Virus record (IMG/VR): IMGVR_UViG_3300047325_000011
Coordinates: 1-53,933 of that record
Source: a virus
Reading direction: 5' to 3' (one strand)
Length of the DNA stretch: 53,933 nt
Shown here one piece after another: positions 1-53,933 of the stretch. Numbering within the stretch: position 1 is the stretch's first letter; every line of letters begins with the position of its first letter. Made by a program: the position numbers and the translations under genes. Below the pieces are notes generated by a model that saw nothing but the letters and a program-made list of their open reading frames with translations, was not told the origin of the DNA and ran no database searches.

Positions 1-1
1 G

Positions 2-319
2 CTGGAGGGATTCGACGTGACGACCATCATCGGCAAGATCGGCCAGGTGGCTATCGTGGAGCGCGAGAGCGACCCCAGCAAGCGGGACATCCAGCTCGTG
101 CTTGGATTGATCCAGCTGCAGAAGGACGCCCTGGCGAAGGGGCTGATCCCGTCCAGGCCCTACAACATGCCGTGCGTGTACAACCCGGACGAGCACAACG
201 AGGCAATGTGGAAGCTGGTACCGCCGTTCCTGCAGAAGAAAATCCAGGAGCGGGTGATCGAGACCGACACGCCCGCAGTGGCGGCGACTGCTGATTTTGA
301 CGACGACATACCGTTCTGA
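2..319 (+). CDS. C-terminal part of phage ssDNA-binding-like protein (5' partial)
   Basis: The frame is already open at the window edge, so the start lies upstream; the GTG at 17 is probably internal. The visible segment begins LEGFDVTTIIGK and ends in an acidic DDDIPF tail. That pattern is known from phage ssDNA-binding/DUF669-type proteins, whose acidic tail recruits replication partners. The role would be coating single-stranded DNA during replication or recombination, which fits the PD-(D/E)XK nuclease about 3 kb downstream. The OB-fold region is missing from the window, so the assignment rests on the C-terminus alone. Confidence 0.5.
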   Translation: MEGFDVTTIIGKIGQVAIVERESDPSKRDIQLVLGLIQLQKDALAKGLIPSRPYNMPCVYNPDEHNEAMWKLVPPFLQKKIQERVIETDTPAVAATADFDDDIPF

Positions 320-405
320 AGAGGTTCCTGCCTACGGATAGCCAAAGAGCAGCGGGGTCGCACCTGTCACGAAACGACGGTGCATCTAATTACAGGAGAG
401 ACGAC

Positions 406-750
406 ATGCGGAAGAGTATCAAGAACAAGTGGGTCAAGGCCCTGCGCAGCGGGAAGTACAAGCAGGGCACTGGCCAGTTGCACTCGGAAAATGAAGAAGG
501 AAAGTCATTCTGCTGCCTGGGAGTTCTGGCGACGATTGTTGACCCATACCAGAAAACCTGGGAACCGACTAACGGCTACTTCGCTGACGAGGAATCTCCT
601 GGTGAATGGGAATCCCCCAGGCACGCGGTGCAGGCTCGGCTGCTCGGCAAGGGCGGTCTCGGCGTAGGCGTTGCGAAAAAGCTAGGAAAATTCAACGACA
701 AAGGCAAGTCCTTCAAGTGGATCGCGAGCTACATCGAGCGGTACCTGTAA
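406..750 (+). CDS. Conserved phage protein of unknown function (CCLGVL-type)
   Basis: 114 residues, starting at an ATG preceded by AGGAGA with good spacing. It opens with a basic stretch (MRKSIKNKWVKALRSGKYK) followed by a CCLGVLA motif near residue 45. This N-terminal layout recurs in many small phage early proteins of unknown function. A poorly coding stretch of about 85 bases precedes it, so this may be the first gene of its own transcription unit. Its stop overlaps the next start by one base (TAATG). No catalytic motif is recognisable. Confidence 0.8.
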   Translation: MRKSIKNKWVKALRSGKYKQGTGQLHSENEEGKSFCCLGVLATIVDPYQKTWEPTNGYFADEESPGEWESPRHAVQARLLGKGGLGVGVAKKLGKFNDKGKSFKWIASYIERYL

Positions 751-929
751 TGAGCCGTTACCTGCACGTCAGTAAGGAGCTGCACGTCGTTCCGGACCCG
801 ATGAACCCTTGGGGCTATAAGTGCGTCATCTACCGTGGCGACGGCAAGACCTACAACTACGGCAGGAACCAGCGCAAGCGTGAGGCCCGGTCAGGTCTGT
901 ACCACTGGCAGTGGAGGCGTGTGTCGTGA
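750..929 (+). CDS. Small basic hypothetical protein
   Basis: 59 residues, beginning MSRYLHVSKELHVVPDP. The start ATG shares its A with the TAA of the preceding gene, a translational-coupling arrangement. The protein is rich in Tyr, Arg and Lys, has no membrane segment or Cys motif, and ends WQWRRVS. No family is recognised. Its stop overlaps the GTG of the next gene (GTGA). Confidence 0.65.
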   Translation: MSRYLHVSKELHVVPDPMNPWGYKCVIYRGDGKTYNYGRNQRKREARSGLYHWQWRRVS

Positions 930-1117
930 AGTACACCGAGGCCGTCAACGAGTTCCGGAGGCAGTACTGGACCCAGTTGCTCGCCAAGCACAACGGGCAC
1001 GTCAAGCCAGCGGCGAAGGAGGCCGGGATCAACCGGACGCACTGCTACAAGGCCCTGAACCGGCTGGGTGTGCCGTACGTTTCTACCCGTCACGAGGGTA
1101 ACTGGGGAGACCTGTGA
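926..1117 (+). CDS. Small Fis-type helix-turn-helix protein
   Basis: 63 residues from GTG 926, which overlaps the previous stop as GTGA and has GGAGG about nine bases upstream; an in-frame GTG at 911 is less likely. The segment around residues 22-48 (HNGHVKPAAKEAGINRTHCY) matches the Fis/NtrC-type helix-turn-helix: a variable helix, 'AA..AGI', then 'R...Y' in the recognition helix. It is probably a small DNA-binding regulator or a Fis-like architectural protein. Its target is not visible. Confidence 0.65.
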   Translation: MKYTEAVNEFRRQYWTQLLAKHNGHVKPAAKEAGINRTHCYKALNRLGVPYVSTRHEGNWGDL

Positions 1118-1314
1118 GCATCACAAGGAACAGCGCGAGGTGCGACTTTTGCGGTAAGGAGATCGAGTCAAAGTTCCGGCACGACTTCAATGTGCATTAC
1201 TGCGAAAAGAACAAACTCCCCGATGGGCAGTGGAACTTCGCCGTGGACGGAGGCAAGGGCGACATCAGGCGATGCGGGTCCGGGTTCACAGAGACGAGCA
1301 CGTTCAGTGACTGA
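1114..1314 (+). CDS. Small Cys-containing (zinc-ribbon-like) hypothetical protein
   Basis: 66 residues from GTG 1114, with GTGA overlap to the upstream gene. A CDFCGK motif near residue 10 and later Cys residues (HYCEK, IRRCG) suggest one metal-binding site, but the spacing is not a classical zinc finger. No family is recognised. The next gene starts eight bases before this one ends. Confidence 0.6.
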   Translation: MSITRNSARCDFCGKEIESKFRHDFNVHYCEKNKLPDGQWNFAVDGGKGDIRRCGSGFTETSTFSD

Positions 1315-1732
1315 GATCTACCTCGCACGCACCCTGGGTGGGACGCTGAAGCCCATCGACGGACAGGGAGAAGAGTACCTGGCTGAGGTGGGCGTGGGCG
1401 AGATTGTGCGCGCCGTGATCAAGAAAGACCGCAACCCTGGCCACCACCGGAAATTCTACGGTCTCCTGCGGATGGTGTACCAGAACCAGGAGAAGTACCT
1501 GAGCCTAGACGGCCTCCTGTTTGCGGTGAAGATCCAGGCAGGGTACGTTGACGAGATACGGCTCGCTGGTGATAAGATCGCATTGCGGCCACGCAGCATT
1601 TCCTGGTCGAAGATGGACCAGGGAGAGTTCAAGACCTTCTACGAGGCGGCGATCAAAGCAATCAAGGAGCTGCTGCCGCAGTTCGCGGACGTGGACCTGG
1701 ATCGAGAGCTGACACTATCGGGAGACGTATGA
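1307..1732 (+). CDS. DUF1367-like phage protein
   Basis: 141 residues from GTG 1307, overlapping the previous gene by eight bases. The signature NPGHHRKF at residues 43-50, followed by 'GLLRMVYQNQE', is typical of DUF1367 phage proteins. These are usually found in early recombination/replication regions and have no established function. The length fits the family (about 140-190). The stop codon overlaps the next start (ATGA). Confidence 0.7.
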   Translation: MTEIYLARTLGGTLKPIDGQGEEYLAEVGVGEIVRAVIKKDRNPGHHRKFYGLLRMVYQNQEKYLSLDGLLFAVKIQAGYVDEIRLAGDKIALRPRSISWSKMDQGEFKTFYEAAIKAIKELLPQFADVDLDRELTLSGDV

Positions 1733-1851
1733 GAGACCTTGCGAAGTATCTGACCGGGGCATTCATAGGGGTCGCCCTCACGGCGGCATACGCGGCACAC
1801 ATCTGGCCAACCCAGTTGCCGCACACACACCTGCAGGTGACGCGGCTGTGA
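1729..1851 (+). CDS. Small single-pass membrane protein
   Basis: 40 residues (MRDLAKYLTGAFIGVALTAA...), ATGA overlap at the 5' end and GTGA overlap at the 3' end. Residues 8-25 form one hydrophobic segment, with a short polar tail containing His. Perfect overlap with both neighbours argues that it is translated. The function is unknown; small inner-membrane proteins like this are common in phage early operons. Confidence 0.55.
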   Translation: MRDLAKYLTGAFIGVALTAAYAAHIWPTQLPHTHLQVTRL

Positions 1852-2189
1852 TCCCCTACGACGGCATTACGCTCGACAATTTTGGCGAGTGGGTTAGCGA
1901 CGGCTGGACCGGCAAGAGAGAGCCGTTGCGAGATCTGGCGGTGATGACTCTCGGCTTGGTTGGAGAGGCCGGTGAGGTCACGGAACTTATCAAGAAAGAG
2001 ATCCGTGGAGACGGGCCGCTGAATCGCGCGGAGCTGACCCTGGAGCTAGGGGATGTTTTGCATTACCTGGTGCGAATTGCCCAGGAGTACGACATCTCGC
2101 TGCAGCAGATCATGGTGTCCAACATCGAAAAGATCGAAGCCCGACGTGGCAAGCGCAAGTGGGAGCAGGGCAATGCCGTACATACCTGA
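1848..2189 (+). CDS. MazG-like nucleotide pyrophosphohydrolase
   Basis: 113 residues from GTG 1848. It carries the all-alpha NTP-pyrophosphatase signature: E40-A-G-E43 on one helix and E66-L-G-D69 on the next, the four acidic residues that bind Mg2+ in MazG/dUTPase-like enzymes. These enzymes cleave (d)NTPs, and in some cases ppGpp, to the monophosphate plus pyrophosphate. It heads a run of four genes (1848-3279) that look like nucleotide-pool enzymes. The substrate cannot be read from sequence. The next ORF starts inside its last 17 bases. Confidence 0.8.
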   Translation: MIPYDGITLDNFGEWVSDGWTGKREPLRDLAVMTLGLVGEAGEVTELIKKEIRGDGPLNRAELTLELGDVLHYLVRIAQEYDISLQQIMVSNIEKIEARRGKRKWEQGNAVHT

Positions 2190-2439
2190 AGAAGACCGAA
2201 AGACGCTGGACCCTCGCTGCATTGAGTACGTAGCAACTACCCCTGGGGAGCTGAACTTTCAGTTCACGGAGCTGTCTATCCAGTACATCCAGCAGAACGG
2301 TGGCCTGAGCTACAAGACGCTCAACGACGTCGTCGGCGCGCTGGAGTGCGCGAAGCTGGAGCTGTACCGCAGAATAGGTGCGGCGTACGAGGACGAGAAG
2401 GCTGTCCAGAACGGGGACGTGTACCCCAAGGAGTTGTGA
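2173..2439 (+). CDS. DUF6899-type conserved phage protein
   Basis: 88 residues from ATG 2173, inside the end of the MazG-like gene; a longer in-frame ORF exists but this start fits the family. The layout MPYIPEEDR..LDP, TPGELNF (residues 23-29), then GGLSYKTLNDVVGALECAK matches a widespread small phage family (DUF6899). The family often lies next to nucleotide-metabolism genes and has no known reaction. Its position between MazG-like and deoxyribosyltransferase-like genes suggests a related role, which is an inference. Confidence 0.75.
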   Translation: MPYIPEEDRKTLDPRCIEYVATTPGELNFQFTELSIQYIQQNGGLSYKTLNDVVGALECAKLELYRRIGAAYEDEKAVQNGDVYPKEL

Positions 2440-2440
2440 G

Positions 2441-2872
2441 ATGCGCGTGTATATCGCGGGACCGATGTCCAATTTGCCCCAATTCAATTTCCCGGCATTC
2501 TACGCAGCCGCCGCAGAGCTGCGGACTCAGGGCTTCGAGGTTGTTTCCCCGGCTGAGCTGGACGACGCCGAGGACAAGGGCGCCGCACTGCTGTCGAAGG
2601 ATGGAGACCCAAAAAGCGCGAGCCGCACATGGGGCGACTTCCTGGCCCGCGACGTGAAGCTGCTGGCCGACACCGGCATCGAGGGGATCGTCTTCCTGCC
2701 TGGGTGGCACAAGTCCAAGGGCGCGAAGCTGGAGGCGTTTGTCGGCCTGCTCCAGGGCTTCAAGTTCTGGGAGTACGACGACAAGATGGCAACCGCGCAC
2801 GAGTGTGCGCCGGAGGACGTCCTGGACGTGATTTTCGGCCAGATCGACGCAATGATAAAGGCACTAGCATGA
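2441..2872 (+). CDS. Nucleoside 2-deoxyribosyltransferase-like protein (DUF4406 type)
   Basis: 143 residues from ATG 2441, immediately after the preceding stop. MRVYIAGPMS opens the Rossmann-like fold and GPM (7-9) binds the nucleotide. Asp71 lies in FLARDVKLL, and PGWHKSKGAKLEA (87-99) carries the family's conserved W..S.GA..E, where the Glu is the nucleophile in true transferases. Family members exchange or hydrolyse N-glycosidic bonds of deoxynucleosides or nucleotides. It could salvage or remove modified bases. The next gene overlaps by ATGA. Confidence 0.75.
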   Translation: MRVYIAGPMSNLPQFNFPAFYAAAAELRTQGFEVVSPAELDDAEDKGAALLSKDGDPKSASRTWGDFLARDVKLLADTGIEGIVFLPGWHKSKGAKLEAFVGLLQGFKFWEYDDKMATAHECAPEDVLDVIFGQIDAMIKALA

Positions 2873-3279
2873 ACATGACACTCCCGACCGACAGCGACGC
2901 CCGCAAGAACGTTCCCCTATTCTCCGGCGTCCTCAAGTACGCCCCGGCCGCGCTCGCTGGCGTGGCCCGCATCTCGAAGGCGGGCAACGACAAGCACAAC
3001 CCTGGTCAGCCGCTGCACCACTCGCGCGGCAAGTCCACTGACCATCCGGACTGCATTCTGCGTCACGCGGTGGATGTCGCTGACATCGAGGCGTACCTGG
3101 CGCGCAACCCGATCACGCCCGGTACCGAAGAGTACGATGCCGAAGTGGCCGTGCTCTTGATGGAGGTCAGCCAGCTCGCGTGGCGTGCTCTGATGTGGTC
3201 CCAGGAGCTGCACGAGAAGTATGGCGGGGCGCCGCTGGCTCCTGGGGCGCGGAATGTGGATCGAGAGGTACAAACGTGA
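2869..3279 (+). CDS. dATP/dGTP diphosphohydrolase-like protein (DUF5664/MazZ type)
   Basis: 136 residues from ATG 2869 (ATGA overlap). The segment ARKNVPLFSGVLKY, then KAGNDKHNPGQPLH (residues 37-50), RGKSTDHPDCILRH and LAWRAL follows the dATP/dGTP diphosphohydrolase N-terminal family. Experimentally studied members convert dATP/dGTP to monophosphates, and a relative (MazZ) serves the 2-aminoadenine genome pathway of cyanophage S-2L. No PurZ or DatZ partner is visible here, so Z-DNA is not implied. More likely it tunes purine dNTP pools. Confidence 0.7.
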   Translation: MNMTLPTDSDARKNVPLFSGVLKYAPAALAGVARISKAGNDKHNPGQPLHHSRGKSTDHPDCILRHAVDVADIEAYLARNPITPGTEEYDAEVAVLLMEVSQLAWRALMWSQELHEKYGGAPLAPGARNVDREVQT

Positions 3280-3311
3280 TTCAATTTGTCGAATGGATGT
3301 GCGGCGTATGA
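3276..3311 (+). CDS. Micro-ORF (11 codons) bridging two genes
   Basis: GTG 3276 overlaps the stop of the upstream gene (GTGA), and its own TGA (3309-3311) overlaps the ATG of the nuclease gene (ATGA). The peptide would be VIQFVEWMCGV. It may serve only to carry ribosomes across a 28-base gap. Two similar micro-ORFs occur at 12698 and 12942. Confidence 0.35.
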   Translation: MIQFVEWMCGV

Positions 3312-4105
3312 GCCTGCTCGCCACCGGAAAGGACTTCGCCAGCGAGAGCGGCCACTGGTACACCAAGACCGGCCAGCCGCTGTACGAGATCGTCGGCGCC
3401 AACGGCAAGCTGCGCTCCACCACTCTCCGTGACGCGCGCAAGCTGGACCTGGTTCCCAGCGTCTCCACGATCCTCAAGCTGGAGGCCAAGCCACAACTGA
3501 CTGCGTGGCTTGTAAAACAGGGGATGCTTTCGTGCCTCACGCTCCCCAGGCTGGAGGGCGAGGACGACACCCGGTTCATCGAGCGCGCCCTGGCAGACTC
3601 CAAGGAGCAAGTTCACAAGGCCGCAGATCGGGGGACGTACCTTCACGGCCTGATGGAGTCCTACTTCAAGCGAGACACAATCGCCTGCACAGCTGACGAT
3701 TTTCCTTGGGTATTGCCAGCGATCCAATGGATCGAGGAAAAATTTCCAGGGTACAGCTGGGATCCAGAGAGCAGCTTCTCCTGGCAGATTAACGGCCTAT
3801 GGTACGGGGGCAAGCGTGACCTGATTGGCACCCACCCTGAAAAGCCGCCTCTGGTGCTAGACTTCAAGGTCAAGGAGTTCACCCGCGCCCAGGACAGCAA
3901 GGTGCTGGCGTACGACGAGCACGTCACCCAGCTCGCGGCGTACGGTGACCCATTCGAGAGGCAGTTCATCGCGGTGAACCTGTTCGTCTCCCGCAGCGAG
4001 TGCGGTCACTTCATCCCGGTGACCTGGAGCCAGAGCGAGATCGACAGCGGGCGCAGGGCATTCGCGGCGCTGCTCGACTTTTGGTACTGCCGGAAGGGCC
4101 TGTGA
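3308..4105 (+). CDS. PD-(D/E)XK nuclease (RecB/Cas4-like exonuclease)
   Basis: 265 residues from ATG 3308; an in-frame ATG at 3293 is an alternative. RecB-family nuclease motifs appear in order: RGTYLHGLME (108-117), GGKRDLIG with D171, VLDFKVK (183-189) with D185 and K187, and QLAAYG with Q208 and Y212. This metal-dependent fold processes DNA ends; phage versions usually act as recombination exonucleases beside an annealing or ssDNA-binding protein. The ssDNA-binding-like gene at the left edge is a plausible partner. The nuclease call is firm, the exact substrate is not. Confidence 0.8.
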   Translation: MSLLATGKDFASESGHWYTKTGQPLYEIVGANGKLRSTTLRDARKLDLVPSVSTILKLEAKPQLTAWLVKQGMLSCLTLPRLEGEDDTRFIERALADSKEQVHKAADRGTYLHGLMESYFKRDTIACTADDFPWVLPAIQWIEEKFPGYSWDPESSFSWQINGLWYGGKRDLIGTHPEKPPLVLDFKVKEFTRAQDSKVLAYDEHVTQLAAYGDPFERQFIAVNLFVSRSECGHFIPVTWSQSEIDSGRRAFAALLDFWYCRKGL

Positions 4106-4353
4106 GCGACGTCGTACGCGCCAGGAACAAGCAGGGCGTGATGGTCTACAAGGCAGAGTCACCTCGTGGCCGGAAGGTGCTGGGCATGTTCCTGGGTGGC
4201 CCCTGGCAGATGGCTGAAGAGGTATTCGTGAATGTTCCCGACGAGAACGAGGGCGCTATTCTGCAGTACCTGGCTCAGGAGGCTTGCGAGTTCCGTGACT
4301 GGGAGCCGCCGAAGCCCAAGCCCGTGGACGTGTCTCAGCTGACGGAGTTCTGA
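4102..4353 (+). CDS. Hypothetical protein
   Basis: 83 residues from GTG 4102, with GTGA overlap to the nuclease gene. The start MSDVVRARNKQGVMVYKAE and a C-terminal PPKPKPVDVSQL tail suggest a small soluble protein; no motif is recognised. Tight coupling to the nuclease could mean a related role, but that is only context. It ends just before a TATAAT-containing gap of six bases. Confidence 0.65.
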   Translation: MSDVVRARNKQGVMVYKAESPRGRKVLGMFLGGPWQMAEEVFVNVPDENEGAILQYLAQEACEFRDWEPPKPKPVDVSQLTEF

Positions 4354-4359
4354 GGTATA

Positions 4360-4551
4360 ATGGAGACGTGGATCAACATGCTCGAACAGCAGCCTAGGCA
4401 GGGCGAGCGGATCCTTACAAGGCGCGGGCAAGTACTGAGGTACGACCGCTTCGACTACAGCCAGTGGCACATCACGCACTGGCGCAAGATACCGCAGAGC
4501 ACGTCATGCCAGAAAGCAACTACGAGTGTGGGGCCGGTTGGCACCACCTGA
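4360..4551 (+). CDS. DUF551-like small protein
   Basis: 63 residues from ATG 4360 with GAGG just upstream. The core INMLEQQPRQGERILTRRG, then W-H-ITHWRKIP (near residues 36-44), follows DUF551-like phage proteins (P..GE.VL....ITHW..LP), whose function is unknown. The last 15 residues overlap the next gene and look less conserved. Confidence 0.6.
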   Translation: METWINMLEQQPRQGERILTRRGQVLRYDRFDYSQWHITHWRKIPQSTSCQKATTSVGPVGTT

Positions 4552-4817
4552 TCGACCCCATCGTCGCGATGATCAAGGATGTCGGCGGGACCGTTGACCA
4601 GGTGAAAGAGAAGTACGGCACGCTCCGCATCTACTACACCCCAGGCGATCTTGAGATGGATGACAGCATCGACCGCGCGATTGCCGAGGCACAGGAAAAA
4701 AGCGCGACCACTTGTGAACTTTGCGGGAAGCCAGCCAGTCTGATGTACAGAGACGGCTGGTACTCGACGCTGTGTCCACAGGACGCGAAAGACCACGGTT
4801 ACAAGGAGAAAGGGTGA
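4506..4817 (+). CDS. Conserved phage protein with C-terminal zinc ribbon
   Basis: 103 residues from ATG 4506, inside the preceding gene. VKEKYGTLRIYY (around residues 35-46), then CELCGKPASL and a later Cys in STLCPQD, match a known phage family of unknown function in which the Cys residues probably bind zinc. An upstream in-frame GTG (4464) would add 14 residues but has no family support. The stop overlaps the next start (TGATG). Confidence 0.75.
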   Translation: MPESNYECGAGWHHLIDPIVAMIKDVGGTVDQVKEKYGTLRIYYTPGDLEMDDSIDRAIAEAQEKSATTCELCGKPASLMYRDGWYSTLCPQDAKDHGYKEKG

Positions 4818-5200
4818 TGACAACGATTCGAGAGCACGCACAAGAATTTGACGGCAAGTGGGTCGGCAATGATCGCTTCCCGGTGAAGACCGGGGACGTC
4901 GGCTTCCTGCTGGAGCTGACCAGTTACGCCCGCACGCCGAGGGGAACGAAGCGTCTCGATCTGCGACTGCACCCAGCCCAGGACTCGGATACCTTCGAGG
5001 GCTTCCTGTACGGCTTCATCCAGGGGTCCAGGACCGACCTGGAGGCTTTGGGGCTGGCGGAAGTGTACGACGCCACCCCCAATGGTCGCGGCAGAGTAAA
5101 GGCGATCTTTGGGGACCAGGCATCCCTTGCCCTGGAGCGGCTGGGGTACCCGGACCTGATCCCGCAGCTGCAGGACGCGGAAAACGAATGGACGGCGTAG
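4817..5200 (+). CDS. Hypothetical protein
   Basis: 127 residues from ATG 4817, whose A is the last base of the upstream stop. The mixed alpha/beta sequence has a GFLYGFIQGSRTDLEALGL stretch near its middle and no Cys cluster or membrane segment. No family is recognised. The next small gene starts 12 bases before its stop. Confidence 0.65.
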   Translation: MTTIREHAQEFDGKWVGNDRFPVKTGDVGFLLELTSYARTPRGTKRLDLRLHPAQDSDTFEGFLYGFIQGSRTDLEALGLAEVYDATPNGRGRVKAIFGDQASLALERLGYPDLIPQLQDAENEWTA

Positions 5201-5352
5201 ACCAGGTCACCGTCTCTGCCTGGGAGTACGGATGCGTCAATCTCATGGCGGCGATTGCTTTCTTTGCGGCTGTGGGGTACATTCTGTGGTGGATCTTTGA
5301 CACAATCGAAGGAGAGATCAATGGTCGAAATAAACGAAACCGTCGCCCGTAA
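5188..5352 (+). CDS. Small single-pass membrane protein
   Basis: 54 residues (MDGVDQVTVSAWEYG...), starting inside the previous gene and ending 31 bases inside the next. Residues 18-38 (NLMAAIAFFAAVGYILWWIF) form a clear membrane segment, followed by a basic tail (NGRNKRNRRP) predicted to stay in the cytoplasm. Its function is unknown. Overlap on both sides lowers certainty, but the clean membrane topology supports it. Confidence 0.5.
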   Translation: MDGVDQVTVSAWEYGCVNLMAAIAFFAAVGYILWWIFDTIEGEINGRNKRNRRP

Positions 5353-6073
5353 GGTTCTGGATACGATTGACGCGGGTTTGAGTGATGGTCTCGGCAAACC
5401 AGTGCCAGGACAGATGTGCGTTGAGGCAGCCGTATGCTACGCCTTGGGGTTGCCGCACGGCGACGACCCGCAGTGCGTCTCGCAGGCATTGCGTCAACTG
5501 AAAATACGGCTGAACGACAGCATGTGGTCTTCCGATACTGCCAGAGCTAAGGGACTGCGCCGCCTTGGGTTGATTCAGCTTGGCAGCGCCGGGAACTTGG
5601 ACGAGCAGGAGTTTTCCAAACGCACCACAATGCTGGCTGTTAATACGTCGGTTCCTGATGCTCTACGTGCGGCTGCCAAACTCAATCCAGAGAAAGCCGA
5701 GATACTTATCTATCACGCAGACCAGTGCGCAGCAGTGACAGACTTTCATGACGCCCATGCCGCCGCCTACGCCGCCACCCACGCCGCCTACGCCGCCACC
5801 AACGCCGCCGCCGCCTACGCCGCCTACGCCGCCACCCACGCCGCCTACGCCGCCACCCACGCCGCCTACGCCGCCGCCTACGCCGCCGCCAACGCCGCCA
5901 CCCACGCCGTTGCCGCCGCCACCCACGCCGCCTACGCCGCCCACGCCGTTGCCGCCGCCCGCGCTGCCGCCGACGAGTCATTGGGAAAATTCGCGGAGGG
6001 TGTGGTGCAGATCCTCATCAGCATGCAAGTCCCTGGTGTGCAGTGGCTAGCGCTGACGGAGGAGCCGAAATGA
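5321..6073 (+). CDS. Protein with alanine-rich YAATHAA tandem repeats
   Basis: 250 residues from ATG 5321 with GGAGAG upstream. Residues 1-140 look like an ordinary globular domain (GQMCVEAAVCYALGLP, then ALRQLKIRLND). Residues 145-225 are a degenerate tandem array of about seven residues (HAAYAAT), encoded by repeated GCC/TAC/CAC codons. A short non-repetitive tail follows (LGKFAEGVVQILI). Such AAYAA repeats occur in uncharacterised phage and bacterial proteins and would form a long amphipathic helix. Array length is likely to vary by slippage. Function unknown. Confidence 0.75.
   Translation: MVEINETVARKVLDTIDAGLSDGLGKPVPGQMCVEAAVCYALGLPHGDDPQCVSQALRQLKIRLNDSMWSSDTARAKGLRRLGLIQLGSAGNLDEQEFSKRTTMLAVNTSVPDALRAAAKLNPEKAEILIYHADQCAAVTDFHDAHAAAYAATHAAYAATNAAAAYAAYAATHAAYAATHAAYAAAYAAANAATHAVAAATHAAYAAHAVAAARAAADESLGKFAEGVVQILISMQVPGVQWLALTEEPK
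5748..5964 (+). repeat. GC-rich tandem repeat within a coding region
   Basis: A degenerate array built from GCCGCCTACGCCGCCACCCAC-like units, about 21 bases or seven codons each, with partial units in between. All six frames stay open across it, which creates spurious Pro-, Gly- and Arg-rich ORFs. Confidence 0.9.
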
Positions 6074-6273
6074 TCAATCAACGCATAGGAGCTGAGAAGC
6101 TGGTCCTGTTGCCCAAGTCCTGGGCAATTCCCGGCAAGGTCAAGATGACGCGCTCGCAGGCGTTCTACGAGTCTACGGGCCTTTTGGAGGAGCGGATCAC
6201 CCTGGAGACGGTGGACCAGGGGGACTGGCTGAAACTGCCCCGGCACGGCCAGCGGAAGCTGTCTGTGCTATAA
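6070..6273 (+). CDS. Hypothetical protein, last gene before terminator
   Basis: 67 residues from ATG 6070 (ATGA overlap with the repeat-protein gene). Soluble, mixed composition: MINQRIGAEKLVLLPKSW. No known motif. It is the last gene of the left-hand early unit; a rho-independent terminator follows about 50 bases downstream. Confidence 0.65.
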   Translation: MINQRIGAEKLVLLPKSWAIPGKVKMTRSQAFYESTGLLEERITLETVDQGDWLKLPRHGQRKLSVL

Positions 6274-6320
6274 TCGAACTGCGCGCCCCACCGGTCTGTT
6301 CCCCCCAGGCCAGACGACAC

Positions 6321-6362
6321 AACCCGCCCAGGTTTCCCCAGCTTGCGGCGGGTTTTTCTTTT
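6321..6362 (+). terminator. Rho-independent terminator
   Basis: The inverted repeat AACCCGCC (6321-6328) / GGCGGGTT (6347-6354) is followed by a T-rich run (TTTTTCTTTTT). This is a standard intrinsic terminator closing the early unit just before a promoter. Confidence 0.85.
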
Positions 6363-6375
6363 TGTGACGTAGTTC

Positions 6376-6404
6376 TTGCAATTCCCATTGGGATGCCCTA
6401 TAGT
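6376..6404 (+). promoter_or_regulatory. Sigma70-like promoter for the DUF932 gene
   Basis: -35 TTGCAA (6376-6381), a 17-base spacer and -10 TATAGT (6399-6404). The spacer contains the palindrome TCCCATTGGGA, and CACGC/GCGTG flank AATTCC in the leader; either could be an operator. It lies between the terminator and the gene at 6452. Confidence 0.75.
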
Positions 6405-6451
6405 TCGATTCACCACACGCAATTCCGCGTGCTGACGTAAGGAGAGAGACG

Positions 6452-7351
6452 ATGAACATTTTCCAGTCCGCAGGTTCCACCTTCAAGAACCGCCAGGTCG
6501 CTGGCCTGATGATCGACGCCGGTCGCGGCTCGGGTGCGCTGAGCAACGAGCAGCTGTTCCAGCTCGCCCCCTCAGCCTTCGCCGAGGGCAAGCACGAGAG
6601 CCGCACGGAGCGGTACACCTACATCCCGACGATCCGCGTGATCGAGGCCCTGCGGGAGGAGGGCTTCATGCCGGTCGCGGCAGCCCAGGGCAAGAGCCGG
6701 GTGCCGGGTAAGGCCGACTTCACCAAGCACATGATCCGTTTCCGCCGTGAGGTCGATCTGGACAGCCTGGAGACCCGTGGGGTAGCTGAGACGGTCCTGG
6801 TCAACAGCCACGACGGTACGTCGTCCTATTGGCTCCTGGAGGGCCTGTTCCGTGCCGCGTGCAAGAACGGCCTGATCGTCGCCGAGGGTGCCACCCAGGG
6901 CGTCAAGGTCAGCCACAGCGGCAAGATCATCGACCGGGTGATCGAGGGCAGCTACCGGGTGATCGACAATGCCTACAAAGCTGTCGAGGTCTCCCAGCAG
7001 TGGGCGCAGATCGAGCTGAAGCCGCAGGAGCAGATCGCCTTTGGAGCAGCGGCTGCGGCGCTCCGCTTCAACCCGGAGACGCAGCACATCGAGGCAGCCG
7101 AGGTGGTCGCCCCGCGCCGTGCCAGCGACCATGCGAACGACCTCTGGACGGTCTTCAACCGCGCCCAGGAGAGCCTGATTCGCGGCGGCAACCGGTACGT
7201 GTCCCGGAACGTGAACCAGGAGACGGGCCGGGTGACGATCCGCCGCCAGGACAGCCGCCCGGTGCGCTCCATCGACAACAACGTCGGCCTGAACCAGGCG
7301 CTCTGGACACTGGGCGCCGAGATGGCGAAGCTGAAGGGGGTCGCAGCCTAA
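6452..7351 (+). CDS. DUF932 family phage protein
   Basis: 299 residues, with AAGGAGAG upstream of ATG 6452. The pattern of LSNEQLFQLAPSAFAEGKHE, SRTERYTYIPT, VIEALREEGF, then VNSHDGTSSYWLLEGLFR (around residues 114-131) is characteristic of DUF932, a family common in phages, plasmids and ICEs with no established biochemical role. Its length is normal for the family. It has its own promoter and stands alone, so strong early expression is likely. The downstream gap holds another promoter. Confidence 0.85.
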   Translation: MNIFQSAGSTFKNRQVAGLMIDAGRGSGALSNEQLFQLAPSAFAEGKHESRTERYTYIPTIRVIEALREEGFMPVAAAQGKSRVPGKADFTKHMIRFRREVDLDSLETRGVAETVLVNSHDGTSSYWLLEGLFRAACKNGLIVAEGATQGVKVSHSGKIIDRVIEGSYRVIDNAYKAVEVSQQWAQIELKPQEQIAFGAAAAALRFNPETQHIEAAEVVAPRRASDHANDLWTVFNRAQESLIRGGNRYVSRNVNQETGRVTIRRQDSRPVRSIDNNVGLNQALWTLGAEMAKLKGVAA

Positions 7352-7379
7352 AATTGTGACCCAAATCTCAAAATAGTTG

Positions 7380-7421
7380 TTGACAGACCCAGTAGGTAGG
7401 CTTATAGTCTGCTTACTGGGT
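7380..7421 (+). promoter_or_regulatory. Sigma70 promoter with flanking inverted repeat
   Basis: Consensus -35 TTGACA (7380-7385), a 17-base spacer and TATAGT (7403-7408). An 8-base inverted repeat, ACCCAGTA (7387-7394) and TACTGGGT (7414-7421), brackets the -10 box, as expected for an operator. The bases before the -35 (AAAATAGTTG) recur at the 7989 promoter. Confidence 0.8.
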
Positions 7422-7442
7422 CTTCCAGTGGAGGAGAGAGAC

Positions 7443-7670
7443 ATGAGCTACAACTTCACGATCAAGGGAATGAGCGAGTTTCACCTGATCGGATCGTTTG
7501 CGGATAACGGCGAAAACATCGGCAGCGAGTGCATCGGCACCTACCGCACCCTAGCGGAGGCTCAGGAAGCTGGGCGAATGTACTGGAACATCCGCAACCG
7601 TCACTTCTCCAAGGAGCTGACTTCGATCTGGATTTGCGACGAGCGCGACAATGTGGTGGATGGCGCATGA
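7443..7670 (+). CDS. Hypothetical early protein
   Basis: 75 residues from ATG 7443, preceded by GGAGAGAG. The sequence MSYNFTIKGMSEFHLIGSF, then RTLAEAQEAGRMYW and IWICDERDN, resembles small phage proteins that fold as a compact alpha/beta domain, but no function is known. It is the first gene after the 7380 promoter. The stop overlaps the next start (ATGA). Confidence 0.7.
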   Translation: MSYNFTIKGMSEFHLIGSFADNGENIGSECIGTYRTLAEAQEAGRMYWNIRNRHFSKELTSIWICDERDNVVDGA

Positions 7671-7834
7671 ACCAGAACGAAAAAATCCTGTTACTACTGC
7701 GCGCCCTTGACGACGTGATGCGGGGCAAAAGATTGCCGTTGGACGCGGAAACCATGCTGGCCGAATATCGGCACTCTCGCCTCCTTCAAGGCGTTGACCA
7801 CTACAAGCGTCTGGTAGAAGACGACTTCTCGTGA
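7667..7834 (+). CDS. Hypothetical small helical protein
   Basis: 55 residues from ATG 7667, beginning MNQNEKILLLLRALDDVM. It is highly charged, predicted helical, with no Cys and no membrane segment. Coupled on both sides by ATGA and GTGA overlaps. No family is recognised. Confidence 0.6.
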   Translation: MNQNEKILLLLRALDDVMRGKRLPLDAETMLAEYRHSRLLQGVDHYKRLVEDDFS

Positions 7835-7923
7835 TCGGCTCCCGGTGGCATCGGTTCTGGTTGTGGGTATGGTGGCCCAGCCAAATGCGAGACAAAAACA
7901 ACAGCTACTTGTGGCGCAGGTAA
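7831..7923 (+). CDS. Tiny Trp-rich peptide
   Basis: 30 residues from GTG 7831 (GTGA overlap). It is unusually rich in Trp and Arg (SRWHRFWLWVWWPSQMR), an amphipathic or membrane-active pattern. Because it is short, translation is supported only by the coupling overlap. It ends about 65 bases before the next promoter. Confidence 0.4.
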   Translation: MIGSRWHRFWLWVWWPSQMRDKNNSYLWRR

Positions 7924-7988
7924 AAGAGCCGGGCAGCCCCCAAGAAAAAGGCGCGGTGCCTGGAATGCAACAGACTTGAAAATAGTCG

Positions 7989-8030
7989 TTGACAGCTCTA
8001 CTGGGTGTGCTAATCTAGCCCCAAGTAGAG
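7989..8030 (+). promoter_or_regulatory. Sigma70 promoter with flanking inverted repeat
   Basis: -35 TTGACA (7989-7994), a 16-base spacer and -10 TAATCT (8011-8016). CTCTACT (7996-8002) and AGTAGAG (8024-8030) form an inverted repeat around the -10, as at the 7380 promoter. The preceding AAAATAGTCG matches that promoter too, suggesting a shared regulator or UP-like element. Confidence 0.75.
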
Positions 8031-8052
8031 CAACCAACCGAGGAGAGATGAG

Positions 8053-8265
8053 ATGAACAACGAAGTCCAAGTCGAACGCAAGTCGGTGTACGGTGTCGAG
8101 AAGCTGTACCCGGTCAACGCCCTGGCGGACAAGCTGGCCGCATTCAAGGGTCAGAAGACCCTGACCATGAACGACGTCGCCGCGCTGAAGGACATGGGAT
8201 TCACGGTCGCCCTGTACGCCCGCGACCCCGGCAAGCTGGTCGGCATCCACTTGGGAGACCTGTGA
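8053..8265 (+). CDS. Hypothetical early protein
   Basis: 70 residues, with GAGGAGAG upstream of ATG 8053. A basic N-terminal half (MNNEVQVERKSVYGVEKLYP) is followed by LTMNDVAALKDMGFTVALYARD, which could be a helix plus strand of a small alpha/beta fold. No family is recognised. It is the first gene after the 7989 promoter. Its stop overlaps the next ATG (TGATG). Confidence 0.65.
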   Translation: MNNEVQVERKSVYGVEKLYPVNALADKLAAFKGQKTLTMNDVAALKDMGFTVALYARDPGKLVGIHLGDL

Positions 8266-8492
8266 TGAACACCGTGAGCCGCAGGTCTGGGCTGGGCGGC
8301 TACTACGGCAGCGCCTTCGACCGTGGCGGCGCGGACAGTTGGTACGGCCGCCCCAAGCAGCCGCACTTCTGGCCCGACGGCACCTACAACGGCACAATGG
8401 TGTCAGAGGCCGAGATGACTCCCGAGGAGATCGCGGAGTATAATCGCGGCTACGACGAGAACGAAAAATCTGGTGGAAAAAAGGAGTACTGA
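8265..8492 (+). CDS. Hypothetical Gly/Tyr-rich protein
   Basis: 75 residues from ATG 8265 (a GTG three bases upstream is also in frame). The N-terminal half is Gly/Tyr/Arg-rich and probably disordered (GLGGYYGSAFDRGG). The C-terminal half is acidic (SEAEMTPEEIAEYNRGYDE). No family is recognised. The AAAAAAGGAG at its 3' end is the ribosome binding site for the next gene. Confidence 0.6.
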   Translation: MNTVSRRSGLGGYYGSAFDRGGADSWYGRPKQPHFWPDGTYNGTMVSEAEMTPEEIAEYNRGYDENEKSGGKKEY

Positions 8493-8493
8493 C

Positions 8494-8931
8494 ATGAGCA
8501 AAGTAAGCACAGACATCCGGCGCACGTCCTACGACCCTGATACGGCAAACCCCGACGGCTACGTCGGCACCCTGGACGACGCGCTGGCGCAGATACGCGC
8601 CCAGGAAGACATCGACCAGTCCATCACGGCACGCGGCGCGCTGCTGGACTACCTTGGGCTGGACCGCGCCTCGTGGCAGCTGAGCGGGGTACAGCAGCCC
8701 AGTGACCCGTACCGGGACTACGGGTTCTGGGAGGACTGGGTAGAGGACGACAGCGTCGAGTACCGCGACCCGCCGCCCCCGGTTAGCCTGCATGACCAGG
8801 GCATCGGATCCCGCCTGGACGCCCTGAACGATCAGCAGATGGAGGTCTACTGGGCAGCCCGTGTCCGCGTCGGTGTCCGCGAGGCACTGGCGTACGCCGA
8901 AGCCTATCCATACCCGGCGGTGCGGCAATGA
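8494..8931 (+). CDS. Hypothetical acidic protein
   Basis: 145 residues from ATG 8494, with a strong AAGGAG site. It is soluble and acidic, with a central WEDWVEDDSVEYRDPPPP segment. A helical C-terminal part (LDALNDQQMEVYWAARVRVG) follows. No enzyme motif is visible and no family is recognised. The stop overlaps the next start (ATGA). Confidence 0.65.
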   Translation: MSKVSTDIRRTSYDPDTANPDGYVGTLDDALAQIRAQEDIDQSITARGALLDYLGLDRASWQLSGVQQPSDPYRDYGFWEDWVEDDSVEYRDPPPPVSLHDQGIGSRLDALNDQQMEVYWAARVRVGVREALAYAEAYPYPAVRQ

Positions 8932-9041
8932 ACGGCCTGATGCTATTCGCGATGGGCGTGGCAATTTTGGTTGCCGCCATTGTGGCTGCCGAGTTCCTGG
9001 AGGAGCTGGAAAGCGGGGAACGCTTCCGGCTGTTCCAATGA
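8928..9041 (+). CDS. Tiny membrane protein
   Basis: 37 residues. Residues 3-21 (GLMLFAMGVAILVAAIVAA) form one membrane helix and the rest is a short charged tail (EFLEELESGERFRLFQ). ATGA overlaps on both sides. It is the first of three consecutive very small genes, the first two membrane-anchored. Function unknown. Confidence 0.55.
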   Translation: MNGLMLFAMGVAILVAAIVAAEFLEELESGERFRLFQ

Positions 9042-9151
9042 TCTGGGGCATGCTCTGGGGGATGTGGGGCATGTTCACCGTGCTGGTGATCCTGGATGAG
9101 ATGGACAAGTACCGGGCGATCTCGCGCCAGATGGACAGGGAACGGCGATGA
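9038..9151 (+). CDS. Tiny membrane-associated protein
   Basis: 37 residues. The Met/Trp-rich hydrophobic N-terminus (MIWGMLWGMWGMFTVLVIL) is followed by a charged helix (DEMDKYRAISRQMDRERR). ATGA overlaps on both sides support translation. It may form a membrane pair with the preceding gene product, which is only inferred from adjacency. Confidence 0.5.
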   Translation: MIWGMLWGMWGMFTVLVILDEMDKYRAISRQMDRERR

Positions 9152-9321
9152 CCTGGGTGCTGCTGTTCTGGATCCAGGTGCTGCAGCCGGATGGCCGCAC
9201 GCATACCGTGATCGACCGGCTGCATGGATACAGCCAGTCCCGGTGCCAGGAGGACGCCCGCGCCATGGTGACCGGCCCGCGTTCAGTGATGAAGGCGATC
9301 TGCCAACCGGAGAAGACATGA
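9148..9321 (+). CDS. Small hypothetical protein with two Cys
   Basis: 57 residues from ATG 9148. The N-terminal hydrophobic stretch (MTWVLLFWIQVL) is too short for a firm membrane helix. It resembles small phage proteins that end in a Cys-containing alpha/beta segment (SQSRCQEDARAMV ... AICQPEKT). ATGA overlaps on both sides. Function unknown. Confidence 0.55.
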   Translation: MTWVLLFWIQVLQPDGRTHTVIDRLHGYSQSRCQEDARAMVTGPRSVMKAICQPEKT

Positions 9322-9560
9322 ACATCGAAGACAGCAAGCTGCGGGCACTCAAGATCATCGCCCTGGCCTCTGCCGTGGCTGAGCTGCACAAGCTGGACAT
9401 GGATGGATTGTCGCTGATCGAGCGCGAGATGGTGAGCCTGTCGGCCCGGTCACTGGCCGAGGTCGAGGCGAAGCTGAACCCCAGGCTGGAGGACGACGCG
9501 CGGCTGCTGCAGGAGCGGATCAAGAGCCTGTACCTGAGCCGGGTGCTTGGGGGCGTGTGA
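9318..9560 (+). CDS. Hypothetical helical protein
   Basis: 80 residues from ATG 9318, almost entirely predicted helix (RALKIIALASAVAELHKLDM, then SARSLAEVEAKLNPRLED). It could be a small helical-bundle or coiled-coil protein. No family is recognised. It closes this operon; an extended -10 promoter follows directly. Confidence 0.65.
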   Translation: MNIEDSKLRALKIIALASAVAELHKLDMDGLSLIEREMVSLSARSLAEVEAKLNPRLEDDARLLQERIKSLYLSRVLGGV

Positions 9561-9566
9561 TATAAT
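9558..9566 (+). promoter_or_regulatory. Extended -10 promoter
   Basis: TGA-TATAAT: a consensus -10 box (9561-9566) with the TGn extension that can replace a -35. No good -35 lies upstream. It is placed just ahead of the packaging/morphogenesis genes. Similar extended -10 elements occur at about 6264 and 18684. Confidence 0.55.
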
Positions 9567-9609
9567 AGGCACACAAGGATAGCCCACGTCGGGCAGCCCA
9601 GGTGACAAC

Positions 9610-10098
9610 GTGACAGCCAATAGATCCCTTCTGACGCGCCTACTGCGGGCGATTCTACCCAAGCAAACAATCGAGCAACTGGCTGAAGGCAGCCAGCTGT
9701 TCAGTACTTTTGAGGTCAGCTTGAGGCAGTCAGGGAAGACAATCCTGCAACTACAATCCGAGATAGACCGGCTCGCGCATGAGGGCGTGCAACTGAGGCG
9801 CAACGAGGCCAGCGCCGGGTTCCTTGCGAACGAGCTACAGTCACAGGTGATGGTGCAGCGGGCGATGCTGAAGGATTACGGTAAGGTCACAGAGGCATTG
9901 GTGAAAGCAGATGTCACAACCAGAAATCGACCCGGCGAAGCTGTTCCAGCAGGCACCGGCAGTACTGAACCAGCTGGCCCGTATATCGCAGATGGTGCTT
10001 GCGGCCTGGAAGGATGCACCTGTGGAGCTAAGATTAGCCGCCGGGGACGCAGTGGCACTGATCGCAAGGCTGGCAAAGGTCGAAGTGCGGCCCGATGA
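9610..10098 (+). CDS. Coiled-coil protein; C-terminal third overlaps another frame
   Basis: 162 residues from GTG 9610, with an AGGTGACAAC stretch just upstream. Residues 1-100 look genuine: amphipathic helices with a heptad pattern (LQLQSEIDRLAHEGVQLRRN). After residue 100 the composition changes to Gly/Thr/Arg-rich and another plausible start (9911) opens in a second frame. The ORF stops exactly at the ATGA that begins the 10095 gene. A natural or assembly indel near 9900 would end it at TGA 9902-9904 instead. Confidence 0.6.
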   Translation: MTANRSLLTRLLRAILPKQTIEQLAEGSQLFSTFEVSLRQSGKTILQLQSEIDRLAHEGVQLRRNEASAGFLANELQSQVMVQRAMLKDYGKVTEALVKADVTTRNRPGEAVPAGTGSTEPAGPYIADGACGLEGCTCGAKISRRGRSGTDRKAGKGRSAAR

Positions 10099-10336
10099 GT
10101 GCGTCGTCGTCCTCGAACACCAGCGCAAAGTGCCAGGGCGTGCGCCTGACCGGCAGAAGCCGGGGAGAGCCTTGCAGAAACAAACCCCAGACACAATTCC
10201 GGGGAAAGCCAGTGTGCGCAAGCCACTACCTGATGATGTCCAGGGATCCACACCGCTTTCGCGAAGCCCAAGCAGCATACGGGCGAAGACTGGTCCGGGC
10301 GCAGCACGTAAGCCCTCAGCTGGACGCATTCCCTGA
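9911..10336 (+). CDS. Hypothetical helical protein in an overlapping frame
   Basis: 141 residues from ATG 9911. The first 62 residues read like a real helical domain (MSQPEIDPAKLFQQAPAVL, then AAGDAVALIARLAKVEV). The remainder, overlapping the 10095 gene, is Pro/Arg/Lys-rich and may be a by-product of the other frame. Its stop overlaps the TerS-like start (TGATG), which would be normal coupling. The pair of long overlaps is unusual for this genome. Confidence 0.5.
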   Translation: MSQPEIDPAKLFQQAPAVLNQLARISQMVLAAWKDAPVELRLAAGDAVALIARLAKVEVRPDECVVVLEHQRKVPGRAPDRQKPGRALQKQTPDTIPGKASVRKPLPDDVQGSTPLSRSPSSIRAKTGPGAARKPSAGRIP

Positions 10337-10343
10337 TGTCTGA
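10095..10343 (+). CDS. Small Cys/His protein
   Basis: 82 residues from ATG 10095 (ATGA overlap with the 9610 frame). KCQGVRLTGRSRGEPCRNK, then GKPVCASHYLMM, forms a C-x14-C-x14-C-x2-H set, a plausible single zinc site of the type found in small phage zinc-binding proteins. It overlaps the TerS-like gene by eight bases. Function unknown; position suggests a packaging-related role. Confidence 0.6.
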   Translation: MSASSSSNTSAKCQGVRLTGRSRGEPCRNKPQTQFRGKPVCASHYLMMSRDPHRFREAQAAYGRRLVRAQHVSPQLDAFPDV

Positions 10344-10986
10344 GGACATCGACATTGATGACCAGGTAGACACGGAGCAGCTGCGGCGCTTCGAGCGTTT
10401 CGTTGCCTTAGGTGGCGGCGTGCCGCTGCAGCAGGAGCTGCGGAACCTGCGGAAGATCGAGGAGGGCGTAGTCCCGCACCTCGCGGACAACGTCACCCCG
10501 AAGCACCGGACGTTTGTGGCCGACCTAGCAGCCTCAGGGGTCAGCCACGACGCCATCGCGAAGATGCTTGGGATCACGCGCCAGTACCTGGAGAAGCTCT
10601 TCGACTACGAGCTGAACACGGCCTTCGAGTTCTCCAAGGCGAACCTGGGTCGGACGCTGTTCCTGCGCGGTCTCGCGGGAGACACGCAGGCGGCGACCAA
10701 CTGGCTGAGATACCACAACCGCTCCGACTGGGGCAGCAAGACACAGTTCACCGGCAAGGACGCGGGGCCGATTGACGTTGACGTGAACCACAAGGGCAAG
10801 AGCCTGGATGAGGCGAAGCAGTGGCTTGGCCAGATCGTTTCGGCAATGATGCTCGACAAGGATCTAGCCAACAAAGAACCACCCAAGCGGCCTCCGGTAC
10901 CGGGCGCCAAACTCAAGGCGCCGAAGCCCGCGAAGGTGAAGTCAACGATCAAGAAACCGAGGCAAGACGATGAAACAGAAGAGTGA
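10336..10986 (+). CDS. Terminase small subunit-like protein
   Basis: 216 residues from ATG 10336. The segment around residues 55-85 (HRTFVADLAASGVSHDAIAK, MLGITRQYL) is a helix-turn-helix of the type that binds packaging sites. A following helical part (FSKANLGRTLFLRGLAGD, ATNWLRYHN) resembles small-terminase oligomerisation regions. The C-terminus is Lys/Pro-rich and probably disordered. About 3 kb upstream of TerL, so the call rests on fold signature plus position. Alternative: an unrelated phage HTH protein. Confidence 0.7.
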   Translation: MSEDIDIDDQVDTEQLRRFERFVALGGGVPLQQELRNLRKIEEGVVPHLADNVTPKHRTFVADLAASGVSHDAIAKMLGITRQYLEKLFDYELNTAFEFSKANLGRTLFLRGLAGDTQAATNWLRYHNRSDWGSKTQFTGKDAGPIDVDVNHKGKSLDEAKQWLGQIVSAMMLDKDLANKEPPKRPPVPGAKLKAPKPAKVKSTIKKPRQDDETEE

Positions 10987-11143
10987 CCACCCCTGGCGCA
11001 CCAGGAGCTACTTCGAGCGGATGCAGAGGCAAGAGGCGGCGTACTTTACGGACATTTCCCTGATCAACCCACCGGATCAGGTGGAACTTCTTCAGCAGTT
11101 CCCTGTCATAGCCAGAGAGTACCAACAGGGGGAGCACGCATGA
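10970..11143 (+). CDS. Small hypothetical protein
   Basis: 57 residues from ATG 10970, overlapping the TerS-like gene by 17 bases and the next by four (ATGA). The sequence MKQKSDHPWRTRSYFERMQ is charged and soluble. No family is recognised. Confidence 0.5.
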   Translation: MKQKSDHPWRTRSYFERMQRQEAAYFTDISLINPPDQVELLQQFPVIAREYQQGEHA

Positions 11144-11604
11144 GCAAGTTCAAGGTCGGGGACCGATTCGCGTACAACAACGAGTTGCGCCACGAGGGCA
11201 AGATCCTCAAGGTCAACCATCTGGCTGGGACCGTCGAAGTGTCGTACTACGATGAGAAGGGAAATCTTCGTGATCACACGCACATCCTGGCCGAGAGCAA
11301 GCTGATCAACCTCACGAATCCACCGCAGTCCAATGGATACCTTACTTATACCTACCGGTGGCAGCTTCCAGCATCCACGCCTGAGCAAGTTCTCGGTACG
11401 CCGAAACCAGACAAGCGCACGGAGCAGCTGCTGAACGAGCTGTACCACGACCGCGCTCGGCTGGAGAAGATCGTCGCCAATGCCGTGGAGGTAGTGCGCG
11501 GAATCAAGGAGTACGCGGAGGAGATCGAGCACGGCGCGGCAACGACAGAGGGCGCTGCCTACGTCGCTGGCCAGATCGACCAGTTCCTGGAGCAGCATGG
11601 CTGA
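11140..11604 (+). CDS. Protein with N-terminal SH3-like (KOW-type) domain
   Basis: 154 residues from ATG 11140. FKVGDRFAYNNELRHEGKIL at residues 4-23, followed by beta-strand-rich sequence up to about residue 60, has the 'VGDR...G.I..V' layout of small SH3/KOW barrels. The C-terminal half is helical. The same VGDR motif occurs twice in the gene at 11970. The role is unknown; such barrels bind nucleic acid or protein. Overlaps the next gene by eight bases. Confidence 0.65.
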   Translation: MSKFKVGDRFAYNNELRHEGKILKVNHLAGTVEVSYYDEKGNLRDHTHILAESKLINLTNPPQSNGYLTYTYRWQLPASTPEQVLGTPKPDKRTEQLLNELYHDRARLEKIVANAVEVVRGIKEYAEEIEHGAATTEGAAYVAGQIDQFLEQHG

Positions 11605-11968
11605 CGGGGGACTCAAGATGCAGTCCAACGGTGATCTGGTCTGGTACAAGCCAGACGAGGACGGGCCGGTGTTCCGAATCGCGGCAGACGGCGCCCTGAC
11701 GGTACACAAGATGGGCACCGACCTGAACGACATGGCTAGGCTGTTCTGGGAGGCCGTACACTTCCATGGCATGAGCTACACCCAGAAGCTGCACCAGGCT
11801 GAGCAGATGATTCTAGCGCTGTACAACGACCCATGCCGCCAGGTGGTCATGGAGGGCGAGTACGAGGTATTCAAGCACCTCAAGGACAAGAAGGCCGGTG
11901 TGCCTATGAACACGGTCAGGACTGTCCTCGGGGCCGTCAAGGAAATTTGCGGGAAACAGGAGAACTAG
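11597..11968 (+). CDS. Hypothetical protein
   Basis: 123 residues from ATG 11597. The N-terminal part is beta-rich (GDLVWYKPDEDGPVFRIA) and the C-terminal part helical (AEQMILALYNDPCRQVVM). No motif is recognised. It sits between the two SH3-like genes, so it may belong to the same functional set. A good AGGAG near its 3' end serves the next GTG. Confidence 0.6.
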   Translation: MADGGLKMQSNGDLVWYKPDEDGPVFRIAADGALTVHKMGTDLNDMARLFWEAVHFHGMSYTQKLHQAEQMILALYNDPCRQVVMEGEYEVFKHLKDKKAGVPMNTVRTVLGAVKEICGKQEN

Positions 11969-11969
11969 G

Positions 11970-12701
11970 GTGAGCGCACTAGACCGTACCAATAAAGCCA
12001 GAAGCCTGCTAGAGGAAGCCTACAATGAGCTTGGTGATGCCCTAAGGGAAATCACTGCCCAGCTGGACGCTAAAGACAAGCGCATCGCTGAGCTGGAGAA
12101 GGAACTGGCAGAGACGTACTCTAAGGTAATATCGCAGGACATCGCGAAGTCTCGCGAAGAGACCTTCGAGAAGTACGCCGCGCAGGTGCTGAACAGCCAA
12201 CCTCAGACCAGGCTCGGATTCAAGGTCGGCGACCGGGTGCGGATGACCTCCCCAGAGGCACAAGGCAGTCCCTACGCAACTGGCGTAGTGGTCAGCCTAC
12301 TTGGCTCGGAAGACAATCCAGGGCGCCCCGAGATCCAGGTCATCTGGGACTGCGGCATGTTCAGCAGTCCCCCCGGCCAGAGCTGGTGGGCTGACGACCT
12401 GGAGGTAGTCCCGGCAGAGACACCCAAGACCAAGGGCGGATTCGCGGTAGGGGACCGGATCCAGCACAAGCAGTACGGGCATCTGAGTAAAAACTGGCAC
12501 GGTAAGGTGATCAGCTTGCGACCCCCTAAGGGTTTCTCGGATGCGGACCTCATTGTCCAATGGGACGAGGGCGTAGGCAGTGATAAGGAAGGTTTCCCGG
12601 CGCACACTGACCAAATCGAGCACGAAAACCCCAAGCATAACAAGGCTGTGCAAGATTCTGCCGTTGCTTCTGCCGACTGCAGGCACTGGAGCAAGCTGTG
12701 A
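11970..12701 (+). CDS. Coiled-coil protein with two SH3-like domains
   Basis: 243 residues from GTG 11970 with AGGAG seven bases upstream. Residues 8-65 are a coiled coil (REITAQLDAKDKRIAELEKE). Two SH3-like repeats follow: GFKVGDRVRM (about 83-92), ending ...IQVIWDCG, and GGFAVGDRIQHK (about 155-166), ending ...LIVQWDEG. The internal repeat and the related domain at 11140 indicate duplication within this operon. Possible nucleic-acid- or capsid-binding adaptor; unproven. Confidence 0.65.
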   Translation: MSALDRTNKARSLLEEAYNELGDALREITAQLDAKDKRIAELEKELAETYSKVISQDIAKSREETFEKYAAQVLNSQPQTRLGFKVGDRVRMTSPEAQGSPYATGVVVSLLGSEDNPGRPEIQVIWDCGMFSSPPGQSWWADDLEVVPAETPKTKGGFAVGDRIQHKQYGHLSKNWHGKVISLRPPKGFSDADLIVQWDEGVGSDKEGFPAHTDQIEHENPKHNKAVQDSAVASADCRHWSKL

Positions 12702-12745
12702 AGCTCCTCGGCCTGATTGGCCCGGTAGCCTACAGGCTCCAGTAG
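12698..12745 (+). CDS. Micro-ORF (15 codons) bridging two genes
   Basis: GTG 12698 overlaps the upstream stop (GTGA). Its TAG (12743-12745) overlaps the next GTG (TAGTG). The peptide VKLLGLIGPVAYRLQ is hydrophobic. It may act only as a translational relay. Confidence 0.35.
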   Translation: MKLLGLIGPVAYRLQ

Positions 12746-12945
12746 TGGTCTACGCGGTGCCCACCAACGCCAAGGAGTACGTGATCCGCAAGCTGTGCCC
12801 GGTGGAGCACGTGATCTACGCGGAGAATGACCGGGACGCGGAACTAAAGGCCCGCGCTATGCTCGAAAAGGACGAGGTGCTGGTGGGCGTGCTCTCCAGG
12901 ATCAAGTTCGAGTATGGCCAGGTCAACGGGAGTACGTGGAAGTGA
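12745..12945 (+). CDS. Hypothetical protein
   Basis: 66 residues from GTG 12745. VVYAVPTNAKEYVIRKLCPV, then HVIYAENDRDAELKARAML, suggests a small alpha/beta fold. No family is recognised. The start is set by the TAGTG overlap with the micro-ORF upstream; the ORF is open further 5' in the same frame, overlapping the previous gene. Confidence 0.55.
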   Translation: MVYAVPTNAKEYVIRKLCPVEHVIYAENDRDAELKARAMLEKDEVLVGVLSRIKFEYGQVNGSTWK

Positions 12946-12986
12946 GCAAAGACCACCCACAGCCTGACAGAGAGGTGAAGCCATGA
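12942..12986 (+). CDS. Micro-ORF (14 codons) bridging two genes
   Basis: GTG 12942 overlaps the preceding stop (GTGA) and its TGA overlaps the next ATG (ATGA at 12983). The peptide VSKDHPQPDREVKP is hydrophilic. An AGAGGTGAAG inside it is the ribosome binding site for the next gene. Confidence 0.35.
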   Translation: MSKDHPQPDREVKP

Positions 12987-13243
12987 AAATATTCCAGACG
13001 GTCGTCTGTTTGTTGGTCGTGGCGTGGCTGGCCTTGTTGGCTTTTCTCGTACACGGACCAGAACAACAAGACACCAAGCGCTGCGCCGAGGCGCTCGTCA
13101 CCGTCGGCATCGGCGCCGAGTGCGCCTCGACCGTCGGGTGCGTGTTCACGATGACCGACCTTGAGCGGCTGCGCGACGCGCAGGCCAACAAGCAGAACTA
13201 CTGCCCCCAGCTCGGTCCTGGGCAAGAGGCGGCGAACCAATGA
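12983..13243 (+). CDS. Small exported or membrane-anchored Cys protein
   Basis: 86 residues from ATG 12983. An N-terminal segment (residues 5-23, QTVVCLLVVAWLALLAFLV) serves as a signal anchor. A short outside domain follows with four Cys (KRCAEAL, AECASTVGC, NYCPQL), consistent with disulfides in the periplasm. Coupled by ATGA on both sides. It sits next to a predicted lipoprotein; together they could be envelope-acting proteins such as spanins or superinfection-exclusion factors, but no family is recognised. Confidence 0.6.
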   Translation: MKIFQTVVCLLVVAWLALLAFLVHGPEQQDTKRCAEALVTVGIGAECASTVGCVFTMTDLERLRDAQANKQNYCPQLGPGQEAANQ

Positions 13244-13410
13244 CTGTCCGCAAGTTCCTGTGGGGAACAATCGCGGTTAGCTGGGGTCTGGCGATCCTGG
13301 AACTATTCGGCTGCGCCACGGTCGGATCTGTACCGGAGACGCACACGCAGTGCGTTGGTGGGTACGCAACGACGCCCACGGGCGACAAGTTCTACGCGGA
13401 TTGCAAGTGA
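13240..13410 (+). CDS. Small predicted lipoprotein
   Basis: 56 residues from ATG 13240. Charged start (MTVRKF), hydrophobic stretch LWGTIAVSWGLAILELFG, then Cys25 in the context LFGC-ATVG, a slightly atypical lipobox. The mature part would be only about 32 residues with two more Cys. Size and type resemble outer-membrane spanins, but it lacks their Pro-rich composition and lies far from the endolysin gene. Confidence 0.55.
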   Translation: MTVRKFLWGTIAVSWGLAILELFGCATVGSVPETHTQCVGGYATTPTGDKFYADCK

Positions 13411-13577
13411 AACCGTTCTACTGGACGCCCACGGGCGACACGGACATCAAGGACCAGCCTGAGCCTGGTGACGACCTGCCGCCCTGCGCATGGCAAGGGC
13501 ACTGCGACTGCTACCACCAAGACGGGGAGCCTTGCTGCGACTGCGGCGAGGTGCCTGGGGACTACTACGAGGAGTAA
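13407..13577 (+). CDS. Small Cys-rich protein
   Basis: 56 residues from GTG 13407 (GTGA overlap). Six Cys lie in the C-terminal half (PPCAWQGHCDCYHQDGEPCC, then DCGEVPG), a pattern for one or two metal sites. Acidic overall. No family is recognised; no signal peptide, so probably cytoplasmic zinc binding. Confidence 0.55.
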   Translation: MKPFYWTPTGDTDIKDQPEPGDDLPPCAWQGHCDCYHQDGEPCCDCGEVPGDYYEE

Positions 13578-13840
13578 TGATGGCTACTGCAAAGACGATT
13601 CACATCCCGCCGAAGCCGGTCAAGACGGAGGTGTTCATTGAGTTGCGGCTCACTGCGGACGAGGCTCAGGCCCTTGCTGACCTGTTAATGCACGTCGGCG
13701 GGTCTCCCACTGCTTCGCGCCGTGGGCTGCTCGAAAGTATTCAATCCGCCCTGTATTACGAGGGTGTTCGCGGGCGCAGCACGCTTGAGATTGACGACAT
13801 CGAGCCAGGCAAAGGCGTGTACTTCAAGGAACGCAAATGA
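13577..13840 (+). CDS. Hypothetical protein
   Basis: 87 residues from ATG 13577 (TAATG overlap; a second ATG follows directly). The core EVFIELRLTADEAQALADLL looks like a strand followed by a helix of a small alpha/beta domain. No family is recognised. ATGA overlap with the next gene. Confidence 0.6.
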   Translation: MMATAKTIHIPPKPVKTEVFIELRLTADEAQALADLLMHVGGSPTASRRGLLESIQSALYYEGVRGRSTLEIDDIEPGKGVYFKERK

Positions 13841-14064
13841 CCACCATACTCGAAAGCCTGAAGAACGACATCGTACGCCTGGAGGCCCAGGTGGGCGTCA
13901 AGACCACGCCCAAGGACGTCGGCACTGACTGGAAGGCTATCGCCATCGAGGCCACAGACATCCTGGCAGACATCGTGCCCGCCTACTACGACACCAGGGC
14001 CGGTGTGACCGAGGTTTACGAGCGCGCGAAGGATGTGATCGCCAAGGTCAAGGCTGCCCAGTAA
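13837..14064 (+). CDS. Hypothetical helical protein
   Basis: 75 residues from ATG 13837, mostly helical (MTTILESLKNDIVRLEAQVG, then TEVYERAKDVIAKVKAAQ). It lies directly upstream of TerL but shows no terminase-like motif. Function unknown. Confidence 0.65.
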   Translation: MTTILESLKNDIVRLEAQVGVKTTPKDVGTDWKAIAIEATDILADIVPAYYDTRAGVTEVYERAKDVIAKVKAAQ

Positions 14065-14094
14065 CCCGAATGAGCTACGCGACACAACAATGCA

Positions 14095-15675
14095 GTGGAA
14101 GCTGACGCCTTCCTTGAGCTGGGCCTGCGCCAAGGGTTTCGCCGTGATCAAACTCGGCGGGCAATGTCTCATCTGGATGACCACTCCGTTATGGTGCTCG
14201 CGTCTGCGGCTGGATGGGTGGACTACCGCCACGAGTTCCAGGTCGTTCCAGACGGGGACTGGGAAGTCTGGCTGGCTATGGCTGGGCGAGGAAGCGGCAA
14301 GACTCGCCTTGGCGCGGAGTGGACATTCATCAACGCAGCCCTTGACGAGCCAGGTAACCGCTCCCTGGTGGCGGCGCCGACGAAGGGAGATCTACGCAAG
14401 ACCTGCTTCCTAGGCGATTCGGGGCTGCTGAATGTCATACCGTCGCCACTCATCAGGAAGTTCAACAAGACCCCGGACCCTGAGATCACGCTCTACAACG
14501 GGGCGATTATCGGTGGCATTGCTGCGGAGAACCCTGAACGCTTCCGTGGTCCAAACTGGCATCGGGGCTGGGCAGACGAGCTGGCGGCGTGGGGAGAGAA
14601 TGGACGCTGTGACCCGGAGTATGCCTGGGACAACATGTCCTTCAGCGTGCGCCTGGGTTCGAGTCTCATCCTTGCGACGACTACTCCGCGCAATCGACCA
14701 CACGTCAAGAAAATCATCGCAGACAAGGGCACGGTCGTCACCAGCGCGACAACCCACGTCAACCTCGCCAACCTCAGCCAAAAGTTCGCGAACCGCATCC
14801 TCAAGTACGACGGCACCAAGATCGGCAGGCAGGAGATCTACGGGGAGCTGATCGACAGCGAGGAGGGCGGGATCATCAGCCGCAGCTGGCTCAAGAAGTG
14901 GCCAGCCGGGACGCAGTTCCCAGAGTTCGAGTTCATCGTCATGTCCCTGGACACTGCGTACGGTGACGAGGCCTGGGACAAGAAGAATCAAGAGACCGAC
15001 CCCTCGGCCTGCAGCGTCTGGGGATGCTTCAGGCACCCGAAGACCAAGAAGCCGGGGATCCTGCTGCTGGACTGCTGGGCAGAGTACCTGGGGCTTCCTG
15101 AGCTGGTGGAGCGCGTAGCCAAGGAGCAGGACTTCAAGTACGGGGCGCAGGCGCACCAGAGGCCCATGATACCAACGCCCCCGGTTCCTCGGTGGGTGGA
15201 CAAGAAGCGCAAGCCCGACGCCCCCGGTAAGTCCGTGGACGTGATCCTGATCGAGGAGAAGGCCAGCGGCAAGAGCCTGCGGCAGTACCTCGCGAAGTCC
15301 GACATACCGACCTACGGATACAACCCGGGGAACGCCAGCAAGCGTGACCGGACGCACCTGGTCAGCCCCATAGCCAAGGATGGTATAATCTGGGTACCCG
15401 AGTCCACTCACCGCCCAGGTAGGTTCATGTCCTGGGCTGAGCCGCTGGTAGAGCAGGTATGCAGCTACTCCGGTGAAGGCTCGGTGGTCCACGACGACTT
15501 GCTTGATACCGCCACCCAGGCATGGCGGTTCATTGACTGGAACTGGCTGCACCACATCAAAGAAGCCAAGTCCGGTCACTTCAAGGCCCCGGCCCCGGAC
15601 ATGGTGGCACGGCAGAAGCAGAAGCGCATCCAGGCCCGAACCATCCACAACCCGTACGCCGGAGACTCCCAATGA
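14095..15675 (+). CDS. Terminase large subunit (TerL)
   Basis: 526 residues. GTG 14095 is the first possible start after an in-frame TGA at 14071; ATG 14164 is an alternative. ATPase motifs: Walker A AGRGSGKT (63-70), Walker B GWADELAAW with D161/E162, and coupling motif ATTTPR (194-199). RNase H-like nuclease motifs: D286 in MSLDTAYGDE, E387-E388 in LIEEKASG, and D467/D468 in VVHDDLLDTATQAW. It pumps DNA into the prohead through the portal and cuts the concatemer. Length is typical. A tiny ORF (14070-14105) overlaps its start. Confidence 0.95.
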   Translation: MEADAFLELGLRQGFRRDQTRRAMSHLDDHSVMVLASAAGWVDYRHEFQVVPDGDWEVWLAMAGRGSGKTRLGAEWTFINAALDEPGNRSLVAAPTKGDLRKTCFLGDSGLLNVIPSPLIRKFNKTPDPEITLYNGAIIGGIAAENPERFRGPNWHRGWADELAAWGENGRCDPEYAWDNMSFSVRLGSSLILATTTPRNRPHVKKIIADKGTVVTSATTHVNLANLSQKFANRILKYDGTKIGRQEIYGELIDSEEGGIISRSWLKKWPAGTQFPEFEFIVMSLDTAYGDEAWDKKNQETDPSACSVWGCFRHPKTKKPGILLLDCWAEYLGLPELVERVAKEQDFKYGAQAHQRPMIPTPPVPRWVDKKRKPDAPGKSVDVILIEEKASGKSLRQYLAKSDIPTYGYNPGNASKRDRTHLVSPIAKDGIIWVPESTHRPGRFMSWAEPLVEQVCSYSGEGSVVHDDLLDTATQAWRFIDWNWLHHIKEAKSGHFKAPAPDMVARQKQKRIQARTIHNPYAGDSQ

Positions 15676-15998
15676 AGTACCTCGCAGTCCTTTGCATACT
15701 GATCGGCATCTATGGCGGGACGCTGCTGGGACGCTGGGAGGAGCGCAAGGAAGAGGCAGCCGCCGTGCCGCAGGTGATCAGCTCCCTGTCGGTCTTTGGG
15801 TGCAGCGCGTACGAGGGGACGGTATTCATCCTCAAGGACGGCAGCCAAGTGGCCTTCGACCCGACCGAGAAGTCGGTCTCGGAATTGGCCCCAGCCATCG
15901 AGGCCCTGGCCGAGAAGGACCACGCCGGGGTGATCCACACACCATGCGCAGCCGACGACCCGGATGTGCCTCACCAGAACAAAACCGCGAGCTTATAA
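15672..15998 (+). CDS. Small membrane-anchored protein between TerL and portal
   Basis: 108 residues from ATG 15672 (ATGA overlap). Residues 3-20 (YLAVLCILIGIYGGTLLG) form an N-terminal membrane anchor, followed by charged sequence (RWEERKEEAAAVPQ) and a mixed domain with two Cys. A membrane protein at this spot in the packaging block is unusual. No family is recognised; it may be a late-inserted accessory gene. Confidence 0.65.
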   Translation: MKYLAVLCILIGIYGGTLLGRWEERKEEAAAVPQVISSLSVFGCSAYEGTVFILKDGSQVAFDPTEKSVSELAPAIEALAEKDHAGVIHTPCAADDPDVPHQNKTASL

Positions 15999-18677
15999 GT
16001 GCCGACTGAATCACAAATTCTTCAAAGCCTTGACGTCGATGATCCCGAAGAGGATCCGCGTACTGACGTAGCCACGGACGCAATTGAAGAGGAAGAGGGC
16101 AAGCTCCCGGATGACCACCAGACCGAGGAGCTGGATGACGGAGGCGCGGTCATACGGTTCCACGACGAGAAGGAGGTCCAGAAGGCAAAGGATTTCTACG
16201 TCAACCTGGCGGAAGATCTCCCGGAAGACGTCCTCAACTCAATTGCTGTGGAGCTGATGGACCTGTACGACCAGGACGTTGAGGACCGCGCCCTAAGGGA
16301 TAAGCAGCAGGACATGGCCCTGGAGCAGACCGGATTTACCGGCAAGGCGTCCAAGGGGGCTGAGTTCGACGGTGCATCCAGCGCGACCTACCCGCTCATC
16401 GCCGAGGTGGCGATTGACTTCAGCGCGAGAGCGATCAAGGAGCTGTGGCCAGCCGGTGGACCCGCCAAGAGCGAGATCATCGGCACGCCTGACGACCGGA
16501 AGGAGGCCAAGGCCGACCGGAAGGTCAAGTTCCTGAACTGGCAGCTCCGCAAGCAGATGCCGAACACGCGGAACGAGCTGGAGAAGATCCTGACCCAGGT
16601 GCCGATGGGTGGTGTGCAGTACTCTAAGCTGTACTGGGACACCAACAAGCGTAAGCCGGTACATGAGCCGGTATGGGTGGACGAGATCGTCCTCCCTGAG
16701 AGCGCCACCAGCTTCTACGGCAGCCCGCGTAAGGCACACCGGCAGAAGGTTGACCAGTACCTGTACGACTACCGGGTACGGAACGGTGTCTACCGCGACC
16801 TGACTACCACCAAGATCGTCACAGCCCCGGACCAGACCAAGAGCGAGCAAACGAGTGCCAAGATCGAGGGCAAGCAACAGAACGCGCAGAACATGGACGG
16901 CGTCAGGCTGATAGTTGAGTTCGACGTACAGCTGACCCTGCCAGACGAGAAGCGCGGCATTACGGATCCCCAGGACACCGACCTGGGTCCAGCGCCGTAC
17001 CTGGTATCCATCGACGCAGAGACCCAGAAAGTCCTGTCGGTGTACCGCAACTGGGACGAGAACGACGAGCATGAAGAGAGTCTGGTCCATATCATTGAGT
17101 GGCCATTCCTGCCTTGGCGCGGGGCTATGGCCATTGGAGTTCCTCAAGTACTTGGTGGCCTTGCCATCGCCACCACCGGATCACTACGGTCACTGCTCGA
17201 TAGCGCTCTCATCAACAACTTCCCTGGTGGAATGCGCCTCAAGTCCGGTCCAATGGGTGGGCAGTCTGTCAATGTCCAGGGAGAGCAGACCAACGAGGTA
17301 GAGGGCGGCATCATGGCGGACGACATCCGCAAGGTGTTCATGCCCGTCCCGCTGAACCCCACCAGCCAGGTGCTGATGAGCCTGCTGGAGTTCCTGGTAC
17401 AGGCCGGGAAGGACGTCGTCAAGACCACCCTGGACGAAGCCAACGACAACACCAACGTCCCGGTGGGGACGATCATGGCCCGGATCGAGCAGCAGATGGT
17501 GGTCTTCTCCGCGATCCACAGCCGACTGCATGATGCGATGGGCAAGTTCCTGATGGTTCTGCACCGTCTGGACGCGACCTACCTGGAGGACGAGGATGTA
17601 CTCGCAGCAACCGGCGAGCAGATGTGCTTCAAGGCGGACTTTGACGCTCCTGATGACGTGGTTCCTGTCTCAGACCCAGAGATCTTCTGCGAGCTGCAGC
17701 GCGTCGAGCAAGCAAACGCACTCATACAGCGCGCCACAGCCAGGCCCGACATCTACGACGTCAGGAAGGTCGAGGAACGCTACCTGAAGGTGATGAAGAT
17801 CCCCAACGGGGAGCAGTACCTGCAGGACAAGCCAGAGCCGAAGCCCATGAACGCCGTGAACGAGAACGTCGCCTGCGCCCTCGGGCGTCCGGTCGTTGCG
17901 TTCCCTGACCAGGACCACCTGGCGCACATCCAGACGCACCTGAACTTCATCCAGGATCCGATGTTTGGCCAGAACCCGATCATGGCGCCACAGGCCATAG
18001 GCGGGCTGCTGAACAACATCAAGGAGCACATGCTGTTCTGGTACGCCAACGAGCTGGCCAAGATGGCTGAGACGGCTTACGGCAAGGGCGCGGAAGGCTT
18101 CGCGGAGCTGATGACGATCAAGGACAGCACCGTCACGTCCGCACTCGACGGGCTGCTGGCGGCTGCAAGCAACAACATCCACCAGCACACGCCCCAGATC
18201 TTTGGGAAGCTCCCGACGATCATCCAGCAGGCGCAGCAGACGCTGCAGAAGTTCAGCCCGCCGCAGCCGATGGATCCCAGCGTCGTCGCCTCCCAGAAGG
18301 TCCAGGCCGACACCCAGATCGCGAACCAGAAGCTGCAGCTGGAGCAGCAGGAGCTGGCCCAGGAGGCGGCGCTGCACCAGGGCGACAACCAGCAAAAGAA
18401 CGCCCAGTTCGCGGCACAGCTGCAGACGGACGCCAAGACAGACGAGGTCGATCAGCAAACGAAGGGTGCCATCGCTCTCGCCAACAACGAGACCACACGC
18501 GCAGTGGCTCAGGGAACCAACCAGACCAAGGTCCAGGTCACCAACATGGACAACGAAACCGCGCTCCAGATCGTCGGAGCGAAGCTGCAGGAGGCCGCGC
18601 AGGCTCCCCAGGCCCACCCAGGGATCAACGTCACCGACGGCAAGGGTGTCGGCGAGGGTGGCGTGCCGAAGGCTTGA
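15999..18677 (+). CDS. Portal protein (head-tail connector)
   Basis: 892 residues from GTG 15999, directly after the preceding TAA. An acidic N-terminus precedes GASSATYPLIAEVAIDFSAR (around residues 125-144), a hallmark of large podovirus-type portal proteins. Further on, IMARIEQQMVVFSAIHSRLH lies in the helical stem region. From about residue 740 the protein is Gln/Ala-rich and coiled-coil-like (QKLQLEQQELAQEAALHQ), comparable to the P22 barrel extension. It forms the dodecameric DNA channel at one capsid vertex and docks TerL, then the adaptor. Confidence 0.9.
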   Translation: MPTESQILQSLDVDDPEEDPRTDVATDAIEEEEGKLPDDHQTEELDDGGAVIRFHDEKEVQKAKDFYVNLAEDLPEDVLNSIAVELMDLYDQDVEDRALRDKQQDMALEQTGFTGKASKGAEFDGASSATYPLIAEVAIDFSARAIKELWPAGGPAKSEIIGTPDDRKEAKADRKVKFLNWQLRKQMPNTRNELEKILTQVPMGGVQYSKLYWDTNKRKPVHEPVWVDEIVLPESATSFYGSPRKAHRQKVDQYLYDYRVRNGVYRDLTTTKIVTAPDQTKSEQTSAKIEGKQQNAQNMDGVRLIVEFDVQLTLPDEKRGITDPQDTDLGPAPYLVSIDAETQKVLSVYRNWDENDEHEESLVHIIEWPFLPWRGAMAIGVPQVLGGLAIATTGSLRSLLDSALINNFPGGMRLKSGPMGGQSVNVQGEQTNEVEGGIMADDIRKVFMPVPLNPTSQVLMSLLEFLVQAGKDVVKTTLDEANDNTNVPVGTIMARIEQQMVVFSAIHSRLHDAMGKFLMVLHRLDATYLEDEDVLAATGEQMCFKADFDAPDDVVPVSDPEIFCELQRVEQANALIQRATARPDIYDVRKVEERYLKVMKIPNGEQYLQDKPEPKPMNAVNENVACALGRPVVAFPDQDHLAHIQTHLNFIQDPMFGQNPIMAPQAIGGLLNNIKEHMLFWYANELAKMAETAYGKGAEGFAELMTIKDSTVTSALDGLLAAASNNIHQHTPQIFGKLPTIIQQAQQTLQKFSPPQPMDPSVVASQKVQADTQIANQKLQLEQQELAQEAALHQGDNQQKNAQFAAQLQTDAKTDEVDQQTKGAIALANNETTRAVAQGTNQTKVQVTNMDNETALQIVGAKLQEAAQAPQAHPGINVTDGKGVGEGGVPKA

Positions 18678-18683
18678 CGCGGG

Positions 18684-18692
18684 TGTTACAAT
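18684..18692 (+). promoter_or_regulatory. Possible extended -10 promoter
   Basis: TGT-TACAAT (18684-18692) just after the portal gene, with the TGn extension. No proper -35 is seen at the correct distance. It could boost expression of the head genes. Confidence 0.35.
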
Positions 18693-18727
18693 AGTGCATC
18701 TACCAACAACTGTCTCACGGGAAACTC

Positions 18728-18904
18728 ATGGGCATCTCTGACAAAGAAAACAACACCAAGGGCGAGAAGAAGAACACCACCGACAGCAAGCTCATTGGCC
18801 CGCGCCAGGAGTACCGTCGGACGGGCGTCGCGCCGGATGACTCGGACGCGATGACTCACGACAAATCGGGAGAAGGCAAGCCCACGACCCCCTACAGGTG
18901 GTAA
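18728..18904 (+). CDS. Small hydrophilic protein
   Basis: 58 residues from ATG 18728. It is Lys/Asp/Thr-rich and probably disordered: MGISDKENNTKGEKKNTTD. Small proteins like this often follow the portal gene in podoviruses, with no known role. An ACTC spacer but no strong ribosome binding site precedes it. Confidence 0.55.
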   Translation: MGISDKENNTKGEKKNTTDSKLIGPRQEYRRTGVAPDDSDAMTHDKSGEGKPTTPYRW

Positions 18905-18909
18905 AAGCG

Positions 18910-19224
18910 ATGAGCAACCCGAAACAATTCAGCTGGGTCATCCCGACCACCAACACCGACGGGACGCCGATTGCGGCGGGCGAGATCACCGGCTTCGTCA
19001 TCGGCATCCGCCCATCGGCGGGTGTTGCAGGGACGTACACGCAGACGGTTACGGTCCCCAGCCCGACGGCTACGACTTACCCGGTGTCGAGCGTCACGCT
19101 CGCCGCTGGCAGCTACGCAGCCGCCGTGCAAGTGATCGGCCCGAACGACTCCGCATGGTCAGCGGAGTCCACGTTCACGATCACGGAGACGCCGAACGCA
19201 CCGACGGGTTTTACGGTCGCCTGA
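18910..19224 (+). CDS. Fibronectin type III-like domain protein
   Basis: 104 residues from ATG 18910. One beta-sandwich-type domain: FSWVIPTTNTDGTPI, GEITGFVIGIRP, then SVTLAAGSYAAAVQVIG and a terminal STFTITETPNAPTGFTV, the pattern of Fn3/Ig-like domains. Such proteins decorate capsids or fibres and bind host surfaces or carbohydrates. The gene position fits a virion decoration protein. Confidence is moderate because Fn3 identity is weak at this length. Confidence 0.6.
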   Translation: MSNPKQFSWVIPTTNTDGTPIAAGEITGFVIGIRPSAGVAGTYTQTVTVPSPTATTYPVSSVTLAAGSYAAAVQVIGPNDSAWSAESTFTITETPNAPTGFTVA

Positions 19225-19267
19225 TAGCCTGGCTCAAGAGGCTCTTGGGCGTCATCGAGGGGTGGCT

Positions 19268-19483
19268 ATGAACGTAGACAGCCAGAAGGTGTCTCAGGTG
19301 CTTGCTCGGAAGATCCAGCAAGCAACTATCGAGGGCGCATCCCACAGCATCGTAGGTAACGACCAGTCCGTTGCGTACGAGGCCGGTAGGCGATTCGGGT
19401 ACGTGCAAGGGATGCAGTTCGCGCAGAAGGTCATCGAGACCGAGTTCAGCCGCAAGGAACTGGAAGACGACGACACGTTATAG
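19268..19483 (+). CDS. Small hypothetical protein
   Basis: 71 residues from ATG 19268, with GAGGGG upstream. Helical and charged: MNVDSQKVSQVLARKIQQA. Ends DDDTL. No family is recognised. Followed directly by a very strong hairpin. Confidence 0.6.
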   Translation: MNVDSQKVSQVLARKIQQATIEGASHSIVGNDQSVAYEAGRRFGYVQGMQFAQKVIETEFSRKELEDDDTL

Positions 19484-19487
19484 GTTG

Positions 19488-19526
19488 TTTAGGCAGTTTA
19501 TCCCCTTAGGGAATAAACTGCCTAAA
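19488..19526. terminator. Strong hairpin, probable terminator or processing site
   Basis: TTTAGGCAGTTTAT (19488-19501) and ATAAACTGCCTAAA (19513-19526) form a perfect 14-base inverted repeat with an inner CCC/GGG, giving a stem of about 17 pairs. No long T-run follows, so it could be a bidirectional terminator, an RNA-processing site or a recombination or regulatory site. Confidence 0.6.
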
Positions 19527-19573
19527 GGGTAATACTCTGAATGTATGCCGCGTATGGCATACGCATACAGCAT

Positions 19574-19723
19574 ATGAACAAACACGATCTGCTACTTGGT
19601 AGGCTTACTCGCGAAGAGCTGAAGGCGCTGCACGCGCTCGTAGTCAAGGCACGCCGAGAGGCTGGCAGGTACAGCATTGGTACCCGCGCAGCAAAATCAG
19701 AAACGCCTCAAGCCACGGCATAA
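19574..19723 (+). CDS. Small hypothetical protein
   Basis: 49 residues from ATG 19574 (60 residues if ATG 19541 is used; neither has a clear ribosome binding site). MNKHDLLLGRLTREELKALH is helical and basic. The leader contains palindromes (GTATGCC/GGCATAC), so translation may be structure-controlled. The real start is uncertain. Confidence 0.4.
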   Translation: MNKHDLLLGRLTREELKALHALVVKARREAGRYSIGTRAAKSETPQATA

Positions 19724-19746
19724 TTTCAGCACATCAAAGGAAAGAT

Positions 19747-20220
19747 ATGGCAGCCATTTCAGCTCTCAAGGTCAAGCGCATTCTCTCTCAGACGCTCGAA
19801 GAGGCTTTCCCGGATGTCGATCCGCAGACGATCCCATTCGGCAGCCAGGTGCTGGTGCAGATCAAATCTGCTGCCACCCGAACCGAGTCCGGCTTGCATC
19901 TGACGGGTGACACGGTGGAGACCGAGGCCGACAACACGCGCGTCGCGAAGGTCATCGCGCTCGGGCCGGGTGCCTTCAGGAACCGTGAGACGCTGCAGGT
20001 CTGGCCTGAGGGTGAGTGGGTCAAGCCGGGTGACTACGTCCGCATCCCGCTCTATGGCGGGGACCGTTGGCGGGTGCTGATGGGCGAGCGTACCTGGAAG
20101 GACATCAACGGTGACTTGAAGAGCGAGAAGATCTTCAGCCAGTTCGCCCTGATCGAGGACTTGAACCTCAAGGGCAAGATCACAGGCGACCCGCTCGCGC
20201 AGCTGGCCTGGATCGGGTAA
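19747..20220 (+). CDS. GroES-like co-chaperonin
   Basis: 157 residues from ATG 19747 with AAAGGAAAG upstream. Residues 28-118 follow the Cpn10 barrel: PFGSQVLVQIKSAATRTESG, with the mobile-loop region around 44-60, RVAKVIALGPGAF, WVKPGDYVRIPLYGG, then an IFSQFALIED ending. It is longer than bacterial GroES (about 95) through an N-terminal extension and a C-terminal tail. Phage versions such as T4 gp31 pair with host GroEL to fold the capsid protein; the capsid gene is 4 kb downstream. Confidence 0.8.
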   Translation: MAAISALKVKRILSQTLEEAFPDVDPQTIPFGSQVLVQIKSAATRTESGLHLTGDTVETEADNTRVAKVIALGPGAFRNRETLQVWPEGEWVKPGDYVRIPLYGGDRWRVLMGERTWKDINGDLKSEKIFSQFALIEDLNLKGKITGDPLAQLAWIG

Positions 20221-20301
20221 CAGTTTCTGGGTCTCAGCAGACCGTGCCCAGGCCGGGACTGCCTGTTGAATCACCCACCATTTTCTAGGAGTATCGTGTA
20301 A

Positions 20302-20586
20302 ATGTGCGTCGTATCGTACGTCGGTGACATTGGTCGCCAAATGTGGCCTGACCCGCCGCCGAACCCATTCCATCCCTACGCCAACCAGTTCCAGGTCCAG
20401 CTGATACCAGCGCAGTACAACGGTCCAACGAAGGAGCAGTTCGAGGAGTTCCTGAAGCTGCTGCGGGCCGCGAAGAGCTTCGACACGCTCGTCGGCCTCA
20501 AGGACTGCGAGTCTTCCGAGAAAATCGAATGGATCAAGGCCATTGCCCTGTACCTGGGCGTTGACGTGAAGGACATCGTGTCGTGA
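20302..20586 (+). CDS. Hypothetical protein
   Basis: 94 residues from ATG 20302 with AGGAG upstream. A Pro-rich first part (WPDPPPNPFHPYANQF) is followed by a helical segment (EEFLKLLRAAKSFDTLVGL). The family is common in phage head regions but has no known role. The 80-base gap before it holds a GGTCT/AGACC hairpin. GTGA overlap with the next gene. Confidence 0.65.
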   Translation: MCVVSYVGDIGRQMWPDPPPNPFHPYANQFQVQLIPAQYNGPTKEQFEEFLKLLRAAKSFDTLVGLKDCESSEKIEWIKAIALYLGVDVKDIVS

Positions 20587-20750
20587 CCGAAGACAAGCCG
20601 AATCGCACCGCCAGCAAGTGGGGCGACAAGTCCCGCGAAGCCAAACGCCGCGACCTGGACGACGCATCCGCGCACAAGGCAGGGTACCCCAGCAACCTCC
20701 GCGAGGAGAGCGGATGGCACAAGGGCGCAAGGGTGACGAAGCGTGCTTAG
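20583..20750 (+). CDS. Small charged protein
   Basis: 55 residues from GTG 20583 (GTGA overlap). Very basic/acidic and hydrophilic (TASKWGDKSREAKRRDLDD), probably disordered or nucleic-acid binding. No family is recognised. Confidence 0.5.
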   Translation: MTEDKPNRTASKWGDKSREAKRRDLDDASAHKAGYPSNLREESGWHKGARVTKRA

Positions 20751-20808
20751 GCTATACTACTGTCCTAATCCTCAGTTCTACGTATTCACCAAATCAGGGG
20801 TAAAACTC

Positions 20809-20964
20809 ATGGCAGATCCAGTAACCGCAGTGAAGACCGACGTCGCGAAGGCCACGTCGTTCGTTGAAAAGCAAGCCGCCTGGGTGGTTGCGAACCCGAA
20901 GAAGGCCCTGCTCGCATCCGTCGCCTACACCGTCGCCGTGGCGATTGTGGCGCACGTCCTGTAG
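20809..20964 (+). CDS. Small C-terminally anchored membrane protein
   Basis: 51 residues from ATG 20809. The charged N-terminal half is followed by residues 30-51 (PKKALLASVAYTVAVAIVAH), a single membrane helix at the C-terminus. The ORF is open further upstream but this start is in the expected place. The role is unknown; the layout differs from the holin candidate at 32207. Confidence 0.5.
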   Translation: MADPVTAVKTDVAKATSFVEKQAAWVVANPKKALLASVAYTVAVAIVAHVL

Positions 20965-21018
20965 TACAATAGGGATGTCTGGCGAAAGACCGAAGTACGG
21001 TGTCTAGTAGCCCTCGCA

Positions 21019-21085
21019 GATCACGGTTCGTCTAGTCAAGGATTCCCCCGGGGGAGACGTGGCGCTGAAAACCCACACCGTGATC
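21019..21085 (+). pseudogene. tRNA-like relic without an anticodon loop
   Basis: Acceptor-like stem TCACGGT (21021-21027) / ACCGTGA (21077-21083), extended to 8 pairs by GATCACGG/CCGTGATC. A D-arm like that of tRNA-Glu (TCGTCTAG...AGGA) and a T-arm stem GTGG/CCAC (21059-21062/21073-21076) are present. Where a 17-base anticodon arm belongs there is only the 12-base palindrome TCCCCCGGGGGA (21044-21055). No CCA follows. It is either a decayed tRNA or a tRNA-like RNA with another job. Confidence 0.4.
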
Positions 21086-21122
21086 GCACTTTGATTGCCG
21101 CTCCACGCGGGCGGCTCCATTT

Positions 21123-21197
21123 CTGGGTGTAAGTCAATAGTAGACGACCTGGCTTGGAACCAGGAGGTAGTCGGAGCGTAACCGGCCACCTAGACCA
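21123..21197 (+). tRNA. tRNA-Pro (anticodon TGG)
   Basis: Full cloverleaf: acceptor CTGGGTG/CACCTAG (one G-T pair), anticodon stem CCTGG/CCAGG with loop CTTGGAA giving TGG, T-stem GTCGG/CCGGC and an encoded CCA end (21195-21197). The D-loop is short and lacks the usual GG. It would read CCA/CCG-type proline codons. Direct neighbour of tRNA-Met. Confidence 0.85.
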
Positions 21198-21201
21198 ATT
21201 C

Positions 21202-21277
21202 TGCGGGATAGTTCAGTTAGCAGAACAAGCGGCTCATACCCGCTACGTCGTTGGTGCAACTCCAGCTCCCGCATCCA
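21202..21277 (+). tRNA. tRNA-Met (anticodon CAT)
   Basis: Full 76-base cloverleaf: acceptor TGCGGGA/TCCCGCA, D-stem GTTC/GAAC, anticodon stem AGCGG/CCGCT with loop CTCATAC (anticodon CAT), variable ACGTC, T-stem GTTGG/CCAGC, discriminator T and encoded CCA. The U1-A72 pair is an actual Watson-Crick pair, so it could be elongator Met or a CAT-Ile2 after modification. Confidence 0.88.
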
Positions 21278-21422
21278 TACCCATAACCCACGTCGTGTGA
21301 ACTACGAGCTGGGCACTACGGTCGAGTACGGTCGTCTCGACAAAACGACCAACTCCAACGCTGCCCAATTCTGGGCGCCAATGCTGGCCAGCGGGCCGGT
21401 CAACAGCAGAAGGTAGATCACA

Positions 21423-22451
21423 GTGGGAACACTACGCGACGAAGACGACGACCAGGAATCGACGGAGCAACACGTCGAGGTCGAGCAAGAGCAGCCCGAG
21501 GCCGAAGACACCAACGTCATCGAGGAAGGTGGCGAACAGGACCAGGAAGACCAGCGCATCGCCGCCGAACAGGACGACGACGCCGGGTCCGAAGAGGAAG
21601 AGGAGGGCGAGCAGCACACCCGCAGGCGCGAGACCGCCCGCCAGCGACGTGAGCGTGCCAGACGCGCCAAGCAGCAGGACAAGGAAGAGCTGCAGATCCT
21701 ACGCGCCACGACGGCGAAGCAGGACCAGCGCCTCAACCAGATGGAACGGGCATTAATTGAAACCCGAGTTGCAGATTTTGAGAATCGATTGGCGACGGCT
21801 CAGTCGTACGTCAACCAGTGGAACGAGGTGGATATCAAGGCCACCAAGGCTGGCAACGTCCAGGACGCAGTCACCGCACGCCAGTACCGTGAGCAGGCCG
21901 CAAAAGAGGCCGCGCAGTACGCCCAGCACGTGCAGCAGCTCAGGAGCGCACTGCAAGGAAGTGGGCAGCAGCAGGCACCCCAGCCGCCGCCGTTTGCGCC
22001 GATGGCGATGAACTTCCTGAAGGACAAGCCCTGGTACAATCCGAAGCAGGGAGACGAAGATTCGCTGATCGTAGAGGCCCTGGACAAGGCGCTTCAGAAG
22101 ACGATGGATCCGAACGACCCGCGCTACTGGAACGAGCTGGACCGCAGAGTCCGCAAACGACTGCCGCACAAGTTCCGGCAGACCAGCAGCCAAGAATCAT
22201 ACGAGGACTACGACGTGGCAGACGACGACTCTCAAGAAGAGGCGCCGCGCACGCGCCAGACCTCGCAGCGTAGGGGACCACCTACAGGCGGCTCCAGTCG
22301 CACGACCTCCACGGGCGGAAAGGTAACCGAGATCCGGCTACCGGCCCAGATGGTCGAAGCGATGAAGGAAGCCGGTCAGTGGGATGACCCCAAGAAGCGC
22401 GCCAGCGTAGCCAAACGCTACCTCGCTGGACTCAAACAAAGCCGTGGCTAA
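21423..22451 (+). CDS. Capsid scaffolding protein
   Basis: 342 residues from GTG 21423. The very acidic N-terminus (residues 5-65: DEDDDQESTEQHVEVEQEQP) precedes a basic helix and a long coiled coil (residues 75-165, Gln/Ala-rich), then a Pro/Gln linker and a basic C-terminus (KKRASVAKRYLAGLKQSRG). This is the classic scaffold layout, with the basic helical tail binding coat protein, as in P22 gp8. It sits upstream of the capsid gene as expected and should be released or degraded on maturation. Confidence 0.8.
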   Translation: MGTLRDEDDDQESTEQHVEVEQEQPEAEDTNVIEEGGEQDQEDQRIAAEQDDDAGSEEEEEGEQHTRRRETARQRRERARRAKQQDKEELQILRATTAKQDQRLNQMERALIETRVADFENRLATAQSYVNQWNEVDIKATKAGNVQDAVTARQYREQAAKEAAQYAQHVQQLRSALQGSGQQQAPQPPPFAPMAMNFLKDKPWYNPKQGDEDSLIVEALDKALQKTMDPNDPRYWNELDRRVRKRLPHKFRQTSSQESYEDYDVADDDSQEEAPRTRQTSQRRGPPTGGSSRTTSTGGKVTEIRLPAQMVEAMKEAGQWDDPKKRASVAKRYLAGLKQSRG

Positions 22452-22470
22452 CCTCTAGGAGTCAGCCCAG

Positions 22471-23061
22471 ATGCAAGACGAACGACTGAATAACGCCCCG
22501 GAGACATCTTCGCGGGCATCGAAGCAGACCGTAAACCGACGTTCCTCGCGGGCAGCCCAGAACCGGGCAGTCAAGGGAAACCGGAACCAAACGGACGCTA
22601 TCAGGACGGAACTGTTTCGACAGATGCACGCGCAAGCCGCACTGCCGAACCTCCCTCCGATCCCCGGCTACCATGTGTGTTGGCTCACGAGCACGAACAC
22701 CAAGGACTCGCTGGCAATGCGGATGCGACTGGGCTACGAACCCATCAAACCCGAGGAGCTGGTTGGCTTTGGAGAGTTCGCGGTCGGACAGGGCGGCACA
22801 GTCAATGGTCTGGTGCATGTGAACGAGATGGTGGCCTTCAAGCTGCCGCTCCACATCTACCAGGAGTACATGCAGTACGCGCACCACGACGCACCTGCTG
22901 AGCAGGATTCAATGCTGACCAGCCAGGCCAGCGAGATCGCTCAGAAGCTACGTAATCGCGGCATGAACCCAGACATCGGGGAAGGTATCGACGAAGATGG
23001 TTTGGTTTCCAAGATGGCATCCATCGAGGCCCCGGATTTCACGGCGAACGAGCCACAGTAG
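22471..23061 (+). CDS. Conserved phage structural-region protein
   Basis: 196 residues from ATG 22471 with TAGGAG upstream. The basic, disordered first 45 residues lead to a compact domain (YHVCWLTSTNTKDSLAMRMR, GYEPIKPEEL, LVHVNEMVAFKLPLHIYQ). This family lies between scaffold and capsid genes in related podoviruses; its function is unknown. It may be a minor head protein. Confidence 0.7.
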   Translation: MQDERLNNAPETSSRASKQTVNRRSSRAAQNRAVKGNRNQTDAIRTELFRQMHAQAALPNLPPIPGYHVCWLTSTNTKDSLAMRMRLGYEPIKPEELVGFGEFAVGQGGTVNGLVHVNEMVAFKLPLHIYQEYMQYAHHDAPAEQDSMLTSQASEIAQKLRNRGMNPDIGEGIDEDGLVSKMASIEAPDFTANEPQ

Positions 23062-23124
23062 CTCAGATCCCTCTCCGGTTCCTTGATGGGTAACAAGTAA
23101 CAAGAACACCCACAGGAACAAAAA

Positions 23125-23781
23125 ATGTCCCTCACAGCACTCCCAAGTGGTTTGGTGCCTGCGTATCACCCGTCCGGGTTGATCCGTAGCGTCCGCCACC
23201 AGGGCGTCCTCCTCCCCGGCACGAACGTCAATATCTTCAAGGGACAACCTGTCTACTTGGCGATTGGTACGGGCGCGGCGGTCAATGGCGTGACGATCCC
23301 TGCCGGTCAGGTCTACCTGGCCCCCGTTACCGCGACCAACCAGAAGATTTATGGTGTCTTCGCTGGCTGCGAGTACTACGACGCCCTCAACACCCCGCAA
23401 GAGAGCAACTTCTGGCCAGCGAGCCAGGTGACTTTCGCGGGTACGGTCATTTCCGCCTTCATCTGGACCGATCCACTGATCGAGTACACGATCCAGTCGG
23501 ACGGCACCGCGTCCGGTGTCACTACGACGCTCGGCGACGGCTACGCGCGCTTCGATGGCCGCGAGGCAAACCTCTCGAACTTCGGCGCGGGCAATGCCAC
23601 CGTCGGTCTCTCTCAGTGTACGCTGGGTCTCAGCACCCTGGTCGCAACCGGCACCCAAGGCCAGCTGCAGATCACGACGCTCGACCCCACCATACTCAAC
23701 CAAACCCCTGGCGACACGTATCTTCAGTTTCAGGTTCGCATTGCGAATCCTCAGACTGCGGCTCCGTTCGTTTCAGTCTAA
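23125..23781 (+). CDS. Probable capsid decoration/head protein
   Basis: 218 residues from ATG 23125 with AGGAA upstream. Beta-rich sequence (VYLAIGTGAAVNGVTIPAGQ, then QKIYGVFAGCEYYDA) with little helix, typical of a surface decoration or cement protein. It precedes the major capsid gene by 13 bases and its 3' end carries AAAGGAG for that gene. Name unassigned; the call is from composition and position. Confidence 0.6.
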   Translation: MSLTALPSGLVPAYHPSGLIRSVRHQGVLLPGTNVNIFKGQPVYLAIGTGAAVNGVTIPAGQVYLAPVTATNQKIYGVFAGCEYYDALNTPQESNFWPASQVTFAGTVISAFIWTDPLIEYTIQSDGTASGVTTTLGDGYARFDGREANLSNFGAGNATVGLSQCTLGLSTLVATGTQGQLQITTLDPTILNQTPGDTYLQFQVRIANPQTAAPFVSV

Positions 23782-23794
23782 AGGAGCACGCTAA

Positions 23795-24712
23795 ATGGCT
23801 GCCCCAATGCGAAGTACAGATTTCCGCAACATCGTGGAACCCATCCTGAACGAAGAGTTCGATGGTGTCTACGAGCAGCGTGCGGACGAGTGGAACCAGG
23901 TCTTCAAGCAGATCACCGGTATCCCACGTTCCTACCATGAAGAGCCAGTGCTTTTCGGCTTCAGTGCCGCGCCGCTGCTCCCTGACGGTCAGCCGGTCAC
24001 GTACCAGGCTGGTGGTCAGCTCTTCGTCTACCGGTACTTCTACCAGGTCTACGGTCTCGCGTTCGCGCTGACCAAGGTCCTCGTGGAAGACGGCGACCAC
24101 ATCCGGATCGGTGCCACGTACGCCCGCCATCTTGCCCAGTCCCTGGTCGAGACCAAGGAAACGCTCTGCGCCAACGTGATCAACCGCTCCTTCAACGCTG
24201 CCTTCGTCGGCGGCGACGGCGTGAGCCTGATCTCGACGGCCCACCCGATCCAGAACGCAGGTACGTTCTCCAACCAGCTCGCGACTGCGGCTGCACTGTC
24301 TCAGACCTCGGTCGAGCAGCTGCTGATCCAAATCCGTGGCGCGGTGGACAACAACGGCAAGAAGATCCGCCTGGAGCCGAAGAAGCTCGTCGTTGCCCCC
24401 AGCAACGTGTTCCAAGCTGAGGTTATCCTCAAGTCGGTTCTGCGTACGGGTACGACCAACAACGACATCAACCCGATCAAGTCGATGGGTCTGTTGTCGG
24501 GCGGTCAGGCCAACCTCTCGCGTCTGACGTCGAACACCGCATGGTGGGTGCAGACGGACGCGCCGGAAGGTCTCAAGCTGGTCAATCGTCGGTCCATGCA
24601 GAAATCCATGGAGGGCGATTTTGAAACGGACTCGATTCGGTACAAGGCCACAGAACGCTATGCCGTAGGATTCACGGACCCTCGGGCACTGTTCGGAACT
24701 CCTGGGTTGTGA
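23795..24712 (+). CDS. Major capsid protein
   Basis: 305 residues from ATG 23795 with AAAGGAG upstream. Pattern of HK97-fold coat proteins of this group: MRSTDFRNIVEPILNEEFDG (N-arm), YQVYGLAFALTKVLVEDGDH, RSFNAAFVGGDGVSLISTAH (central), PKKLVVAPSNVFQAEVILKS, and a C-terminal DTDSIR-like/AVGFTDPRALFG region. It follows scaffold and decoration genes. No protease gene and no N-terminal propeptide are evident. The cassette downstream separates it from other head genes. Confidence 0.85.
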   Translation: MAAPMRSTDFRNIVEPILNEEFDGVYEQRADEWNQVFKQITGIPRSYHEEPVLFGFSAAPLLPDGQPVTYQAGGQLFVYRYFYQVYGLAFALTKVLVEDGDHIRIGATYARHLAQSLVETKETLCANVINRSFNAAFVGGDGVSLISTAHPIQNAGTFSNQLATAAALSQTSVEQLLIQIRGAVDNNGKKIRLEPKKLVVAPSNVFQAEVILKSVLRTGTTNNDINPIKSMGLLSGGQANLSRLTSNTAWWVQTDAPEGLKLVNRRSMQKSMEGDFETDSIRYKATERYAVGFTDPRALFGTPGL

Positions 24713-24839
24713 GCCTTTAAAATCAACAACTTACAAAGCTACAAAGCTACAGTAAGAAGGTAGAAAACCACCGAATAACACTTATTGACGGCACAAAGAA
24801 ACGCGCTATAATGGCGCTAACTGAAACGTCAGGGGTGTT
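24713..24839 (+). other. AT-rich gap left of the endonuclease cassette
   Basis: About 125 bases, less GC-rich than the surroundings, with the direct repeat ACAAAGCTACAAAGCTACA near 24733. It holds the promoter of the next gene and marks the left edge of the likely insertion. Confidence 0.6.
24785..24812 (+). promoter_or_regulatory. Sigma70 promoter for the endonuclease gene
   Basis: TTGACG (24785-24790), a 16-base spacer and TATAAT (24807-24812), about 28 bases ahead of ATG 24840. An independent promoter is common for homing-endonuclease cassettes. Confidence 0.75.
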
Positions 24840-25523
24840 ATGCGACAGGTCTATACTCACTGCACAGTAGATGGTTGCGGGTTGCTTCATAAGGCGCGTG
24901 GACTGTGCAACACGCACTACGCCCAGTTAAAGCGGGGCGTCAACCCGGGCCAGCCTATTAAGCGTCGCGAGATGCAAAAACCCGACAGCTGCTCTGTTGA
25001 GAGCTGCGGTCATCCGGTCAAGTCTAAGGGCTTGTGCCACATGCATTACGCTAGACAGCTGCGTCACGGATACGTTAAGAACCCGGATCGCACCAAACCG
25101 TTCAAGGTTTGCTGGTACAATGGTTGTGACGGTCGGGCGATATGCCAGGGCCTGTGCAACCTGCACTACACGCACGCCAAGAGCATCAAAAAGAAATACG
25201 GTTTGTCGATGCAGGATTACCTGGCAATGGTGCATTACCAGTGCGGTACCTGTTACATATGCGGCAAACCTGAAACCAAAGTAGACCCGCGTAGTGGCAG
25301 GGTCCACATGCTGGCGGTCGATCACTGCCACCACACCGGAAAGGTTCGTGGTCTTTTGTGTGACAAGCACAACAGGGCAATTGGTCTTATGGATGACGAC
25401 GCGGGGATTTTGAACCGCGCCATCGAGTACATTCAGGGCAACGCTCAACCGTTTGGGTTTTGGCTTGAACAGTATCCCGCCACACAAACGATTCACCGAC
25501 CCCTGAATTCGGCAGGGTTGTAA
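24840..25523 (+). CDS. Endonuclease VII-like homing endonuclease with zinc-finger repeats
   Basis: 227 residues from ATG 24840. Three repeats of C-x4-C...GLC-x2-HY type (8-27, 51-70, 91-110) should bind zinc and DNA. The C-terminal half is the recombination endonuclease VII (His-Me) domain: CGTCYICGKP (135-143), then LAVDHCHHTGKVRGLLCDKH (158-177) with the catalytic H-N region at 177-178. Freestanding enzymes like this cut cognate sites and spread into capsid regions. It has its own promoter and a terminator-like hairpin, so it is a mobile cassette within the head operon. Confidence 0.85.
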   Translation: MRQVYTHCTVDGCGLLHKARGLCNTHYAQLKRGVNPGQPIKRREMQKPDSCSVESCGHPVKSKGLCHMHYARQLRHGYVKNPDRTKPFKVCWYNGCDGRAICQGLCNLHYTHAKSIKKKYGLSMQDYLAMVHYQCGTCYICGKPETKVDPRSGRVHMLAVDHCHHTGKVRGLLCDKHNRAIGLMDDDAGILNRAIEYIQGNAQPFGFWLEQYPATQTIHRPLNSAGL

Positions 25524-25575
25524 CCGAGTCCAACCGCGTTCGTCTAAGAGCAGGACGCCCCCACGGGGAAATGTG

Positions 25576-25612
25576 GTGTGCTCCCACACGCGGGTTTTTA
25601 GTTTTTTCTTTA
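25576..25612 (+). terminator. Probable rho-independent terminator
   Basis: GTGTG (25576-25580) / CACAC (25585-25589) with CTCC in the loop, followed by CGCGGGTTTTTAGTTTTTTC. The stem is short but the T-run is strong. It closes the endonuclease unit and may partly reduce read-through from the capsid promoter. Confidence 0.6.
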
Positions 25613-25701
25613 AAACCGTAGCCACGCTACGATAACCACCGTCAGCCCAAACGTGACCCCGGAAGGCACCGACAAAGCACGAGACGGTAAAGGCTATTTA
25701 C

Positions 25702-26946
25702 ATGCGAACGTCCCTCAACGGTCCCGTCATTCTTTTCGGGAACGACAACCCTCAACAGATTTCTGACACGGACGCTGGTCCGAATATCGACTACCAGGCC
25801 AACGCGGTTCTGGACTCCCGCTACGTCTCCCAGGTAACTGCCGCTGGCGAAGGTGCTCAGGGCGGTATTCTGTGCTGGTCCAACCCGGTCGAGATGGAGC
25901 TTCTGAGCTACGTCCCGGCTGCGGCCAACGCCGCCAACATCGCTGCCGCTCAAACGCCGACAGTGGGCGGATTCTTCACGCTCGCGACGAGCAGCACCAA
26001 CGCGGTCTGCGCGAACATCCCGCTGGTCCCTCAAGGTACCGCGATTCAGCCGACGGCGACCACGATCCCTGTCCTGGCTTTGGACTTTGGCTTTGCTCAG
26101 GTCACCACGACCACGGCAGCGGCCACGGCGAACATTCTCACGATCACTGGTCCTTCTCCGACCGGTTACACCTCGACCGCCACCTACGGTTCGCGCTTCT
26201 TCTACCCGGGTCAGCGCATCCTGGTGGGTGGCGCTGGCAATGCGGCGGGCACGGTCCCGCTGTCTACGGTGGTCCTCGCGACCGACCGTTACGCGGCCCC
26301 GGGTTACTCGGTGCAAGCCGCTGGCACGGTGCTGATCGCAAACCCCGCGCTCTTCGCTGGTACCAACCTCCCGGTGGGCACGGCGGATCAAGAGTACGGT
26401 GTCGCCGTGAAACCGGTCGTCAAGGCCGGTGCGGCGCGCGTGTACGACCCCGCGCAGATGGGCACCCGTCAGGTGATCGTGACCGCCTCCGGTGCCTCCA
26501 CGGGCACGGTGACGATTCGCGGCTACGACATCTACGAGCAGCCGATGTCTGAGACCCAGACCATTGTCGGCTCGGGCGTCACGGTCCCGAAGAAGGCCTT
26601 CGGGTACATCTCCAGCGTGCAGCTGAACGCTGGTTCGTCGCTGACGGGCACGCTCTCGGTGGGCACGAACAACACGATTGGTTTGCCGATCCGCACGGAC
26701 GAGTGGGAGTACTGCACCCTATACGTCAACGGCACGTATGTTAGTTCTGCTACCGGATTGACGTTCGCTGACCAGACCCCGGTCGCGACTTCGACCACGG
26801 GCGACGTCCGGGGAACGTACACGATGCAGACGGCACCGAACGGCACCACGAACCGTGTTGTGTACTTCTACCAGAAGCCCATCGCCACGGCCAAGGTCAG
26901 CACCAACATCGACTTCCGTGGGTACGTCGGCGTGACGAACGCCTAA
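25702..26946 (+). CDS. Large beta-rich structural protein
   Basis: 414 residues from ATG 25702, which has only a modest ribosome binding site. It is Thr/Ala/Gly/Val-rich and beta-strand dominated (ATTIPVLALDFGFAQVTTTT, then TGTVTIRGYDIYEQPMSETQ). Composition and position after the capsid gene point to a virion surface protein, such as a decoration, head-fibre or second coat-type protein. No enzymatic motif. The exact role is unknown. Confidence 0.65.
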   Translation: MRTSLNGPVILFGNDNPQQISDTDAGPNIDYQANAVLDSRYVSQVTAAGEGAQGGILCWSNPVEMELLSYVPAAANAANIAAAQTPTVGGFFTLATSSTNAVCANIPLVPQGTAIQPTATTIPVLALDFGFAQVTTTTAAATANILTITGPSPTGYTSTATYGSRFFYPGQRILVGGAGNAAGTVPLSTVVLATDRYAAPGYSVQAAGTVLIANPALFAGTNLPVGTADQEYGVAVKPVVKAGAARVYDPAQMGTRQVIVTASGASTGTVTIRGYDIYEQPMSETQTIVGSGVTVPKKAFGYISSVQLNAGSSLTGTLSVGTNNTIGLPIRTDEWEYCTLYVNGTYVSSATGLTFADQTPVATSTTGDVRGTYTMQTAPNGTTNRVVYFYQKPIATAKVSTNIDFRGYVGVTNA

Positions 26947-26958
26947 GGCTGACGCAGA

Positions 26959-27312
26959 ATGAAAATCTGCTCAGGCGGCATCGTAGTAACTGGGGTAGCG
27001 AACAGTCCCGCGATCCCGGTAGACACGCGAGTCAACCCGCTCAACCTTTCTGGCTCCATCACGGACGGCGGCGTAAGCACGTATCAGTTGCAGTACACGA
27101 CCTCGGACGTGTTTGCATCGAACTACGTCTCCGCATCTGACCCGAACTGGACCCAAGTTCCCGCCGGGAACAACGTCCTGCCGACGACCGGCTCGAAGCC
27201 CTTCGTCATCACCGGCCTGAACGCGACCGCGATCCGCCTGAGCGTCACCACCGGCCCTGCGACTGTGACCATCAACTCGGTCTTTCAGTCCGACAACACT
27301 CTGGGTGCCTAA
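26959..27312 (+). CDS. Small beta-rich structural protein
   Basis: 117 residues from ATG 26959 (weak ribosome binding site). Ser/Thr/Val-rich with a VDTRVNPLNLSGSITDGGVS segment and a final TIRLSV-like strand pattern. It looks like a single beta-sandwich domain, consistent with a minor decoration protein. Stop overlaps the next start (TAATG). Confidence 0.6.
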   Translation: MKICSGGIVVTGVANSPAIPVDTRVNPLNLSGSITDGGVSTYQLQYTTSDVFASNYVSASDPNWTQVPAGNNVLPTTGSKPFVITGLNATAIRLSVTTGPATVTINSVFQSDNTLGA

Positions 27313-28697
27313 TGGCCGTCAAATACGTCAACGAATTCAGCTTCCCGTCCGACTTCGGCTTCCACAAGAACGGCTCCAGCACGGTCGTGGGCAAGGCGAA
27401 GGGCGGGCACATCAAGCCCAGCACCCCGCAGCCCTTCAAGGCTGGTGGGAAACCCACGACCCCGCAAGCCTACCGCAAAGGTGGCGAGGTCCAGGGTCCG
27501 CAGTCCAAGTACGCCGGTCACGCCAAGAAGAGCGTCCCCAAGGGCAGCGAGCCAGCGGGCGCGAGCAATCTCTCCTACGGCAAGGCCCCGGTTCACGGCG
27601 CCAAGACCACCTCCGAGAAGGGCAGCGGGATGCAGTCCCCGGCCTTCAAGCACGGCGGGAAGATGCACAAGAAGGACGGCGGCAAGATCGCTGTCGCCCA
27701 CGGCAAGGTGAAGGACGGCGACAAGACCCCCTGGAACAAGGACGACGGCGTCAGCCCAGGTAGCCCGAAGCGCACGCCTCCCGGCCAGGGCATGAAGAAC
27801 AGCTCGGCTGCCAAGAGCAAATTCGCCACCGACGGCGAGAACACCGAACCCGCGACCCCGCAGACCGGCAACGTGGACCGCATGTCCGAGTTCTCGGACT
27901 TCAAGCACGGCGGCAAGGTCAAGCACAAGCACAAGAAGGGCGGCATCATCCAGGCCGACCGGTACGAGACCGGAACGTCCGGTAAAAAGTCCGCCGCCCC
28001 CGACAAGAAAGTCAAGGGCGACGGCGAGAAATTCGCCAAGGGCGGCTCAAACGGTCACCGCGCGGGCTGCAAGTGCAGCATGTGCGGCGGCGGTCGGATC
28101 GCCAACCTGAAACATTACGCCCACGGCGGCAAGGTCTACACGGACGGCAGCACACAGAAGCCCGGTGGTAACGACAAGGCTGAGAGGCACGCCGGTACCC
28201 CCAAGAAGAGCCACGACGGATCGAAGGGCGAAGTCTCCAGCGGCAAGGCTGAGGGCAAGAGCACAGAGAAGGCTCAGGGAACGAAGCGCAAGGACACCCA
28301 CGAGAAGAAGGTCCAAGCGACTCGCAAGGAGTACCGTGGCGACATGGGGCAGCACGAGGGCAATCCCGAGAGCGCGATCCACCTGGCCGGAGGAGGCCTG
28401 AGCCGTGGGACGTCTCCGAAGCAGCGGGCCGCGATCCATGCCAAGTCCAAGCACGCATCACCGTCACTCGCCGGTCCCCTCGCAGCAGCGGCTGCAGAGA
28501 TGGGCGGAATGGGTGTCCCGCACGCGCCCCCTGGCCCCGGCATGGGTCCGACCCCTCCTGGAATGGCTCCCGGTATGGGTGCCCCTCCTGGCGGCGCAAT
28601 GGGCGGTATGCGCCCACAGGGTCCGCCGATGGGCCAGCCCGCGATGAGTCACGGCGGCAAGGTGACACATGTGGTGCATCACGTAATCAGGCACTAG
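27312..28697 (+). CDS. Lys/Gly-rich basic protein with repeated A/H-x-GGK motifs
   Basis: 461 residues from ATG 27312. Almost entirely low-complexity and basic, with at least ten copies of a short motif of the form (F/Y)-(K/A)-x-G-G-K (e.g. FKHGGK, YAHGGKV, MSHGGKV). A CKCSMCGGG cluster (about residue 253) could bind metal. A Pro/Gly/Met-rich stretch precedes the C-terminus. No fold is recognised. The charge suggests DNA binding inside the head. Related GG motifs occur in the ejection-type proteins at 39452, 43971 and 47749. Confidence 0.65.
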   Translation: MAVKYVNEFSFPSDFGFHKNGSSTVVGKAKGGHIKPSTPQPFKAGGKPTTPQAYRKGGEVQGPQSKYAGHAKKSVPKGSEPAGASNLSYGKAPVHGAKTTSEKGSGMQSPAFKHGGKMHKKDGGKIAVAHGKVKDGDKTPWNKDDGVSPGSPKRTPPGQGMKNSSAAKSKFATDGENTEPATPQTGNVDRMSEFSDFKHGGKVKHKHKKGGIIQADRYETGTSGKKSAAPDKKVKGDGEKFAKGGSNGHRAGCKCSMCGGGRIANLKHYAHGGKVYTDGSTQKPGGNDKAERHAGTPKKSHDGSKGEVSSGKAEGKSTEKAQGTKRKDTHEKKVQATRKEYRGDMGQHEGNPESAIHLAGGGLSRGTSPKQRAAIHAKSKHASPSLAGPLAAAAAEMGGMGVPHAPPGPGMGPTPPGMAPGMGAPPGGAMGGMRPQGPPMGQPAMSHGGKVTHVVHHVIRH

Positions 28698-28710
28698 GTC
28701 GGGAGGCCCA

Positions 28711-29742
28711 ATGGCCACAATCACTTACCCGACCAGTCAGACCTTCGCCAAGACTACCACCTCGACCCGCTCCCTCATAGAGCGCGCCTACGGGGCCTTG
28801 CGCATCCGTCCCCAGCAGATCACTGGCGAGATGCTCGGCATCGCTCTCGACCTCCTGCTGCACATCCAGCAACACCTCGTCAACCAGTCGGCGCCTCTGT
28901 GGACTCTGCAGAAGGTGCTGTACCCGCTCGTGCAGGGCCAGGCCCAGTATAACCTGGGACCGACGACGGTGGACGTGGCGCAGAATGGGGCCTTCTTCAG
29001 GCTCCTGCAGAACATCACCTCCAGCGCGACTCTCACGTACTCCTCAGCCGCGTACGGCATCGCCTTCACCACCCCCACCCAGGTCAGCACCGTCAACGTC
29101 AGCTGGCCCTCCGGCAGCACCGGCTTCGGGCTGACGATCCAGTCCAGCCCCGACAACGCTACCTGGACGACGGTCTACACCACCAGCATCTACGACGCCA
29201 GCTCAGGGAACGTCTTCCTGGACCTCGCGAACACATCAGCGGCGCAGTACTTCCAGGTCATCCCCACTCCCGTCACTCCAGCGAACACGCTCCCCGTGGG
29301 CTTCTCTGTGCAGGTGTATAATACACCCCAGGAGATCCAGATGGCGCGCCTGAACAAGGACGACTACTGGAACCTTCCGAACAAGAGCTTCCAGGGCCGT
29401 CCCCTGCAGTGGTGGATGGACCGACAGATCCAGCCAGTGATGAACCTCTGGCCAGTTCCCGACTCAACGTCGGCGCAGAACTGCATGGTCGTCTGGCGTC
29501 ACCGGTACCTGATGGACGTAGGAACGATGCAGCAGAGCATCGAGTTCCCTCCCCGCTGGTACTTCGCGATCATGTACCAGCTCGCGGCAGAGCTTGCGTT
29601 CACTACCCCAGAGTGCGACCCGGCAGTCATCCCGGCTGTGCAGCAGAAGGCTGCGCAGATGCTGAGAGACGCATGGACAGAGGAGCGCGACGCCAGCCCG
29701 ATCAAGTTCAACGTCGGCATCCGACAGTACACGAGAGGCTGA
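28711..29742 (+). CDS. Head-tail connecting protein (P22 gp4-like candidate)
   Basis: 343 residues from ATG 28711 with GGGAGG upstream. A helical N-terminal part (RSLIERAYGALRIRPQQITG, then LDLLLHIQQHLVNQ) precedes a beta-rich insert (about 110-200). A conserved LNKDDYWNLPNKSFQGRPLQ...NLWPVPDS region (near residues 215-252) follows, typical of podovirus head-to-tail connector/tail accessory proteins. It should bind the portal ring. A second adaptor candidate lies at 32899. Which one forms the first ring is unclear. Confidence 0.6.
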   Translation: MATITYPTSQTFAKTTTSTRSLIERAYGALRIRPQQITGEMLGIALDLLLHIQQHLVNQSAPLWTLQKVLYPLVQGQAQYNLGPTTVDVAQNGAFFRLLQNITSSATLTYSSAAYGIAFTTPTQVSTVNVSWPSGSTGFGLTIQSSPDNATWTTVYTTSIYDASSGNVFLDLANTSAAQYFQVIPTPVTPANTLPVGFSVQVYNTPQEIQMARLNKDDYWNLPNKSFQGRPLQWWMDRQIQPVMNLWPVPDSTSAQNCMVVWRHRYLMDVGTMQQSIEFPPRWYFAIMYQLAAELAFTTPECDPAVIPAVQQKAAQMLRDAWTEERDASPIKFNVGIRQYTRG

Positions 29743-29743
29743 G

Positions 29744-30067
29744 ATGCCGCTCTTTCTGGACACCAGCGGCAGGGCAACGGTAGGGATCGGGATCTGCGCA
29801 CGCTGCTCCCAGAAGTTCCCCCTGGAGGAGCTTGCGCCTGACGTGAACTACCCGGGTCTTATGGTGTGCCGGGACGACATGGACGAGATCGACCCGTACC
29901 GTCTCCCGCCCAGAGAGACCGAGAGCATCACGCTCATGTACCCCAGGCCCGACGTTCCCCTGCAGACCACCTCGGTCGCACCAGGCAGCGCGGCGTGGCC
30001 AGTTTCACAGTTCCCTGACGACGGTCTACAGGCCGCGCAGACCCCCTCAACCGGAAATAGCAGCTAA
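29744..30067 (+). CDS. Small zinc-ribbon protein
   Basis: 107 residues from ATG 29744. CARCSQKFPLEEL (18-30), DVNYPGLMVCRDD (33-45), then DPYRLPPRE match a phage family next to connector genes, with three Cys (C18, C21, C42) and an Asp/His-type fourth ligand. The C-terminus is Pro/Ser-rich. Unknown function; possibly a small connector-stabilising or assembly factor. Confidence 0.7.
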   Translation: MPLFLDTSGRATVGIGICARCSQKFPLEELAPDVNYPGLMVCRDDMDEIDPYRLPPRETESITLMYPRPDVPLQTTSVAPGSAAWPVSQFPDDGLQAAQTPSTGNSS

Positions 30068-30070
30068 CCC

Positions 30071-30400
30071 ATGCAGACAACTACACTGACCGGCATCCAA
30101 GCAATCAGCGGCGTCCCGACGACGATCACGACCCTGTACGCCGCGAGCGCGGCGTCTACGATCTCGCATCTGATGCTGGCGAACAAGTCAGGCGCATCGG
30201 TGACGGTCAACGTCACGCTCTACAACGGCACGACGGACTACTACCTGGCGTACCAGTACACCATCGCAGTCGGCGACACGCTGAACGTCCTGGGAGAGAG
30301 CGGCAGCAGGCTTGTGCTCGCAGCCGGTTGGTCTATCCGCGTCCTCGCCAGCGCCGGGTCCGCAGTGGACGCAACTTGCAGCGTGACGACGTACACCTAA
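30071..30400 (+). CDS. Small beta-rich virion protein
   Basis: 109 residues from ATG 30071. Beta-sandwich-type composition: TISHLMLANKSGASVTVNVT, then YTIAVGDTLNVLGESG. Resembles small head/tail decoration proteins of phages. Directly ahead of a fibre-like gene. Confidence 0.6.
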   Translation: MQTTTLTGIQAISGVPTTITTLYAASAASTISHLMLANKSGASVTVNVTLYNGTTDYYLAYQYTIAVGDTLNVLGESGSRLVLAAGWSIRVLASAGSAVDATCSVTTYT

Positions 30401-30401
30401 G

Positions 30402-31457
30402 ATGCGTAACTTCGGTAACGACATCAAAAACTACTACGGGACGCTGTCTATTACAGCGCAAACTGGGCTGACCGCGCTCACGGTGAGTGGCGGCATTGCC
30501 AGCGACTTGATCAACAACAGCGGACTAATTGGCTGCGCGGGTTTGCTACAGGTGACTGGCAGCGGTACGACCGGAATCGCATTGAGCGCTGGCACTGAGA
30601 TCTTCAACAGCGGCAGCGCTGGCACTATCCAAGCCTATAACCGCAGCACATCTGTATACCTGCCGATGAATGTGTCAGGCAGCACGGTGAGCTTGAACGT
30701 CAGCGGCACGACCGCGCTGTCAATTGCAGCACCAGGGAACGTGACAATCGTAGCCCCATCAAGCGGCGCGGCGTTGACGCTAGGGCAGTACCTTCAGTTG
30801 CCTGCTTACGCAAATTTGCACGGACAGATTCAGATTACTCCTGTCGGTACTGGAGCAGTCGGGCAATCCGCCTTCCAGTACTATAGCGACAACAACCTTT
30901 ACATTGACGCCCCAACAACCGGCACACCAAGCGGAGGCGCCACATATTTACGCACAGGCACAGGTTCAACTATCCCCGCACTAACACTGGCAGCAAACCA
31001 GGGTGCCGTGTTTGGGGCCGCTACCGGCGGCAGTCAGGGCGCTGGCACGGTGAACGCCACTGGCCTGTACGTCAACGGTGTTGCGGTCGGTGTGGGCGTA
31101 ACCCAGACTACTGGTTCATTTACCGGAACACTCACTGGATGCACAACGTCTCCTACTGCGACTTTTAATTACTGCATAGTAGGCAAAATAGCGTTTTTGT
31201 ACAACACATCCAGCCTGCAGGGAACGTCCAACACATCTGTATGCACTATTACAGGTATGCCAGCGGCATTAACTCCAGCCGGATCCCCGACAGTCGCAAT
31301 CCCAGTAGCCAGTAATGGAATACAACTTGCTGGCTGCGCGCTGCCGTCTGGCACAACATTGACCTTAGGTGCGAATTTTGGAGCAGCTGGGTCATTTGCT
31401 ACTAGCGGATCAAAAGGCATATATGTCGGCACCGTTATTTCCTACCCATTAAATTAA
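30402..31457 (+). CDS. Fibre-like virion protein
   Basis: 351 residues from ATG 30402, two bases after the preceding stop. Gly/Ser/Thr-rich repetitive strands (LNVSGTTALSIAAPGNVTIV, then GTVNATGLYVNGVAVGVGV) fit a beta-helical or triple-stranded fibre, and the last 110 residues look like a separate receptor-type tip with several Cys. The second half has visibly more A/T than neighbouring genes, a sign of exchange. Likely host contact; chaperone domain not recognised. Confidence 0.6.
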   Translation: MRNFGNDIKNYYGTLSITAQTGLTALTVSGGIASDLINNSGLIGCAGLLQVTGSGTTGIALSAGTEIFNSGSAGTIQAYNRSTSVYLPMNVSGSTVSLNVSGTTALSIAAPGNVTIVAPSSGAALTLGQYLQLPAYANLHGQIQITPVGTGAVGQSAFQYYSDNNLYIDAPTTGTPSGGATYLRTGTGSTIPALTLAANQGAVFGAATGGSQGAGTVNATGLYVNGVAVGVGVTQTTGSFTGTLTGCTTSPTATFNYCIVGKIAFLYNTSSLQGTSNTSVCTITGMPAALTPAGSPTVAIPVASNGIQLAGCALPSGTTLTLGANFGAAGSFATSGSKGIYVGTVISYPLN

Positions 31458-31476
31458 TCAACTAAGAGGAGATCAC

Positions 31477-31692
31477 ATGAGCAAATTGGTTATTTTGAGC
31501 GACGAGTTTCTTGCCCGCATCCACGTCGGCCTGGGAGAGATCCAGGCGAAGTTCGCGGTCCCCGTGATCCAAGAGATCCAGCGCCTTGTGGATCTTGCTG
31601 AGCAGGACTACGACAAGTTCAAGGCCGAGGTCGATGCGCACCTTAAGTCCAAGGCCCCACCGGCCAAGGTTCCGGCTCCGGAGCTGCCGTGA
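31477..31692 (+). CDS. Small helical protein ahead of the lysis genes
   Basis: 71 residues with AGAGGAG upstream of ATG 31477. One long helix (IHVGLGEIQAKFAVPVIQEI, QRLVDLAEQDYDKF) and a Pro/Lys tail. No membrane segment. Immediately upstream of the endolysin with GTGA overlap, so it may be part of the lysis operon or regulate it. No family is recognised. Confidence 0.6.
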   Translation: MSKLVILSDEFLARIHVGLGEIQAKFAVPVIQEIQRLVDLAEQDYDKFKAEVDAHLKSKAPPAKVPAPELP

Positions 31693-32216
31693 GCCTGGAC
31701 GCATTCAACAAGGCGTTCTCGGAGACCATCGGCCTCGAAGGGAAGTACTCGGACGACGAGAAAGACCCTGGAAACTGGACCGGTGGCAAGGTCGGCGTGG
31801 GTCAGCTGAAGGGCACGATGTACGGCATCAGCGCAGCCAGCTACCCGACGCTCGACATCATGTCGCTCGACCCCGAGAAGGCGAAGGCGATCTACCTGAG
31901 GGACTTCTGGCAGGCACTGAAGTGCGACCAGTTCGAGAGCGACGCCGTGGCGATTGCGCTCTTCAAGCAGGCCGTGAACGACGGTCAAGAGGGCGCCGTG
32001 AAGATCCTGCAGCGCAGCCTCAAGATCTCGCCAGCTGACGGTGTGGTCGGGAACATCACCTTAGGAAACGTCAACAGCCTCCCCCCGAAGGACGTCCTGG
32101 AGGCGTTCCTGGGTGAGTGCGCCTGGCAGTACACGCAGGACGAAGGCTTCGCCACTGATGGACGAGGCTGGCTGAACCGGGTCGTGAAGACTGCGGTGGA
32201 GGCGCAATGTCCATAG
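31689..32216 (+). CDS. Endolysin: GH108-type N-acetylmuramidase
   Basis: 175 residues from GTG 31689. LEGKYSDDEKDPGNWTGG (16-33) carries the GH108 E-G-x-Y...D-P-G...TGG signature, with Glu17 as the expected catalytic acid, followed by KGTMYGISAASYP. Residues about 100-175 match the associated peptidoglycan-binding region (VKILQRSLKISPADGVVG ... LGECAWQY). It cuts the glycan backbone of murein. No signal peptide, so export depends on the holin encoded next (10-base overlap). Confidence 0.85.
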   Translation: MSLDAFNKAFSETIGLEGKYSDDEKDPGNWTGGKVGVGQLKGTMYGISAASYPTLDIMSLDPEKAKAIYLRDFWQALKCDQFESDAVAIALFKQAVNDGQEGAVKILQRSLKISPADGVVGNITLGNVNSLPPKDVLEAFLGECAWQYTQDEGFATDGRGWLNRVVKTAVEAQCP

Positions 32217-32641
32217 ATGCGATGGGCATCGGATCTATCGCCGACCTGTTGAAAGACGGGATCGACAAGATCTGGCCGGATCCAGCGAAGGCAGCAGAGG
32301 CCAAGATCGCCATCCTGCAGGCTGAGCAGTCTGGTGCGCTCAAAGACCTGGACGACCAGTTCCAGCTGTCACTGGAGCAGATCAAGGCAGACGCAGCCGG
32401 TGAGCAGAAGCCTGGACTTAGCTTCCGGGACGGAGCTGGCTGGGTGTGCGTCTTCGGTCTCGCTTTCTCAATCCTGAAGTCTCCCGTCGAGTGGGGCTTC
32501 CAGATTTTTGGACATCCAATAACGCTGCCGGTGGTAGACACCAGCACGACGACGACGATGCTGCTCGCGCTCCTGGGGGTGGGCGGGATGCACCTCTACG
32601 AGAACACCAACAACAACGCGACGGTGGTTACCAAGAAATGA
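32207..32641 (+). CDS. Holin (3TM/GTA-type)
   Basis: 144 residues from ATG 32207. The N-terminal helix LLKDGIDKIWPDPAKAAEAK and LDDQFQLSLEQIKADAAGEQ are the soluble prefix typical of the 3TM_holin (GTA holin) family. Hydrophobic segments follow at about 76-91 (WVCVFGLAFSILKS), 94-108 and 114-130 (TTTMLLALLGVGGMHLYE). It should open the inner membrane to let the endolysin out. Four-base overlap with the next gene. Confidence 0.8.
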   Translation: MSIDAMGIGSIADLLKDGIDKIWPDPAKAAEAKIAILQAEQSGALKDLDDQFQLSLEQIKADAAGEQKPGLSFRDGAGWVCVFGLAFSILKSPVEWGFQIFGHPITLPVVDTSTTTTMLLALLGVGGMHLYENTNNNATVVTKK

Positions 32642-32898
32642 CAGACCGTGGCATGAACGACGACCAGATCGAGCGCGTATTCGGGGCGCTAGCGCGGATC
32701 GAAGAGAAGCAGGACTCCGTTGCTCAGTACATCCAGACCCACGCAGTGGAGCACAAAGAGATCAACGAGGAGATCTCGAAGATCAAGCTCGCGGCTGCGC
32801 GACAGAGGGGCTGGATCGCGGGCGTGACTGGCGTAGGCAGCCTGCTGGGTGCAGCCGTCGGGTACGCGATAGACATCTTCAGCAAGGCGCACAAGTAG
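32638..32898 (+). CDS. Coiled-coil, C-terminally anchored lysis protein
   Basis: 86 residues from ATG 32638 (ATGA overlap). The N-terminal helix (DDQIERVFGALARIEEKQDS) is a coiled coil. It leads to a C-terminal membrane segment (RGWIAGVTGVGSLLGAAVGYAI). This is the layout of XhlA-like haemolysin/holin-accessory proteins and of some spanin components. Placement after the holin supports a lysis role. No separate spanin pair is obvious. Confidence 0.65.
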   Translation: MTDRGMNDDQIERVFGALARIEEKQDSVAQYIQTHAVEHKEINEEISKIKLAAARQRGWIAGVTGVGSLLGAAVGYAIDIFSKAHK

Positions 32899-33573
32899 AT
32901 GCCGACGAGCATGACGTTCCAGTCCCTGCAGTCTGATCTCCAGAACTACCTGGAGCGCGGGACGGTGCTCGACCCAATCGTCTACGCGCAGCTGCCTGAG
33001 CTGATCAACTTCGCTGAGCGCAGGATCTCGAAAGACCTCAAGGTCTTGGGGTTCGTAGTCTCGGCCACGTTCACGATGCAGGCGAACCTCGCCGTGTACG
33101 CGAAGCCTGACCGTTGGCGAGAGATCATCAGCATGAACGTCGGCAGCAGCCCAACGGGGACGATTGTTCGTACCGAGATGTACCCCAGGAGCTACGAGTG
33201 GGTCAGAACATTCTGGCCAGACGACACTCAGACCAACTTCAGCACCTACGGGGTGCTTGCGCCTCCGAAGTACTACGCGCACTACAATTACCAGAATATC
33301 ATCGTCGCCCCGACACCGGACCAGGCGTACCCTGCGGAGCTGATGTACTACGAGGAGCCTGCGCTCCTGGATGCGACGAACAACACGAACTACATCACCC
33401 AGTACCTGCCCAGCCTGCTGCTCTACTCGGCGCTGCTGGAGTGCAGCCCGTTCATCAAGAACGACGGTCGCATCGCGGTCTGGCAGCAGATGTACGACAA
33501 ATTCGCAGCTGTCGCAGACGGCGAAAGCAAGAACAACATCCTGGACCGTAACTCGACCAGGCAGGAAACCTAG
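32899..33573 (+). CDS. Head-tail adaptor protein (SU10/P22 gp4-type)
   Basis: 224 residues from ATG 32899, directly after a TAG. SLQSDLQNYLERGTVLDPIV, then LPELINFAERRISKDLKVLG (around 30-49), has the helical N-terminus of phage adaptor proteins. YPAELMYYEEPALL and a helical C-terminus (LLLYSALLECSPFIKND) complete the family pattern. These dodecamers bind under the portal and carry the tail. TAGTG overlap with the next gene. Confidence 0.75.
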   Translation: MPTSMTFQSLQSDLQNYLERGTVLDPIVYAQLPELINFAERRISKDLKVLGFVVSATFTMQANLAVYAKPDRWREIISMNVGSSPTGTIVRTEMYPRSYEWVRTFWPDDTQTNFSTYGVLAPPKYYAHYNYQNIIVAPTPDQAYPAELMYYEEPALLDATNNTNYITQYLPSLLLYSALLECSPFIKNDGRIAVWQQMYDKFAAVADGESKNNILDRNSTRQET

Positions 33574-35036
33574 TGACCACGTACACCAACACATTCGGTG
33601 CGAACAGCATCTCCCCTGCCCTGGTCGCGTACAACCCGATCACGCTGACTGCTGCCCCTGGAACAACTGCCAGCTTCACTGGAACGATCAGCGGCACCAC
33701 CCTGTCCGTCACTGGCGTAACTGGCACAATTGCCGCAGGGCAGACGCTCACCGGGACCGGCGTCACGACGGGTACCACGATTGTCAGCGGCGCCGGGAAC
33801 ACCTGGACGATCAGCCCATCGAACCCGTCACTCGGGCCGGAGGTCATGTCCTCTGCTGGAACAACTCCCCCGGTTGCGCTGGTGTGGCCGCTTGAAACCG
33901 CCCCCAACTCCAACCTCTGCACGCCGATCATCGACATCACGGCGGCAACGACCGGATCCTACGGGATCACGCTCCCGCCAGCGAACCAGGTGGGTGCTGG
34001 CACGTTCATCATCGTAAACAACCTGAGTTCTTACCCACAGGCTGTGTACAACAACTCTGGTGCGATAATCGTCGCCTCGCAGGCAGCCGGGTCGGTGTTT
34101 TTCTACTACCTGCAAAGCAATACCACCGCAGCAGGAACATGGTTCGCGCTGCAGTACGGCTCTGCGGTATCGACCCCCAGCGTCGCAGCCATCGCGGGGT
34201 CTGGAATCAAGGCAACGGGCGCCACTCTCAGCCAGGTGATCCAGGTCTCGACGTACACGGCGAACTACTCCTCGGGCAGCACAGACCTGGCGAAGCTCCT
34301 GGTGTGGGAGGGCGGGGCCGGGACGATCACGCTGCCCATATCTAGCGCAGTTGGCGCCTCCTGGTACGTCCAGATCAGGAACCAAGGAACCGCCACGCTC
34401 GCAGTCGCACCGAACGGCGGATCGACGGACAACATCAACGGCAATGGTGCGAACGTCAGCCTGACGATGAACATAGGCGACTCTGCGTTCTTTGTCACCG
34501 ACGGATTGGGAAACTGGTACACCATCGGTTTAGGCACCGTGCAGCCGGTGTTCTTCAACTACCAGCAAGTCAGCGTCACAGGCCAGCCCGCGACGATTGT
34601 CCTGGGCACCACGGTCGGGTCGCTGAACAAGATCGCGTACAAGTTCACCGGCACACTGAGCCAGAACACCACGGTCCAGCTACCGGCGTACGCGCAGACT
34701 TACTGGATCAACAACGCTACCACAGGATCCTTCACGCTGACGTTCCAGGTGACCACGGGTCTCGGGGCTACGGTGACTGTCGCTCAAGGTCTGCAGGTCA
34801 TCCTGTACTCGGACGGGGCGAACATCATCAACGCAGTCAGCGGCACCGGCCTCGGGAACCCTGTGCTGGTGAACCAGGGCGGAACCGGGGCAACGACCGC
34901 CGGGGCGGCACTGACCAACCTGGGTGGTACGTCCATCGGTACCACGGTGTTCACCGCAGCCAGCGCAGCAATCGCGCAGGCCGCAATCGCCTCGCCGTCG
35001 GTCGCTGACTCGTACGTCTTCGCCACGGTGCTGTAA
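33573..35036 (+). CDS. Tail fibre-like protein with GGTGATT motif
   Basis: 487 residues from GTG 33573. Repetitive Gly/Thr/Ser-rich beta sequence throughout. Near the C-terminus (about residues 430-465) is NQGGTGATTAGAALTNLGG, the motif often found in tail fibres just before a receptor-binding domain. Here the protein ends soon after it, so the tip may be supplied by another gene. It lies between the adaptor and the nozzle. Confidence 0.65.
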   Translation: MTTYTNTFGANSISPALVAYNPITLTAAPGTTASFTGTISGTTLSVTGVTGTIAAGQTLTGTGVTTGTTIVSGAGNTWTISPSNPSLGPEVMSSAGTTPPVALVWPLETAPNSNLCTPIIDITAATTGSYGITLPPANQVGAGTFIIVNNLSSYPQAVYNNSGAIIVASQAAGSVFFYYLQSNTTAAGTWFALQYGSAVSTPSVAAIAGSGIKATGATLSQVIQVSTYTANYSSGSTDLAKLLVWEGGAGTITLPISSAVGASWYVQIRNQGTATLAVAPNGGSTDNINGNGANVSLTMNIGDSAFFVTDGLGNWYTIGLGTVQPVFFNYQQVSVTGQPATIVLGTTVGSLNKIAYKFTGTLSQNTTVQLPAYAQTYWINNATTGSFTLTFQVTTGLGATVTVAQGLQVILYSDGANIINAVSGTGLGNPVLVNQGGTGATTAGAALTNLGGTSIGTTVFTAASAAIAQAAIASPSVADSYVFATVL

Positions 35037-36802
35037 TGGCCCTGATCCCGCTCATCGGAGCACCAGGTATTCAACGAGACGGCACGTTGCTGGCTTCCCA
35101 GGCTTGCACGGACGGCCTCTGGACCAGGTGGCAGCGCGGCCTGCCCAGGAAGATGGGCGGCTACAGGAACACGCAGCCGTACCTTACCGGAGTCTCCAGG
35201 CAGATACTGAGTCAGGCGTACAGCGGCAACCGGTACATCTACTCTGGCACCCCGGTGGGGATCGACCAGTTCACGATTGACGTCAGCGGGGTATCAAGTG
35301 CTGTCTACAATCCGACGTTTCCGGCGACCATCAACCCGACTACATCGGGGTTGCCAACCGGCGTAGTCAACGGTCAGCCGTACACGCAGACCAACTCCTG
35401 GCAGTTCGACGTCCAGTACGACAACATATCGAACCAGAACCTGGTCTTCGCGGTCTGCAACCAGACCCAGCTCGACACCGCGAACCAGGGACAGTTCCCG
35501 CTGTACTGCGCCTACGCGTACAACCCGTCGAGCTGGAACTTCGCCAACTCTGCCTTCGCCTGGGCCACCGCCGGTCAGCCGATCACGGGGACCAACGGAA
35601 CCTACGGCACTCAGTCAGGCTTCATCCAGGTCTCTGGGTACGGAACCGGCAGCGACGGATTCGGCGGAACGAAGCAGGCCCTGTTCCCGAACGGAGTCAG
35701 CGGAGTAGTGTCCCTGGCACCGTACCTGATCGTTTACGGCAACGACGGCTTCTTCGCCTGGAGCACCCCAGGGTACCCGACAGACTTCCTTGGGGTCGCG
35801 CTTGGGGACTTGTACGTCGGCGCCACCCGAATTACTGCCCAGAAAATTATCCGGGGTTACCCGCTCCGTGGCGGCGGCGGATACAGCCCAGCTGGCATTT
35901 TTTTCAGTGTTGACTCCCTCGTACGCGCCACGTTTGTCGGGATTCCCAACGGCACCTGGCAATTTGACCAGCTAACTAACAACATCTCAGTGCTGTCAGA
36001 CGACGCAATCGTTGAAGACAACGGTGTGTTTTATTGGGCGGGAGTTGACCATTTTTACATGTTCAACGGGACCGTGCAGGAGATCCCGAACAGCCAGAAC
36101 ATCAACTGGTTCTTCGATAACATTAATACCGCGTACGCTGCTAAATCTTTCGCCTTCAAAGTCACGAGATACGGTGAGATCTGGTGGTGCTACCCCAGGG
36201 GGAGCGCGACCGAGTGCAGCCACGCCGTGATCTACAACTACCGCGAGAAGTGCTGGTACGACACTCCGCTGCCTGACCTTCGCAGCTCCGGGATCTACGG
36301 AGACAACTTCATCGGGACGATCATGGCATCCGCCGTCCCGTACACTTACTACTCGTTGAACAGCTCCGGGGTTCAGACGCAGTACACTGCTTATAACCTG
36401 TGGCAGCATGAGCAGGGGACTGACCAGGTCTTCATCAACAATGCCCAGATCGCAGCAGTCGAGAGCTACTTTACGACGGGACCGATCAGCGCACTCACCG
36501 GGAACCCACCCGCTGACGTGATGACATCCATAGAGCAACTGAAGCCTGACTTCATCCAGTCTGGGAACCTGTCGGTCAGCGTGCTGAAGCAGAACAACGC
36601 GAACGCTCCAGTTGTCGCTGGCTCCACGGGGATCATCCTGGAGCCTACCCCGACGGGGACTAGCACACTCAACCAGGTTGTGCCCCTCAAGGACACTGCC
36701 AAGATCTTGAGGATCAAGGTGGACAGCAACGTCATCGGCGGCAACTACCAGGCCGGGAGATCCCTGCTCGTAATCAACCAGGACGGCGAGCGTGACACTT
36801 AA
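35036..36802 (+). CDS. Tail nozzle protein (P22 gp10-like)
   Basis: 588 residues from ATG 35036 (TAATG). The start LIPLIGAPGIQRDGTLLASQ is typical of gp10-like packaged-DNA stabilisation proteins. A beta-propeller core follows (VSLAPYLIVYGNDGFFAWST, then NGVFYWAGVDHFYMFNGTVQ). In P22 this hexamer extends the tail tube and plugs the DNA. It is the strongest single sign of a podovirus plan. Stop overlaps the next start (TAATG). Confidence 0.85.
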   Translation: MALIPLIGAPGIQRDGTLLASQACTDGLWTRWQRGLPRKMGGYRNTQPYLTGVSRQILSQAYSGNRYIYSGTPVGIDQFTIDVSGVSSAVYNPTFPATINPTTSGLPTGVVNGQPYTQTNSWQFDVQYDNISNQNLVFAVCNQTQLDTANQGQFPLYCAYAYNPSSWNFANSAFAWATAGQPITGTNGTYGTQSGFIQVSGYGTGSDGFGGTKQALFPNGVSGVVSLAPYLIVYGNDGFFAWSTPGYPTDFLGVALGDLYVGATRITAQKIIRGYPLRGGGGYSPAGIFFSVDSLVRATFVGIPNGTWQFDQLTNNISVLSDDAIVEDNGVFYWAGVDHFYMFNGTVQEIPNSQNINWFFDNINTAYAAKSFAFKVTRYGEIWWCYPRGSATECSHAVIYNYREKCWYDTPLPDLRSSGIYGDNFIGTIMASAVPYTYYSLNSSGVQTQYTAYNLWQHEQGTDQVFINNAQIAAVESYFTTGPISALTGNPPADVMTSIEQLKPDFIQSGNLSVSVLKQNNANAPVVAGSTGIILEPTPTGTSTLNQVVPLKDTAKILRIKVDSNVIGGNYQAGRSLLVINQDGERDT

Positions 36803-37131
36803 TGTACCTACCCAACCCGCAGAACATGGAGCTTCACGACTGGTGTGACCAGATGGGTTACATCATCGGCCACTTCAGGAACGTCAACCAACTGAATGGT
36901 GACGACTGGCGCACCTGGGGTAAGCAGTTCCTGCTGATGCCCGCGCTGTCTCCTCTGACTCTCCCAGACCCTGACGGGTACGACGACTGGCGTGAATACG
37001 GTGCGCGACTCTCGGACGCTATGGGTCCAGCTGACGCCACGCTGGGGAACCAATTCAACGGCAACGCGCTGCTGACGCAGGGCGGATCTCTTCTTGTCAC
37101 ACAGTCAGGGATCGCGATAGCGCAACAGTAA
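36802..37131 (+). CDS. Small tail-region protein
   Basis: 109 residues from ATG 36802. LPNPQNMELHDWCDQMGYII and WREYGARLSDAMG suggest a compact helical domain, while the tail (ALLTQGGSLLVTQSGIAIAQ) is a short beta segment. Such genes follow the nozzle in related phages; possibly a fibre- or needle-attachment protein. Function unproven. Confidence 0.65.
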   Translation: MYLPNPQNMELHDWCDQMGYIIGHFRNVNQLNGDDWRTWGKQFLLMPALSPLTLPDPDGYDDWREYGARLSDAMGPADATLGNQFNGNALLTQGGSLLVTQSGIAIAQQ

Positions 37132-38000
37132 TGGCACAGGGTCAAGTAAAAATCAGCGGCCTCCCGGTTCCTTTTGCTCTCCCGTCCGGGTCAGCAATGA
37201 ACGGCTCCGAGGTTTTCCCTGCGGACCAGGTCGTGAGCGGAGTCCGCAAGACGGTAGGCATGACAGCCGCGCAGATGACGACCTATTTTGGCGGCGGATC
37301 TACGTCCTCCGCTGGCAACGTCACGCCAGACACGCACGGCACGATTCCGACGGGTGTCGGGCTTGGGCCGAATGATGAATTTGAATACGGCACTTCGATT
37401 GACACGACGGGCGCGCGGTACTCGGGCGCGACGGCGTGGACGTGGGGCAATCAGTCGACTTCAACCGCAGCAGTGGCCGACGGGTCTATGCAGCTTCTGC
37501 CCCCCGTGAACGATAGCAACATCCATAGCCTGGAACAGCCGTTGCCCGGTTCTGGAAATTGGACGTACCAAACGAAAATCACACAGGTGAATTTCGGAAA
37601 CTACAACGCGGTCGGCATGGTACTAAGGCAGTCAAGCACTGGAAGAATGCTCCGATATTGCGCTGTGGCGAATTCTGTCTCGGTGTCCGATTACCAGGTG
37701 GACGAATTTACAAATTACACAACGTTCAACTCCACTTTGGTTAACGGAAAACTGAATTTGCCTGTAGCTACCTTAGCGAATTCTAATAGCTTTCCTCCGG
37801 TCTATGTGCAGCTATCGACCGATGGCACGAATTATTATTTTAGCGTGTCGCTGTCGGGGTTTCCGGGAACATTTTTTCAGCTAAATTCATTGTCTGTAGG
37901 GGGGTGGCTAACGGCCGACAAGATCGGCCTATTTGCGTTGGCGGCAAACATGAACTATTCACCTATCGCGCAATTTGATTGGTTTCGGAGACTTGTGTAA
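37131..38000 (+). CDS. Receptor-binding tail protein candidate (LamG/ConA-like C-terminus)
   Basis: 289 residues from ATG 37131. A short N-terminal anchor (MAQGQVKISGLPVPFALPSG) is followed from about residue 85 by a concanavalin-like jelly roll: GNWTYQTKITQVNFGNYNAV, VGMVLRQSSTGRM, then PPVYVQLSTDGTNYYFSVSL. Such domains bind sugars. The 3' half is clearly AT-richer with different codon use, implying the receptor-binding part was swapped in. TAATG overlap with the next gene. Confidence 0.65.
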   Translation: MAQGQVKISGLPVPFALPSGSAMNGSEVFPADQVVSGVRKTVGMTAAQMTTYFGGGSTSSAGNVTPDTHGTIPTGVGLGPNDEFEYGTSIDTTGARYSGATAWTWGNQSTSTAAVADGSMQLLPPVNDSNIHSLEQPLPGSGNWTYQTKITQVNFGNYNAVGMVLRQSSTGRMLRYCAVANSVSVSDYQVDEFTNYTTFNSTLVNGKLNLPVATLANSNSFPPVYVQLSTDGTNYYFSVSLSGFPGTFFQLNSLSVGGWLTADKIGLFALAANMNYSPIAQFDWFRRLV

Positions 38001-39451
38001 TGTCTACACCAGCAAGCCAATTACCGTCCTGGCAGACAGCAACAGGCAGTGGCGCAGCGAATGGGATTACTGAGTCCCAGGCGGCGCAACTAGACCACTT
38101 CTACGGGACACTGCCTTCTGGGGTTACGCTAGACCCGTGGACCGGCCTCCCTACCACGATAACCAGCACCCCGCAGCAAATCTCTACCGGAGAGTCTGGT
38201 CAGCAGGTTCAGTACACGCCGCAGCAGATACAGCAACTGGCGCAGTACTTCACTCCTGGCGCTTTGTCAGCCGGTGAAACTGCGCAGCAAGAGGCCCCAA
38301 CCTCTTACCAGATCGACAACGGGCGCGGCGGCAGGCTAAGCGGCAACAGTGGCCCAAATGCGCAGTACGGTGTCAGTCAGACGCAGCGGACAGCCGAGGA
38401 CAACATGGCGAACTTCGGCGTCAACAGCACCGACCCGAATGCGCCGGAAGAGATTGAAAATTCCGAAGGCAGCGGATGGGATAAGTTCCTGAATACTGCG
38501 GTTCCTATTGGGACCGCCGCGCTCCTGACAGCGGGCTTCGCTGGTCCCGCGATTGCCGCAGCAGGCGCCGCTGCGGGGGGTGGAGCAACCGGGGCAGCGG
38601 TTGGGGGCGCCCTTACTGGAGCAACCACAGCCGTTGCGCACGACGCACTTACCGGGGCACCGATTACTGCCAAGGGTGTTCTCACCTCTGCGGCTACCGG
38701 CGCACTCGGCGGCGGTTTGGTGAATAGTCTGGGCGGTGCCGTAAACGGCGCCACGGGCATCGGCGCGACCGCATCCGACGCACTCGCCGGGGCCGGAATC
38801 GGTGCAGCCAGGAGCGCACTGACTGGTGGCAACATTCTTTCCGGCGCGGTCTCTGGTGGCCTGGGCGGGGCGATCCAGGGGTCAGGCATAGCATCCACTG
38901 CGACGAATGCGCTCAGCAGCGAGGGGCTACCCAGCCCGCTTGCTTCTGCGATCACGAACGGGGTCATCGGGGCAGGTACGGGGGCGCTGGGGAGCGCACT
39001 CAGCGGAGGGAACGCAGCCACCGGGGCAGAGGTGGGGGCTGGCAGCGGGGCCGTGACTGGGGCAGCCAACGCGAGCGGCCTGGGGGCACTCGGGTCGGCT
39101 GGTGGTATAATTGCTGGTGGGCTACTGAGCAAGTACCTGGGCAGCGGCTCTTCCGCTGCCGCCCCCACTACTTCCGCAGCAGCGCCCGCTACAGCCACTG
39201 CGCCAGCCAAGTCCGGGGCTACGGTAGTGCAGCCGACCGCGTCAAGCTCTGGCGCAAACACTGCGCAGCCCACTGTAGTCTCACCCCAGCCGACCCCCAC
39301 CACCGGGACGGCACCAGCAAACATCGGATCCTACGCGGGCCTTGGGTACCAGCCCATGCAGCAAGTCAACGCCGGGATCACCAACTACAACACATACGGA
39401 CAAGGCCCTGAGGCGAGCTTTTTCGCTCCAGTCCAGCAAACCGGAACATAA
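38000..39451 (+). CDS. Ejection/internal virion protein with Gly/Ala-rich hydrophobic core
   Basis: 490 residues from ATG 38000. Polar N-terminal part, then residues 165-400 are Gly/Ala-rich, with helical hairpin-like segments (TAALLTAGFAGPAIAAAGAA). This resembles membrane-inserting ejection proteins that line the DNA path. The C-terminus has Pro/Thr linkers and ends in the motif NYNTYGQGPEASFF, shared with the next protein. No enzymatic domain is visible. Confidence 0.6.
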   Translation: MSTPASQLPSWQTATGSGAANGITESQAAQLDHFYGTLPSGVTLDPWTGLPTTITSTPQQISTGESGQQVQYTPQQIQQLAQYFTPGALSAGETAQQEAPTSYQIDNGRGGRLSGNSGPNAQYGVSQTQRTAEDNMANFGVNSTDPNAPEEIENSEGSGWDKFLNTAVPIGTAALLTAGFAGPAIAAAGAAAGGGATGAAVGGALTGATTAVAHDALTGAPITAKGVLTSAATGALGGGLVNSLGGAVNGATGIGATASDALAGAGIGAARSALTGGNILSGAVSGGLGGAIQGSGIASTATNALSSEGLPSPLASAITNGVIGAGTGALGSALSGGNAATGAEVGAGSGAVTGAANASGLGALGSAGGIIAGGLLSKYLGSGSSAAAPTTSAAAPATATAPAKSGATVVQPTASSSGANTAQPTVVSPQPTPTTGTAPANIGSYAGLGYQPMQQVNAGITNYNTYGQGPEASFFAPVQQTGT

Positions 39452-41311
39452 ATGAAAAAAACAAAGTCCAAGCTGCGCGAAGTATACGAGTCGAAGCCGT
39501 TCCACGAGCGCGAGCGGTTCGATGACGGTGGCAGCGCAACCACTGGATCTAGCGACCAGAGTCTGATCAACCTCATTACTAATCCAGACACGAGTTACCT
39601 ACCGGATTCTCCTAACAGTTACGCCCCGGTGCCATTGCAAAGTGGCAGCACGCTGTCCGCAGATGACCAGGCGGCACTGAATGCGTACGGTGCGAGCGGC
39701 CCAGGTGCCCCGACCGACGTAGGCCCAGGCCCGCAGATCAACAACGGCACGATGGACGTGGATCCTGGGTCGGTACCTACCGTGAACAGCGGCACAGGAT
39801 CCAGCTCCGGCGGCTCAAGCGTCAGCAGCCAGACCGCAGGCGCACTCGGCAAGCTCCTTGGGCTGAGCGGTAGCAGCAACTCCACCGGTATGCAGGCATT
39901 GCAGGCCCTGATCGGCCTAGCCGGGGTGGGCGCGAACTACGCCAACAACAAGGCCAACACGCCTACCTTCGCACCCCCGGCCCTATTCGGCGGTCAGGCA
40001 GGGACGACCGGCGCCAACGGCTCCAGCGGAGGCTACGGACCCCCTGGCGGCTACAACTTTCAGAACTACAAGGGCGCGACCGCAAGCACGCCCGGACTGG
40101 GGTACGCACCGAGGACCGCCGTGACCCCCAACATCCCGAACTACTACACCTACGGGCAGGGTCCGCAGGCAAGTTTCTTCACCGGATCGGCTCCAGCCGC
40201 CCCCGCAGCCCCTAGTGCCCCGGCTGCGCCTCAGTCCAGCACTGGCGGCAACCCTTCAGGTCCGACGACCATGAAGCGCGGCGGCTTGATGCGCAAGTAC
40301 GCAGTCGGCGGCAGGGCGCGGCACTTCATTGGCGGCACACCCGCACCTGTGTCCGCACCAAACGCAGCACCCATTATTGGCACCCCAACGGGTGTAGGTA
40401 GCAGCGGCTTGCTGGCTGGCCTGGGCGCAATGGGCGGCACCGCACCTCCCGCATTGGGTGGGGCGGGGACTGGCGCGTTGTTGCAGGGAGTGCAAGGCCC
40501 AGCATTCACTACGGCTCAGCAGCAGTTCTTGGCGGGCAATGGTCCTGGGGCAATGAATCCCGCAAACAATCCTTTCTCAGCCAATAGCGGTGCGCCTTCT
40601 GGAGTTGGGGCACTTTCTCCGCAAGTCGGGGCGCAACTGCAACCCAAGCCTCCCGCAATGAGCAACGCGCTCCCGATTCCGGGTGTCGCAGGCCAGAACG
40701 GGCAAAGCATCGCTGGTGGCCTACTGTCTCAGCTTAACCGTCCACAGCCGTCCTCTGGCCTGACTGCGCATCAGCCCACTGCCTCACCGCAGCCGGTTAC
40801 GAACGCGCCAGCCCTGCAGCGCGGCCCAGTGCAGAGACCATTGGTTGGTATGCAGCGCCCTATGATGCGCGCCAGCGGCGGCAGCACCGTGGACGCCCCA
40901 GGCAACGGACCAATGGCCAGCTCGCACGTCATCCAGGAATCAGGCGTATCCCCGCTGTCGCAGATGTACCAGTCCCGTCGGCAGTGGCAGGGTCCGAGTT
41001 CCCAGAACATCGGCATGCCGCAAGCTCAAGGGCACGCATCCGGTGGCAGAGAGGGACCGCTTTCCCAGGTCAGCAGGCACGTCGTCGGCCCCGGTGACGG
41101 TACCTCGGACGACATCCCGGCCAGACTGGCAAACGGCGAGTACGTCATGGACGCGCAGACGGTCTCGATGCTGGGCAACGGCTCGAACGACGCTGGCGCC
41201 AAGAAATTGGATGCCTGGAGACAGAACATCAGGAAGCAGAAAGGGAAGGCTCTCGCGAAGGGCGAGATGGCGCCAGACGCGCACAAGAACCTGAACAGGT
41301 ACATGAAGTAA
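39452..41311 (+). CDS. Internal virion protein with conserved GPGDG...GEYVMDA C-terminus
   Basis: 619 residues from ATG 39452. Low-complexity Gly/Pro/Ser-rich body. Contains NYYTYGQGPQASFF near residue 230 (also in the upstream protein) and GG motifs (KYAVGGRARH, RASGGSTV, HASGGREG). The last 75 residues (VVGPGDGTSDDIPARLANGE, then VSMLGNGSNDAGAKKLDAWR) are a conserved C-terminal module of phage internal virion proteins. No enzymatic motif. TAATG overlap with the next gene. Confidence 0.65.
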   Translation: MKKTKSKLREVYESKPFHERERFDDGGSATTGSSDQSLINLITNPDTSYLPDSPNSYAPVPLQSGSTLSADDQAALNAYGASGPGAPTDVGPGPQINNGTMDVDPGSVPTVNSGTGSSSGGSSVSSQTAGALGKLLGLSGSSNSTGMQALQALIGLAGVGANYANNKANTPTFAPPALFGGQAGTTGANGSSGGYGPPGGYNFQNYKGATASTPGLGYAPRTAVTPNIPNYYTYGQGPQASFFTGSAPAAPAAPSAPAAPQSSTGGNPSGPTTMKRGGLMRKYAVGGRARHFIGGTPAPVSAPNAAPIIGTPTGVGSSGLLAGLGAMGGTAPPALGGAGTGALLQGVQGPAFTTAQQQFLAGNGPGAMNPANNPFSANSGAPSGVGALSPQVGAQLQPKPPAMSNALPIPGVAGQNGQSIAGGLLSQLNRPQPSSGLTAHQPTASPQPVTNAPALQRGPVQRPLVGMQRPMMRASGGSTVDAPGNGPMASSHVIQESGVSPLSQMYQSRRQWQGPSSQNIGMPQAQGHASGGREGPLSQVSRHVVGPGDGTSDDIPARLANGEYVMDAQTVSMLGNGSNDAGAKKLDAWRQNIRKQKGKALAKGEMAPDAHKNLNRYMK

Positions 41312-42291
41312 TGTCGAGCACACTCAACTCCCTGCTGCAGAACAACAGCCCCAGCACTGGCAGCAACTACAGCCAGAGCAGCACCCAGCTGCCTTCTTGG
41401 TACACGGACTACACGCAGCAGATCCTCAACTCCGCAGCCCAGTTCGCCGCGCAGCCGTACCAGACGTACCAGGGTCCGCGCATTGCGCAGCAGAGTGATC
41501 TTACCAACGACGCCTACAGTGCCGCGTCGCCGCTCTCCAGCACCGCCACGGGGAACACGCAGGCCGCGTCGAACCTGGTAGCCGCCGGAGCAAACCAGGC
41601 CAACAGCCCTCTGCAGCAGGCGCAGCCGTACCTGAACGCTGGCACGACCCCGACGTACGACACCGTCAACAGCTACATGAACCCGTACATGAGCAGCGTC
41701 CTGGGTGGTATATCGAACGCCGCGAACACAAATTTCCAGAACTACACGATGCCCGCGCTGCAGAGTTCCATCATCGGCGGCGGGAACATCACCGGCTCAT
41801 CGACCGAGGGCACGAACCTCGCGGAGAACGCTGAGCAGCAGAACAACCAGAACATCATCAACGCACAGTCGAGCGCGCTCCAGGGCGGATACAGCAGCGC
41901 ACTCAACGCAGCCCAGGCCGGTGCCCAGAACAGCCTGACCGCTGGCAGCACCGCCGGATCTCTGGCGAACGCCGGGACGCAGAACCTGATCAACGCAGGG
42001 TCCACGCTCTCGAACGTCGGCACCCAGGGCACGAACAACAACATCAACGCGATCAATGCACAGAACACGCTCGGGCTGCAGAACCAGGGCTACAACCAGT
42101 CCAACCTGAACCTCGCTTACCAGGACTACCTAAACCAGCTCAACTACCCGATGACGCAAGCCTCGGAGATGCAGAGCGCGCTCAATGGAATCCAGGTGCC
42201 ATCGGCGACGGTCAACTACAACTACGGCTCGAATCTGGCTGGTGGGAGCAACGGCTCGCCGCTGTCGCAGCTGCTCACACTCTTGGGCTAA
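41311..42291 (+). CDS. Ejection/internal virion protein, Asn/Gln-rich
   Basis: 326 residues from ATG 41311. LPSWYTDYTQQILNSAAQFA (27-46), then PYQTYQGPRIA (49-59), is a conserved start seen in podovirus internal proteins. The rest is Asn/Gln/Ala/Ser-rich with helical repeats (SSALNAAQAGAQNSLTAGST). It should be packaged in the head and released with the DNA. Function inferred from motif and neighbours. Confidence 0.65.
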   Translation: MSSTLNSLLQNNSPSTGSNYSQSSTQLPSWYTDYTQQILNSAAQFAAQPYQTYQGPRIAQQSDLTNDAYSAASPLSSTATGNTQAASNLVAAGANQANSPLQQAQPYLNAGTTPTYDTVNSYMNPYMSSVLGGISNAANTNFQNYTMPALQSSIIGGGNITGSSTEGTNLAENAEQQNNQNIINAQSSALQGGYSSALNAAQAGAQNSLTAGSTAGSLANAGTQNLINAGSTLSNVGTQGTNNNINAINAQNTLGLQNQGYNQSNLNLAYQDYLNQLNYPMTQASEMQSALNGIQVPSATVNYNYGSNLAGGSNGSPLSQLLTLLG

Positions 42292-42294
42292 CAC

Positions 42295-43974
42295 ATGCCG
42301 CAATTCTCAGAAGTTCCTGACGGGAACAATGCTCTCCAGGACGACCCAAGCCCGTTGCAGGCGGCGACTGACCCGTCTACCGGCTCTGGCTACGTTTCTC
42401 CGCACGCAGAGAATCACGAGCGTTACCTGAACGCTACCTCGGAGATGGATAGACTGCAGAAGCAGTACTCCGATCTCTCGGGGCAGAACGCTGACGCCTA
42501 CGCCGCGCAGAAGAAGGCCCTCCAGGACGCCACGGAGCGCCTGAATGCGATGAACTTCGGCCCAAGCGCGCAGGAGCAGCACTACCGTAACCTGGCGGCT
42601 TTCACAGACGGCTCTCACGGCGGCTACGGATTCAACCCCGCCGAGGTGAACCAGACCAAGGCCGACATCCTCAAGGAGCAGCGCGAGGCTGAGATGCAAA
42701 AGCAGCAGCTCCTGTCGAACTACGCGATGCAGATCCCGCAGGCGACGATTGCGGCGAACAAGGAGACGATGAACCAGAACCTTGGACAGCAGCGCGTCCT
42801 TGGTAGCCAGATCAACAACTCTGCAAATTCACAGTTCAAGCGCAATGGCAACGACCCCTGGTACGTGGCCAGAGACAACCAAGGAAACCCATTCATCCCG
42901 AAGCAGAACCTGGACGCCCTGGATCAAGTGGAGCTGTCGCACTTGTACGGGCGCTTCACGCTCGTCCCGAATCCAGACGGCAGCAAGCGCATCGTCCCCG
43001 GCGCATCCATCGCAGCCGGTGCCCCGCAAAATGGGTCCGCTCAACCCCAAACTGGGAATTCGCCCAAGATTCCTGGCCCGTCGGCTCCAGGTACCGGCGC
43101 ACCGCGTTCCCCTGCCCCGCAGACGGAACTCAGCCCGCAGTTCCTGTCCGGGCTGTTCCAGCCGTCCAATGTCCTCAGCCCGCGCTACGGTGCCCTGACG
43201 CAGGACACCAAGCCCGTGTACGTGCAGACGGCTCAGCAGGCGTTCGATCCGCAGGAGTTCCAGAACTACAAGTTCACCCCGGACTGGCTGACTAACAACA
43301 AGGACGCCATGAAGAAAGACCTGGAGCAAAAGAACAAGGAAATGTCTTCCACCCTGAGCGGCGCCAATAACACCATAAGCAACTACGGTCGCGCCCTGCA
43401 GGCTATCGACGGTCTACAGAACGACCCGAAGCTGATGACCGGACCATTCGGTGAGAAGAAGGCTGCCCTGGAGAACTTCCTGCGAGGTGCTGTGGGTGAC
43501 GACCTCACGGCGACGATCCTGAACGACCCGCAGCTGAAGGCCCTCGAAGCGAAGCAGGACAGCGACAAGTACTTCCGTCAGGCCGCAACCGCAGGCCTGC
43601 AGGCTGTCTACCATGGTAGAATTACGAACCAGGAGCTGAGCACGCAGCTCGCCAGCCTCCCATCCAGCAACCTGATGCCCGCGGTGGCGAGGATGCTGTC
43701 GAAGGCGCAGACCGACATCGCTCAGGACAACATCAACAAGGCCAAACTCTGGCCGGTCTACGTACAGAAGGGCGGCAACCCTAGCCTGTACGACGCCTGG
43801 TACGAGACGCACTTCAGCCCCTTCAGCACCGACAGCGTACTGACGAAGAACCTGCAAGCCGCGAAGTCTGGTGCTCAGCAAGCACCGCAGAATCCTCTGG
43901 TGCAGTACTACACCGCACTGGCTCAGTGGAGGGCGAACGGTCAGAAGGGACCGGAGCCGCAGAAACCGCAATGA
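42295..43974 (+). CDS. Ejection/internal virion protein, largely helical
   Basis: 559 residues from ATG 42295. Helical N-terminal region (MDRLQKQYSDLSGQNADAYA, then EQREAEMQKQQLLSNYAMQ), a Pro/Ser-rich hinge near 250-290, then a second helical domain (NKDAMKKDLEQKNKEMSSTL ... DIAQDNINKAKLWPVYVQ). No enzymatic motif. It resembles internal core proteins of podoviruses by layout. ATGA overlap with the next gene. Confidence 0.6.
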   Translation: MPQFSEVPDGNNALQDDPSPLQAATDPSTGSGYVSPHAENHERYLNATSEMDRLQKQYSDLSGQNADAYAAQKKALQDATERLNAMNFGPSAQEQHYRNLAAFTDGSHGGYGFNPAEVNQTKADILKEQREAEMQKQQLLSNYAMQIPQATIAANKETMNQNLGQQRVLGSQINNSANSQFKRNGNDPWYVARDNQGNPFIPKQNLDALDQVELSHLYGRFTLVPNPDGSKRIVPGASIAAGAPQNGSAQPQTGNSPKIPGPSAPGTGAPRSPAPQTELSPQFLSGLFQPSNVLSPRYGALTQDTKPVYVQTAQQAFDPQEFQNYKFTPDWLTNNKDAMKKDLEQKNKEMSSTLSGANNTISNYGRALQAIDGLQNDPKLMTGPFGEKKAALENFLRGAVGDDLTATILNDPQLKALEAKQDSDKYFRQAATAGLQAVYHGRITNQELSTQLASLPSSNLMPAVARMLSKAQTDIAQDNINKAKLWPVYVQKGGNPSLYDAWYETHFSPFSTDSVLTKNLQAAKSGAQQAPQNPLVQYYTALAQWRANGQKGPEPQKPQ

Positions 43975-46055
43975 CGCCGCAAGACCTTCAAGCCGCCCTG
44001 GTCGAAGCGCACAACGCTGGCGACGAAGACACCGCGATGAAGATCGCGCAGATGATCACCGCTGGCTCTGCCCCAAGACAGGTGCATAACTTCGACTCTA
44101 CTCCGAACGGCCTGGTTCCTACGGGATCACCAGCGGCACGTGCCGCGATGTCTCCGATTAGTGGCATGAACGCTTTGCAGCAGTTTCTCGCTGGCGCAGG
44201 CCAGAGCGTCGTCCAAACTGGTCGAGGACTCAAGCAACTCGGCGACATGGCTGCTGATGCCGTCTCTCCCCGCAGCCAAACTCTCTCAGGACAGGTGGAT
44301 GGACAGACCCGTCTCCAACAAGACCAAGACAGCGAGACTGATTCTCGAAAACTTGACGCACCCCTCAACAGCTCTGGCTGGGGGATTGCCGGGAATGTCG
44401 CTGGCAACATTGCTCAGTTCGCTGTCCCCGGCAGGATCCTGGGCGCCGCTGGCCAGCTCGCTCGTGGCAGTCAAGCAGCAAACCTCATCAACAGAGGCTC
44501 GCAGCTTGTCAAGGCAAGCCCCTGGACGGCAGCCGCAGCGACTGGTGCAACCATGGGCGCAATCGCCCCCACCGCAGGGGACGGCCAGCGCTGGGTCAAT
44601 ACCCTGGCTGGCGCTGCTGGTGGAGTTGGGGGTCAGGCTCTTGGAATGGGCGTCAATGCTGCTCTTAGGACCGGCGTCGGCGCACTTGAGTACGGTGCGC
44701 AGCAGGCCGCAAACATCGCTAAGAAGTACGGGATACCGCTCAGCCTGCCCGACCTTACCAACTCCCGGTTCGTCAAGTACTTTGACAGTGCCACCGCAGA
44801 GGCTCCTGGGTCGGGGGCAGAGCAGCGTCACGCAGAGAGTCGTCGGGCGTTTAACGACGCGCTAGGGCGGTCCACCGGGATACCTACCGACGGTGGCCCG
44901 ATTGACATGAGCAACTGGACAACCGGCAGGCGAGTCGTCGGATCCATGATCGGCGACATGGCGGACAACACGCAGGGTCTGTTGACTCCGCAAAACTTCG
45001 CCGACATTCAGAAGGTTCTCACTGACGCCCAGACCAAGGGCAGCGCCGACACGGAGCGGGCCGTCAGCGGCTACGTGAGTGACATGTTCCGCCACATGGA
45101 GCCGGTACCGGACCCTCTCCCTGGCGGACCCATCGCATCCATACCTGGAGACGCCTGGCGCGAGATCCACACCGACCTTGGTGACCGTGTCGCCGCAGAG
45201 GGCAGCACCGACCTTGGGAATCGGCTTAGCAAGCTACACGGGATCCACATGGACGTGCTGGAGAACGGCATGTCGCCGGATGACGCGAACCTATTCCGTG
45301 ACCTGCGCGGCAGGTACGCCCGCATCATGACTCTGCAGCCTCTGGCTGAAAAGGCACCGCTCGGGGAGGGCATAGACCCGAAGCTGGTGCTGAACCGCGC
45401 CATCGCTGACGGCAACGCCTACGACAGCAACGGCAACATGTGGCCTCTTGGGGAGCTGGGGCAGCTGGCGAAAAAGACCATGACCGCCAAGGTGCCAAAC
45501 AGCGGCACCCCGATCCGCGCCATGATTCATGGTGCGATGATCGCCCCATTCGTTGGCGGCGAGGCTTACCACCAGGGCCAAGACAAAGAGCACTCCGCTG
45601 GCTTGGGCGCCGCCACCATTCCTACTGTGATGCTCTTAGAAGCGGCAGGCAACCGCGCACTTGGATCCAGGCTGCTTGCCAAGTACGCCGCCGCGCAGAT
45701 GCCCGAGGCTGCCGCTGCACCAATTCGCGCCGCCACCTCCGTGCTGCCACTAGCCGGGGCTGCCGCAGCTACTCAGCACCACCCAGAGGTCTCGGTGCAT
45801 TTCCCGGATGACCCTGATCAGCAGCCGCAAGGCCACGCCGATGGCGGACAGGTGCTGGATCACAACGGGAATCCGATCCATAAGTCCACCTTCTGGGATC
45901 TCGTAAAGCAGGGCTGGAGCGACCTCACTGGCGGGGACTCAACTCCCGCGCCGTCTCAGGCACCAATCGGTTCCGGCATCGCTCAGCAGGGCGCGCAGCT
46001 CATATCAGGCAGACAGCACCAGATCGACCAGGCCGTAACTGACGCTGGCGGTTGA
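43971..46055 (+). CDS. Ejection/internal virion protein with GD...A N-terminal motif
   Basis: 694 residues from ATG 43971, which overlaps the previous stop (ATGA). The N-terminus DLQAALVEAHNAGDEDTAMK...IAQMI (5-30) is a short helical motif that also opens the 47749 protein. Hydrophobic Gly/Ala-rich segments occur at about 125-215 and again at 520-600. The C-terminal part has GHADGGQVLDHNGNPI, one of the recurring GG motifs. Probably inserts in the host membrane during DNA entry. The next gene follows after a 46-base gap. Confidence 0.65.
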   Translation: MTPQDLQAALVEAHNAGDEDTAMKIAQMITAGSAPRQVHNFDSTPNGLVPTGSPAARAAMSPISGMNALQQFLAGAGQSVVQTGRGLKQLGDMAADAVSPRSQTLSGQVDGQTRLQQDQDSETDSRKLDAPLNSSGWGIAGNVAGNIAQFAVPGRILGAAGQLARGSQAANLINRGSQLVKASPWTAAAATGATMGAIAPTAGDGQRWVNTLAGAAGGVGGQALGMGVNAALRTGVGALEYGAQQAANIAKKYGIPLSLPDLTNSRFVKYFDSATAEAPGSGAEQRHAESRRAFNDALGRSTGIPTDGGPIDMSNWTTGRRVVGSMIGDMADNTQGLLTPQNFADIQKVLTDAQTKGSADTERAVSGYVSDMFRHMEPVPDPLPGGPIASIPGDAWREIHTDLGDRVAAEGSTDLGNRLSKLHGIHMDVLENGMSPDDANLFRDLRGRYARIMTLQPLAEKAPLGEGIDPKLVLNRAIADGNAYDSNGNMWPLGELGQLAKKTMTAKVPNSGTPIRAMIHGAMIAPFVGGEAYHQGQDKEHSAGLGAATIPTVMLLEAAGNRALGSRLLAKYAAAQMPEAAAAPIRAATSVLPLAGAAAATQHHPEVSVHFPDDPDQQPQGHADGGQVLDHNGNPIHKSTFWDLVKQGWSDLTGGDSTPAPSQAPIGSGIAQQGAQLISGRQHQIDQAVTDAGG

Positions 46056-46070
46056 ACTATTCTCGCAAAT

Positions 46071-46090
46071 CGTAGTCCTACTACGATAAT
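46071..46090 (+). promoter_or_regulatory. Inverted repeat and possible -10 ahead of the SPFH gene
   Basis: CGTAGT-CCT-ACTACG (46071-46085) is a perfect hairpin, overlapping GATAAT (46085-46090), which could be a -10 box. There is no convincing -35. It hints at separate regulation of the SPFH gene. Confidence 0.4.
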
Positions 46091-46101
46091 GGAGTACTCC
46101 T

Positions 46102-46617
46102 TTGTTTGACCGTTTAGTGGACCTTCTAATCGGGTGCATCGACCTGTTCAGGTTCTGGTGCGTGATACCGGAGTATGAACGAGGCGTGCTGCTCCGTCTA
46201 GGGAAATTTGTGCGCGAGTGCGAGCCTGGGTTTCACTGGGTGCTGCCGTTCTCGATAGACCACGTCATCGCTCAAGTAGTTGTTCCCAGCACGCACTCAC
46301 TGGGGCACGAGAGCGTGACCACCAAGGACGGAAAGGCGATCACATTCCACGCGGTCTGTACGTACTCCATCCGTGACATCCGCAAGGCGCTCCTCGAAGT
46401 CGAGGACGTCAACCACGCCGTCCGGGACGCATGCTCGGGCGAGATCGGCAGGGTGCTGCATGAAGCAACCTGGGAAGAGATCATCGGCGGCGAGATCATT
46501 GACAAGGCAACCGCAGCCTGCCGCAAGAGGGGCTTTAGATTTGGAATCGAAGTTACTTCCGTGCAATTCGCCAGCATGTCTCTTACCAAGAACCTGCGAA
46601 TTTTCGGCTCAACCTGA
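46102..46617 (+). CDS. SPFH/stomatin-prohibitin (band 7) domain protein
   Basis: 171 residues. TTG 46102 is used because GGAG lies seven bases upstream; GTG 46117 is the other option. Residues 4-22 (RLVDLLIGCIDLFRFWCVI) form a membrane hairpin. The band 7 signature follows: PEYERGVLLRLGKFVRECEP, then GFHWVLPF (43-50), VTTKDGKAITFHAV and the helical tail DVNHAVRDACSGEIG. Stomatin-type proteins scaffold membrane microdomains and control proteases. It is rare between ejection genes, short compared with HflK/C (about 300), and lacks the long C-terminal coiled coil. Confidence 0.8.
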   Translation: MFDRLVDLLIGCIDLFRFWCVIPEYERGVLLRLGKFVRECEPGFHWVLPFSIDHVIAQVVVPSTHSLGHESVTTKDGKAITFHAVCTYSIRDIRKALLEVEDVNHAVRDACSGEIGRVLHEATWEEIIGGEIIDKATAACRKRGFRFGIEVTSVQFASMSLTKNLRIFGST

Positions 46618-46625
46618 GGACACCC

Positions 46626-47768
46626 ATGATCGAATCCACACGCTCCGCAGTCGAACGTCTCCTGGCAGATGGCAAGTCACACCGCGAGATCGCCAGGGAG
46701 CTGGACATCAGCCATGGCACGGTGAGCCACCACGCATCAGTCCTCAAGGTCCAAAGGGGCGCATCCGCGCTGCTGCATCCGGTTCCTGACGCTCACCAGG
46801 TCAAGGGAGTTTCTACGCTCCTGGACAAGGACGGCGTGATCAAGCAGCAGTGGATCAAGACCAACGTCGAGGAGCGTCGTGAGGAGCTGGCGAAGCAGGC
46901 CGCTCTCGAAGCGATGATGGAGATGCTGCCAAGGCTGGAGCCGCTGCCGGGTCCGCCGACTTACTTGCACAACCTGATGACGGCCTACCCGTTCACCGAC
47001 TGCCACCTCGGCATGTTGAGCTGGGGCAAGGAAACCGGCGACAAGTGGGACATCGACATCGGTGAGCAGACCCTGCTGCAGGCGTTCGACATGATGTGCG
47101 CCAGCAGCCCCAACTCCGAGTACGGACTCGTGATGCAGATGGGTGATTTCCAGCACTTCGACGGCATGGTTCCCGTAACCCCGGAGCACGGGCACGTCCT
47201 GGACGCCGACAGCCGCTTCAGCAAGATCGTCAAGGTAGCGATCCGGGTGCAGCGCCAGATCATTGACCGGGCGCTCCGCAAGCACCGGTACGTCAAGGTG
47301 ATCGTCGCTGACGCGAACCACGACCCAAGCTCCCAGGTATGGGCGCGGCACATGCTGTCGGCCCTGTACGAGAACGAGCCACGGGTCGAGGTGGTACAAT
47401 GTGAGAACCCGTACCCCGTCATCCAGCACGGGAAGACCATGCTCGCCGTCCACCACGGACACAAGGTCAAGAACGAGGAGCTGCCGGGTATTTTCGCGAC
47501 GATGTACGCCCCGATGTGGGGCCAGACCACGCGCCGGTACTGCCACGTCGGGCACCGCCACCACAAGGAGGTGCAGGCGAAGGAGTTCAACGGCATGATC
47601 GTTGAGCAGCACCAGACCATCGCAGCCAAGGACGCCTACGCCGTGCGCGGGGGGTGGCTTGCGCAACGCTCCATCACCTCGATCACGTACAGTGACCGCT
47701 ACGGGGAAGTCGGCAGATCGACCGTCACCCCTGAGATGCTACCCGTAAATGCCGAATTCCAACGATGA
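46626..47768 (+). CDS. HTH-metallophosphoesterase fusion protein
   Basis: 380 residues from ATG 46626. The N-terminal helix-turn-helix (about 18-40: SHREIARELDISHGTVSHHA) is followed by a linker. A calcineurin-type phosphoesterase domain then shows motifs in order: D125-x-H127 (FTDCHLG), G173-D174 (QMGDFQHFD), N231-H232-D233, H276-H277-G-H279 and G309-H310-x-H312. These bind two metals. It could be a DNA-guided nuclease or phosphatase. Position next to SPFH and inside the ejection block is unusual. Overlaps the next gene by 20 bases. Confidence 0.75.
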   Translation: MIESTRSAVERLLADGKSHREIARELDISHGTVSHHASVLKVQRGASALLHPVPDAHQVKGVSTLLDKDGVIKQQWIKTNVEERREELAKQAALEAMMEMLPRLEPLPGPPTYLHNLMTAYPFTDCHLGMLSWGKETGDKWDIDIGEQTLLQAFDMMCASSPNSEYGLVMQMGDFQHFDGMVPVTPEHGHVLDADSRFSKIVKVAIRVQRQIIDRALRKHRYVKVIVADANHDPSSQVWARHMLSALYENEPRVEVVQCENPYPVIQHGKTMLAVHHGHKVKNEELPGIFATMYAPMWGQTTRRYCHVGHRHHKEVQAKEFNGMIVEQHQTIAAKDAYAVRGGWLAQRSITSITYSDRYGEVGRSTVTPEMLPVNAEFQR

Positions 47769-50700
47769 AACAGCAATCAGTGCCCCGTACCCAACGGACC
47801 AGGAACTACTGGCCGCTCTAGGGCGTGCCAACGCATCCGGGGACAAGGTAACCGCGCAGCGCATCGGTCAGATGCTGCTGCACAACTCCTACCGCTCGAC
47901 CCAGCCGCATCTGCCGGAAGCACCAGGCGTCACCGTGGATGGTGGTCCTCCCGCATCCAGGCAAGACACCGATTACCTCGGGATGCTCAAGTACCTGGCG
48001 CAGGACGCCGTGGTGAACGTCGCCAGCGGCATCGACGCGGTCGGCAACCTCCCACGCAACCTGATACAGAACGGCTGGGACAAGGGCATGGACAAGGCTG
48101 CGAATGACATGGCTGCGTTCCAGGCTAAGTACGGCCCATCAGACCCATCTGACGCGGTCGTCAACGCCTACGGTGACAGCATCGCACCCGCAGTAGACGT
48201 CGCCAAAAGCATCCCAGAGGTGCGCGGGCTTGGCATGATCTCGGACGCCTACGGCAGCGCCGTGGACGAACTCGCTGCCCAGGCTGGGCACGCGGACCCC
48301 AGGCTCTCCGGTGCCGTCGGTGCCATCGGCCATTCCTTGCCCATGCTGCTGAACCCGGAGACGCTCCTGGGCAAGTACGCCGGAGAAGCTGCCGCCGAAG
48401 GTACTGCCGCACTCCGCTCCGCCCCAAAGCCCTCTCCGTCGGCCACAGACCCCTTCCCGCTGGACTCCCCGCTCAAGTTCACCCCCAGTGACGATGGCCG
48501 GGTGCATCTCAACTCGACGCCGGGTGCCCTGGAGCGGGAAGGTGAGGCTGCCAGACGTTCTGCGGCCCCGGTTTTCACCAAGTCCACGGTACCCACATCC
48601 GAGGTGGACCTGTCGCACCTCACGCCCCCCAGCTTCAGCCCGCCAGACAATGCCATCAGCGTCGTAGCCCACGACCCGGAGACCGGTCAGTTGGTTGGGC
48701 ATTCCACCTTCGTCCCTCGCGGCAATGCGATGCAATCCCTTCGGATGGACGTAGACCCGGCCTACCGTGGGATCGGTGTCGGCCCCGCGCTGCTACAGGA
48801 CGCTGTCGGCCACGCACACGGTCAGGGGATGGACTTCCTGTCCGACAGCCAGGTCAGCATCCCAGCCGCGAGAACGTACGAGAAGCTGAAGGGCGTGAAC
48901 CTGGTCCGCAACCCCGACGTCGATCACATCATGGACGAGACTGACGGCCAGGTGGGCAGATCCCAGAACGGGCAGCCCGTGTACTCAATCCCCGCCGCCA
49001 GCCACGCAGACGACGCGCTCGAAGGTGAGCCTGAGCCGAACAGCTGGATCGCGAGCCAGGCGTACGCCGAGGGCGGCGGCGCGGAGATGGAGCCTGTCCT
49101 GGGTGGCCTGTCCAAGCTCGCAGAACGATTCGCGACCCGCGACCCGCACATCGCGCAAGCTGTAGCCGACCACGCCATCGAGAAGGGCGGCATCACGTAC
49201 CACCCGACGACTTCGACGCAGCCCACCGCTGGGTACGCTGTCACCAACGCATACCCTGGCCGTGAGGCAGTACTCAACCGCCCCATTACCGGCCCAGACG
49301 TCCACAGCTTCATCACCAAGAACGCCGACGTCTTCGGTAACGACATGTCAGCCCACTTCGGCGCCTGGAAGAACGGCGACGACTGGTACATGGACGTGGC
49401 CCACATTGACCCGGACCTGGAGAGCGCGCTCGGGAAGGCCAAGGACAGCAACCAGCAGGCGATCTACGACCTGGGCAGCGGGCAGGACATCCCCAACCCT
49501 CACTACCAGCCCCCGCAGCAGCCTACACCTTCCTGGGGCGGGCAACCGAGTGACAAGATCCGACAGGTCGCGGAGCAGTACATGCAGCAGGCGGGGCTGC
49601 CGTACAACCCGCCGAAGTCGCTGGTCTCCGTAGATCCCAACCGCAGCAGGGCAATTGCGCAAGCCTACGAGGAGATGCAGCACGCCCCTAACGACCCCAA
49701 GGTAGCCGCCAGCTACCAGGCACTGATCCGGGAGACGATGGCGCAGTACCAGGCCGCGAAGGCTGCGGGGCTGAAGGCGGAGTTCATCCCGCCCGGTTCA
49801 CCGGACCCGTACGGCAACCCCAGGAATGTGATCAAGGACATCCACGAGAACAACCACATGTGGGTGTTCCCTACCGACGCAGGCTTCGGCTCGGACCCGT
49901 CCATCGACGTCAGCGACAACCCCCTGCTGGGGCAGTCCGGGGAGAGCTTCAACGGCATCCCGGCGACGCACAACGACATCTTCCGGGTGGTGCATGACTA
50001 CTTCGGGCACGCCAAGGAGGGCAACGGCTTCCGCGCCAATGGCGAGGAGAACGCATGGCTGCAGCACTCCAGGATGTACAGCCCAGAAGCACTACCGGCG
50101 ATGACGAGCGAGACCCGTGGCCAGAACAGCTGGGTGAACTTCGGGCCGCACGCAGAAGCCAACAGGGGTGCCTCAGGTGCGGACACTATCTACGCCCCGC
50201 AGAAGGTTGGGCTTCTGCCTGACCAGTTCACCGATCCAGACGCGAGCTACGGATCCGGCGTCCCGCACTTCGCGGACGGTGGCCCAGCTGAGCTGGATCC
50301 TGTGCTTGGTGCTCTAAGTAAGCTCGGGGCGCGGTACGCCGCACGCCTCAACCCGCAGGCCGAACACCTCGCGGAGCGCGCCGCAGAGGCTCCGTCCCTG
50401 ACCTACAACCCCACGACCGGCGACTTGCCGCATGAGGGGTACCTGGTCCCACAGCCAGGCATGTCTATGTCCCTGGACTCGGACGCTACGCCTGGCGACT
50501 TCCACGACTTCATGCTCCAGCACCAGGACGCCTTCGAGAACCCCAAGGCCGTGATCCACGCCGAGAAGGATCCCAACGGCAACGGCAGCTTCCTGCACGT
50601 CGCGATCCACGAGCCTGACTTCGAGGGCGCGATGGCTGCGGCGCAGAGCTTCGGCGCCCCAGGGGTGCGAGAGATCCACACCGGCAAGAACTTCTCTGCG

Positions 50701-51924
50701 GCTGGGCCAGCTCCGCTGGTTGCTGGGCAGGAGCCTGTCGAGCACGAGTACTTGGATGACAACAAGTCCTTCGCGAAGAACGCACTGATCAACGAGCCGG
50801 TAGCCAGCAGGCCACTGGACGAGTACGACAGGATTCACTACCCGCCGCAGCAAAGCACTCCATGGACCCCAGGGCGGCAGACCGTCACCAACCCGGTCAG
50901 GAACTACGCCCCCGGAATATACGGACCAACCAAGGAAGTCGTTGACCAGGCGGCTGATCTTGCTAGCCAGTCACCAGAGAACCCGATGATGCGGCGCCTG
51001 TTTGGTGTAACCAGGCAAGACCTGGCAGACATAGGTGCCGGTCGTCAGGGGAACCTGCTTGGGCAGCCAAAGGGATACAAACGCAACCCCGAAGGCAGCC
51101 AGTCTGCGCTCAACATTATGACCCCCCAGAACGCGCAGCGCCTGGTTGACGCTCTGGACTACGCAAGAACCAAGCCCGAACTGTCTACCGGCATGACCGG
51201 GTGGTATGTCATGGACCCGGCCTACCAGCGCATCCTGCATCTCGTTGGTGACGAGGACCAGGCGAAACGGATATATGACCAACTGAATACGTACCAAGCC
51301 ATCAGCAGCCCACAGACCCCGGTGGACCGGGAGCTGAACGTCGCCGGGACCGCGCACTGGCTCAAGAACGCGGGACGCTGGAGCGACTACCAGAACATGG
51401 TGGACGCAGGTAAGGCTGGCCAGAACCCGGCAGACATCCAGGACTTGATGACGCACGTCTACCACAACAGCCAGAACGTCCCAGCGATGAACAGGTACAA
51501 CGAGCGCGGGGTCATAGGCAGCGTCCCGATGGACGCCCCCAAGGCGTACGTTTATGGGGAGGCCAGTAACGTGCCAGAGATCGGCAACCAGACTCGGACC
51601 CCGGTGGGCGACACGCATTTCTCAAGTGCGGTTGGGCTGCTCGACACCAGGACCGCAAAAGACCCCAAGGGGTCTGTCAGCACCGAGGAACTTCAGACTT
51701 TTGCTCCCTGGTTCAGGTCTCATGTAGCTGACCGGGCTGGCTACGAGTCGGTCCCGGCACAGGCCAACCTGTGGGGTATCTTTGCGCCGCAGACTGGGGT
51801 GCGCAGCGGTATCGGGATGCCGAAGCTGGAGCTGATGACCCAGGAGATACAGAACCTAGCAGACCGCGCTGGCGTTTCTCCTGAGACCGCCAGAGACATG
51901 TACCTACTGGGGCAGAGACCCTAG
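47749..51924 (+). CDS. Giant polyvalent/ejection protein with GNAT-like domain and internal duplication
   Basis: 1391 residues from ATG 47749. The N-terminus (DQELLAALGRANASGDKVTA) shares the GD...A motif of the 43971 protein. About residues 300-390 look like a GNAT acetyltransferase (MDVDPAYRGIGVGPALLQDA). Two related blocks begin near 441 (GGGAEMEPVLGGLSKL) and 842 (GGPAELDPVLGALSKL), each ending with PD.E.A..A. Between them lies a His-rich domain (RVVHDYFGHAKEGNGFRANG, about 746-765). The C-terminal 300 residues are another conserved phage polyvalent domain. Such proteins are injected with the DNA. Confidence 0.7.
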   Translation: MPNSNDETAISAPYPTDQELLAALGRANASGDKVTAQRIGQMLLHNSYRSTQPHLPEAPGVTVDGGPPASRQDTDYLGMLKYLAQDAVVNVASGIDAVGNLPRNLIQNGWDKGMDKAANDMAAFQAKYGPSDPSDAVVNAYGDSIAPAVDVAKSIPEVRGLGMISDAYGSAVDELAAQAGHADPRLSGAVGAIGHSLPMLLNPETLLGKYAGEAAAEGTAALRSAPKPSPSATDPFPLDSPLKFTPSDDGRVHLNSTPGALEREGEAARRSAAPVFTKSTVPTSEVDLSHLTPPSFSPPDNAISVVAHDPETGQLVGHSTFVPRGNAMQSLRMDVDPAYRGIGVGPALLQDAVGHAHGQGMDFLSDSQVSIPAARTYEKLKGVNLVRNPDVDHIMDETDGQVGRSQNGQPVYSIPAASHADDALEGEPEPNSWIASQAYAEGGGAEMEPVLGGLSKLAERFATRDPHIAQAVADHAIEKGGITYHPTTSTQPTAGYAVTNAYPGREAVLNRPITGPDVHSFITKNADVFGNDMSAHFGAWKNGDDWYMDVAHIDPDLESALGKAKDSNQQAIYDLGSGQDIPNPHYQPPQQPTPSWGGQPSDKIRQVAEQYMQQAGLPYNPPKSLVSVDPNRSRAIAQAYEEMQHAPNDPKVAASYQALIRETMAQYQAAKAAGLKAEFIPPGSPDPYGNPRNVIKDIHENNHMWVFPTDAGFGSDPSIDVSDNPLLGQSGESFNGIPATHNDIFRVVHDYFGHAKEGNGFRANGEENAWLQHSRMYSPEALPAMTSETRGQNSWVNFGPHAEANRGASGADTIYAPQKVGLLPDQFTDPDASYGSGVPHFADGGPAELDPVLGALSKLGARYAARLNPQAEHLAERAAEAPSLTYNPTTGDLPHEGYLVPQPGMSMSLDSDATPGDFHDFMLQHQDAFENPKAVIHAEKDPNGNGSFLHVAIHEPDFEGAMAAAQSFGAPGVREIHTGKNFSAAGPAPLVAGQEPVEHEYLDDNKSFAKNALINEPVASRPLDEYDRIHYPPQQSTPWTPGRQTVTNPVRNYAPGIYGPTKEVVDQAADLASQSPENPMMRRLFGVTRQDLADIGAGRQGNLLGQPKGYKRNPEGSQSALNIMTPQNAQRLVDALDYARTKPELSTGMTGWYVMDPAYQRILHLVGDEDQAKRIYDQLNTYQAISSPQTPVDRELNVAGTAHWLKNAGRWSDYQNMVDAGKAGQNPADIQDLMTHVYHNSQNVPAMNRYNERGVIGSVPMDAPKAYVYGEASNVPEIGNQTRTPVGDTHFSSAVGLLDTRTAKDPKGSVSTEELQTFAPWFRSHVADRAGYESVPAQANLWGIFAPQTGVRSGIGMPKLELMTQEIQNLADRAGVSPETARDMYLLGQRP

Positions 51925-52160
51925 ACCGCTCTGTCAGATTGTGACTCAAGATCTCGCCCGATCCGCATGATCTCACCAACCGCAGGATGCACCGGCATTG
52001 GTAGCACCAATTTGGCGTAGTCCCAGAACTTTACTATCGCCGCCTCAAGCTCGCGGATGCGCTCTTGATGCTTGAACAGTGTTGCCGACTGCTCCCACAG
52101 CCCGCAGTCGCACGGCATGCCCTTCTGCACGTAGCCACAATTGCCAGCATGCTCACTCAT
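51921..52160 (-). CDS. Small Cys-containing coiled-coil protein
   Basis: 79 residues on the minus strand, ATG complementary to 52158-52160. GNCGYVQKGMPCDCGLWEQ gives three Cys for a small metal site; then FKHQERIRELEAAIVKFWDY forms a coiled coil. Its stop lies in the CTAG shared with the convergent plus-strand gene. Starts eight bases before the upstream gene ends. Resembles the coiled-coil genes upstream. Function unknown. Confidence 0.65.
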   Translation of the reverse strand: MSEHAGNCGYVQKGMPCDCGLWEQSATLFKHQERIRELEAAIVKFWDYAKLVLPMPVHPAVGEIMRIGRDLESQSDRAV

Positions 52161-52869
52161 TCTCTGCTCCCCGGTCCAAAGCGGTTTCAATGAGCTGACG
52201 GAAGTCTTCGTCCATTCCTTGCTTGCGCACCAGCGAATACAAATCACTCAGCGCCGCCTCAAGCTCGCATATACGCAATCGCCGTGTCTCGCTGACTTTT
52301 ACCTCACTATTGCGCACGCTTTGGATCTCGTTAATTTGAAATTCAAGCTCGCGGATGCGGCCCTTTGCCGCCACGATCATCTTGTGGTGATGTAGCTCAG
52401 GATACGGTGTCTCTGTGTCGTAATTCAGGTTCTCAATCAGCCTTTGTAGCTTGATTGCATACTCGATATCGACATTACCGCTGGCGAGGGCGGCGCGGGC
52501 TTGCATATCAGCGGGCATCAACTTAGCTGCCGTAGCATCAGCAGCGCCTACCGCATCCCAGTCTTTGGCGTGCCAATACTCAAGCACGCACGCTTCAAGC
52601 TCAGCGATGCGGGCCTCCAGCACCGGGACTCGCGGATCACCCATGCGCTGACGCTCGTCGGTTTGTGGTTCCATCAAGTCGTATCTAGCGACTTGGGTCC
52701 GCATCCATGGATATTGCTCCGCGCTTTCGTCGCGGTCGTCCGCTTCGTAAGCGATGCAGTCGCATTCCTCGACGTGGCACGCGGTCGAGCCGGAATACTT
52801 CGGATCGTGTCCGTGCTCCTCTATGGCGTGACCGCACTGGCAAGGTTCGAATCCGGTTCTTTCAGTCAT
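52153..52869 (-). CDS. Zinc-ribbon and coiled-coil protein
   Basis: 238 residues on the minus strand, start complementary to 52867-52869. The N-terminal CQCGHAIEEHGHDPKYSG plus ACHVEECDC is a Cys/His cluster for one or two zinc ions. It is followed by several short coiled coils (EARIAELEACVLEYWHAKDW, GRIRELEFQINEIQ, LRICELEAALSDL). A 79-bp stretch (52249-52327) is identical to one in the gene at 53362. Probably a small early regulatory or structural protein. No family is recognised. Confidence 0.65.
   Translation of the reverse strand: MTERTGFEPCQCGHAIEEHGHDPKYSGSTACHVEECDCIAYEADDRDESAEQYPWMRTQVARYDLMEPQTDERQRMGDPRVPVLEARIAELEACVLEYWHAKDWDAVGAADATAAKLMPADMQARAALASGNVDIEYAIKLQRLIENLNYDTETPYPELHHHKMIVAAKGRIRELEFQINEIQSVRNSEVKVSETRRLRICELEAALSDLYSLVRKQGMDEDFRQLIETALDRGAENE
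52249..52327. repeat. 79-bp perfect direct repeat, copy 1
   Basis: Identical base for base to 53518-53596 and read in the same frame in both minus-strand genes. The flanks diverge at once, indicating recent copying. Confidence 0.95.
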
Positions 52870-52912
52870 GTAGGTTCTCCTTTCCGGTCAGGTGCGGAGC
52901 GTGATAGTTGAG

Positions 52913-53365
52913 TCATGGCTTACCCTCGCCACTCGGAGCGGAGCATCGTTCCATGATTAGCAGCCCGCTTCCGGTTCGTCCGCATCGACGCCATCCGGCT
53001 TTGCGAAAGCAAAATCCAGGGTTCGTTGAGGCGATCCTTTCCGGGTTGATGTAGGTGTAATGCCGGCTATCAGGCCAGAGGATATCAGCAATCGAATCCG
53101 CTTGGCGTATGAGGTCCGAGCTGCGGTGAGCTGACTCGTTGCGGAACACTGCGCAGTTGACGCCTTGCTGTCCGCTGTCGTCATGGAACTTGCGCCAGAC
53201 CCAGACGGCATCCGCTTGCGCCGTCCTGAGAACAACCTTTTCGCCGGGACCGACGAACAGGGTTCGCTTTCGCCCATCGGCGTATCGGTAGGCTGAATAA
53301 TGTCGCTCATACATGGCGAGACATGCCTTGTCGCCATCCTTCGTAAGCCACCATAGAGGATTCAT
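52913..53365 (-). CDS. Conserved phage protein (WWLT.DG..A / CFRKAG type)
   Basis: 150 residues on the minus strand, start complementary to 53363-53365. Matches a widespread uncharacterised phage/bacterial family: LWWLTKDGDKACLAMYERHY (4-23), VLRTAQADAVWVW, VFRNESAHRSSDLIRQA (around 75-91), YTYINPERIASTNPGFCFRK, then a terminal GWRRCG and LLIMER. The function has not been established. ATGA overlap with the gene upstream on the same strand. Confidence 0.75.
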   Translation of the reverse strand: MNPLWWLTKDGDKACLAMYERHYSAYRYADGRKRTLFVGPGEKVVLRTAQADAVWVWRKFHDDSGQQGVNCAVFRNESAHRSSDLIRQADSIADILWPDSRHYTYINPERIASTNPGFCFRKAGWRRCGRTGSGLLIMERCSAPSGEGKP

Positions 53366-53658
53366 GCATGCTTCGCTCCCCGGTTCGCGGCTGTTGTGGC
53401 ACCTGAAGCCGCGTGTGCAAGGGCGGTATCCGCGATCTGGTTGACCTTGTACATGCGCGCGGCTACGTCGTGCTCGTCATCGGCGATGAACTGCTCAGAG
53501 TAGTCGGCTATCTCATGCAGCGCCGCCTCAAGCTCGCATATACGCAATCGCCGTGTCTCGCTGACTTTTACCTCACTATTGCGCACGCTTTGGATCAGCT
53601 CCGCGACCCCTCGCTGGCACAGGTAATGGGAGTCCAAATGTTTCTCGTCAAAGCTCAT
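53362..53658 (-). CDS. Coiled-coil protein sharing a segment with the 52153 gene
   Basis: 98 residues from the ATG complementary to 53656-53658, with GGAGG correctly spaced; a GTG/ATG at 53688 would add 10 residues. The first 30 residues are unique. Then VRNSEVKVSETRRLRICELE is identical to residues of the other protein because the DNA (53518-53596) is an exact copy of 52249-52327. The C-terminal part is helical and Ala-rich. Unknown function. Confidence 0.65.
   Translation of the reverse strand: MSFDEKHLDSHYLCQRGVAELIQSVRNSEVKVSETRRLRICELEAALHEIADYSEQFIADDEHDVAARMYKVNQIADTALAHAASGATTAANRGAKHA
53518..53596. repeat. 79-bp perfect direct repeat, copy 2
   Basis: Second copy of the repeat at 52249-52327. 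It encodes the VRNSEVKVSETRRLRICELE coiled-coil segment. Confidence 0.95.
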
Positions 53659-53893
53659 GATCTGATCCTCCGCTGTCGGTGATCCCATCGCAAATTTCCG
53701 ATTTCATATCTAAAACCAGATTGTCGTACTCGGCGTTGCTCAATTCAATGAACGATGTGGACCCACACGAGCCGTCTGGGTTAGCGGGCGAACGCACTGT
53801 GATGCGAACGCTTTTCATGTCGTCGTTACGACTTACGTTGATGTATGGGGGATATGGGTATGTTGCGGGCGTGTGCGCGGTAATGTATTTCAT
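53648..53893 (-). CDS. Small hypothetical protein
   Basis: 81 residues on the minus strand, ATG complementary to 53891-53893. YPPYINVSRNDDMKSVRITV, then PDGSCGSTSFIELSNAEYDN, resembles small phage alpha/beta proteins of unknown function. It overlaps the next gene by about ten bases. A later Met (residue 26) is a possible start, but the upstream part looks coding. Confidence 0.65.
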   Translation of the reverse strand: MKYITAHTPATYPYPPYINVSRNDDMKSVRITVRSPANPDGSCGSTSFIELSNAEYDNLVLDMKSEICDGITDSGGSDHEL

Positions 53894-53933
53894 CGGGGCA
53901 ACGGGAAGTTTCCCGTCCTCCGGTTGTTGATGA
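53890..53933 (-). CDS. C-terminal end of a minus-strand gene (5' partial)
   Basis: The complement reads ...INNRRTGNFPLPR then TGA, overlapping the next ATG as ATGA. A TG(K/N)FPLPR-type end is seen in small phage proteins. Only about 13 codons are in the window. Confidence 0.45.
   Translation of the reverse strand, partial: INNRRTGNFPLPR

What the first reader, a model, noticed from the sequence alone, without database searches (positions are those of the whole stretch)
46056..46620. SPFH/stomatin-like membrane protein between ejection genes
A compact band 7 domain protein with an N-terminal membrane hairpin is encoded inside the ejection block, with its own hairpin/-10-like upstream element and a TTG start. 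SPFH proteins organise membrane domains and regulate FtsH-type proteases. In a phage it could guard the infected membrane, steer DNA entry, or counter membrane-acting defences. It lacks the usual long coiled coil.
Basis: partly seen in the sequence, partly recalled or inferred. Interest (0 to 1): 0.7.

Follow-up and report, generated by a model that had tools for sequence, protein, structure and literature searches.

The report
Coil-less SPFH membrane protein of phages
This phage gene makes a cut-down cousin of stomatin, a protein that organises cell membranes; it has lost the long stalk its cellular relatives use to build domes, and it belongs to a phage-only branch, not described in any paper found here, whose job is unknown but can be tested directly.

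Summary
Window 46102-46617 (+) encodes a 171-aa SPFH/Band 7 protein (Pfam 65 bits, cut-off 23.6; AlphaFold pLDDT 92; best solved match human stomatin). It lies in a block of ejection-type genes, between a "DNA ejection protein" gene and a metallophosphoesterase gene. It has a TTG start with a Shine-Dalgarno and an unusual hairpin upstream. The "membrane hairpin" is not supported: the model shows one short amphipathic helix. No promoter was found.

It is not a one-off. The same gene follows the ejection gene in four related IMG/VR contigs (two nearly identical). Compact homologues (160-195 aa when complete) occur in very different phages, beside portal, terminase, spanin, capsid or DNA-transfer genes, or in other regions. 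They stop at the end of the SPFH2 domain, with no coiled coil, and most carry a conserved short tail instead. They form one clade apart from the sampled cellular and long phage SPFH proteins (100/100 support); a close subgroup shows purifying selection.

Best reading: a peripheral scaffold on the inner leaflet that keeps SPFH's membrane and self-association surfaces but cannot build the usual dome, acting on membrane proteins late in infection. The mechanism is inferred. New variant of a known kind.

The parts
46102..46617 (+). CDS, 171-aa compact SPFH/Band 7 protein, TTG start
   Evidence: Pfam PF01145 65 bits; AF2 pLDDT 92; Foldseek stomatin/HflKC/QmcA; compact homologues
46105..46146 (+). 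codons of N-terminal amphipathic helix (residues 2-15)
   Evidence: helix in AF2 model; hydrophobic moment 0.52; polar/charged residues at 3, 4 and 7 recur across the family
46156..46278 (+). SPFH1 subdomain (about residues 19-59; boundary approximate)
   Evidence: strands E19-22 to E53-59; G34, G43, H45, W46, P49 invariant in 28 sequences
46279..46584 (+). SPFH2 subdomain (about residues 60-161; boundary approximate)
   Evidence: D76 and G148 invariant
46585..46614 (+). short C-terminal tail with conserved (R/K)x(I/L/F)R(L/I/V)-like motif (here KNLRI) where cellular SPFH proteins start the coiled coil
   Evidence: 18 of 27 match the pattern used, most of the rest are close variants; 129-154 residues from the PGxHW motif to the end versus mostly 237-299 in cellular SPFH
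46091..46094 (+). Shine-Dalgarno GGAG, 7 nt before the TTG
   Evidence: sequence
46069..46087 (+). 8-bp hairpin ATCGTAGT-CCT-ACTACGAT between the upstream stop codon and the Shine-Dalgarno; flanks can pair across the start codon
   Evidence: z=-3.1; single copy; not seen in relatives L018, L019, L021 (sequences)
43926..46055 (+). upstream CDS, 709 aa, DNA-ejection-protein-like
   Evidence: phrog_26400 E=4.5e-21; syntenic in the L004 contig, 40% identity
46626..47768 (+). downstream CDS, 380 aa, helix-turn-helix + metallophosphoesterase
   Evidence: phrog_704 E=3.1e-117; syntenic in three relatives
47749..51924 (+). downstream CDS, 1391 aa, structural/ejection-like; N-terminus weakly similar to that of the 709-aa ORF; GNAT domain at residues 303-380
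41311..42291 (+). CDS, 326 aa, DNA-ejection-protein-like, part of the block
   Evidence: phrog_4287 E=3.3e-6

Best explanation
The gene encodes a member of a phage-specific, coil-less branch of the SPFH superfamily. Shown: it is an SPFH1+SPFH2 protein with an N-terminal amphipathic helix and no coiled coil; it is fixed at one place in this phage group and widespread as a compact clade elsewhere. Inferred: it is made late with the structural operon, docks on the cytoplasmic leaflet of the inner membrane through its short amphipathic helix and SPFH1 face, and self-associates through the SPFH2 end it retains into small oligomers, rings or patches. It cannot build the closed dome of stomatin, HflKC or QmcA because the coiled coils and cap strand are missing. 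It would therefore act as an open membrane belt that corrals or shields inner-membrane proteins or lipids, most likely phage or host membrane proteins that matter late in infection, rather than as a sealed cage around FtsH.
For: Fold and family. All 28 aligned members pass Pfam Band_7. Truncation is uniform: compact chains run 129-154 residues from the PGxHW motif to the end, cellular ones mostly 237-299. Compact clade separate from sampled long SPFH: 100/100 on 181 columns and SH-aLRT 98 with helix and tail removed. Purifying selection, dN/dS 0.06-0.14 in a close subgroup. N-terminal hydropathy well below cellular SPFH (median 1.17 versus 2.30) and amphipathic. Many compact genes lie beside late genes: ejection (window, L018, L019, L021), Rz-like spanin and DNA-transfer protein (L025; L024 shares the neighbours), portal (L030), terminase (L029, L033, MW202733, L044, L045), head-tail adaptor and major head protein (L023). 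Literature: the SPFH domain of P. horikoshii stomatin PH0470 oligomerises even without the coiled coil, and residues 162-168 of PhStom at the SPFH2 end are a universal dimerisation segment (PMC9663324); stomatin forms a membrane belt around AQP1 and UT-B (PMC12407830).
Against: No oligomer, localisation, expression or partner data. In some members (L035, L039, L042, L043, L053) the gene lies in regions with primase, nucleotide-metabolism or phosphoesterase genes, and in L037/L040/L041/L047/L048 among small genes, so late timing is not universal. The window's own N-terminal hydropathy (1.75) is borderline, so full membrane insertion is not excluded.
Confidence: 0.42

Rival explanations
1. It is packaged in the virion with the ejection proteins and, on injection, coats or seals the inner membrane round the ejection channel so that DNA can enter without loss of membrane potential.
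For: In the window group it follows an ejection-protein gene and precedes (after the phosphoesterase) a 1391-aa structural-looking protein. In the separate L024/L025 lineage it is two genes before a DNA-transfer protein (phrog_1745).
Against: Other members sit next to terminase, portal, capsid or small unrelated genes, with no recognised ejection gene alongside. No packaging signal can be recognised.
Confidence: 0.18
2. It modulates host FtsH: a truncated SPFH that competes with HflK/HflC or poisons their assembly and so protects phage membrane proteins from FtsH.
For: HflK is the best single-sequence solved hit (E=2e-6); authors of phage papers invoke HflKC-like lysogeny control for phage SPFH genes (PMC8540360; PMC10269572).
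Against: HflK/HflC have a transmembrane helix and act from the periplasm (own knowledge); this protein has neither a crossing helix in the model nor a recognisable signal peptide. The profile of the whole family is closest to stomatin, not HflK.
Confidence: 0.12
3. It is a lysis or envelope factor that times holin/spanin action or stabilises the membrane until lysis.
For: An Rz-like spanin lies directly upstream in L025, and in L024 by shared neighbours; terminase-adjacent positions elsewhere, where T7-like phages keep lysis genes (own knowledge).
Against: The window has its own endolysin (31689-32216) and holin (32207-32641), 14 kb away.
Confidence: 0.12
4. It is an anti-defence or superinfection-exclusion membrane protein.
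For: Accessory distribution: 0 of 50 contigs chosen through a terminase relative carry any Band_7 gene, while it is present in every contig of the window group that covers the place; it recurs in unrelated phages.
Against: Position inside the structural operon with conserved synteny in four contigs is unlike most anti-defence islands; no defence gene was recognised nearby. The PADLOC library was not scanned.
Confidence: 0.1

Closest known systems
Stomatin (human, mouse, Pyrococcus PH1511)
   Same: SPFH1+SPFH2 fold, monotopic rather than crossing anchor, profile match E=7e-23, TMq 0.79, retains the SPFH2 end used for dimerisation (PMC9663324)
   Different: No CC1/CC2 coiled coil, no apical cap strand, a 14-residue helix instead of the intramembrane segment at residues ~20-53 (PMC12407830)
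HflK/HflC
   Same: SPFH core aligns over residues 20-129 of the query
   Different: No transmembrane helix of cellular strength, no coiled coil, no HflK-HflC gene pair
QmcA and other SPFH-NfeD pairs
   Same: SPFH core (8z5g, E=1.6e-11)
   Different: No coiled coil; no NfeD partner recognised among the neighbours
Long phage SPFH proteins (e.g. Escherichia phage Skarpretter band 7 protein, Rhizobium phage Pasto, phrog_200 'lipoprotein')
   Same: Band 7 domain in phage genomes
   Different: About 280-310 aa with a long C-terminal region, annotated among early/replication genes in the isolates looked at; four sampled long ones from viral contigs group with cellular SPFH in the tree. One contig carries both kinds (G022)
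A0A6J7WFI0, 173-aa 'HflK' of an uncultured Caudovirales phage; MW202733 'prohibitin-like protein'
   Same: Same compact size and fold for A0A6J7WFI0 (TM 0.89); MW202733 match lies right after the large terminase gene
   Different: 26% identity (A0A6J7WFI0) and 21% (MW202733) to the window protein; annotated in passing, no study found

Membership tests
SPFH / Band 7 superfamily | Band_7 profile match above the curated cut-off | tested here: met
   65.1 bits against 23.6; 28 of 28 aligned members match
SPFH / Band 7 superfamily | SPFH1+SPFH2 fold | tested here: met
   AF2 pLDDT 92.2, Foldseek E=1.5e-14 to stomatin
SPFH / Band 7 superfamily | N-terminal transmembrane or intramembrane anchor | tested here: inconclusive
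   Amphipathic helix 2-15, hydropathy 1.75, borderline; family median 1.17 against 2.30 for cellular SPFH
SPFH / Band 7 superfamily | Ring or dome oligomer | not testable with these tools
   Needs blue-native PAGE or cryo-EM
Stomatin/HflKC/QmcA-type dome builders | C-terminal coiled coil (CC1/CC2) and cap strand | tested here: not met
   Chain ends 10 residues after the last SPFH2 strand; uniform across the compact clade
HflK/HflC | Transmembrane helix putting SPFH in the periplasm, and a partner HflC/HflK gene | tested here: not met
   No helix of crossing length in the model; only one Band_7 gene in the record, which may be incomplete
SPFH-NfeD pairs | Adjacent NfeD gene | tested here: not met
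   Pfam and PHROGs scans of the flanking ORFs gave ejection-type and metallophosphoesterase matches, no NfeD
Podophage ejection proteins | Presence in the virion and injection into the host | not testable with these tools
   No proteomics; gene order only

The most novel reading that the evidence does not exclude
Tailed phages share a dedicated, single-origin class of coil-less SPFH proteins that act late on the cytoplasmic leaflet as open membrane belts (a dome-less mode of SPFH action not known in cells), functionally tied to a nearby metallophosphoesterase.
Probability: 0.25. Interest if true: 0.75.

Novelty: new variant of a known kind. Interest (0 to 1): 0.52.

Why it matters
SPFH proteins are thought to work by building membrane-bound domes from their coiled coils. 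A conserved phage-only clade that drops the dome but keeps the membrane-facing and self-association parts would show what the SPFH core does alone, and would hand phage biologists a defined, small membrane protein to test in infection. The papers found that discuss a role for phage SPFH genes point to HflKC-like lysogeny control; this form does not fit that guess well.

Tried and rejected
Single-protein tblastn against cultured phages at E<=1e-5 gave nothing, and a single-protein scan of viral contigs gave nothing; relatives were reached through a tail-protein neighbour and then an alignment. The ejection protein itself found no relatives by scan. Rejected: spurious ORF (fold, homologues, synteny; dN/dS in a related subgroup); gene acquired recently from a host (compact clade apart from cellular SPFH, although sampling was pattern-based); the SPFH protein as the phage's holin (separate holin and endolysin); hairpin as a conserved regulatory element (absent in relatives; single copy); sigma70 promoter. 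A first tree left the compact group at two changes because of very long rows (L063, L113 and L038); with these left out, and the cellular set thinned, it is one clade. One bacterial compact hit (L065, Acidobacteriales MAG) has RtcB and tRNA-His guanylyltransferase genes nearby (phrog_1075, phrog_4717), so it may be a phage contig binned into a MAG.

Full report
OBSERVATION. The window is an IMG/VR virus record of 53,933 bases. The ORF at 46102-46617 (+) encodes 171 aa from a TTG with GGAG 7 nt upstream. It matches Pfam Band_7 at 65.1 bits against a cut-off of 23.6. An AlphaFold2 model built on 28 family members has pLDDT 92.2 and shows helix 2-15, the SPFH1 strands, the SPFH2 strand/helix pattern, and an end 10 residues after the last strand. 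Foldseek against the PDB returns human stomatin first (E=1.5e-14, TMq 0.79), then HflC/HflK, QmcA, erlin, prohibitin, flotillin. A profile of the family finds stomatin at E=7e-23, ahead of QmcA (3e-20) and HflK (4e-19).

SURROUNDINGS. Upstream, 43926-46055 is a DNA-ejection-protein-like ORF (phrog_26400, E=4.5e-21) and 41311-42291 is another (phrog_4287, E=3.3e-6). Downstream, 46626-47768 is a helix-turn-helix metallophosphoesterase (phrog_704, E=3e-117), then a 1391-aa ORF whose N-terminus resembles that of the upstream ejection ORF (28% over 166 residues, E=4e-5 for the pair alone). Lysis genes are 14 kb away: endolysin 31689-32216 and holin 32207-32641. So the SPFH protein is not needed as the holin.

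THE UPSTREAM ELEMENT. An 8-bp hairpin ATCGTAGT-CCT-ACTACGAT (46069-46087) lies between the upstream stop and the Shine-Dalgarno. The 66-nt region folds at -18.3 kcal/mol, z=-3.1, and its flanks can pair the upstream stop region with the start region. This would suit translational coupling, but that is inference. There is no other copy in the window, relatives lack it, and no sigma70-like promoter was found in 42,000-48,000.

IT IS A CONSERVED PHAGE GENE. Contigs reached through a tail protein (35036-36802) carry a Band_7 gene of the same size at the same place, followed by a phrog_704-like phosphoesterase (L004, L005, L006; the last two give identical SPFH proteins and are nearly the same phage). 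Identities to the window protein are 56% and 59%. A fourth relative (L018) has the same ejection-SPFH order but a different phosphoesterase after it (phrog_221, E=2e-47; no meaningful BLAST similarity to the window's).

A WIDER COMPACT FAMILY. An alignment-based scan returned 37 viral loci; 31 distinct compact ones were read, some cut off by contig ends, and five others are long or cellular-like forms. The compact proteins are 160-195 aa when complete or nearly so, mostly begin with a similar M-[FIL]-[DE]-[KR]-L-[IV] segment, and have invariant G34, G43, H45, W46, P49, D76 and G148 (window numbering). From the PGxHW motif to the end they have 129-154 residues, whereas the sampled cellular SPFH proteins mostly have 237-299. 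In place of the coiled coil they end in a short tail; 18 of 27 match the pattern [RKIH][STNIA][FILVY][RMK][LIV] and most of the rest are close variants such as NSIRV. Close members show dN/dS of 0.06-0.14.

ORIGIN. In a tree of 28 compact and 28 long SPFH proteins the compact ones form one side of a branch with 100/100 support. With the N-helix and tail removed, the split remains at SH-aLRT 98. A larger first tree gave two changes and had extremely long rows. The two genome scans found no compact form in bacteria among the hits read, except L065 in an Acidobacteriales MAG, with RtcB and tRNA-His guanylyltransferase genes nearby. Caveat: all searches used short peptide patterns and only 47 of the 80 returned bacterial loci were read, so the census is incomplete and biased.

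CONTEXTS. Besides the ejection setting: Rz-like spanin upstream and DNA-transfer protein downstream (L025; L024 by shared neighbours); head-tail adaptor and major head protein (L023); portal (L030); right after terminase (L029, L033 and the complete podovirus MW202733); before terminase (L044, L045); tail genes upstream and an exonuclease (phrog_284) downstream (L022). Others lie in regions with primase, nucleotide and phosphoesterase genes (L035, L039, L042, L043, L053) or among small genes (L037, L040, L041, L047, L048). In contrast, the long phage SPFH genes in isolates looked at are annotated near early or replication genes. One contig, G022 (L037's), holds both a compact SPFH and a 292-residue open frame for a long SPFH with a lipoprotein-like signal, which suggests different jobs.

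A POSSIBLE PARTNER. Phosphoesterases recur near compact SPFH genes: phrog_704 (window, L019, L021), phrog_221 (7 of 25 contigs in one search), phrog_284 (L022), phrog_1649 (L037). phrog_221 was found in 0 of 50 contigs of one terminase family used as a control (Fisher p=2.4e-4). The control is a single phage clade, rows are not independent, and the idea came from the same contigs, so this is a lead only. The same control had 0 of 50 Band_7 genes, so the gene is accessory at a wider scale.

MECHANISM. Shown: SPFH core, no coiled coil, amphipathic N-helix, weak hydropathy compared with cellular SPFH (median 1.17 against 2.30; window 1.75, borderline). From papers: in stomatin SPFH1 and an intramembrane helix form the base of the dome, SPFH2 a second layer, and CC1, CC2 and a C-terminal strand the wall and cap; the belt encloses AQP1 or UT-B (PMC12407830). 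SPFH domains can oligomerise without the coiled coil and dimerise through the SPFH2 end (PMC9663324). Inferred: the phage protein keeps the base and loses wall and cap, so it would make open oligomers on the inner leaflet. An HflKC-type role is less likely because nothing places it in the periplasm. What it acts on is unknown.

VERDICT. A genuine, conserved phage protein; a new variant of the SPFH kind (coil-less, phage-only clade as far as sampled). No paper on this form was found in the searches made; SPFH genes of phages in general are long known (e.g. PMC1524935), and some compact members are already annotated in databases as "HflK" or "prohibitin-like".

Noticed in passing
L018:5349-5636 (-), L019:5857-5946 (-), L021 about 5870-5950 (-): In the gap between the ejection ORF and the SPFH gene, three relatives carry a small antisense ORF with a Shine-Dalgarno-like sequence encoding a hydrophobic peptide (95, 29 and about 27 aa; the last read by eye); the window has no room for it.
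   Followed up: partly
window 46626-47768; L018:6270-7118: The gene after SPFH is a metallophosphoesterase in each case, but from sequence-unrelated families (phrog_704 versus phrog_221), which looks like replacement of one phosphoesterase by another at the same place.
   Followed up: partly
G022 contig (L037, L222): One phage contig encodes both a compact SPFH and a long SPFH with a lipoprotein-like signal peptide.
   Followed up: partly
window 24840-25523 (+): One ORF matches HNH endonuclease families in its first half and endonuclease VII families in its second half, apparently a fused nuclease.
   Followed up: no
window 52153-52869 (-) and 53362-53688 (-): Two minus-strand ORFs share an identical stretch (IQSVRNSEVKVSETRRLRICELEAAL), a sign of a recent duplication near the record's end.
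   Followed up: no
window 47749-51924 (+): The 1391-aa structural-looking ORF contains a GNAT acetyltransferase domain (residues 303-380).
   Followed up: no
L065 (Acidobacteriales MAG contig): A compact SPFH gene in a bacterial MAG contig lies near RtcB and tRNA-His guanylyltransferase genes, so the contig may be a large phage.
   Followed up: partly
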